A stretch of 37,396 nt of DNA. It comes from Chrysochromulina tobinii (taxonomy: Eukaryota > Haptophyta > Prymnesiales > Chrysochromulinaceae). Both the position numbers and the translations under genes were made by a program. Where the stretch lies: positions 1 through 37,396 of the forward strand of contig JWZX01002977.1 in NCBI GenBank assembly GCA_001275005.1, read 5' to 3'. Below, piece after piece: positions 1-37,396 of the stretch. The stretch's first letter is position 1. Every line of letters begins with the position of its first letter. The notes under the pieces were generated by a model. It searched no databases and was not told where the DNA came from. It saw only the letters and a list, made by a program, of their open reading frames with translations.

Positions 1-1
1 C

Positions 2-238
2 CCCCTCCGCACGGAGTCCGCCAAAGCCAAGCCGGCTGACACGGCACTTGTCGAGGCGAGGTTCAACGCCCACGTCCTCAACAAGATCCACGGGGCCCCA
101 ATCACCGCGGAGAACCTCGCGGCCTTCATCGAGAAGTCAACTCGTCGAACCATCCCCAGACGAGCACTCCCTGGCGGCCGCTCTTGGGATCGACATCGCT
201 ACCGCCGACTTCGATCCGAGCAACACCCGTTGCCCTGA
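2..238 (+). CDS. 3' tail of the upstream (gag-like) frame of the copia element, partial
   Basis: Frame 2 is open from the left edge to a TGA at 236-238. It reads as protein-like sequence (LVEARFNAHVLNKIHG, then APITAENLAAFIEK) up to about position 136, after which it becomes arginine- and proline-rich and looks non-coding. The pol frame becomes protein-like at about the same place, one base over. Frame 2 to frame 0 is a +1 change, so this is either the end of gag before a +1 frameshift, as in Ty1-type elements, or a simple indel in a single gag-pol frame. No zinc knuckle is visible in the part present. Confidence 0.5.
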   Translation, partial: PLRTESAKAKPADTALVEARFNAHVLNKIHGAPITAENLAAFIEKSTRRTIPRRALPGGRSWDRHRYRRLRSEQHPLP

Positions 239-3200
239 CTTCGTGCCCGGGTGCTCGGGCACCTGCGCCCGTCAGTACGAGACCGACACCACCGACAGCG
301 CGAGCTCCGACGATGAACCCGATCCGGTCCCGCGCTGCGAGGAGTGCGCCGACAACCCCGACGAGCGCCTCTTTTCGCGGGTGCTCAAGTTCCTGCCGCA
401 CTTCTGGGCGTGCATCGTCACAGGCATGCTCCTCGGGCTGGACCCAATGGATCGAGAGCTACTCGACGACGACGCTCAGCTCATGTTCGTGGTCCACGAT
501 TGCGTCGAGGTCAAGCGCGATCATTCGGCCCGCACCATCCAGGTACGGTGGCGGCGTTTCAAGGCCCGCCGGTCAGGCGCCTGCCCCCCGCCGCCCGCCG
601 AAGGGGCACAAAAAGGGCCGCCCGCCGACGAACCCGCCGTGTCCGCCGAACAACTCGCCGACGATCCCGCCGAACCTGCCGACCCTTCGCGCGACGATGC
701 GAAGCGGGCGGCGATGGCTCCGCTACTCATTGCCACGCGCATGGCAGCCATCCTCGACGCTCGTCGCCGTCAGCGGCTCTCCGCTGGGCCGCCGGCCATC
801 CGGTGGCTCGCCGCCTCGGCCATCGGCATCGTCCTCCTCGCGCTGATCGCAGGAACGCTCGCTGGACCCACCTCGGTCCCTATCCTAGCCATCGACGGCC
901 CCTTTACGGACGGTGACCCGGGCGGCGACGCTGCCCTCCGCTCCGATGCCCTGTCCTCGGTCGCTCATCGGATCTCCGAGAGACTCCTCGCTCGTGCCGC
1001 GTACCACGTCCTGTTGGCCTTCGTCACCACCATCTTTACCGTGGCAGTGCTCTGGCCTTCAGCCTTCGCAGCCGTCGCCGGACGTCAGCCCGCAGACGTT
1101 ACTCGAGGCCTTACGTACGTGATGGCCACGCCGATGATCGGCCTCGTCAACGGAGCTTGCTCCCTTGGACCTGCCACCGGCCGGTCGACGGCCGCCATCT
1201 GGCTCGCTCGGGGCACGTCGTCCGCGGCCTCGGCCCTCACACGCCTTCGGCGCGCGGCGCCCATCTTTGTCGCCTTGGCCCTTCTCGCATCAGCTCTCCT
1301 CATCGGTCCAGCCGCCTCCGACTACCACAGCGCCGTTGCCGTCGCCCATGGCACGAACGTCATGCGCATCGACCTGCCATACTACGGCAGATGGATGCCA
1401 CAGGGCGCTACCGCTGACGAGACCCTCCGGCAGTCCTCCCTGGACCCAGCCGCCCTCGAGGCCCTCGTTGCCGGCGCCGCCAGCAAGCATCCGGCGGCGC
1501 CGATTGGTGTCCTCAAGCTCCATCCTGATTCCGGCTGCACCGGCAGCAACACGCCGCACCTTCACCTGCTCGCCAACCCTCGCCCTTGCGACGAGATCTA
1601 CTCGCAGGCGAACGGCAACATCTCGAGGTGCGAGGCCATCGGTGACCTTCCCGTGATCGTGCGCGACAAGCAGGGCACCACTGTTCAGCTCACCTTCACC
1701 AATGTGCGTTGCGTGCCCGACTTCAAGTTCTCGCTCCTCTCGGTCAAGCAGCTGTGGAACGAGCAGGGCATCGACGCGCGCTTCTGCGACATCAACGCGC
1801 TCGTCCTCCCGAACCAGTCGGGCCTCATCCCCTACGACCCGGCTCGGCCGCTGTCCACCATCAACGCGGTGCCCTGCGCCAACGTCGCCGCCACGGCGCA
1901 CCACGTGCCGCCCACTAAGTGCCCCCAGACGACCCTCGAGGCGCTCGCGTCACTCGGCTTCCACCAAGTCGGCTCGACCTCTCACCTCGCCAAGCTCTCT
2001 GGAGTACAGATCGGCGCGCTGATGCATCGGCGCAACCACGGCGGCATCCACAAGATCAAGGCGTGCGTCCACGCGTCCAAGGATGGCCCCAAAAACCTCG
2101 GCGCCGCGGTTCAGCCGACGTGCCTCGACTGCGCGGCCACCCGCATCAAGGCCGCCGCACACTCAGGCCGACGTGAGCCGTGCACCGAGCCCGGCACCCT
2201 TCACATTGACCTCAAGGAGTTCGCGCGCTCGTACGGCGGCTACCAGTACGCGCTCATCGCCGTCGACGAGCACACACGGTACATCTTCACGCAGTGCTTA
2301 CGCCACAAGTCGGAGGCACTCGACGCCGTCAAGCGGGTTGTGGCCGAGTTCAACGCGATCGTCGGTACCCGCCTCGACGCCGACGGCAAGCCGCTCCCTC
2401 GTCCCACCGTTCGCACGATCATGAGCGACCGCGAGGGCAAGCTCATCTCGCACGCGTTCAACGAGTTTCGGGCCAACGCGAGCCTCCACCACAACACGAG
2501 CGCTCCACATGATCACGACCTCAACGGCATCGCCGAGCGCGCCATCGGCGCTGTCAGCGAGACGGCCGCGGCGCTCCTACATTCCGCCAACGCGACCGTC
2601 CTCGAGTGGCCCTGGCTCATTCGCTACGCCGTTGACTGGCACAACAGCCTGATCGGCGATACCGGCACCTCGTCGTCCGATCCCCAGATCTCGCCTTACC
2701 AGCGCCTCACGCACAAGCTGCCAGCCATCATGGACCTCGCCCGCTACGGCTGCCGCGCCGTCGTCCTCAAGCCACCCAACCAGCAGAACAAAACCGCGCT
2801 CGACTCGCGCGGATGGGTGGGCACTTTCTGCGGTCGCTCGGTCAATTCGCCCGGCTGCTGGGACGTCAACTGCAACGGCACCATCGTCAGCAGCTCCAGC
2901 GTGCAAGTCGACGAGGAACACATGCCGCGCCTCGGCTCGCAAGCGCACCAACCTCTACCGCCCACGGCCCCTTCGGCCCGCGCCTCGCCTCCGGATCCCG
3001 TGCCGCACCTCGATAGCGATCGGCCCGTCGCCCCGACAGCCCCGTCGGCCGCCCCGATCAACGCATCCGTGCACCACGAACGGCCCGCGCACAAGGCGCT
3101 CTCGCTGCTCAACCTCTTCAGCGGCCCTTACCATCGGACAGACGGCCTTGCAGCCGCTCTCTCTGCCCACGGCTGGACCAACATCACTCAGATCGACAAT

Positions 3201-6200
3201 GACGCCGAAGTAGGGGGGGGCTGGCAACACGACGTACTGAACGACGCGACGTACACGAAACTCCTCACTGAGTGCTCTGCCGGCCAGTACGACGCACTCA
3301 TGATCGCGTTCCCGTGCAGCACGTTCTCAGTCTCACGCTTCTTCGACGCCACCATCGACGGCCACGATTCAGGTCCCCCAGTCGTGCGCGACCACGATCA
3401 CCCCGACGGCATCCCCGAGCTCGACCCCAAACACGTCAAGGAACTCAAAACGTCCAACCTCCTGCTCGAGCGCACCGTTGAGCTCGCACTTGCCGCGCAC
3501 CGTTCGACAAGCAAGGCGACCATCATCCTTGAGAATCCGGCCGATCGATCCGTTCGTGGCTCCTCCTGCTTCTCGGAGGACCTCGCCAAGCACGGCTCGC
3601 TCTTCGCCACGTCCGCAGTCGCCCGCCTCATCGCCGGCCTCGAGAACTCGTCGACGGCCACCTTCGCCTACTGCCGGCTCGGCTCTGACTTCCAGAAGTA
3701 CACGACTCTCCTGTACACGAACGATGCGGCGCCCGTCCTCGACGACCTCAACCAGCACAACTACCAGTGCAATCACCCTCGCGGCTCGCACAACAAGGTG
3801 GGAGGCCGCGGCAACGACGGCTCCTTCAAGTCCAAGGAAGCGGCTCCGTACCCGCAGAAGCTCAACCTGCTCCTCGCGCGGGCTCTCACACTCGCGCGCA
3901 CGGGCTCCGCCGAGCCTCTCGAACACGCAGTCCACCCGGAGCCGACCATGGCACGGCAGCCAGTCGCCAAGCCGATCGCAGCTTCGCCACGCACGGCTCC
4001 CCAATTCGCATCGTCGCCGATCGGGCCCCCTCCTTCCACGATTCACGGGCCTCAGCCTACGCCACTTCCCTTTCCAAACCTCGATTCGGCCCTCTCACCA
4101 AAAGGGGCCGCCACCGGGGCCGCGAAATTCTCCGGCGACGATTTCATGCAACCCTCGGGGGGGGCGCTTGAGGGGCAGCCTCCTTTTGATGCCCCTCCGA
4201 CCCCTTGGATCCCTCCAGCCTTGCGCACCGCTGACGACTTCAAGCTCGCGGGTGCTGGCAGCCAGGCTCCCATCGGCCCTCGGCGGCCGGCAAGTTCCAA
4301 GGTCGACTACTTTCCGAAGCAGGCTACGCACAGGGAGTATGGCCCCAAGTGGCTTCCTGCGGTCCCGGAGGAGAAGTCCGGCACCGCCTCCGACCTCGAG
4401 CCCGATCAGCTCACTTCCATCGCCGAGCGCATGGAACACGCGGCGGCTGCCACCGCCTTCAGCGCCAACACCGTCAGCCCGAAGTCAGCTGACTGCGCCT
4501 TTGCTCTCTCGGCATGGATTGACGGCGTCGCTGTCCCACCCGGTGCCGTCAGCGCCGGCCCAGGAACATATGTCGTCGACCACGACGCGCTCGCGGCCCC
4601 ACTCCTTGACGCGGCCACTGCAAGCAGCGCCTCCAAGGCAGCGTTCGAACCCATGTGCGATGCCTTGACCGCGCTCAACTTGGGATCATTGCGTACAACC
4701 GGCGTCAGTGACGGCACCGTGCTTCTCGCGGCCCTTCGAGCCGACACGCCCGACGCTCCTGCAACTCACGCTCAGGCCGCGCAGGACCCGCGCTGGCTCA
4801 AGGCTGAGGCCGGCGAACTCGATAACCACAAGCGCAACGGCTCGTGGGAAGAGCTTCCTCGCTCACAGGTACCTCGCGGCCGCCGCGTTCACAAGCTGGT
4901 GTGGGTCTACAAGGTGAAGCGCGACGGCACATGCAAGGCACGCCTCTGCGTGCAGGGCTGCACACTCGAGGAAGGCATCGATTTCGATCAGACCTTTTCG
5001 GCCGCGCTTCGCTACAGCTCGGCTCGCGGCCTCTTCTGCTACGCCGCTCGCAAAGGCTGCAAGGTACGCAGCATCGACTACGTGGCAGCGTACCTTCAGG
5101 GCAAGTTCATCGAGGGCGAGGTCATCTACTGCCACATGCCGCCCGGCTACGTCGAGCTGGACTCCGACGGCATCCCTCGCGTGCTCAAGATTGTCAAGCC
5201 TATCTACGGCATTCCACAGGCTGGTCGCCGCCTTCAGCGCCAGATCTTCCCGTGGATGAAGGCGCAAGGCCTCAAGCCTCTTGATGATTCTGACCCGTGC
5301 GTCTTTGTGCGCGAGGATGACAGCGACGGCGAGATCTTCGTCGTTGGCCTCTACGTGGACAACCTCCAGATCGTGCACTCCGTCGACATCGACGACAAGG
5401 GAAACGCGCCTCCGGGCTCTTTCTGCGCCTCGTTCCTCAAAGCGCTCAACGAGACCTGGGACGTCCTCGATGAAGGTCCGATGGTTGATCTCCTTGGCAT
5501 CCAAGCGCGCCACAACGCCGACGGATCAATCACGCTGCACCAGGAGGCCTACATCGACAAGCTAGTGGAACGCTTCCTTCCTGGCGGCGTACCTACTTCA
5601 CTGCAGGGCACTTCGCTCCCTTACTCACGCAACCTCGACAAGCACGTCTCGGATGCGGCCGCCTGCACCGGTGTGGACTACCCGCACCTCGTGAAACCAT
5701 TCCAAGAGCGCATCGGCTCCCTCATGTATGCCACGACCTCGACTCGCTGCGACATTGCCTACCCCGTCCACCAACTCTGCAAGTGCCTGGCCAAGCCTAC
5801 GCCCGAGCTGATGGAGGAGGCAGACCGCATCATTGCGTACCTTGCGCGCCACCGTTCCGTCGGCATCACCTTCGACCCTGGTTCGACCGACCTGCACGCC
5901 TTCTCGGACGCGTCTTGGGAGGTTCGCAACTCTACCTCCGGCTGGGTCGTCATGTGGGGCAACGCGGCGCTCTCTTGGGGATCACGCAAGCAGAAATGCG
6001 TCGCTCTTTCGTCTTGCGAAGCCGAACTCATTGCGCTCTCCGAGGCTACCAAGGACGTTGTCTATACCCGCAAGTTCGTCGCTGGTCTCGACAAGTCCGC
6101 GGTCCGCGGCCCTACTGATCTTCGTACGGACAACATGGCCGCTCGCCACGTTTCGTACAACCCCGAGCTTCACGATCGGATGAAGCACGTGGCGCGTCGT

Positions 6201-6431
6201 CACTTCTTCGTGCGCGACATGGTTGAGTCCTTCGAGATCAACGTCCCTTTCGTCCCTACGAAGGAAAACGTGGCCGACTTCTTTACCAAGTCCCTTCCGG
6301 CCCCCGCCTTCTTCGCCTTTCGCAAAATCCTCATGAACGAGCGCGACCAGGCACCTCCTCCTTCTAAGCTCTCGCCCTTACTCGTGGGTCTCGCTATGGT
6401 CGAGGGGGGGGCGTCCGAAGGAAATGCCTGA
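48..6431 (+). CDS. Copia-type Pol polyprotein with inserted cytosine-methyltransferase-like domain
   Basis: The frame is open to the left edge, so the true start is unknown (position 48 is only a TTG); residues below count from 48. Visible in order: an acidic Cys-containing region; an IQ-like motif near residue 162; three hydrophobic stretches (about 253-274, 319-345, 404-422); protease motif DSG at 494-496; an HHCC-like zinc region; integrase with D721, D794 and E830 (exact D-35-E spacing); a methyltransferase-like domain (about 1020-1255: NLFSG, FPCSTFS with Cys1090, LENP at 1161-1164); reverse transcriptase (about 1600-1800) with YVDN where copia normally has YVDD; and RNase H starting near FSDASW (1952) with the copia-typical KHVARRHFFVRD. 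The stop at 6429-6431 is just upstream of the LTR. The product would make and integrate cDNA of the element. Confidence 0.92.
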   Translation: MSRRGSTPTSSTRSTGPQSPRRTSRPSSRSQLVEPSPDEHSLAAALGIDIATADFDPSNTRCPDFVPGCSGTCARQYETDTTDSASSDDEPDPVPRCEECADNPDERLFSRVLKFLPHFWACIVTGMLLGLDPMDRELLDDDAQLMFVVHDCVEVKRDHSARTIQVRWRRFKARRSGACPPPPAEGAQKGPPADEPAVSAEQLADDPAEPADPSRDDAKRAAMAPLLIATRMAAILDARRRQRLSAGPPAIRWLAASAIGIVLLALIAGTLAGPTSVPILAIDGPFTDGDPGGDAALRSDALSSVAHRISERLLARAAYHVLLAFVTTIFTVAVLWPSAFAAVAGRQPADVTRGLTYVMATPMIGLVNGACSLGPATGRSTAAIWLARGTSSAASALTRLRRAAPIFVALALLASALLIGPAASDYHSAVAVAHGTNVMRIDLPYYGRWMPQGATADETLRQSSLDPAALEALVAGAASKHPAAPIGVLKLHPDSGCTGSNTPHLHLLANPRPCDEIYSQANGNISRCEAIGDLPVIVRDKQGTTVQLTFTNVRCVPDFKFSLLSVKQLWNEQGIDARFCDINALVLPNQSGLIPYDPARPLSTINAVPCANVAATAHHVPPTKCPQTTLEALASLGFHQVGSTSHLAKLSGVQIGALMHRRNHGGIHKIKACVHASKDGPKNLGAAVQPTCLDCAATRIKAAAHSGRREPCTEPGTLHIDLKEFARSYGGYQYALIAVDEHTRYIFTQCLRHKSEALDAVKRVVAEFNAIVGTRLDADGKPLPRPTVRTIMSDREGKLISHAFNEFRANASLHHNTSAPHDHDLNGIAERAIGAVSETAAALLHSANATVLEWPWLIRYAVDWHNSLIGDTGTSSSDPQISPYQRLTHKLPAIMDLARYGCRAVVLKPPNQQNKTALDSRGWVGTFCGRSVNSPGCWDVNCNGTIVSSSSVQVDEEHMPRLGSQAHQPLPPTAPSARASPPDPVPHLDSDRPVAPTAPSAAPINASVHHERPAHKALSLLNLFSGPYHRTDGLAAALSAHGWTNITQIDNDAEVGGGWQHDVLNDATYTKLLTECSAGQYDALMIAFPCSTFSVSRFFDATIDGHDSGPPVVRDHDHPDGIPELDPKHVKELKTSNLLLERTVELALAAHRSTSKATIILENPADRSVRGSSCFSEDLAKHGSLFATSAVARLIAGLENSSTATFAYCRLGSDFQKYTTLLYTNDAAPVLDDLNQHNYQCNHPRGSHNKVGGRGNDGSFKSKEAAPYPQKLNLLLARALTLARTGSAEPLEHAVHPEPTMARQPVAKPIAASPRTAPQFASSPIGPPPSTIHGPQPTPLPFPNLDSALSPKGAATGAAKFSGDDFMQPSGGALEGQPPFDAPPTPWIPPALRTADDFKLAGAGSQAPIGPRRPASSKVDYFPKQATHREYGPKWLPAVPEEKSGTASDLEPDQLTSIAERMEHAAAATAFSANTVSPKSADCAFALSAWIDGVAVPPGAVSAGPGTYVVDHDALAAPLLDAATASSASKAAFEPMCDALTALNLGSLRTTGVSDGTVLLAALRADTPDAPATHAQAAQDPRWLKAEAGELDNHKRNGSWEELPRSQVPRGRRVHKLVWVYKVKRDGTCKARLCVQGCTLEEGIDFDQTFSAALRYSSARGLFCYAARKGCKVRSIDYVAAYLQGKFIEGEVIYCHMPPGYVELDSDGIPRVLKIVKPIYGIPQAGRRLQRQIFPWMKAQGLKPLDDSDPCVFVREDDSDGEIFVVGLYVDNLQIVHSVDIDDKGNAPPGSFCASFLKALNETWDVLDEGPMVDLLGIQARHNADGSITLHQEAYIDKLVERFLPGGVPTSLQGTSLPYSRNLDKHVSDAAACTGVDYPHLVKPFQERIGSLMYATTSTRCDIAYPVHQLCKCLAKPTPELMEEADRIIAYLARHRSVGITFDPGSTDLHAFSDASWEVRNSTSGWVVMWGNAALSWGSRKQKCVALSSCEAELIALSEATKDVVYTRKFVAGLDKSAVRGPTDLRTDNMAARHVSYNPELHDRMKHVARRHFFVRDMVESFEINVPFVPTKENVADFFTKSLPAPAFFAFRKILMNERDQAPPPSKLSPLLVGLAMVEGGASEGNA

Positions 6432-6450
6432 CGCTGCACTGAGGCTGCTC

Positions 6451-6757
6451 TGTTAGACGGTCCCTGCCGTCTTGTGTTTGTGTGTGTGCCCCCTGTGTGT
6501 GGCCCTGCCCTGGCTTGCGGCCCCCGGAGCGTGGCACCGCGCCCGAGCTGATTGCGATCGCAATCAGCTCTGGCCGCGCTCGCATCCCGTTTGAGGAATA
6601 GCGATCGCTTCCCGCGGAGCGCGCTTTTCTCCTCAGGCGTGAGTCGGGGGCTGCTCGTCTGTCGAAGCTCTCTGTGCACTCCGTGTGCGACGCCTAAAGT
6701 TACTCACTACTACTCAAGTAGTCACTCTTTCCCACGCATAAATGTTGTGTTGTAACA
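6451..6757 (+). repeat. Putative 3' LTR of the copia element
   Basis: This 307-bp interval starts with TGTTAGAC and ends with GTAACA, giving the TGTTA...TAACA inverted termini typical of copia LTRs. It begins 20 bp after the pol stop. A G-run that may act as polypurine tract (about 6402-6411) lies inside the end of the pol frame, somewhat distant from the LTR. The LTR holds a perfect 26-bp palindrome at 6545-6570 (half-site GAGCTGATTGCGA). The boundary is inferred from termini only, since the 5' LTR is not in the window. Confidence 0.6.
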
Positions 6758-6968
6758 GCGCAATACTTCAACGTCAGGTCTTGAACGCGTGAGCTCGGGT
6801 TTTAAAGTTTTTCCAATCTTGGAAGGTGACGAACTCCTCAAGAATCCTTAAGGTCAACGCGGGAGGGGCTGCGGAGGAAAGAATCGGGCCAAGAATGCAC
6901 CAAGAAACAGAGGAGGGGCGCAGGCGGCCCGGCCCGACGAAAGTGTAAACCTGGCGGCGGCAGCAGAC

Positions 6969-8072
6969 ATGATGGTGAAACTTGCTTTTCGGCGGCAGCA
7001 GACAGATGAGCTGAAGAAAGAGATGTTCGCGGCTGCGGCGGTCGGAGACTACGAAGCAGCCGCGCAGCTTAAGAAGGTGATCACTGCCACTGAGTCAGCA
7101 ATGGAAGAAATCCTGTCGGTAGCTGAAGTCGCGGCTACAGAAGAGCTGAAAAAAGAGCTGGTCGCGGCCGTGGCGGTCGGAGATTACGAATGGTTGGCGG
7201 AGCTCAAGAAGGCGATCACTGCGATAGAGGATAAGGCGGCAGAAGTCGCGGCCTCAGAAGAGCTGAAGAAAGAGCTGGCCGCGGCCGTGGCGGTCGGAGA
7301 TTACGAAAGGGCGGCACAGCTCAAGAAGGCGATCACTGCTGCAGAGTCGACAGCAAAGCCGGCTTCTGAGCCACGGATGGCTCTGTTCGGTGTTGCCCGC
7401 CCCGCCCCAATGGGCGCAACGGTCGTGCTCAACAGTGGCATCGTCTACTACGTCCATGGGATGGAGAGGTGGGCTGACGACGTCGACGGCAAACTTGTCA
7501 CGGCGACCGGCCTCATCAAAACGGTTGCCATCACACTCGCTGGCATAGATGCCAGCAGCGCGCCTGGCGTAGACGTCTGCATTATTCGCGATATCGACTG
7601 GAGACTCATGTCATCGGAGCCCGAGCCAGATGTGCCCCCGCCCCCGGCGCCATTGGGCCAATCGCCCATGCAGTCGACCGTACTTCTCCCCGCCCCCGGC
7701 GCCATTAATGACGATGAGCACGACGAGCGTCCCCGCAGCCCCGGTTTCTGCCGCGGCAACATAAGGTCGCGCATACTAGGCCGCATCGGTAAGGAGGCGT
7801 TCTCTTCGTTGGCCCACTCCTCGCACGATGGCAAATATGACCCGTCTCATGGTATGGCCATGGAGCATGGATCGAAAGCCTCTCGCGGCCCTTCTGCCCG
7901 GCCGCCGCCGCCGGCGGCAAGAGTGGCCAGCTACCTGACACCCCGCCATGAGTTCTTCCCTCGTTCCCTGACATTTTCCATTGTTTTTTGCAGGTGGGTG
8001 CTGAGGCTGGAGCTGTTGCAGCTGTCTTCCAAGGCTGTCTTCGTCGATGCGGCGAAGGAGGCCCTGCAGTGA
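6969..8072 (+). CDS. Protein with three UVR-like helical repeats
   Basis: The 367-residue reading carries three near-identical repeats (about residues 14-40, 59-85, 98-124) of the form ELKKELAAAVAVGDYERAAQ followed by LKKAITA. They resemble the UVR motif, a short helical hairpin in UvrB/UvrC, Clp-type proteins and many algal proteins. A compact region follows (about 137-215: MGATVVLNSGIVYYV... DIDWRLM), then a low-complexity Pro/Ser/Gly tail. TTGTTTTTTGCAG at 7981-7993 is a strong splice acceptor, so the tail may be partly intronic and the C-terminus is uncertain. GGCGGCAGCAGACA is duplicated at about 6955 and 6992, so the 5' end may also be spliced. The function is unknown; the repeats suggest protein-protein contact. 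Confidence 0.6.
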   Translation: MMVKLAFRRQQTDELKKEMFAAAAVGDYEAAAQLKKVITATESAMEEILSVAEVAATEELKKELVAAVAVGDYEWLAELKKAITAIEDKAAEVAASEELKKELAAAVAVGDYERAAQLKKAITAAESTAKPASEPRMALFGVARPAPMGATVVLNSGIVYYVHGMERWADDVDGKLVTATGLIKTVAITLAGIDASSAPGVDVCIIRDIDWRLMSSEPEPDVPPPPAPLGQSPMQSTVLLPAPGAINDDEHDERPRSPGFCRGNIRSRILGRIGKEAFSSLAHSSHDGKYDPSHGMAMEHGSKASRGPSARPPPPAARVASYLTPRHEFFPRSLTFSIVFCRWVLRLELLQLSSKAVFVDAAKEALQ

Positions 8073-8777
8073 GTGAGTTTTAGCTGAACGAGCTACCCTA
8101 CACGAGTATGAAGGGACCCCCTGGTGTGAGTGGTGTGGGGGAATTTACTCATCTTGCCAGTGCTGCGCCTGCTGCGCGCGCCATGTTTGTGTTTCAATCA
8201 TACAGCGGATGACACGACAGATTGCGGTTTGCGCGTTGTCCGTTGACCGGACCGTTGTGTGTTGTGACAGCGCGAAGCAAGTCGAGGAAGCAAGTGTGTG
8301 TGAGTGTGGCTTGGTATTGAGAGATTAACATTAAGTTGTCGTGACAGTCAGCATGTGCCACAGAGAGCCGGTGGGGGAGAGTGCGCGCGGGGTGGGAGCG
8401 ACCGCGAAATGAACTGTCTAACTGACGAGCCCGAGCGAGCGTGGAGCGAGTACTCAGTACTTGTGTTCACCAAGGGGTGCGGAGCCGTCCTTTGAGACGC
8501 TGGTGTGGTCTGAGCGCTAGTGAGCGCGGGGGCACCGCGACGAAACTGACTGGCCCTCACTGACGATACTAAGCAAGCAAGCACGCTTATTGCGTTGTAC
8601 ATTGTAAGAGGCTTTTTCAGTCCTTAGGCAAAGAGTGCCTCGTCCTGCTCGGAGAGTGTGCCGTTGGCTCGCGGCCCGCCCGCACAGTGGAATCGCCACG
8701 CGCGCACCTGCACGCACGTCGCCATTAGAATGCCCTCTCAGCTCTTGGGCAATGATGGGGCCATCATCAGTGGGCTA
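8073..8777. other. Intergenic, no gene seen
   Basis: This lies between the UVR-like protein and the 3' end of the minus-strand glycosyltransferase. I see no long coherent frame, RNA gene or clear repeat. It is noticeably richer in GTGTG and GAGTG words than its flanks. Confidence 0.5.
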
Positions 8778-9937
8778 TCAGACAAGTGGGAAGCGCGCGA
8801 CTGGCTCTATGTTGTGACGTTTGGCGAGCTTCCACAGCAATCGCAATCCATCGCAATCCATCGCAATCAACACGCGACGCACGAGTGGCTCGATGTTGTA
8901 ACGTTCGGCGAGCTTCCACAGCTCGGCCGTTGGCTGTGCGAGGGCGGCCTCCCACGGCTTGGGCCGATGCACAAAGTGCACGATGGCCACCTCGGTGCGC
9001 GCCCACAGCTTACGGTTTGCCTTGCGTGTCTTCACACCCATATTGTATCCGAGAGCGAGAGCGTTGTGGTGAGCACTTGCATGCAAGGCAGGTCATCAGT
9101 GGCAATCAGCGTGTCTTCACACCCATATCGTATCCGAGAGCGCTGTGGTGAGCACTTGCTTGCAAGGCAGGTCATCAGTGGCAATCAACGTACCTTCACA
9201 CCCATATTGTATCCGTAGGGCAACGCCGTCCAGCGACCCTTGAAGTGATGATTGAAGATGGATTGGTCGGTGAGCTGATCCCGTTCGCCAGCTCCCTGGA
9301 TGCGAATCGGTGTGAGCCCCAAGCCCGCCGAGCCCGCAGGCAGCCGCCCATCGAAGGACGCACGGAGGGAGAGATCTTCTAGAGCGGTCGCGTCGGCGAG
9401 CGACGGCGTAAACACGAAGACGCCCGAGTTGAACTGCTTCATCGCATAAGGAAGAGCCGCCACGGCTGCAAAGGGCGGCTGGTCGAGCAGCGCGTCGACA
9501 TTGCGCGCGATGAGCATGTCGATGTCCAGGAACGCGGCGCGGCTGTACCCATCCAGCGCAAAGAGGAGGAGCTTCTGGAACGTGCGGTGGGCCCAGCCGG
9601 TGGACCGCACGAGCTGTCTCGTGGACGTGAGCTGCGCGCGCGCTTGTAATCGGCGGCCTGCACGCTTGTGCTGGTCGACACGTGCGCGCAAGTCCGAGAG
9701 CCGACGGATTCGACTTCCAGCAAACGCGGCCGTGAGCTCCGCCATCGCAGAATCGGGCAGCGGGTCAGCAACCACCAATGTTAGTGGGCATCTGCTGCCA
9801 ACGCGAGCCATGCTGCGCCGCAGACAAACAGCTCCGGGCACGTACGTCTCGTTCGCGATCAGAGTCACAAAGGTCGCGTTCGGAGCGCATCGGGAGGGCG
9901 TCGGCAGTAGCTTGAGGTATGGCGCCACTCTCGTCAT
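8778..9937 (-). CDS. Glycosyltransferase family 8 (glycogenin/galactinol-synthase-like)
   Basis: Two exons: 9937-9194 and 9029-8778, phase 0, about 331 residues. GT8 landmarks in order: N-terminal ATFVTLIANETYVPGAVCLR; metal- and sugar-nucleotide-binding DID at 138-140 within AAFLDIDML; FNSGVFVF; TDQSIFNHHF; YGYNMGVK; and in exon 2 IVHFVHRPKPW, the family's HxxGxxKPW-type motif. The predicted reaction is transfer of a hexose from a nucleotide sugar; the acceptor is unknown. No signal peptide is obvious, so a 5' exon could be missing. The 164-nt intron holds two extra copies of the exon 1 end. The C-terminal WKLAERYNIEP segment is repeated as WKLAKRHNIEP across a TGATTGCGA-rich spacer that could itself be spliced (GTGTTG ... 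GGAAG) or translated. Confidence 0.85.
9030..9193 (-). repeat. Glycosyltransferase intron built of two tandem units carrying exon-end copies
   Basis: CTTCACACCCATAT(T/C)GTATCC, the antisense of the exon 1 end, occurs at 9030-9050, 9115-9135 and 9194-9214, spaced 85 and 79 bp apart. Between copies, in the sense direction, lie TGATTGCCACTGATGACC, then GCATGCAAG and GTGCTCACCACA. These are the decamer-type and module B sequences found in introns of other genes here. Confidence 0.85.
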
Positions 9938-10160
9938 ACTCTCGCGGGTTTTCTGTGAGGAACGGAAAGCCCCCGCGCGCGTGTGAACAGCAGCTGTACA
10001 TGTACTGTATGTGTAGTCCGTAGATGTAAAGTTCCATGGACGGTGCTCGACTTCTGCCGCTTTTCGTCATGTGCCTCGAGGTCGAGGTCGCGGCGGCAAC
10101 CTCTTGTGGGCCGAGGAGGATTTCCGGATTCTGTGCGGCGGGGGACGCCCTTTACGTTTC

Positions 10161-11294
10161 ATGACAGATGATCTGCTGGCGACGAGCATGGGACTCAACC
10201 CTGTGTACTTCCAACCGCATTTGAAGCCGCTGCGGCTCGTGAGCGCAGAAATCAAGGAAAAGTGTTGCCTCGTGGCTGATGAGATCAGCAGAGCGCGTCG
10301 CTCTCGGATCCTTGCGTTCATGACCACGTTTGCAGATATTGTCGCTGAACTGGACATGCGACTCGTCGAGATCGACTTCGAAGAGCTGACGAGCATGTTC
10401 GCCAAGATGTTCGTCAGTTGTGCCGCACCACGGCTACGGAACCTTGCATCCACCCCTCTCGAGCAACGACAAGTAATCGACGAGTCCACAATCACAGATC
10501 TCACTGTGCGTTACGTGCTATGCACTTCCCTAGAGTCGGTTCGCGACCATCATGTAGCGCAGCTCGAGACCCTCGACCACCATGAGTTGATCGTGCAACT
10601 GTCCAGGTTCCCACCGTCCACGCGCACTGGCTACAGGAACTGGCGAGAAGCCACTTGCCATAAAGTTGTGAGAGGACACTTTCTGCAATGGCTCATGGAT
10701 GCTGATGATCACCGGGGGCCCTTGCACGTCACTCTCGAGAGTGTCGTGCGATGGTGGAGTGGTCGGGGGCACACTATCGATCGCACAGCGGCCCTGCTCT
10801 TCCTGAGCTACTTTGCATGCGAGTGGTGCCTCCCTCCCCTGGGCCTTTTTCAATACAATCCCTGTGCGGAGGCTTGTGGGCACGCCAGCGGCGACTTGAT
10901 CGAGGTGGCGCTCGTCAGCCGCACAGCGTTGCTGGAGCTACATGCGTTTCTGACGCAGCAGGTGGGCGATGAGCCGGAGCAGTTGCAGCGCGAGCTCAGA
11001 CGGCGCTTTGGGATGGAGTGGACGATGTCAGTGAAGTCCCGACTGATTTTCATCGATGAAAACTGCCGAATTGAAATCGCATGGCTTAAACTCTACCGCC
11101 ACCTTGCGATGCGGATCTTGGAGCACTTACGCCTCCTCTTTCAAGCCATGGTGAGCGGGGTCATGAGCGACAGCTTGCCCACAGAGACCAAGGCAATCCT
11201 GTGCCGTAAGTGGACAGCAATGATGCCGTTGCACAATGGACCCGGGCACTTCTGGGGGCAGCTTCACTTGCAGATGCGAAGCCTGGTTACCTAA
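10161..11294 (+). CDS. Hypothetical protein, family not recognised
   Basis: The open frame runs from 10017 to a TAA at 11292-11294. The first in-frame ATG is at 10161, giving 377 residues starting MTDDLLATSMGLNPVYFQPH. Upstream in-frame sequence (RGRGRGG then LLWAEEDFRILCGGG) could be coding if a 5' exon exists. The protein is mixed alpha-helical and leucine-rich, with several Cys and Trp residues (for example VVRWWSGRGHTIDR then ALLFLSYFACEWCLPP), and has no membrane span or catalytic motif I can name. Just before the stop, GTTACC could be a donor paired with CTCATCAG about 33 nt on, so the C-terminus may differ. It is less GC-rich in feel than its neighbours. Its length and coherence suggest a real gene, possibly lineage-specific or of mobile origin. 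Confidence 0.6.
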   Translation: MTDDLLATSMGLNPVYFQPHLKPLRLVSAEIKEKCCLVADEISRARRSRILAFMTTFADIVAELDMRLVEIDFEELTSMFAKMFVSCAAPRLRNLASTPLEQRQVIDESTITDLTVRYVLCTSLESVRDHHVAQLETLDHHELIVQLSRFPPSTRTGYRNWREATCHKVVRGHFLQWLMDADDHRGPLHVTLESVVRWWSGRGHTIDRTAALLFLSYFACEWCLPPLGLFQYNPCAEACGHASGDLIEVALVSRTALLELHAFLTQQVGDEPEQLQRELRRRFGMEWTMSVKSRLIFIDENCRIEIAWLKLYRHLAMRILEHLRLLFQAMVSGVMSDSLPTETKAILCRKWTAMMPLHNGPGHFWGQLHLQMRSLVT

Positions 11295-11627
11295 CGCGTT
11301 GTCACCCCGTCTCATCAGAACTCCGGAGGCTCAGGCTGCGCATCAAGAGAGCGATAGAGCCGCGAGCGGTCAGGGCGGCAGGGCGAGGAGGCGAGTTCCG
11401 GTGAGAGTGGAGGGCGTCTTCCTTAACGACAAACCCCCAGAACCCCGACTAGCCCAGACGGAAGGCGCGGCGCCTGCGCGGTTAAGGGTTATTCGCTTGT
11501 GCCTTATGCTTATCCGATCGGGTAGAAAAGAGCCCCTTACAACCGTCGTCGGTAAACTTCACCCGCATCACCGCTCACCTCAACTCCAGAAACTGGCCGT
11601 CCATCGCTCATCCACGCATCGCTTATT
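11295..11627. other. Convergent intergenic region
   Basis: This sits between the hypothetical plus-strand gene and the 3' end of the minus-strand FKBP. No feature is recognised. CTCATCAG at about 11318-11325 resembles the acceptor end used by other introns in the window. Confidence 0.4.
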
Positions 11628-12388
11628 TCACAGCTCATCCTTGGCCTTGAATGGACTCTTGATGCCCTTGGGCCCATCAAACTCGTCCCACGAGACCAGA
11701 CCGTCCTTGTCCATATCGAGCCTCTCGAACATCGATTCGACGGCGCCATCGACCTCGGTCCAGTTCTGCGACTTAAAGTAGTCCGACACGTCCACCGGGC
11801 TGAAGTAGCCGTCCGCATCCGAGTCGATGACGGAGAAGACGTTGGGCTGTGAGACATCCAGAACGTCGAGGTCGATGAGGAGCGTTGTATTGGGAGGCAC
11901 GATGAAGTCACCCCTGTGCAAGGAGAGAGATCGAGCGCGCGAGGTGAGCTGCTCGTGGAGCGAGATGCAGAGAGTCAGAGAGTCCATTCGCCGCCTTCGT
12001 ACGCGGTCAGGTTGCCTGTGGCCGGGTCGCGCGTCTGCTCCCGCAGACCCTTTTCACCGTACGCAAGCTCTGGAGGGACGGTCAGGTCGACCTGTGCTCC
12101 TTTGCACAGGCCAATCAGGCCCTGGTCCAGCCCAGGAAGGACCAGTCTGAGGCCCACGACGAGCGTCAAGGGCTGGCCACGCCCGCCGGGGACCTCTTCC
12201 CGTGTCGAATCGATGACACGCCCGCTATCAATGTGGGGCATCGTGACCGTGTAGTGAATCGAGACTGTGGTTTGATTCTTGATCAAGTCCTCGGGGCCGC
12301 ACTCTGTGGCGCCAGCCCTGTACACAACGTCGACGCTCGGACTGGCGGTGGCGACAGCGACGAAGAGGCCGAAGACACGTGTCAACAT
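11628..12388 (-). CDS. ER-resident FKBP-type peptidyl-prolyl isomerase with two EF-hands and C-terminal KDEL
   Basis: Two exons: 12388-12003 and 11913-11628, phase 2, 223 residues. MLTRVFGLFVAVATASP is a good signal peptide. The FKBP domain follows (TVSIHYTVTM, VIDSTREE, then PGLDQGLIGLCKGAQVDLT and PPELAYGEKG, ending FIVPPNTTLLIDLDV). Two EF-hand loops are present: D159-D170 (last position Asp instead of Glu) and D195-E206 (canonical). The protein ends KDEL, the classical ER-retrieval signal. Domain order matches animal FKBP7/FKBP14-type ER foldases, so the likely role is calcium-responsive proline isomerisation of secretory clients. The 89-nt intron (11914-12002; donor GTACGA, acceptor TTGCACAG) is ordinary and lacks the repeat units seen elsewhere. 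Confidence 0.92.
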
Positions 12389-12394
12389 CTTCGC

Positions 12395-12605
12395 GTGGAA
12401 CCCAATCTTCGGTTTTTGCGGAATTCGACGGAACAGGCGTCGGAACGACAGCGCACGGCGCCTTTCTTCAAGAGCCCGTGGAGGCTTGCAAATTCGTGCT
12501 CGAGGGAGACACGCGGGAGGTCTGGAACGCATGCTTGAACATGTACATCTATGGCACGTCACTTCATGTCACGTTGGGGGGCCGCACTCTCACTCTCGCT
12601 GCTGA
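12395..12605 (+). pseudogene. Possible isolated exon, weakly RAD1-like (9-1-1 clamp)
   Basis: In one plus-strand frame the sequence is coherent: FAEFDGTGVGTTAHGAFLQE, then PVEACKFVLEGDTREVWNAC and LNMYIYGTSLHVTLGGRTLT, ending LAAE at a donor-like GTACGA. The pattern AxAFLQ ... CLNxxxxG ... L.L..GG..L.L..E recalls part of the RAD1 checkpoint clamp, but the match is by eye and weak. It lies directly against the FKBP start with no room for a promoter, and no continuation is visible before the antisense coiled-coil gene. It is most likely a gene fragment, or else chance. Confidence 0.22.
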
Positions 12606-12644
12606 GGTACGAGGCGGTCACCCGCTCTCCAAAGAAACACATGT

Positions 12645-12838
12645 ATGTTGTCCATGAGAGGCATGGAGCATGCGTGCCGACGGCACGGCAAGTCCGAATT
12701 AGATCATAACTGTGGCATGGAGCATGTTTATGCGTGCCGACAGCACCGCGGGGCCATCTCAGAAGGAGCTTGGCCTCGTTCACACCGCGGGAGCTCTCGT
12801 TCACACCTCTCAGAAGGAGCTTGGCCTCGTCGCGCGTC
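12645..12838. repeat. Short direct duplications downstream of the coiled-coil gene
   Basis: GCATGGAGCATG with a nearby CGTGCCGAC appears twice (about 12661-12687 and 12716-12742). TCTCAGAAGGAGCTTGGCCT appears at about 12759-12778 and 12808-12827. The second pair flanks GTTCACACC words and sits just beyond the stop of the minus-strand coiled-coil gene, like the 3'-end duplication of the kinase gene. Confidence 0.7.
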
Positions 12839-13762
12839 TCACTCTGCACCACCGCCCGTCTTTGAGGGCGAGCCTCCCTTGAGTTTCGGTAGATCGGGCT
12901 GCCGCTGGATCCCCCAATCATACTGGCCGTGCTCCTTGGCGTACGTGATGTTGGCCAGCCGCTGCTGCATGGACTCCTTGAGCTTCTTGGCCTCCTTCTT
13001 CTCCTGCAGTGCCTGTTGCCTCCGCGTCTCCTCGGCCATCTCCTTCTTGATCGTACGCGCGCGCAGCGCGGCCGCCTTCTCCTCCGCCGCCTGCTTCGCG
13101 AGGATCGCCTCTCGTCTCTTTTTCGACTCCGCCTCCCTCTCCAGCTTTTTTCGCTCCTCGACGGACTGGATGGCCATGTCGTCGGCAACTCGCGTGGCCA
13201 CGCGCTTCTGCTTCAGGTCGTCCTCGTGCGCCTGGATCGTCATCGCGTACTTGACCCGCTCGTCATTGTACACGTCCGCGCCGTTGTACATCGGCGGCTG
13301 CGGCGGCACGAGCACGTCGTGCGCCATCGCCCACTGGCGCGGAAACTTGGAGGCGACCGTCCACAACCACCGGTGCGGGCCGTAGCCGTCCTCCTTGGTG
13401 TGATAGCCCTCGGCCTCATACCGCATGTTCTCCAGCGCATCCTGGCGCAGCATCTTGACACGCTCCTTGTCAGCCGCCTGCGCTGCCATCAGCGCCTCCT
13501 GACGTGCCTTGAACAGCGCGTTCGCCTCGACTCGGCTTGCCTTCTCCGCCTCCTGCTTGGACTTTGCCAGCGTCAGCTCCTCCTCCTGCAGCGCCAGGTA
13601 CTGCGGGATCCGCTCCGCGTCGTACTGCGGATCATCTAGGTGGTAAGGCGTTCTCCGGGCAGGCGGCGGCGACTTGGTGCCCGTCAAATAAGGCGTACTA
13701 GGCGTCGGCGCACAGAGCACCTTGGTTGGCGAGGGCACCGAACCCTTCATAGTGACCGGCAT
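12839..13762 (-). CDS. Coiled-coil protein of unknown function
   Basis: Single exon, 307 residues from ATG at 13762 (a further in-frame ATG at 13816 would add 18 residues; 13762 has the better GAAACC context). After a Pro/Ser/Thr-rich N-terminus come two charged Lys/Glu/Ala/Arg-rich coiled-coil stretches (ALQEEELTLAKSKQEAEKAS and the region around EERKKLEREAESKKRREAIL). They are separated by a globular-looking Trp/Pro-rich segment (YHTKEDGYGPHRWLWTVASK, then FPRQWAMAHDVLVPPQPPMY). The C-terminus is Gly/Ser-rich. The pattern resembles cytoskeletal or axonemal proteins of flagellate protists, but no family is identified. No signal peptide or membrane segment is seen. Confidence 0.72.
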   Translation of the reverse strand: MPVTMKGSVPSPTKVLCAPTPSTPYLTGTKSPPPARRTPYHLDDPQYDAERIPQYLALQEEELTLAKSKQEAEKASRVEANALFKARQEALMAAQAADKERVKMLRQDALENMRYEAEGYHTKEDGYGPHRWLWTVASKFPRQWAMAHDVLVPPQPPMYNGADVYNDERVKYAMTIQAHEDDLKQKRVATRVADDMAIQSVEERKKLEREAESKKRREAILAKQAAEEKAAALRARTIKKEMAEETRRQQALQEKKEAKKLKESMQQRLANITYAKEHGQYDWGIQRQPDLPKLKGGSPSKTGGGAE

Positions 13763-13969
13763 GGTTTCTAAGAAACGCTCCGGAGCGAGGAAGCAGCTCG
13801 GCGAGGGGACCGGCAAGATGGACCGCAGAGTTGTCTTGTTCTTTCAGACTTGCTGCGAAAAGAAGATGTCCAATTGGCCACGTCCGGAGTCGGCAAGAAA
13901 CGACACTCGTCTACCCGTAGTCCCATGTACAGTCACAAACCCCACAATATGTTGTGCACGCGCGCGCTG

Positions 13970-14990
13970 TCAGTCGACCACGCTCGCGTCGGACAATTCC
14001 CCTTCAGGCACACTCCGGAGGCCCTTATCGCCGCGCACGGGCACGCCGTCGCAAGCGGCGAGCTGTTCGAAGGGACAGCCAAAGGTGTGCTCGAGCCACG
14101 CGCGCAGGATGGGGTCGAGGTGCATGCGCAGTGAGAAGTGATCGACCATCTCGCGGTGCGCGTGCCCGCACTCGTGGTCGTGGTCGTTGCACGGGAGAGT
14201 CTCGCCGCGCACGCAGTGGCTCGTGCACGGAGGCCGGAGGCTGCACGGAGATGCAGAGCACAATCAGTGGCACTCGGTGGCACTCGGTGGCACTCGGTGG
14301 CACTCAGTGGCACTCGGCGCACCTTTTCGAGAACGCATCGAATAGCTCGGGCGAGCAGAATTGGTCATCGGAGCCGATGCATGCTAGCTTCGGCTTGGCG
14401 CTCTGCTGCGCGGAGGCACTTACGGAACGTCCGAGGAAGAGCGCGCGCTCGAACCCAAACGGCGGCGCCACCATCGCGAATGCCGCCACGTCGGGCAGTG
14501 TCGGCGCCACGTCGGCGACGACGAGTGATCCGTACGAGTACCCGACGAGCAGGAGCGCCTCGGGCGGCGTGTCGAGGGAGCGGAGCATGGCGCACGCCGC
14601 GCGTAGGTCGGCCGCCGAGCTGTGGCCGCGCCCGATGCCCGAGCGGAAGGAGAAGCGCAGTGTCGTCAGGCCCGCTTCCGTCATGAGAGAGACGATGGAA
14701 ACGACCGTCGGATCGTGCATGCTGCCACCCAGCGGCCCCCACGGGTGGCAGACGATGACAGCGAGGCGCGTGGCCCGGTCGGCGAGCCGGCCGTGCACCG
14801 TGCTGCCGCAGCATTGATGCGAATCAGCCGTGAAGCGCACGCTCTCCTCGCCATCGAACGAGGCACGGCCCATCATGATCATGCGGAGCATATGCTCCCG
14901 CTCGTACTGCAGGCGCTTGATCTCGGCCTCCTGGCGCTCCTGGCGCTCGCGCTCCAGCTGAGCCTGAAGGCTCAGGATGGCCGCGTTCAT
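13970..14990 (-). CDS. Alpha/beta-hydrolase with N-terminal coiled coil
   Basis: Two exons: 14990-14323 and 14240-13970, phase 2, 312 residues. A short coiled coil (residues 5-40) precedes an alpha/beta-hydrolase core: AVIVCHPWGPLGGSMHD (77-93), then LTTLRFSFRSGIGRG, the nucleophile elbow GYSYGS (150-155, Ser152), ACIGSDDQF with the likely acid (Asp208 or Asp209), and VDHF with the likely catalytic His257. The HP-plus-GGSMHD motif places it with the small COG2945-like hydrolases; the substrate is unknown. The 82-nt intron (14241-14322) consists largely of GAGTGCCACC decamers. Exon 2 adds a His/Cys-rich stretch (NDHDHECGHAHRE) that may bind metal. It is divergent from the SDR gene, with about 200 bp between starts. 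Confidence 0.87.
14270..14319 (-). repeat. Decamer array in hydrolase intron
   Basis: TGGCACTCGG repeats about five times on the plus strand; in the sense of the gene this is GAGTGCCAC(C/T). It fills most of the 82-nt intron between donor GTGCGC and acceptor CCGTGCAG. Confidence 0.9.
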
Positions 14991-15191
14991 CGTCGTCGCC
15001 GTCGTTGCCGTGGCGGGTTCTCTCGTCGGAGAGAAGCTTGCTGAGTACGAGAGCGAAGCAGAATTCGTGAAGCTCCCTAATCAGGCGCAATGAAACAAAC
15101 ATGATGTGGCGCCACGCAGGTCGCGCGAGGTCACCCACTTTAAAAGGCTTTAAGCTCCAGGCGCAATAACCGGCGTGAACGCAGTCCTTCA

Positions 15192-16706
15192 ATGCTTGCA
15201 GGCCGGATCGCGATCATCACCGGCGCCGGTCGCGGTATCGGCGCTGCCGCCGCCTTGGCGTTTGGACGTGAGGGCGCGCGTGTGGTGATCAATGACCTCG
15301 ACGCCGACGAGGCTCATGCGTCGGCCGCCGCCGTGCGCGCTGCGGGCGGCGAGGCGATCGCCTTCCCCGGTTCAGTCACTGATGCCAACCTGCCGGACGC
15401 GCTGATGCGGGCGACCCTCGACGCCTATGGCACGCCGGACGTGATCGTCAACAACGCAGGCTTCCTTTGGGACGGAGTGCTGCACAACATGAGCGACCGC
15501 CAGTTCGAGGAGGTCATCGCATGCCACCTGACCGCACCCTTCCGGCTGCTCCGAGCCGCGGCACCGCACATGCGCGGCAGCGCGAAGGCGGAGCTCGCTG
15601 CGGGCAGGCGTCCCCGTGATCGCTCGATCATCAACGTGAGCTCGACGAGCGGCCTGCATGGTAACTTTGGGCAGGCGAACTACGCGGCTGCCAAAGTGGG
15701 CGCACCGACCGGCCACTGATTACGTCCGAGTGCGTCCGAGTGCGAACTGATTACGTCTGATTACGTCTGATTACGTCTGATTACCACTGATTACGTCCGA
15801 GTGCGAACGAGTGCGGACGAGTGCGTCTGAGTGTGGACGAGCGCGGCTGATTGCGCCTGGTTGCCGCTGAGATGACTTGCATGCGATTGCATCTGGTTGC
15901 AAGCAGGCGGGCATCACCGGCCTCACCAAGACGCTCGCCAAGGAATGGGGTCCGCTCGGCGTGCGCGCGAACGCGATCGCCTTCGGTAAGATGGAGACAC
16001 GCATGACTTCGGTCGGTCCCAGTACCAGCATGCCAGCGCTCACGACGGCGCCCCCCTCCCAGGTATGATTGAGACGCGCATGACCTCCGCCTTCGCCGAA
16101 GATGCGGCCGTTACTGTGGGCGGCGAGGCGATTCCACAGGTGGGCTGATTGGTGTTGATGAGCGTTGATGGGCGTTGATGAGCACTGATGAGCACTGATG
16201 AGCACTGATAAGCACTGATGAGCACTGATGAGTACTGATGACCTCACTCATCAGGGACTCCAGGAGCACGTGGCCTCCCTCATTGCATGCTGATTGCCTC
16301 CCTCATTGCATGCTGATGACCTCCCTCATCAGGGACTCCCGGAGCACGTGGCCAAAATCTGGAGCTCAGCCGAGACGCTCAAGGCGGTCGTACCGCTCGC
16401 GCGCAAGGTGAGTGCGCTTGCCCCTCTGATTGCCTCTGATGGCCGCTGTGTGCCGCTGAGTGCCACTGAGTGCCACTGAGTGCCATTGAGTGCCGCTGTG
16501 TGCCGCTGAGTGCCTCTGAGTGCCACTGATTGCCTCCCTCGTCGCATGCTGATGGCCTCCCTCATTGCATGCTGATGGCCTCCCTCATGGCATGCATGCA
16601 GGGGACCGTCGAGGAGGCGGCGGCGGGCATGCTCTTTCTTGCATCGCCGCTCGCATCCTACATCACCGGACATACGCTCGAGGTGACGGGCGGCTTCGGG
16701 ATCTAA
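15192..16706 (+). CDS. Short-chain dehydrogenase/reductase, FabG-like
   Basis: Five exons: 15192-15695, 15907-15985, 16063-16139, 16333-16407, 16602-16706; phases consistent; 279 residues. Classical SDR features: cofactor loop TGAGRGIG (10-17), NNAG (87-90), Ser near 150-152 in NVSSTSG, Tyr164 and Lys168 in YAAAK, followed by AGITGLTKTLAKEWGPLGVR and the C-terminal ASYITGHTLEVTGGFGI. The likely activity is NAD(P)H-dependent 3-oxoacyl reduction or a related hydroxy/keto conversion. No clear targeting peptide is present. Introns 2 and 3 contain near-copies of the following exon's first 20-odd bases; intron 3 also holds a TGATGAGCAC decamer array. Starts about 200 bp from the divergent hydrolase. 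Confidence 0.92.
15696..15906 (+). repeat. SDR intron 1: TGATTACGTC decamer array
   Basis: This 211-nt intron has donor GTGGGC and acceptor TTGCAAGCAG. Its body is tandem TGATTACGTC and CGAGTGCG-type units followed by TGCATGCGATTGCAT words. The sense strand carries TGA in every frame. Confidence 0.85.
16140..16332 (+). repeat. SDR intron 3: TGATGAGCAC array, exon-edge copy and shared 3' module
   Basis: The intron begins GTGGGC, continues with about eight TGATGAGCAC-type decamers, then TGACCTCACTCATCAG followed by a 22-nt copy of the next exon's start (16252-16273). Next come two TCCCTCATTGCATGCTGAT units and finally TGATGACCTCCCTCATCAG before exon 4. Confidence 0.85.
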
Positions 16707-17314
16707 CGCATGCTCGGGACGACGCTCCAAGGACGGCACTACATTTGGACGCTCGGGACGGCGCGTTTCGGCACGACGAGCTTTTGCCTAACGTAATCTG
16801 GCCGTTGCTCAAGATGAGATTCAGCCGCGGCGCACCACCTCCGCTTTCTGACCTTCCCTCCGCCCAACTCCCCCTTCGTTGGGTAACGGTAAATCACTCA
16901 GTTTGAAATCAGATATCTCTGAGGGTAGAGGACGCGGTGGTGCGAATCCAGATATAATCCGACCGCCCAACTCCCCGCCCTTAACCCGCCCCCTCTTGGG
17001 TACGAAGTAGCGCGGCGCGTGAAAGTATCGGCTAAGCTAAGATAGGAGCCCTTGGCGTTGGGGCGGGGCCAAGATAGACGCAAGACGGCTCGGCGAGGGC
17101 CGCCGAGCGCGGGGCCGCACAGTCACCCTATTGCCTACGCTTCGATACCTCCCGGGCACCCGGGCTCCTCTCAAAATACTGTACTGCTGACAAGGGTGGG
17201 CCTCTGGTCTACTTCGGAAAGAGTCGACCGAGCGCCTTCCCCTCCGCCAGTGCCGTCGCCACCGCCGTCGCCGCCACCTCCCCCCCTTCTCCGCCGCCAC
17301 CGTCTCCTCCACCC
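16707..17314. other. Convergent intergenic region with a pyrimidine/CCG tract
   Basis: This lies between the SDR and channel 3' ends. About 17229-17345 is a C-rich stretch of CCGCCGTCGCC-type triplets. In the minus direction it borders the low-complexity channel tail (RGRRWRRDGG). No RNA gene or other frame is recognised. Confidence 0.5.
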
Positions 17315-19129
17315 TCACCCCCCATCCCGTCGCCACCGCCTTCCCCTTTCGGAGTCGACCGAGCTGATGGAGTTTTCGGACATGGACGACCCGCGTCGGA
17401 GCAGGTGTGAATATTCACGGGGCAGAGGCTGACTGGACGGCGTGGCCGAGCGCTGAGTCGAGCGCGTCGAGGTTGAAAAAGCGACCCTGTGGAGATGTTG
17501 ATCTCGCGCCGGCGAGGTTGCCGCTCGCGCTGGTTTCGTGCCCGGCACAGCGCTCGTGCCCGGCACGTTCTGATGGAGCCCATGGGTGGCGGCAGCCGCC
17601 AGCTTCGCAATCGGCACCGCAATCAGGCTCTCTCTCGGATCGGGTGCGCAGTTGATACTGGGCTGCAGCAGCGGCGAGCGGAAGAAAAAGAGCATAAAGA
17701 ATTCCAAGTTGAGGAGCAGCCAGATGAGGAAGCAGATCTCGACCAGGCTCTTGAGAGGCTCATTGTTTGGGGTCGGATTGCCGATGAAGACGGCGCCCAA
17801 GACGGCGCCCAAGGCGACGAAGATGGCCGTGGTGAGTGCGACTGTGGAGCGCCGTTTGCGTTCCACCGCACCGTCAGGCTTGCGCCGGCAAGCGTGATCG
17901 AGGCAGATGAGACCGAGCAACTGAACGACAATGAGACCGAGCAACGGGAGCCCTAGCTGTGAAACCGCCCTCCATGAGGTGATCGTGATCTTCGCATTCA
18001 GTGCAAACACGGCGAGGGTGACGAGCGCGGCGATGCAGGCGAGGAGGTAGGCATCGAGCCACGAGAGGGTCGAGGTGCGCGGCAGCCCCATGCTCGCACG
18101 GTAGCCGATGGACGTGAGCAGCAGCGTCACGATCAGCCCGACGCGCTCACTCACGTTATCCTCCTTACATGTAATCGTGAGCACGAGGAAGGCGAGCGTC
18201 ACGAGCAGAAAGTTGGGCAGCCAGACAGAGAAGACGTAGAAGCTCGCGCGCCGGTGCATCCGGACGCGAAGCTCGACCACGGGGTATCGGCAGTAGCTGG
18301 AGCGCTGGGACGTCTCCCCTTCGTACACTTTGATCTCACCTATGAGGGAGGCCATCAAGGGCACTCAGTCGCACTCCATCGCACTCTCATCGTACTCTCA
18401 TCGCACTCTCATCGCACTCTAATTGCACTCTAATTGCATCGCCCACGTACCGTCGAGATCCCATTGGCCCGCGAGGAGGTTCGCGCGCCCAAAGACCTTG
18501 GACGGGTATCCCGGGCGGCCGTCGAAGACGAGGCGCGCGAATCGGCGCTTGTGCCGGTCCGAGAGGTCGGCGCTCGTGCGGTAGGAGACTACCCGGATAG
18601 GCAACTCCTGCACGTCAAACGGAAGCTTATGAGGATCGAAGTCAAAGGTGAAGACGCCGTGGATCACGGTCCGGAATACCACCAGCGGCGACTCGAGGCT
18701 ATGCCGGTGCAGTTTCGTCTCCTCGTACACCTTGTACCACGTCTCCTCAGCCTTTTTCTCAATCAGGTTGTCAATGCCCAGTCGCGGCGTCCATCGCTTG
18801 TTTTCGCCCGCAACAAACGGGCACTGCGGTGGCCAGAGCTCGTTATCCGTGTCTGGCCAGTTCTCGCCATCTTGCCTATCTCTTACCAGCGTGGGGTCGT
18901 GCCATGCTGCTTCCAGATCAATCTTGCCAGTCCACGAGAACTTCTGCTCGTCGATTTCGTAAATGTTGCGGATCCACACGTTCAGCTTCACCACCGGATC
19001 CTGACCATTCGGGCTCCCAAACTGCTCGCCGTCCAACAGCTCCCTGGTGTCGGCAGAAGATCTGGGGACGGAAGGGTCGGAAGGACCCCGGCGCGACGCT
19101 CGAAACATCCGACATCGGTTCAAGCGCAA
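17315..19129 (-). CDS. Pentameric ligand-gated ion channel (Cys-loop superfamily) homologue lacking the loop cysteines
   Basis: Two exons: 19129-18451 and 18339-17315, phase 1, 567 residues. The extracellular domain is recognisable from VVKLNVWIRNIYEIDEQKFS and the loop FDFDPHKLPFDVQEL (162-176), which keeps the PFD signature but has no flanking cysteines, as in bacterial GLIC/ELIC-type channels. Hydrophobic segments: about 260-282, 289-307, 319-340, 355-374, then two more at 392-413 and 425-446, so six rather than four. The C-terminal 120 residues are Ser/Arg-rich. No signal peptide is seen, so a first exon may be missing; the ATG at 19108 is an alternative start. The ligand and ion selectivity cannot be read. 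The intron (18340-18450) is an 11-nt GATGAGAGTGC array ending CCTCCCTCATAG. Starts lie 147 bp from divergent P5C synthase. Confidence 0.85.
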
Positions 19130-19276
19130 AGAAGCTGTGAAGTTGTGAAAAACTGGGCTGGGAAATCACCTCTGTGTTCGTTTTTCATAACCTCTTCATC
19201 GCGAGTTTCGTGTAATGAAACGAGACGGCCAGTCCTCGTGCCGAGGTCCAGCCAGCCGCCCCTCTTTTACCGCGCC

Positions 19277-22200
19277 ATGTCCGACGTACGTGCGACATTC
19301 AAGGATGCGAAAACCGTGGTCATCAAGGTCGGTACGTCGGTCGTGTCTCGGCCCGACGGCACGGTCGCCATCGGCCGCATTGCTTCGGTCGTGGAGCAGA
19401 TCGCGCAGCTGCGCCTGCAGGGCAAGCGCGTGGTGCTCGTCGCGAGCGGAGCGATTGGCGTGGGCTCGACACGGCTCAACGAGCAGGCCGTGCTGTCCAA
19501 GAGCATCCGCGCGCACCTTATCAACCCGACCGGACACAACGGCTCGTCGGCGTCCGCGCGAGCTCGCGCCGCCGCGGGCCAGGGCGGGCTGATGGGCTTG
19601 TACGACACGCTCTTCTCCCAGTATTCGGTCGCGTGCGGCCAGCTGCTCGTGACGGAGCTCGACTTCCAGACCTCCACGCGCAAGGAGCGCTTCTGCGACT
19701 CGCTGCGCTGGCTGCTCGACGCGGGCGGCGTGCCCGTGATCAACGAGAACGACGTGACCGCACGCCCAGAGGAGCGCTCGCTTTTCCGCGATAACGACTC
19801 TCTCGCGGTGCTGATCGCGCTCGAGCTGCAGGCGGACCTGCTGCTGCTGCTCTCGGACGTGTCTGGCGTGTACGCTCGCCAGCCGTGACCGGGAGAGACG
19901 CCCGAGCTTCGGCCCATGGATGATGACCTCTGATTGCCGCTGATTGCGCCCCTCATCAGGTACGCTCGCAAGCCGTTGCCGGGAGAGACGCCCGAGCTTC
20001 TGCCCATAGTGACAAGCAACAGCCTCGCCTCGATCTCCTTTGGCGAAAAGTCCGAACGCGGCCGCGGCGGCATGGAAGCGAAGGTGGAGCCTGATTGCGG
20101 CCTGATTGCGTCTGATTGCGGCTGATTGCGGCTAATTGCGGCGGCATGGAAGCGAAGGTGGAGTCTGATTGCATCCGATTGCATGTAAGTGCTCACCACG
20201 GCGCCACCCCATCTCCCCACAGGTGGAGGCTGCGCTCCAGGCGGCAGAATCGGGCGTCGGCGCCGTCGTGATCGCCTCTGGCTTCGCACAGGTACCACCC
20301 ACCTGCGGACAGTGCTGACAGCCCAGCATGCAAGGGCCCACCACGGCGCCATCGTCCATGCACACCCGGCATGCAAGGGCTCACCACGGCGCCCTCCCGC
20401 CTCCTCTCTTCCCCACAGCTCACCACGGCGCCCTCCCGCCTCCTCTCTTCCCCACAGGAGTCGATTGCCCGTCTCGTTGCCGGTGAAGACCTCGGCACCG
20501 TGTTCCTCGACCACCGGAGCGCCATGGCGAGCAATCTCGCCGCCGAGATCGCCCAGTCTCGGCAGGTAAATGGGTGCCTCTGATGGCCTCCGATGGCCTC
20601 CGACGACGTCTGATGACGTCTGATGACGTCTGATGGCCTCTGATGACCTCTGATGGCAGCCGAGTGCGCAGGCGCAGGCGCAGGCGAGTGCTCACCACGG
20701 CGCCCCCTCCTCTCCCCACAGCCGAGTGCGCAGTCGCAGGCGCAGTCGGCGCGTGCGGCGGCGCGCGCGCTGCAGCTGCTCAGCTACCAGGAGCGCGTGC
20801 ACATATTGAAGGCGATGGCTGATGCGCTCGAGGAGCACGTAAACGAGATCGTAGCTGCCAATCAGGCACGTGCCGTTGATTGCCACTGATTTCCATCGAT
20901 TGCCATTGATTGCCATCGATTGCCATTAAGCGAGATCGTATCTGCCAATCAGGAGGACGTGGCCGCGTTTGCGAGCGCGAGGGAGGCGAATCAGGCAAAG
21001 GAGGGCGGCGACGCGGCGAACAACGCGCTCGCCGAACGACTGCTGCTAACGCCTAAGAAGCTCGGTGACGTGGCATCTGCTCCCTCCTCTGATTGCCTCC
21101 CTCATCAGCCCAAGAAGCTCGGTGACGTGGCATCCGCTCCCTGGGCGCTGATGGCCTACGATGGCCTCTAATGACCTCTGATTGCCTCCCTCATCAGGTG
21201 ACGTGGCCAAGGGCATCCGCTCCCTCGGCGCGCAATCAGATCCACTCGGGCGTACCACGCGTCTCGTCGAGATCTCGCCCGGGCTCGTGCTCGAGCAGGT
21301 TTGATTGCCATTAATTGCGATTGATTACCATTGATTGCCGTCGAGATCTCGCCCGGGCTCGTGCTCGAGCAGGTGTGATTGCCATTGATTGCCACGGATG
21401 GCGCCACCGCTCTCTCTGACGCGATCTCGTCGATATCTCGCGCGATCTCGAGCAGGAGACGGTTCCGATCGGCGTGCTACTCGTCATCTTTGAGAGCCGG
21501 CCGGACGTTCTGCCGCAGGTGTGATCTCCCTTGATTACACTGGATTGCCCTTGATTACTCTTCACACCGTTGAGAGCCGGCCGGACGTTCTGCCGCAGGT
21601 GTGATCTCCCTTGATTACACTGGATTGCCCTTGATTACTCGTCATCTTTGAGAGTCGGCCGGACGTTCTGCCGCAGGTGTGATCTCCCTTGATTACACTG
21701 GATTGCCCTTGGTTACTCTTCACACCGTTGAGAGTCGGCTGGACGTTCTGCCGCAGGTGGCGGCGCTTGCGGTGGCGAGTGGCAATGGTGTGCTGCTCAA
21801 GGGCGGCAAGGAGGCACTACGCACCAACACGGTGCTTCACAAGGTGCTGTCCGCGCCCCTCCATGAGCGTCTGATTGCGCCTGATTGCGCCTGATTGCAT
21901 CTGATTGCATCTGATTGCCTCCATCATCAGGTGCTGTCCGCCGCCATCGAGCGGTCGAGTGCTGGTCGGGTGGGCGGGAGCGTGCTCGGGTTTGTGGAGG
22001 GGCGGGAGGCCATCGCCCAGCTGCTACGCCTCCATAAGGACATCGACCTCGTGATCCCTCGCGGCTCGAACGCGATGGTGCAGCACATCATGAGCTCCAC
22101 GCGCATCCCAACCCTCGGCCACGCCGACGGCATTTGCCACCTGTACGTGGACGCGGCCGCGGATCTTGAGAAGGCGATCGCGCTCACGATCGACGCGAAG

Positions 22201-22877
22201 AAGGACTACCCGGCCGCATGCAACGCAATCGAGACGTTACTCATCCACGAGTCGCTCCTTGGCAGCGGCGCGGCGAAGCGCCTTGTGGAAGCGGTCCTCG
22301 ACGCGCAAGTCACCCTGTACGGCGGCCCCAAAGCGGTCGTCGCCTTCGGCTTGCCGCCCGCCGCCTCGTTGCGCGTCGAGTATGGGGCGCTCGCGATGGC
22401 GGTCGAGCTTGTGCCCTCTGTGCAGGTGAGTGTCGTTAATTGCCTCTGATGGCCTCTGATGGCCTCTGATGACCTCTGATGGCCACTGATGGCCGCTGAT
22501 TGCATCTGATGGCGGTCGAGCTCATGCCCTCGTTGCAGGCGGCCATCGAGCACGTCAACGCGCACGGCTCCGGGCACACCGACGTCATAGTGACGGAGGA
22601 CCCGAGGGCGGCACAGACCTTCCTAAACGGGGTCGACTCGGCCGACGTTTTCCACAACGCGTCGTCCCGGTTCGCAGACGGCTTCCGGCTTGGGCTAGGC
22701 GCCGAGGTGGGCATCTCGACCTCGCGCATCCACGCACGAGGACCTGTGGGTGTGGAAGGGCTGCTCACCACGCGTAACCGCCTCATCTCCGATTCGTCAC
22801 ACCTCGTGGGAGAGTTCCACTCGGGCAAGAAGAAGTACACGCACCGCAATCTCCTCGTGCCACAGTCGCGGCTGTAG
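19277..22877 (+). CDS. P5CS: Delta-1-pyrroline-5-carboxylate synthase (bifunctional glutamate kinase / glutamyl-phosphate reductase)
   Basis: Eleven exons: 19277-19869, 19960-20083, 20223-20291, 20458-20565, 20722-20865, 20953-21064, 21198-21298, 21456-21518, 21757-21843, 21931-22425, 22539-22877; every phase closes, giving 744 residues, normal for P5CS. The N-terminal half is glutamate 5-kinase ([42 protein letters not shown]). The C-terminal half is gamma-glutamyl phosphate reductase ([33 protein letters not shown], then [14 protein letters not shown] with the catalytic Cys564). It converts glutamate to P5C, the committed step of proline (and ornithine) synthesis. Intron 5 is GC-AG; the others are GT-AG. 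Nearly every intron contains copies of an adjoining exon edge, so donor choice among copies is inferred from protein continuity. Confidence 0.95.
19870..19959 (+). repeat. P5CS intron 1 containing a copy of the exon 2 start
   Basis: The first 47 nt of the intron (GTACGCTCGCCAGCCGTGAC...) match the first 47 nt of exon 2 (GTACGCTCGCAAGCCGTTGC...) with only a few changes, one of which makes a TGA. TGATTGCC-type units and the 3' module TGATTGCGCCCCTCATCAG follow. Confidence 0.9.
20084..20222 (+). repeat. P5CS intron 2: exon-end copy plus module B
   Basis: The exon 2 end (GCGGCATGGAAGCGAAGGTG) recurs at about 20141-20160, flanked by CTGATTGCGG units. Then come GCATGTAAGTGCTCACCACG, GCGCCACC and CCCCACAG, the module B acceptor. 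Confidence 0.88.
20292..20457 (+). repeat. P5CS intron 3: module B in tandem
   Basis: The core (GGGC/T)(C/T)CACCACGGCGCC appears three times (about 20334, 20378, 20418). The last two are followed by the same pyrimidine-rich CCTCCTCTCTTCCCCACAG, so the intron carries two complete potential 3' splice sites. Confidence 0.88.
20566..20721 (+). repeat. P5CS intron 4: CTGATGACGT decamers and module B acceptor
   Basis: After GTAAAT come about eight CTGATGGCCTC/CTGATGACGT decamers (20579-20660). A copy of the next exon's CGAGTGCGCAGGCGCAGGCG follows, then GTGCTCACCACGGCGCC and CTCCCCACAG. Confidence 0.88.
21065..21197 (+). repeat. P5CS intron 6: two exon-edge copies and two TGATTGCCTCCCTCATCAG modules
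   Basis: AAGAAGCTCGGTGACGTGGC is present at the exon 6 end and again within the intron after a first complete module A (about 21095-21113). The true acceptor uses a second module A at 21179-21197, and exon 7 restarts with GTGACGTGGC. Confidence 0.9.
21299..21455 (+). repeat. P5CS intron 7 containing a copy of the exon 7 end
   Basis: CGTCGAGATCTCGCCCGGGC with CGTGCTCGAGCAGGT (36 nt) at the exon 7 end is repeated at 21339-21375. GATTGCCATTGATT-type units flank the copy. The acceptor is CTCGAGCAG. Confidence 0.88.
21519..21756 (+). repeat. P5CS intron 8: three head-to-tail 78-80 bp units
   Basis: The whole 238-nt intron is three units (80, 78, 80 nt). Each starts GTGTGATCTCCCTTGATTAC and ends with a copy of the exon 8 end (GCCGGCCGGACGTTCTGCCG then CAG). 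Each unit therefore begins with a donor and ends with an acceptor. Units differ by only a few substitutions. Confidence 0.95.
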
Positions 22878-23952
22878 ACTGAGGCGCCGTCACGGCCGAC
22901 GCAGAAGAATGACGTCAAGTGCATGCATGCCCCATGCAGCTTCATAATGACGCCAAGTGCATGCATGCTCCATGCAGCTTCATAATGACGCCAAATGCAT
23001 GCATGCCCCATGCAGCTTCATAATGACGCCAAGTGCATGCATGCCCCATGCAGCTTCATAATGACGCCAAATGCATGCATGCTCCATGCAGCTTCATGAA
23101 CATCTACTGTAAGGCCCAGGCATGAGGCCGGGCATGAGGCCGGGCAAGAGGCCAGAGCAAGAGGCCAGAGCACACAGTCGCTCGGCATGGGAGAGCCATA
23201 TGTGCTTACAGCATACCCGTTTATGGTTTGAGAGAGGCGCAAAGTGGAAGCTGTTCAAGGACGAGCACGTGTCATCGGATCGCGCGTGATTGGCACTGCA
23301 CTTGCGAGATGGTGGAGATGGCGCCGTGAGGAGTGTGTGCTGCGCTGCTGTCAGTGAGTGCATGTGTGAGTGCGACCTGTTTGGCGCTGGCGGGCCTGGC
23401 GCTAACGTGGCAACTTCCCTACTACCGGGTCCGCTTGTTGGCCGAAGCAGATTACACCGGTCACCGCCGACCGCGCGTGCGGTGCAACTGTCGGTGTTTT
23501 ATGTCGGCTCGGTACCATCAACCATCGAAGTTGCAAGTTCGAACCAACATGACTCCGTTACGCTGTGTAGCGATCATGGTAGCGATGTCGGAGCGTTAAC
23601 TGAAGAGGACACGCCGCGTATGGTCGCTTGTCTTGCTCGGACACACCTTAGGTCTCCGCATAAACCAAAGGCGTGAAACTCCACATATCTCGGAGAGCGG
23701 ATCGACGACCGTCCTGGGGACCTGGGCTCTCACTGACACCGCACCCGCACACCCATCTGCGCGGCGCGCGCTGGGTCCCTACTGTACACAGCACGCCCAC
23801 ACAGTGTCCCAGATCACGAGAGAGCCCTGTGCCTGCCCCTCGCCCTGTCCACCCCTGGATACACCCCTGGATCGTCCCTGCCGGTGGAGACATCTGCCGG
23901 CGCCTTGATTGGCAGTGGGTCGGATCTCGGTTGAGCTCGGGTTGAGCTCGGC
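22878..23952. other. Convergent intergenic region between P5CS and acyl-CoA dehydrogenase
   Basis: It holds the 38-bp tandem array described below, a GGCATGAGGCCGG / GCAAGAGGCCAGA short repeat (about 23112-23172), and otherwise no coherent frame. GTTCGAACC at about 23538 resembles a tRNA T-loop, but no cloverleaf forms around it. Confidence 0.5.
22908..23097 (+). repeat. Five-copy 38-bp tandem repeat downstream of P5CS
   Basis: Five contiguous 38-bp units start at 22908, 22946, 22984, 23022 and 23060. The unit begins AATGACGCCAAGTGCATGCA and ends CCCATGCAGCTTCAT; copies differ at two or three positions. It contains the palindrome TGCATGCA, also frequent in the introns. Confidence 0.95.
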
Positions 23953-26795
23953 TTACCTCGAGTGGTCGAAGGAGAAGTTGGCGGCGGGCATGGCCATGAC
24001 AGAGCCGAGGTCCGCAAGCATCCCGGCCTTGTGCGAGCGCGTGCGCGCCAGCAGCCGGTCGAAGACATATGCGGACGTCTGCACCTTGGCGTTGTAAAAA
24101 TCAGGCTCCTCGTCGCCGCCCTTGGCGAGCGAGTGCACGGCCGCCTGCTCCATTCGCAGCCAGTGGGCCGCCAGGGTGACCCAGCCAGAGTACCTGTGGG
24201 CAAGGGAAGCGAGGGCGCCGTGGTGGGCACATGCATGCGGCTCTCCTGACGGCGCGCGACGGCGCCGTGGTGGGCACATGCATGCAGCTCTCGCTGACGG
24301 AGCGCGCGTGTGGCGCCGTGGTGGGCGCGCGCACATGAGGTAGTCGACGCTCGCCGACGAGATCCACTCTTTATCCTTCGTCGAGCGGAACGCGACTCGG
24401 TACGTGAGGTACTGCCACTCGAGCGTGTGGTAGAAGAGGGACCAAGCACGTCCACGGAGCCCCGCGTTGCCCGAGGTGAGCAGCGGCATGCATAGCGCAC
24501 GCAGCTCGCCGCAGTGCTCGCCGATGGGCTTGAGCTTCTGTGAATGTGAATAAGCTCGCACGCTCGACCAGAGGCTCGGTCAGAGGGAGATCAAGGGAGA
24601 TCAAGGGAGCATGAGGAGATCGAAATGAGCTCGAAATGAGATCGAAAGGAGATCAAAGGAGATCGCACCTGCAGCAGGATCTTACGGCCGAGGAGATCGA
24701 GCGCCTGGATTTGGGTCGTGCCCTCCCAGAGCGACGCGATACGAACGTCGCGGAACACCTGAGGTCATCAGCGGTTATCAGCGGTCATCAGCGGTCATCA
24801 GCAGTCATCAGTGGCCATCAGAGGTCATCGGCGGTCATCAGCGGTCATCACCTGCTCGGCCTTGTTGTCCTTGATGTAGCCGTGCCCACCGTAGGCCTGG
24901 ATGCCAAGGTCGGCGGCCTCCTTGCCAGCCTCGGTGAGAAAGCCTTTGAGGATAGGCGTCAGGAACGCGAGGCGCTCATCGACCTGATTGCATGCACAAT
25001 TTGGATCGAGCACGCATGCAATCAGAGGCAATTCGAGGCCATGAGAGGCCATTCGAGGCCATTCGAGGCCATGAGAGGCCAGAGGCCATCAGAGGCATCA
25101 GACCGTACCTCCTTCGCGCCCTTGTGATCGCCAGCGCGCTCGCAGTCCGTCATCTTGTCGACGAGCTTGGCGCATTCGTACACCATCGAGCGCCCCCCCT
25201 CGGAGACCGCCTTTTGGAACAGGAGCATCGTGCGCACCTGCATGCACTCGTGAGGGAGGGCACTCAGCATGCAGCTTGGACGGAGACCGCCGTTATGGAA
25301 CCAAGTTTGGGACGGAGACCGCCGTTATGGAACCAAGTTTGGGACGGAGACCGCCTTTTGGGAACCAAGTTTGGGACGGAGACCGCCTTTTGGGAACCAA
25401 GTTTGGGACGGAAACCGAAGCATCGTGCGCACCGACGGATGATGAATGATCGAGTCGGCGACATGCTCGGGGTCCTTGGCGCCCGACAGCGCGCGCATCG
25501 AGCGACGCTCCTTGCAGTACCAGAGCGAGTTTTGGAACGCAAGTTCGGCCGCCGCCACGCCCTGTGCCGCGGTGGGGAAAGGGTAGGGCGCCGTGGTGAG
25601 CACTTGCATGCAAGGCAGAGAGGTCTCCACGCGCTGCCTCCACCTGGACCGCGGTGCCGCCGCAATCAGTCGCAATCAGCCGCAATCAGACTCCACCTGG
25701 ACCGCGGTGCCCACGCGCGACGTGTTGATGAACGTAAACATGTGATTGAGCCCGCGGTTCTCCGTACCAATGAGCCACCCTTGGGCGTCTTCGAACTCAA
25801 TCTGGCAATGAGAGGCAATTGGAGGCAATGAGCGGCAATTGGAGGCAATGAGCCACCCTTGGGCGTCTTCGAACTCAATCTGGTACGAGGTCATCAGAGG
25901 CCATCAGAGGCCATAGAGGCCAGTCCCTCACCTGGCACGTGGGCGAGCCATGGCAACCCATCTTATCCTCAATGCGGCTGGTCGTGACGCCGTTGAAGTC
26001 GCCCACCGCGCCGTCCGCGTACTGCTTCTTCGGCACGAGGAACAGGGAGATCCCCTTGGTGCCCGCAGGTGCGCCCGGCAGGCGCGCGAGCACGCAGTGC
26101 ACGATGTTCTCGGTCATGTCGTGCTCGCCGCACGAGATGAAGATCTTGGTGCCGTTAATCTTGTAGCTGCCGTCGCCGTTGGGCTTGGCGTTCGTCGTCA
26201 CCTGCCCAAGGTCCGAGCCGCACTGGGGCTCCGTCAGGCACATGGTGCCCGTAAACTCGCCGGAGACGAGCGGCGGGAGCCACTTTTGCTTCAGCTCGTC
26301 AGTCGCGTGGGCGATGATCGTGTTGATCGCGCCCTTGGAGAGGCCGGGGAACATGGTGAACGTCCAGTTCGCCGTCGCCGTCATCTCCGACTGGATCAGT
26401 GCCATCGACATGGGCAGGCCCTGACCGCCCCACTCCTCGGGGTAGGCGAGGCCCTGCCAGCCGCTCTCGCAAAAGAGCTCGTACGCCTCCTTGTAGCCCT
26501 TCGGCGTCTTGACGGTCGTGCCGTTGATCCACGTGCAGCCTTCGCGGTCGCCGTTGGCCCAAATCGGCGCGAGCTCGTTCTCGCACAGCGTCTTCGTCGC
26601 GTCGATGACCATGTCGATTGTCTCGCGGTCCGCGGCAGCCGCGTGCTTGAGCGTCGTGTAGTGCTTGTCGAACTTGTGGACATCGTAGATGAGGAACCGC
26701 ATGTCGCGCGCGGGTACCTGATACCCGCGCGTCATCACGCGCGTGGCCACGGCGCTCGCATGCCGCGTGGCGCGTTGCAGCCGGCTCGCCCGCAT
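23953..26795 (-). CDS. Mitochondrial acyl-CoA dehydrogenase, large type with C-terminal extension
   Basis: Eight exons: 26795-25932, 25801-25697, 25561-25433, 25237-25109, 24983-24852, 24758-24669, 24537-24335, 24193-23953; phases close; 630 residues. An Arg/Ala-rich presequence (residues 1-30) suggests mitochondrial import. Then come the N-terminal domain (GLAYPEEWGGQGLPMSMALI), the FAD/substrate signature FTGTMCLTEPQCGSD (181-195), the middle domain (IEFEDAQGWLIGTENRGLNH) and the C-terminal helical domain with YGGHGY (440-445) and LWEGTTQIQALDLLGRKIL. Length and the extra C-terminal domain match the FadE5-like class. It should oxidise acyl-CoA to trans-2-enoyl-CoA. The terminal codons read GAG GTAAGC on the gene strand, so a further exon is possible. 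Introns 1-3 hold exon-edge copies. Confidence 0.93.
24194..24334 (-). repeat. Acyl-CoA dehydrogenase intron 7: module B three times
   Basis: On the gene strand, GCCCACCACGGCGCC occurs three times, twice preceded by GCATGCATGT. The last copy is followed by CTCGCTTCCCTTGCCCACAG. Confidence 0.9.
24538..24668 (-). repeat. Acyl-CoA dehydrogenase intron 6: GATCTCCCTT array
   Basis: GATCTCCTTT / GATCTCCCTT decamers follow the donor GTGCGATCTCC. The same unit fills kinase intron 4 (about 32750-32805), whose donor is GTGCCATCTCC after an identical CTGCTGCAG exon end. Confidence 0.85.
24759..24851 (-). repeat. Acyl-CoA dehydrogenase intron 5: pure TGATGACCGC decamer array
   Basis: The 93-nt intron reads GTGATGACCGC followed by about eight further TGATGACC(G/T)C-type decamers and ends TGATGACCTCAG, so donor, body and acceptor are all made from one decamer. 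Confidence 0.93.
25238..25432 (-). repeat. Acyl-CoA dehydrogenase intron 3: four 32-bp copies derived from exon 4
   Basis: Plus-strand units at 25279, 25311, 25343 and 25375, each 32 bp, contain GGAGACCGCC(T/G)TT(T/A)... , the complement of exon 4's CAAAAGGCGGTCTCCG. Units 1-2 and 3-4 form two subtypes. The intron also starts with GTGCGCACGATGCT, the first 14 nt of exon 4. Confidence 0.92.
25802..25931 (-). repeat. Acyl-CoA dehydrogenase intron 1 with an in-frame copy of the exon 2 start
   Basis: CAGATTGAGTTCGAAGACGC and the following CCAAGGGTGGCTCATTG occur twice, 78 bp apart (copy starts on the gene strand at 25879 and 25801). The spacer is CCAATTGCC/CTCATTGCC units. Using the upstream acceptor would add 26 residues without a stop. 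Confidence 0.88.
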
Positions 26796-26917
26796 TGGCG
26801 ATCGAGACCTCCCCTTGATGACGAAGGCGTTTCCTCAAAACGAATATTCAGATTTTCTGCGTCTCCCGTTGATGACGGCGACGGCGATCGCGAAATACGA
26901 GCTCACCGGGAAACGGT

Positions 26918-27874
26918 TCAACTACAATCTACAACGGTGTCCGCGCCCGCTGCATGTGCAAACCTGCACCCTTCGCCCCGTGTGCACTCGCCCTTTTGGA
27001 ACGCGAAGCACACGAGAGTCTGGCGGGCCGGCCTCGCGTCACGCGGCTTGCCAGGGGCCGACCACGTGTACTGATCCGGGTTGGCCTTATTGGGGTCGTG
27101 CACGGTGACGCCGAGCGCGGCGAGCGTCGCCTTGACGCGGTCGGCGGCTTCATAGTCGCCCGCGGTGCGCAGTGCTTTGCGTTCAGCCACCAACGCTTCG
27201 ATCTTGGTCACATCGAGCTTTTGAGCCTGGACCCACGGCGTAGGGCAGCTGCGCGACGTGTGGCCCGACTGGCCACACGCATAGCACGACCCCTCACTCA
27301 TCTTGGGCACGGGGCACGCGGTGCTCAGGTGGCCCTGCTTGCCACAGTTGAAACATTTCGTCGCACTCGCACTCACAACCTTCTTCTCGGGCGTCTGCGG
27401 GCAGTCGCGCGAGAGATGCCCTTCTTGGCCGCACACGAAGCAAGCGGTCGAGCCTTGCGGCAGAGGGCAGCTGGCGGACGGGTGGCCCTTCTTGCCGCAA
27501 TTGAAGCAGCGCGTTTGGGCCGCCGACTTGATGTCGGCCAAACGGCTCGGCTTGGCCACAAATCCACTCGCGCGCACCACGTCGGGCTCGACCCCGGCGG
27601 CGCGCAGCTCCTCACGGAGGCGGTCGGCGGTGACAAAGTCCTTGGAGCGCTTTGCACTAACCCACATGTCGAGCTTCGCCTCGGTCTCCGCGTCGTGCAG
27701 CGTAGGCGGCTGTTGTCCAGGCTTCCCACGCTTGGCTTCAATGCACACGTCGCAGCGCACCTTGGCGGGAAAGCCCTTTGCCTCGAAGAAATGCTGCTCC
27801 TTGGCCGTGAAGACAAAGTCGCTTGAGCAGACTTTGCACGTGAGCGTCATGTCCACCGGCCGCGTGCGCTTCAT
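26918..27874 (-). CDS. Zinc-knuckle protein: zinc ribbon, four CCHC knuckles and a CCCH finger
   Basis: Single exon, 318 residues. An N-terminal CxxC pair (C13/C16 with C41/C44) forms a probable zinc ribbon. A charged helical motif (SAKRSKDFVTADRLREELRA) resembles the tail region of cysteinyl-tRNA synthetases and recurs in diverged form after the knuckles (RTAGDYEAADRVKATLAALG). Four CCHC knuckles follow: C123-C126-H131-C136, C145-C148-H153-C158, C174-C177-H182-C187, C197-C200-H205-C210. A CCCH finger is at the C-terminus (C289-C297-C303-H307). Knuckle arrays of this kind bind single-stranded nucleic acid (CNBP/GIS2-like), so an RNA-binding role in mRNA handling is likely. Same strand as the acyl-CoA dehydrogenase, 122 bp upstream of it. 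Confidence 0.9.
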   Translation of the reverse strand: MKRTRPVDMTLTCKVCSSDFVFTAKEQHFFEAKGFPAKVRCDVCIEAKRGKPGQQPPTLHDAETEAKLDMWVSAKRSKDFVTADRLREELRAAGVEPDVVRASGFVAKPSRLADIKSAAQTRCFNCGKKGHPSASCPLPQGSTACFVCGQEGHLSRDCPQTPEKKVVSASATKCFNCGKQGHLSTACPVPKMSEGSCYACGQSGHTSRSCPTPWVQAQKLDVTKIEALVAERKALRTAGDYEAADRVKATLAALGVTVHDPNKANPDQYTWSAPGKPRDARPARQTLVCFAFQKGECTRGEGCRFAHAAGADTVVDCS

Positions 27875-28213
27875 GTCAACCGGCCCTCGTGGCTCCGTGT
27901 CTCACAAGCCGTTTTCAGAGCAAAGCAGAGCTGAACGGAGATTTATCCATAAACCGTTTCGTGACTTGATCTACTCTGCACTCTCACCACTCCTCGTACC
28001 AATCATGCCGCTGGAGTGAGACCACTTGGACGCAAGCAACACAGCACCATCAAGGCGTACCACAACGCGCAACAGGCCGACTAGCATCCGTGATTAACCG
28101 TGTCCGTCGCCGCTCCTCTCAAAGAAGCGAAATGCCGGTTCCCCAACGCAAGGAAAGCTCAAAGCACGTGCAACGTGCAACAAGCCGAGCCGGCTGCCGG
28201 CCGGTGCCGTGAT
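27875..28213. other. Intergenic, nothing recognised
   Basis: This lies between two minus-strand single-exon genes. No repeat array, RNA gene or coherent frame stands out. Confidence 0.5.
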
Positions 28214-29131
28214 TTACATTTCTTCGTATTTGGTGCCGAAGGCCTTCTCGAATTTCTCCTTCTCGCTGATGTACTCACTCGCTCCGAGATTTGACCTCTT
28301 CCGGAAGGCCGCGCGGCTGAGGTTCTTGTCGAGCAGAGCGAAGGCGTCTTCTCCCATCGCCTCTAAGGACTGCATGCCGCGCTTGCCCTTGGCGGCGAGG
28401 GCAACGGTCTCGCGCGAGAGGCCGTCCACGAACTCGTCGTAGTTGATCTCGCCGTTCTTGTCGGTGTCGATCAGGTCGATCATGTCCTTGATTTGCTGGT
28501 CGGTCATGTTTAAGTTTGCTCCCCTCAAGAACTTGTCGAATTCCTTGACGCCAATCGTGCCGCTGCCGTCCTTGTCGAGATGCTGGAATGCCTTGCGGAT
28601 GTTGCCGAACTTGACGTGGACCTGCTGCTCGGCCGCCGCCCTGAGAGCCTCCGCTTCCTTCTTGCGCTTGGCCACCGCCTCCTTGATCGCCTTGAGCTCA
28701 TCATCGTCCGTGATATCTTCCTTCTTTTCGACGGCCGTGATGGACTCGAGTTTTCCGGGCATCACGGGGCCGGTGTTCCTGCCGTTGCCCGTCGATGGCT
28801 TGAACCCTGGGTAGAAGGGCTCGTTGGTGAACGGCGGGTAGTTGGCCAACGAGCGGGGGCTCATGGCCCGTGGGCTGAGCGGGTTCAAGCCGCGCCGCGT
28901 GGGCGCGAGAAAGTTGCCCATCTGACGAGGCGACGAGATGAGCTGGCGCGGCGACATGGCCATCTGCTGGCGTGGCGACATGGGCGCGAGAGAGCCCCGC
29001 GGGGAACCTCCCGACATGGGCGTCAACGTCCGGCGTGCGTTGATGAGCGCCACGTGCTTCTCCCACCACTGGCGCTGTGCGAGCGAGTCCCCGGTGCTCT
29101 CGTGCCAAACGGTGGAGATAGAGGACGACAT
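28214..29131 (-). CDS. EF-hand protein with N-terminal SPR repeats
   Basis: Single exon, 305 residues. The N-terminal third is low-complexity, with repeated (M/S)SPRQ(L/M)-type units (residues 43-93) that could be phosphorylated on Ser-Pro sites. A Lys/Glu-rich helix (about 145-170) leads into two canonical EF-hand loops, D186-E197 (DKDGSGTIGVKE) and D222-E233 (DTDKNGEINYDE). The C-terminal helix region ends FGTKYEEM. It should bind calcium and is probably a cytoplasmic or flagellar regulator. No transmembrane segment or targeting peptide is seen. The family beyond EF-hand is not identified. Confidence 0.88.
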   Translation of the reverse strand: MSSSISTVWHESTGDSLAQRQWWEKHVALINARRTLTPMSGGSPRGSLAPMSPRQQMAMSPRQLISSPRQMGNFLAPTRRGLNPLSPRAMSPRSLANYPPFTNEPFYPGFKPSTGNGRNTGPVMPGKLESITAVEKKEDITDDDELKAIKEAVAKRKKEAEALRAAAEQQVHVKFGNIRKAFQHLDKDGSGTIGVKEFDKFLRGANLNMTDQQIKDMIDLIDTDKNGEINYDEFVDGLSRETVALAAKGKRGMQSLEAMGEDAFALLDKNLSRAAFRKRSNLGASEYISEKEKFEKAFGTKYEEM

Positions 29132-30156
29132 GGCTTCAACTCGCTCGACGACGAAAGGCGGGGCGCTGGAAAGACGGCGAACAGACCCCTAATCGCGAGG
29201 TGGTCGGGTTCTCAATTCTGTTCACCGAGCGCCGTTGCAGTTACCGGTACCGATGTATGTGTTGTTTCATCGCGAATCTCTCGCGGTGAGGGGGGGGTGG
29301 AGATGCGCGACGACTTTGGTGTGTGACGTCCGCGGCGGCGACGGGCGATCCACCTATCCCCTCTGGTCGCCCCGCGGCGCGTGCGGGACCTGCGTCCTGC
29401 CGAGGCCGGCCGTTGGCGTTGCAAATCGCGCAAGGGGCTGGTTCACTCTGGCCCCCTACAAGTATCACCCTCACCCTGGGCTGGTGTCACCCTTATAGCC
29501 GTTGGTGGGTGGGAAGGGGGGCACGGTTAGGGACCACCACTTAGAGTCCGTTGGACCGGGTCCTGCATCCCCTGAGTGACGTCCGCCGCAAGGCCGGGGG
29601 CGTCTTCTCGACCCCCGGCGATCGCGCGCGCGCAGGCCGGGCTCAGCGGGAGCGCAACCACTGTCAATTTCCTCGGCTAGACTGGCCGTTCCAGTGAGGC
29701 CAAGGTGTGAGAGCCCTGGTGAGAGCGGCGAAGATGTCATCTGCCGCGCGGTGCCCCAATAATGGTTAATGCCAAAAAGCCCCAAAACCGACCAGGAGGA
29801 GCAGCATATTTGCCCGGGCCGGTTAACATTTGCGTAAATTGCGTATTGCTACGATTGCGGACGCATCCAAGCACCAATACGCAATACGCAATACGCAATA
29901 CGCAATGCTGAGTCAAAGCGGCGGCGAACGTAGAAAATCGTCGGAACCGGTACGGGTACCATGACGGGTACGCGGAAGGCAAAACGCAATACGAAATATA
30001 CACACCCAGTCAAATTGTGTTGCGTAATATGCGAAATGCTGCCTCAATACGCAATGTCTCAATACGCAATGTCTCAATACGCTGCGTATGTGTACCTCAC
30101 ATCTCTCTACGTTTCCACTGAGGAATGTCTAGCTCTCTCAGGAGTAATTCTCAATC
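29132..30156. other. Intergenic region with AATACGCA short repeats
   Basis: No gene is recognised. From about 29843 to 30085 the sequence is AT-richer and contains AATACGCA words: about four in tandem at 29876-29905, and three 15-nt TCAATACGCAATG(T)-type units at 30043-30080. The flanking GGTACGGGTACCATGACGGG stretch is also repetitive. Confidence 0.6.
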
Positions 30157-30492
30157 TCAAAAGAACTGCGCGAAGAGTGACGGCGAGGCTGGGTTTGGAT
30201 CGATGAGCTTGATGAGTTCAACAACAGCACAAAAGATCACCGATACCGTAAGCGATGCGCCAAGAGAGCCGGTGGATGTCTTCATGTCAAAGATGAGAAA
30301 CTTGTCAGGCATGACTCCCGCACCCTTTTCTTTGACACTCGGTGGCTCGGCAGGCTCCTCGTTCATGGACAAGTGCGCCCGAGCATTGGTTTGGACTCCG
30401 CGCATGACGCCACCACGTAACGGCGAGAGCACGAGGGCATGCGCCGATTGCAGGACGGCCACGGCCACAAGAAGCCTTAGGCGGGTGCCCAT
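30157..30492 (-). CDS. Small putative plastid membrane protein with bipartite targeting sequence
   Basis: From the ATG at 30492 the product is 111 residues (the frame extends upstream to 30564). MGTRLRLLVAVAVLQSAHA is a signal peptide. It is followed by an Arg/Ser/Ala-rich, acid-free stretch (LVLSPLRGGVMRGVQTNARA) that looks like a transit peptide, the arrangement used for import into red-lineage secondary plastids. The mature part has one hydrophobic helix (about 78-96, LGASLTVSVIFCAVVELIKL) and the tail IDPNPASPSLFAQFF. Size and topology fit a small thylakoid protein, but I cannot name it. The residue after the signal is Leu rather than the commonest Phe. Confidence 0.65.
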   Translation of the reverse strand: MGTRLRLLVAVAVLQSAHALVLSPLRGGVMRGVQTNARAHLSMNEEPAEPPSVKEKGAGVMPDKFLIFDMKTSTGSLGASLTVSVIFCAVVELIKLIDPNPASPSLFAQFF

Positions 30493-30916
30493 GTTCACAA
30501 AGTGAAAGCGGAAAACAGTCTCGCCGCAATCTCGCCGAAACTCAGCAAATCTCACGTATCTCAAACAAACATAATTATTACGTGATGCTTAGACCTAAGT
30601 GGCCCCTGCCCAACACAGACGACATGCAGATGTACCCACCTATCTATACCCACATAAACAGGAGGTTGTATCACACACCTATCGAGTTTTTCCACCTTAT
30701 AGCAGCGAGCTTTCACCCGACCATGCATACACGTTGCTCTCGGCTTAGGGTTAGGTTGTGAAAGTCAAGGCTGCTGTGCTTCACCACCCCCACGGTAATC
30801 TCCCCACATGCTCCCGGGGCTGCTTCCTTAGTGCCCCGCCGTTGTATGTGCATCCCACGTACCCAAGTTCACCAGCCGTGCACACGGTCCGCGAGCGACG
30901 TTCACAGCGACCAAGT
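30493..30916. other. Intergenic region with a duplicated gene end
   Basis: Next to the kinase stop, CCAAGTTCACCAGCCGTGCA plus CACGGTCCGCGAGCGACG occurs twice (about 30862 and 30910). The second copy is the last coding bases plus stop of the kinase; the first is a non-coding duplicate 48 bp downstream of it. Further out (30540-30760) the sequence is AT-richer, without a recognised feature. Confidence 0.7.
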
Positions 30917-33900
30917 TCACCAGCCGTGCACACGGTCCGCGAGCGACGATTCCGCCGCGATCTGCACGCCTTCGACCTCCGACGCAATCTCGAAGCTGGA
31001 CTCGATGGCGTTCCCGCGCGCGATCGCAAAGTCCGCATGCGGCGGCTCCATTCTCTGGCGCTGCAGCGCTTCCCAATCCAAGCCCCAGAAGAAGGCATGT
31101 GGTTTCAGCTCGGCGCCCCGAGCCCCCGAGCTGCCAAGACGGCGCCCCGCGTCGCGATCGAGGAGCGCGTCGAGAAGGGCTGTGGTATGCTTGCTCCCGT
31201 GCACGGCGTACCGGTGCTCTGGGCGCGCGGTCACCTGATGAGGGAGGCAATCAGTCGCAATCATCAGAGGCCATGCGAGGCCAGCCGAGGTCATCCGCGG
31301 CCATCCGCGGCCATCCACGGCCATCCGAGGCACCCCTCAAGCGTGGCAGTGCTCGGCACTGCGCGGTTGACCTCACCTTGTTCGTCAGAATGTTATCGAA
31401 GGTCTTCTGCGGCCGCTGCTGCGGGTCCTGGAAGGGTGTGGTGAGGGTGAGGCATTGGACCAACAATACGCCAAGCGACCACCAGTCCGCCGCGATGCCG
31501 TAGCCGCGGTTTTGGATCACCTCAGGCGCCATAAACTCGGGGGTACCACACACGGAGAAGAGCGGTCGCTCGTCCAAGACGAAGCCCGCGAGCCCGAGGT
31601 CCGCAAGGACAGGCCAGCCGTCGGCACGAAGCAGCACGTTCTCCGGCTTGAGATCGCGGTACACGACCCCGAGTGCATGCAAGCGCTCGAGTGCGAGGAT
31701 GAGGCATGCAGCGTAGAAGCGGAGCTCGGATTCGTCCATCGCTCCAAATTCGGCAAGTACATTCCACAGCTCGCCGCCCAGGCACGCGGGCATCACCACA
31801 TGCAGATGCGTCGCGTCCTGTCCGCTCGTCACCAGGTGGATGACCCAGCGGCACACCACGTTCGCGTCGCCCCGCTCAGTGCCCGCCATGAGCCTGAGCA
31901 AATCTCGCTCGCGCTCGAGATAGCGAAGCATGTTCTTGCCCGCGCTCGTCGCCAGCCGCTCCTTCGAGAAGCTCTTCACTGCATAAAACCGGCCTGAAAG
32001 CTTGTCTCGCCCCAGTCGGACAACCCCGGAAGCTCCAGAGCCGAGCACGTTGCCCAATTGCAATTGACGAAGCACGAGTCCGTCCTCGCCACGCTTGGCC
32101 TGCTCGCGCAGCCGATGGAGGGAGGCAATTAGAGGCAATCAGAGGCAATTAGAGGCAATCAGAGGTCATCCGAGGTCATCAGCGCACCTGCTCGCGCAGC
32201 CGATGGAGCCCGAATGCGATCAGAGCATCCAACCACTGCTGCGGGGTGCCACCGAGAACCACCCGCGCCCGCGCCGCCGCGGCGCTCTCCGCCGTCGGCT
32301 CCTTTCCCAATGTGGCCGAGGTGGAGGCGGCGAGCACAGCGGCACGCAGAGCGGCCTGCCCCTCGTCTGCGGCGGCGAATGGCAGCAGCCCGGGCGCGAG
32401 GCACGCGACGAAACGACACCATGCGTGCCCGATGGGCGACGGGTGCAGCGCGAGGGCGAGGCCTAATGAGTGCGCAATCGACGAGCCCGATGAGCGCCGA
32501 TGAGGGAGGCAATCAGAGCTCCTCCGCGCGAATCAGTGGTCATCAGCGCTCATCAGCGGCTCTCACCTAGTGCGCGCAAGTTGACGAACCCGATGAGCGG
32601 CTCGTGATTGTAATCTCCCGACTTGAGACTCACTCCCTCCTCGAGGAGCACCGCATCTCCCTGCAATCCGAACGCACTCCGAACGCACTCAGAGCGCACT
32701 CAGAGCGCACTCAGCGGCAATCAACGCTCCGCGCGCGCACCTCGAGTTCTCAAGGGAGATCAAAGGAGATCAAGGGAGATCAAGGGAGATCAAGGGAGAT
32801 GGCACCTGCAGCAGACGAGTTGCCTCGAGCGCATCACAGAGCGCCTGCTGCACCCTCGCCGCCAGCGCCGCGCTCGCGCCTTCCAAAGAGCCGCCTGCCG
32901 CGGCGGCGGCCTTGGCGGCAGCGCGACCCGCCGCGCTCAGATCTCGCACGCGTAGACGGTCGTTCGCACGTCCCTTCTCGTCAGTGAGACAGTCGCCATC
33001 GAGGACGTCGAGATCCAGTTGCGAGAGAGTGGCGGAGAGGTCCGCGAGTAATCGATTGCGCGAGGGTACCTTGACGATCAGTTCGTAAAGGGGTCCTTCG
33101 CCCGCATCATCCGTCGCTGATGGTACCCCAACGGCTTCCACGCCCGCGCCCTCAACCCCCGCCCCGCCCCCCTCGCCCACCCCCACGGAGAGCAACGAGC
33201 GGCCCACGGCCGACATACCCGACAGCTCCTTGCCAAAGTCCATCTGGGGAGGGAGATTGTGGCCATGGGGGCGGTAATGAGGGCGGTAATCAAGAGGGAG
33301 ATTGTGGCCATGGGGGCGGTAATGAGGGCGGTAATCAAGAGGGCGATCGTGGCCATGGGCGGTAATGGGGGCGGCAATGAGGGCGGTAATCAAGAGGGCG
33401 GTAATCAAGAGGGCAAGCAGCGCACCTTGGACGGTGAAGGGGGCGCGAGGGTGGCCTCGGCGCTTGAGAGTGGGGTGAGCTCCACCTCCACACCTGCATG
33501 CGAGGCAATTAGGGAGGCAATTAGAGGCGCAATCAGGGAGGCCATCAGGCAATTAGGGAGGCGATTCGAGGCGCAATCAGGGAGGCTATTCGAGAGGCAT
33601 CAGAGGAGAGCAATCTCTAATGAGAGAGGTCATCAGTGAAGGTCCGAGGCTGCACTGATTGCACACCGCCCAACTCGATCACCTCGCCTGTGAGCACGAG
33701 CCCGAGTGACGAACGCGCCGTCGCGAGCGAGCTGCCACCGCCTGCGTCGCGCAGCGGCCGTGGGACCACTAACTGGCACAGCTGCGGAAGCTCGGCGAGG
33801 ACGGCAAGGGCGGAGCGCGCTCGCCAAGACTGCTCGGAACGGCGCACGAGAGACGCGTGAGTGAGTCGGCATGCCATGAGAGGGCTCATCAGGGCTCATC

Positions 33901-36422
33901 AGGGCTCATCAGGGCTCATCAGGGTTCATCAGGGTTCATCAGGGCTCATCATCAGTGGCACCCACCTGCTCGAGAAGGCGACTGAGCCGCGCGAGGGATT
34001 GCTGCACGGTCGCTTCGCGTCGCCAGCACAGCAGCACGCATCCCTGCGCACCCGCGCGGATCTTCAACGGGCCTTCGCCCAACACGGCGCCACTACCGCC
34101 CAACACGGCGCCATCACCGCCCAACACGGCGCCACCGCCGCCCATCCCGGCGCCCTGAGTGGCCCCCTCGCGCACGGGCAGCAGTTGGCCCGTCTCGCCC
34201 AGCACACTTCCCACAGAGAGCCGGTGGATGGCGAGCTCGGACGGCGCCGTGTTGGGCGAGCTAGGGCGCGCCGTGTTGGGCGAGCCAGACGGCGCAACCA
34301 TCGGGGCGCCCGAGGCCGCGCATGCAAGTGTAATGACATCGATCGGCGCCGACGCCTCGGCCGACGCTGCCGAAGCGGCGATGGACTCGCCCGACACGGC
34401 GCTGGTCTCGACGACGAGGAGGACGTCGCCGTTGAGCACGACGGCAAACGCGTCGTTCGGCAGAGTGTCGGGCGCGAGCGGCTTGACCAAGGCGGTCTCG
34501 GTTGCCAAGTTAGGAGCGACGATCGGGCGCAAGTTGTGCTTCGGCGGCAGCTCGACCTCGGTGGCACGGCGGCAGAGCGCAAGCAGCTCATTGGTCGTCA
34601 GCGGCGCAAACAGAGGGAGCTCGGCGAGCTTGGCTGCATGCGCGTGTGCGAGGGTCTCTCGCAAGGACACCAGGAGTGAGCGCAGCTGCGACTTGTGAAG
34701 GAGCCGTAACGGGACGCGCACCGTCCCGGGCGGACAGCGGAGCCCGTACCAGCGGAAGTGCGCGATGCCGTTGGGCGTTTCGTCAGCGTAGGGTGTGAAA
34801 GACGCCCCCCCGGGGGGGGTGAGGGACGGCGGGGTGAGGGACGCCCCCCCGTCGAGCGTGTGAGCGAGCGACCAGAGCACTGTACCGAGCCCCAACGTGA
34901 GCTCGCTCGTGTCGACGTCCCAGTCGGTGAGCCCGGAGGAGCGACGGTCCGAACTTGCCGAATCGGTCAAGTCCTCCGAGCCGTTGGAATCGCGCTGCTC
35001 AGCGAAGCCGCGCCGTTCCGTGCCCATCGAGGTGATCGATTGGCTCGGCCGATACGGCGCGCAGGTCACCGCCGCGTTGCCCTCCAAGAGGAGTAGCCAC
35101 TCGGCATCCATGTCGTACGGCGCCTTCTCGTCGGCATTCAAGTAGCCGCGGGCCATCCGCGGCAGCACGTCTCGCGCGAGCTGATGCGCGAGCGACGGCG
35201 GCAACGCGCCGCGTGTGCCGCCCCATTCGGCTCGGAAGGCCGCCGCCAGGCCCGCGAGCAGCCGCGCCTCGTACGCCTCGCCGGCCGCCGCGCCCGACGC
35301 GGCGTCGGCGCCCAATACGGCGCCCGCCTCGGCCTCGGCGCCCGAGACGGCGCCTGTACCGCCCGAGACGGCGCCTGTACCGCCCGAGACGGCGCCTGCG
35401 GAGGATCCGCAGTAGACCCCTGAGGAGCTCGGCAGGGACTCGACGAGCTGCGCCCACGACGGCGCGTCGTGCCGGCCGGCGTGGACTCGGGGGGCCCCCG
35501 CCTCGGCCAGGTCGCCGAGCGTCTTCGCCTTGAGCAGCCGTTGCATCGCCTGATTGCGAAAGAATTGACGAAGCCGACCTTCGATGGCGGAGAGGCGCTC
35601 AGTGCCCCAAACCTTGCGCCCACCTTCCGGGTAGACGACCTCTTGCAAGAAGAAGGTGTTCTGCGCGCGCGTCCCGATCGTCGCGATCTGCGCCTTGACG
35701 ATAGAGAGGCCGAGGCCCGAGAGGGCAGACGAGAGGTCAGCGAGGAGGCGCGCGCGGTTCGGGGCCATGATGCGGACCACCGTGCAAGTCTCGTCGGCGT
35801 CGTTCTCAATGGTGACGTGCAGCTGCGACGAGAGGGAGCTCTCGCTCGCCTCCGCCTCGGCCGCCACCCGCTCCGCGATCGCCGCCGTCGCCATACGACT
35901 CCCCAGCCTCGACTTGAACGTCGGGTCAGTCGTCGGGTCGTTCGACGAGCCCGAGCTACTGCCCCGCATCTCCTTGTCCGAAAACGGCTCGAGGCGTGCG
36001 AGGCGGCTCACGCTGCGCGTGGGCTTCCGAGCGATGGCCACCGTCGCCTCCGCTGCCTCCGGCAGGCGCACGGATCGGGCGCGGGGCTGTGCAGCTCGAT
36101 TGCGCAGCGTGGCATTCTCCTCAACCAGCGTGGCATTCTCCTTGGTGAGCCGCTCGACGAGGCTTCGGAGCACCGCGAGCTCGTCCTCGAAGGCCACGTC
36201 ACGCGCCGCGCCGCTCAGCAACGGCAGGGACTTTTCATCGTTCGCCTGTGGCCAACCAAAGCGCTCCGAGAGGAAACGCGTCGCAATCCGGCAGAAGACC
36301 ACAAGGATGGCGGCGCCGGCGCTGCCGGCGACGCCGGCGCCCGCCGTGGCCGCCGTCCCCGCGGCGATCCCTATCAGGTACGGGAGCAGGTCCCCGTCGC
36401 GCAGCGTGAGCGAAGGAGCCAT
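30917..36422 (-). CDS. ACT / cNMP-binding-like / ACT / AGC-family protein kinase
   Basis: Eight exons: 36422-33966, 33829-33667, 33493-33426, 33243-32806, 32660-32567, 32462-32188, 32099-31377, 31234-30917; all phases close; 1511 residues. In order: Gly/Ala-rich hydrophobic segment (12-46); coiled coil (80-108); ACT domain 1 (about 201-262, APNRARLLADLSSALSGLGL); low-complexity GAVSGGT repeats; a degenerate cyclic-nucleotide-binding-like region (LPLFAPLTTNELLALCRRA, AVVLNGDVLLV, VLGETGQLLPVRE, then LGLVLTGEVIELG in exon 2); ACT domain 2 (about 949-998, VPSRNRLLADLSATLSQLDL); a linker; kinase (Gly loop 1184-1192, Lys1207, YRDLKPEN with Asp1314, DLG in place of DFG with Asp1332, CGTPEFMAPE); and an AGC C-tail (HAFFWGLDWEAL). 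It is probably a PKG/PKA-like kinase regulated by small ligands through its ACT and cNMP-like modules. Confidence 0.88.
31235..31376 (-). repeat. Kinase intron 7: GGATGGCCGC decamers and module A
   Basis: On the gene strand the intron holds GGATGGCCGC/CGATGGCC-type decamers (complement at 31262-31330) and ends with an exact TGATTGCCTCCCTCATCAG, identical to the acceptor of P5CS intron 6. Confidence 0.9.
32100..32187 (-). repeat. Kinase intron 6 with a copy of the exon 6 end
   Basis: CTCCATCGGCTGCGCGAGCA(G) ends exon 6 and also ends intron 6 immediately before exon 7. Between the copies are TGATGACCTC and GATTGCCTCTAATTGCCTC decamers. Confidence 0.9.
32463..32566 (-). repeat. Kinase intron 5 with a diverged copy of the exon 5 end
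   Basis: The exon 5 end (GCTCATCGGGTTCGTCAACT...GCACTAG) recurs just before the acceptor as GCTCATCGGGCTCGTCGATT...TCATTAG. A module A-like TGATTGCCTCCCTCATCGG lies just upstream of the copy. Confidence 0.8.
33244..33425 (-). repeat. Kinase intron 3: roughly 40-45 bp tandem units
   Basis: Plus-strand GGCCATGGGGGCGGTAATGA with GGGCGGTAATCAAGAGGG repeats about three times between 33260 and 33410, in two length variants. The acceptor on the gene strand is CCTCCCCAG. Confidence 0.85.
33830..33965 (-). repeat. Kinase intron 1: TGATGAGCCC decamer array
   Basis: On the gene strand, donor GTGGGTGCCAC is followed by about eight TGATGA(G/A)CCC decamers (plus-strand AGGGCTCATC, about 33887-33950), then a non-repetitive stretch to CCGAGCAG. 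Confidence 0.9.
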
Positions 36423-36775
36423 GGGCGCGCGGGGGGGGAGCTAAAGGCCTCGAGTTGAGTAGCGCCGGATTCGCAGAAGGCCGAGCGCGGGGGACGAATC
36501 TTTGTAGGGTGCAAAAACAGGATGAGACTTGCGCTGCATTGTATTCCACAGTAAATGTTCACGTATTTTTGCCATCTCGGCAAGACGCACAACCGTGGTA
36601 CAATGTTTTGAACTTCAGGTACGTGACCCATGCGGAGAGCGGTCTCTCAGAGAATCGCCCCGTTCGTGGACCATCACGTACCGCTGAACCGCGCATTCTC
36701 GCAACAAAACGGAGCGTTGTCTTGCCTTGAGCAGACCGCCCAGCATCATACCGACAGGCAACCTGCATCTTCATA
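36423..36775. other. Divergent intergenic region
   Basis: This lies between the start of the minus-strand kinase and the start of the plus-strand partial gene. It is AT-richer than the genes. CAGGTACGTGAC at about 36617-36628 is a strong donor-like word that could mark a 5' UTR intron of the plus-strand gene. Nothing else is recognised. Confidence 0.4.
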
Positions 36776-37396
36776 ATGCAGCAGACAAACCAACCAAACA
36801 CTCTGAGCTCGAGCTCAGTCGATGGAACTACTACAACACCACTTTCCTTCGCACAGGCTGCTGCCTCGTCGTTGATCGCCCCACCGGGAGTCGATACACT
36901 GATGCAGAAGGCACCGACCGCAACGGGCGAACGCAAACGCCGCATCGTCACTGAAGAAGAGCGTGAGCAGCTTCACGCTGCTGATAGCCTCGTTGAGCTC
37001 GCGCTCATCTTCGACACGAGTGCCGGAAAGAAAGGCGCGTTCGGTGGCCTCGGCCAAGACGCGCGCGAATCAACCGAACGCACCATCACCGATATCATCC
37101 AAGCGACGGTGCCCAACGTTAAGATCGAGCAAGCTCGAATCGACAGCATCAATGTCTTCGCAAACCCATCGTTCTACATCGTCATCCTCGTGTCGCGAGA
37201 CGACGCCGAGAGAACCCTCGGCCCACAAGCGGAGGTCCATCAGGCGATCGATTTTTATCTCTATGGCGCCGATGGACAGAAAACGTCCAAGCGCTCAGAC
37301 GTTGCCATCATCATTACCACGCCCGATCACGTCCCAAACCTCGCGCTCTTCGCCGATCGCCCGGATAAATCCACCCCGGCAGGAGGACTGAACCCG
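36776..37396 (+). CDS. 5' part of an unrecognised gene, running off the window
   Basis: From ATG at 36776 the frame stays open for 207 codons to the right edge. The N-terminus is Ser/Thr/Gln-rich (MQQTNQPNTLSSSSVDGTTT). A charged stretch (ATGERKRRIVTEEEREQLHA) leads into a globular-looking region with alternating hydrophobic strands (DSINVFANPSFYIVILVSRD, DVAIIITTPDHVPNLALF). Amino-acid composition is balanced and codons are less GC-biased than in neighbouring genes, which suggests genuine coding, possibly of mobile-element or recently acquired origin. The family is not recognised and the function unknown. Confidence 0.65.
   Translation, partial: MQQTNQPNTLSSSSVDGTTTTPLSFAQAAASSLIAPPGVDTLMQKAPTATGERKRRIVTEEEREQLHAADSLVELALIFDTSAGKKGAFGGLGQDARESTERTITDIIQATVPNVKIEQARIDSINVFANPSFYIVILVSRDDAERTLGPQAEVHQAIDFYLYGADGQKTSKRSDVAIIITTPDHVPNLALFADRPDKSTPAGGLNP

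Follow-up and report, generated by a model that had tools for sequence, protein, structure and literature searches.

How does a gene come to have introns that carry near-copies of its own exons? The question is posed by the gene for delta-1-pyrroline-5-carboxylate synthase (P5CS) of the haptophyte alga Chrysochromulina tobinii, which occupies 19277..22875 of the forward strand (ATG to stop region, 3′ end approximate) in a 37,396-nt stretch of contig JWZX01002977.1 (hereafter, the window) and is interrupted by 10 introns. Seven homologues can be aligned with the joined reading frame, apart from gaps in variable parts near introns 4 to 6, and exon 1 matches P5CS entries of the PDB. Blind spliced alignment with proteins of three relatives placed 8 of the 10 introns exactly with each, displaced introns 4 and 5, and with P0004 alone gave an eleventh intron at the 3′ end; the borders used here for introns 4 and 5 are those of the joined-frame model, not of the blind alignment. 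Homology in the predicted protein thus supports the ten introns. As for an empty site in a P5CS paralogue, the 11 own-genome matches all fall within the window itself, and two relatives among viral contigs (protein search; 44% and 39% identity) were tried and then rejected.

Each P5CS intron was aligned locally to its own 60 + 60 nt of mature mRNA, and the score was set against 500 dinucleotide shuffles. The original prediction, that nearly every intron of this gene holds a copy of an exon edge, is borne out: the score exceeds all 500 shuffles in 9 of 10 introns, intron 3 having no significant copy (its score was matched by 50 of 500). The best copies are 26-48 nt long with 87-100% identity, and in introns 2, 4, 6, 7, and 8 they lie in the interior. 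Intron 1 (19870..19959, 90 nt) opens with 48 nt (19870-19917) that repeat the start of exon 2 at 92% and closes with filler ending in CTCATCAG; likewise, the first ~35 nt of intron 9 (21844..21930, 87 nt) are a gapped repeat of the exon 10 start, ahead of a decamer filler ending in CATCATCAG. Intron 5 (20866..20952, 87 nt, GC-AG) takes its donor from filler, and its last 26 nt (20927-20952) repeat the end of exon 5, while intron 10 (22426..22538, 113 nt) begins with the filler GTGAGT and ends with 31 nt (22508-22538) of the exon 10 end. Intron 2 (20084..20222, 139 nt) starts with GTGGAG, as does exon 3, contains a junction-spanning 30-nt copy at about 20138-20167, and passes from decamer filler into a GTGCTCACCACGGCGCC module. 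Decamer filler is followed in intron 4 (20566..20721, 156 nt) by a copy of the exon 5 start (about 20655-20691) and then by the module and acceptor, and intron 6 (21065..21197, 133 nt) has an exon-start copy at its 5′ end (11/15) and a second, junction-spanning copy at about 21108-21148. The end of exon 7 is copied twice in intron 7 (21299..21455, 157 nt), once exactly over 35 nt (21339-21373) and once, diverged, at the 3′ end. Intron 8 (21519..21756, 238 nt) is built from roughly three units of 80 nt, each combining exon end and filler, the last copy providing the acceptor, and intron 3 (20292..20457, 166 nt) carries its own 39-nt acceptor module twice (20379-20457). At junction 7, a 71-point match by another intron was also seen, which fits the copying of the 63-nt exon 8 in intron 8.

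In most cases, the unit is X-filler-X, X being the duplicated exon segment, rather than a plain tandem duplication around AGGT. The probable route to new introns in this genome is the insertion of a short filler into an exon with duplication of some 15-50 nt at the insertion point, splicing then restoring the coding sequence. Here, insertion and duplication would produce X-filler-X, from which one X and the filler would be spliced out to return the original coding sequence. The start of X would give the donor and the filler the acceptor (type I), the filler would give the donor and the end of X the acceptor (type II), or an AG/GT within X (the slash marking the splice junction) would give both splice sites (type III), the choice being set by the chance location of GT or AG. 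Repeat rounds at one site would duplicate exon-intron boundaries and lengthen the intron, and the inner AG/GT copies left behind could serve as recursive splice sites. We infer that duplication and filler insertion are a single event, starting from paired staggered nicks or from a staggered break; repair would fill the lesion in and use filler DNA in the joining, and selection for splicing would pick the survivors.

The same layout is found beyond P5CS. It had been claimed that at least four other genes of the window share the pattern, which is plausible: introns were modelled in an SDR gene (15696..16601, forward strand), and three further X-filler-X sites were recognized by sequence. The SDR introns lie at 15696-15906, 15986-16062, 16140-16332, and 16408-16601, with exon-edge copies in the second and third, so that 2 of 4 outscore all other junctions (a comparison with junctions, not with shuffles). 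The further sites are on the reverse strand: an exact 21-nt X (GGCACCGCGGTCCAG/GTGGAG) flanks a 32-nt decamer filler at 25638..25711, beside acyl-CoA dehydrogenase matches; an exact 22-nt X ending in GAGCAGG flanks a 66-nt decamer filler at 32099..32208, adjoining a protein kinase domain match; and a 45-nt X (89%) flanks a period-10 filler at 8794..8922. Significant exon-edge copies occur in 22 of 33 introns of three modelled genes and, with SDR added, in 24 of 37 introns of four genes, which is not a random sample because PurA and DMGDH were picked for their array-rich contigs; a significant copy is absent from 13 of 37. The gene models have 35 GT and 2 GC donors and 37 AG acceptors, the aligner having permitted only GT or GC with AG. 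For one gene (11 introns, 4,639 genomic nt), precise removal from the mRNA is supported by P0250, a transcript-like contig of 2,175 nt in a separate public data set, whose protein is identical to the spliced model (568 of 568 residues); since this identity extends across 11 introns, P0250 most likely represents an mRNA from this same species.

Self-identity across the 37 introns reaches 0.444, 0.393, and 0.364 at lags of 10, 20, and 30, against 0.22-0.29 at other lags, and the motif TGAT[TG]G occurs 193 times in sense and twice in antisense. The common filler is a sense array of ~10-nt units with a CTGAY core and the frequent end CCTCCCTCATCAG. This core resembles a branch site, and 23 of 37 introns have CTRAY near the 3′ end, where a mononucleotide shuffle predicts 0.15. 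Decamer fillers have the unit and the acceptor in common and vary in length and sequence; even in the region of P5CS intron 7, the decamers differ from one another although the flanking copies are identical. A second filler type is a 40-nt module, GCATGCAAGTGCTCACCACGGCGCC...CCCCACAG, unrelated to the decamer array; a 17-mer of the module has 334 forward and 334 reverse genome hits (control 0; 20 loci read). With regard to a filler source, a 41-mer search of the genome allowing up to 3 mismatches gave no further match, and a 39-mer search gave nothing closer than two matches at 3 mismatches. The exact acceptor 20-mer had no match in viral_contigs and genome_contigs.

The claim that exon duplication tied to intron borders recurs genome-wide also holds, both in the four modelled genes and at loci sampled by motif only. 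Without gene models, a search of ~243 kb designed to collect only pairs with filler returned 127 X-filler-X pairs, many of them ordinary coding repeats; five local shuffles gave 4, 5, 2, 2, and 2. An exact acceptor 22-mer has 219 + 206 genome copies (reversed control, 0), and among 40 loci chosen by this 22-mer only, one per contig, 25 score at least 28 against their own downstream sequence (mismatched pairs, 7.6%), although some (L076, L089) match filler, not exon. Among 20 loci chosen solely by the module, 9 score at least 28, versus 0.26% of mismatched pairs; at L060, which has a TAG acceptor, a long copy is visible yet missing from this count. Because the two samples show the same layout, two unrelated fillers share one geometry. 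At a threshold of 26, 27 copies start exactly at GT (20 decamer, 7 module). Three have CATYAG in front and five have the filler core in the downstream copy (L100 has both), so these 7 of 27 may represent internal units within longer introns, and their exclusion leaves 20 clean cases (13 decamer, 7 module). In these, the intron has a median of 79.5 nt (range 66-141), X of 26.5 nt (range 15-44), and filler of 50 nt. The sampled loci tend to stay open when spliced (18 of 24, versus 8 unspliced and 15 and 12 with one- and two-base shifts), a weak test, and GT-AG on 49 X-filler-X pairs reads 17 in sense versus 8 in antisense, which is only suggestive because the motif assigns the orientation. Of 20 stretches of 10 kb that were sampled, just 7 gave an oriented period-10 array by TRF. 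Another count, of 19 high-scoring arrays, includes 6 from one L012 satellite (2247-2874), and without them it is 13 of 41.

The original prediction also held that the events are recent, and some look so because their copies are identical: in P5CS intron 7 (35 of 35 nt), in PurA intron 4 (59 of 59 nt), and in 3 of the 20 clean cases, free of mismatches and gaps over 15-27 nt (7 of 24 sampled loci if gaps are ignored). Copy identity alone would be the basis for calling the process ongoing.

What is directly observed is the X-filler-X layout, found on many contigs, together with the types of filler and, for one gene, the junctions supported by the transcript-like contig. In the classical account (the Rogers 1989 model), an exon segment containing AGGT is duplicated in tandem, as the original prediction also held, and the filler would expand afterwards inside the new intron. 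Exon duplication stands, and in favor of this account AG/GT does lie within some X (type III; 25638-25711 of the window, L027, and L016), and P5CS introns 7 and 8 show expansion by tandem units. However, AG and GT often come from different sources. At the loci chosen by motif, the duplicated exon segment opens with the donor GT, the AG being part of the filler (by motif choice), instead of one AGGT segment supplying both, and AG stands at the end of the exon before X in just 8 of the 20 clean type I cases. Nor are the copies directly adjacent in the examined cases, the search without gene models having collected pairs with filler: recurrent filler lies between them, including the exact copies of P5CS intron 7, where its decamers have already diverged, and two unrelated fillers recur genome-wide. 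This makes the tandem account improbable. More doubtful than likely is the view that the copies are secondary, minisatellite-driven duplication across a boundary having given old introns their exon edges. The prediction had the copies created with the introns, and for part of them this fails: of 22 introns with significant copies, 12 have a best inner copy that crosses the exon-intron boundary, matches the exon joined to the start (or end) of the intron more closely than it matches the exon-exon junction, and was therefore made after the intron existed. DMGDH intron 12, an 800-nt satellite with an exon edge inside, and the seven possible inner units among the sampled type I copies point the same way. 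Against this, the copies themselves form the donor or acceptor in 11 of 37 introns (type I in 4, type II in 7, at no fewer than 11 of 15 bases; chance 0.3% per side) and start at the donor GT in 20 clean loci of 60 sampled, which places an exon-edge direct repeat at the opposite intron end, as a staggered break would. The view also leaves PurA intron 4 unexplained: its 59-nt copy reproduces the exon-exon junction of that intron without interruption, which would follow if a site still free of an intron had become trapped between two events.

Mobile sources of the filler were likewise weighed. An Introner DNA transposon, moved by a transposase with a target-site duplication, would account for the GCATGCAAGTGCTCACCACGGCGCC module as a conserved, repeated intron part before the acceptor with the donor drawn from X, and the Introners of a Chrysochromulina MAG are described as carrying one splice site and co-opting the other (PMC9860276). 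Yet X is variable in length at 15-44 nt, where that study gives 3-9 bp in certain earlier families and 4 bp in its Chrysochromulina case, the latter brings the 5′ site instead, and the decamer filler is of low complexity with no sequence common to the module; we regard this origin as quite unlikely. Target-primed reverse transcription, as in LINE and SINE insertion, yields duplications of variable length. If the 3′ end of excised introns, from branch site to CAG, were copied by this route into nicked exons, the variable duplications would fit, as would the CTGAT core and CAG end of type I filler (partly a product of the motif choice) and the 193-to-2 strand bias. But selection for splicing by itself predicts that bias too, type II fillers bring a donor and no acceptor (7 of 37 introns), and no close source turned up for the two filler sequences searched, so an RNA route appears unlikely. 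Finally, the assembly is fragmented (2,253 short contigs) and perhaps mixed, and the patchy TRF detection might hint at an assembly or sequencing artefact; the substitutions scattered through the copies, the many contigs involved, and the agreement of P0250 with the spliced model make this scarcely credible.

Insertion of filler with duplication of the exon around it, the reading we prefer, recalls two known systems, Introners and the gain of Daphnia introns at staggered breaks, with duplications that are longer and variable. In Daphnia pulex, staggered double-strand breaks leave exon-edge repeats of 4-12 bp (PMC4202315, and Li et al. 2009 as reported there), and both the insert between repeats and the repeated rounds at one site are shared with the alga. 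In contrast, the alga's clean sampled cases have repeats of 15-44 nt, and its filler is period-10 or a shared module that gives splice signals, whereas the inserts are not described as one family in the available portion of the Daphnia paper. With Introners, the alga shares intron parts repeated in many genes and a splice site co-opted from the duplication, the Chrysochromulina MAG included (PMC9860276). However, their target-site duplication is short and fixed, with 3-9 bp in certain earlier families and 4 bp in the Chrysochromulina case, which differs from X (15-44 nt, median 26.5, n = 20). Low-complexity families were filtered out of the survey of 3,325 genomes, so it would probably have missed the decamer class (PMC9860276). 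As in AGGT tandem genomic duplication, an exon segment is doubled, one copy is spliced away, and the coding sequence is kept, but the alga has filler between the copies, and AG and GT are often separately sourced (PMC3443670, PMC4974935). The stwintrons and sister introns of Hypoxylaceae also have nested or consecutive excisable units per intron; they have terminal inverted repeats and lack flanking duplications (PMC8469720). A survey of 213 introns found direct repeats of 4-30 bp (mean 11.4) at intron borders (PMC11782384); the alga's repeats are longer on average, locus-specific when compared with mismatched pairs, and accompanied by defined fillers. Among the titles and abstract openings listed in a search of open-licence PMC literature, none describes the X-filler-X layout, which is no proof of absence.

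A bolder picture, which we offer tentatively and hold to be rather unlikely as a whole, is that of active intron-making in this haptophyte lineage, where a stretch of exon measuring a few helical turns would be duplicated around a filler synthesized on the spot. The filler would be built in 10-nt steps with no existing element as template, a branch site and acceptor being manufactured repeatedly, and the stacked copies would constitute recursive, self-consistent introns, removable in any order to give the same mRNA.

The origin of spliceosomal introns is a long-standing question for which fresh cases are scarce. Here, in a single genome, many introns can still be read as exon copy, filler, and exon copy, with copies that range from identical to decayed, and the combination of 15-44 nt duplications with low-complexity filler lies outside the classes found in the published literature. 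A comparison of strains within this alga would put the mechanism to a direct test.

The gene for delta-1-pyrroline-5-carboxylate synthase (P5CS) contains ten introns at 19870-22538, and joining its exons yields a single frame alignable to seven relatives. Spliced alignment, which is blind to copies, placed 8 of the 10 introns at these same borders whichever of three relatives' proteins was used. The original prediction, that nearly every P5CS intron copies its exon edge, was borne out: in 9 of the 10, a stretch of 26-48 nt duplicates the neighbouring mature mRNA and outscores all 500 dinucleotide shuffles, a level that no copy in intron 3 reaches. Prymnesium parvum provides the closest named homologue of P5CS (60%) and of a second gene (70%), and judging from these homologues the source genome (53.15 Mb in 2,253 contigs) appears to be that of a haptophyte, probably a prymnesiophyte. 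Five 38-bp tandem repeats lie directly 3′ of the P5CS stop (22908-23097), and one open frame at 48-6428 encodes a Copia-like polyprotein (RVT_2, integrase core).

That such copies reach beyond P5CS, as also proposed, holds for further genes and for loci sampled by motif. Adenylosuccinate synthetase (PurA; contig stretch L019) and a dimethylglycine dehydrogenase-like gene (DMGDH; L012) were picked for contigs rich in period-10 arrays and are not a random draw. PurA has 11 introns, an identical set with the proteins P0121 and P0123 (the more distant P0178 shifts three and adds one), and DMGDH has 12, identical with P0241, P0242 and P0251. Significant exon copies occur in 22 of the 33 introns of P5CS, PurA (8/11) and DMGDH (5/12), and in 2 of 4 introns of the SDR gene of the window. 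Some introns at two HSP70-like loci (L029, L030) look similar by eye. Four HSP70 matches are intronless across nearly the entire family profile, and of 20 sampled stretches of 10 kb (L009-L028), TRF detected oriented period-10 arrays in 7; this may reflect either a mixed assembly or a strongly uneven intron load.

Support for splicing comes from P0250, a protein encoded by a public 2,175-nt contig. Compared at the protein level, it matches the spliced DMGDH model in all 568 residues, over a stretch with 11 introns spanning 4,639 genomic nt. Because 2,175 nt is too short for the gene with its introns, this contig most likely represents a transcript from this species and, less likely, an intronless gene copy. 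In DMGDH intron 12 (L012, about 2200-3000, minus strand), amplification of the exon edge CGCAACGGCAG together with decamers has produced a satellite of 800 nt that has a GC donor and, as P0250 indicates, is still spliced out.

Two motif samples were drawn blind to the presence of copies. The 22-mer CTGATTGCCTCCCTCATCAGGT occurs 219 + 206 times in the genome (reversed control, 0); at 40 occurrences, one per contig, the post-acceptor sequence was compared with the preceding 320 nt, and scores of at least 28 were reached in 25 of 40 versus 7.6% of mismatched pairs. The copy begins exactly at GT in 20 loci, of which 13 are clean and 7 have CATYAG just before or continue into filler-like sequence. 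For the unrelated 17-mer GTGCTCACCACGGCGCC (334 forward and 334 reverse matches; control, 0), 9 of 20 places scored at least 28 versus 0.26% of mismatched pairs, and 7 copies begin exactly at GT, all clean. Around period-10 arrays chosen by TRF alone, left and right flanks are alike (score of at least 32) in 19 of 47 cases, or 13 of 41 minus one satellite, a likeness seen in 0.19% of 1,592 mismatched pairs.

Many of these introns take the form X-filler-X, where X is the duplicated exon segment; type I draws its donor from the start of X and its acceptor from the filler, and type II its acceptor from the end of X and its donor from the filler. In 20 clean type I cases, the median intron is 79.5 nt (66-141), the median X 26.5 (15-44) and the median filler 50. 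Among the 37 introns of the four genes, exact intron ends fit type I in 4 and type II in 7 (at least 11 of 15 bases; chance 0.3% each). Self-identity in this set peaks at lags of 10, 20 and 30 nt, 32 introns hold at least two decamer cores, and 193 of 195 TGAT[TG]G cores are sense-oriented; the units vary in sequence among introns, yet their spacing of 10 nt, close to a helical turn, is maintained. CTRAY, the branch-site consensus, lies near the acceptor in 23 of 37 introns versus 0.15 by shuffle. The filler may instead be a module unlike the decamer array in sequence, with the geometry in common. Lengths of sampled type I introns fall into modulo 3 classes 0, 1 and 2 in 13, 1 and 10 of 24 cases, which may be chance. 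The 25-nt intron module is also present at the end of a phage-like contig (IMG/VR 3300027760_000958; 4370-4554) that carries a primase (PHROG 35358); 5′ of it, a 37-nt X (34/37) surrounds four copies of another decamer, ACGAACCCTG. This contig may be a chimera in which algal DNA was joined during assembly.

Sampled copies are 80% to 100% identical, with zero differences in 3 of 20 clean cases. A 59-nt stretch in PurA intron 4 is identical to the uninterrupted exon-exon junction, which should occur in genomic DNA only before the intron arose, or via cDNA. In 12 of 22 introns (P5CS 2, 6, 7, 8; PurA 1, 5, 6, 8, 9; DMGDH 5, 8, 12), the inner copy fits the exon-intron boundary better than the junction, and those copies therefore postdate the intron. 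Across ten introns, 14 inner AG|GY sites bear an exon-edge copy and would permit stepwise removal, leaving the mRNA unchanged.

The AGGT tandem duplication originally invoked, a model set out in PMC3443670 and PMC4974935, stands in part: exon edges are duplicated at introns, but filler separates the copies and, among the 20 clean type I cases, 8 have an AG at the end of the exon 5′ of X. The same geometry is reported in Daphnia with repeats of 4-12 bp, shorter than X (PMC4202315); duplications are 3-9 bp in some earlier Introner families and 4 bp in a Chrysochromulina MAG, as given in a survey that took out low-complexity families (PMC9860276), and direct repeats are 3-5 nt in Amoebophrya introners (PMC7789003). 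Stwintrons (PMC8469720), border repeats of introns (PMC11782384) and mirusvirus introners (PMC12768974) have also been described.

For the two fillers tested, no close source turned up in the assembly. This result argues against simple recent copying, although parts of the genome may be missing from the assembly. A lesion of staggered nicks or breaks, once filled in and joined with filler, would leave X-filler-X with variable X; in plants, paired nicks lead to tandem duplications, and LINE insertion produces duplications of variable length. X-filler-X is best read as a novel form of insertion-with-duplication intron gain, in which duplications are long and variable and a low-complexity filler brings splice signals.
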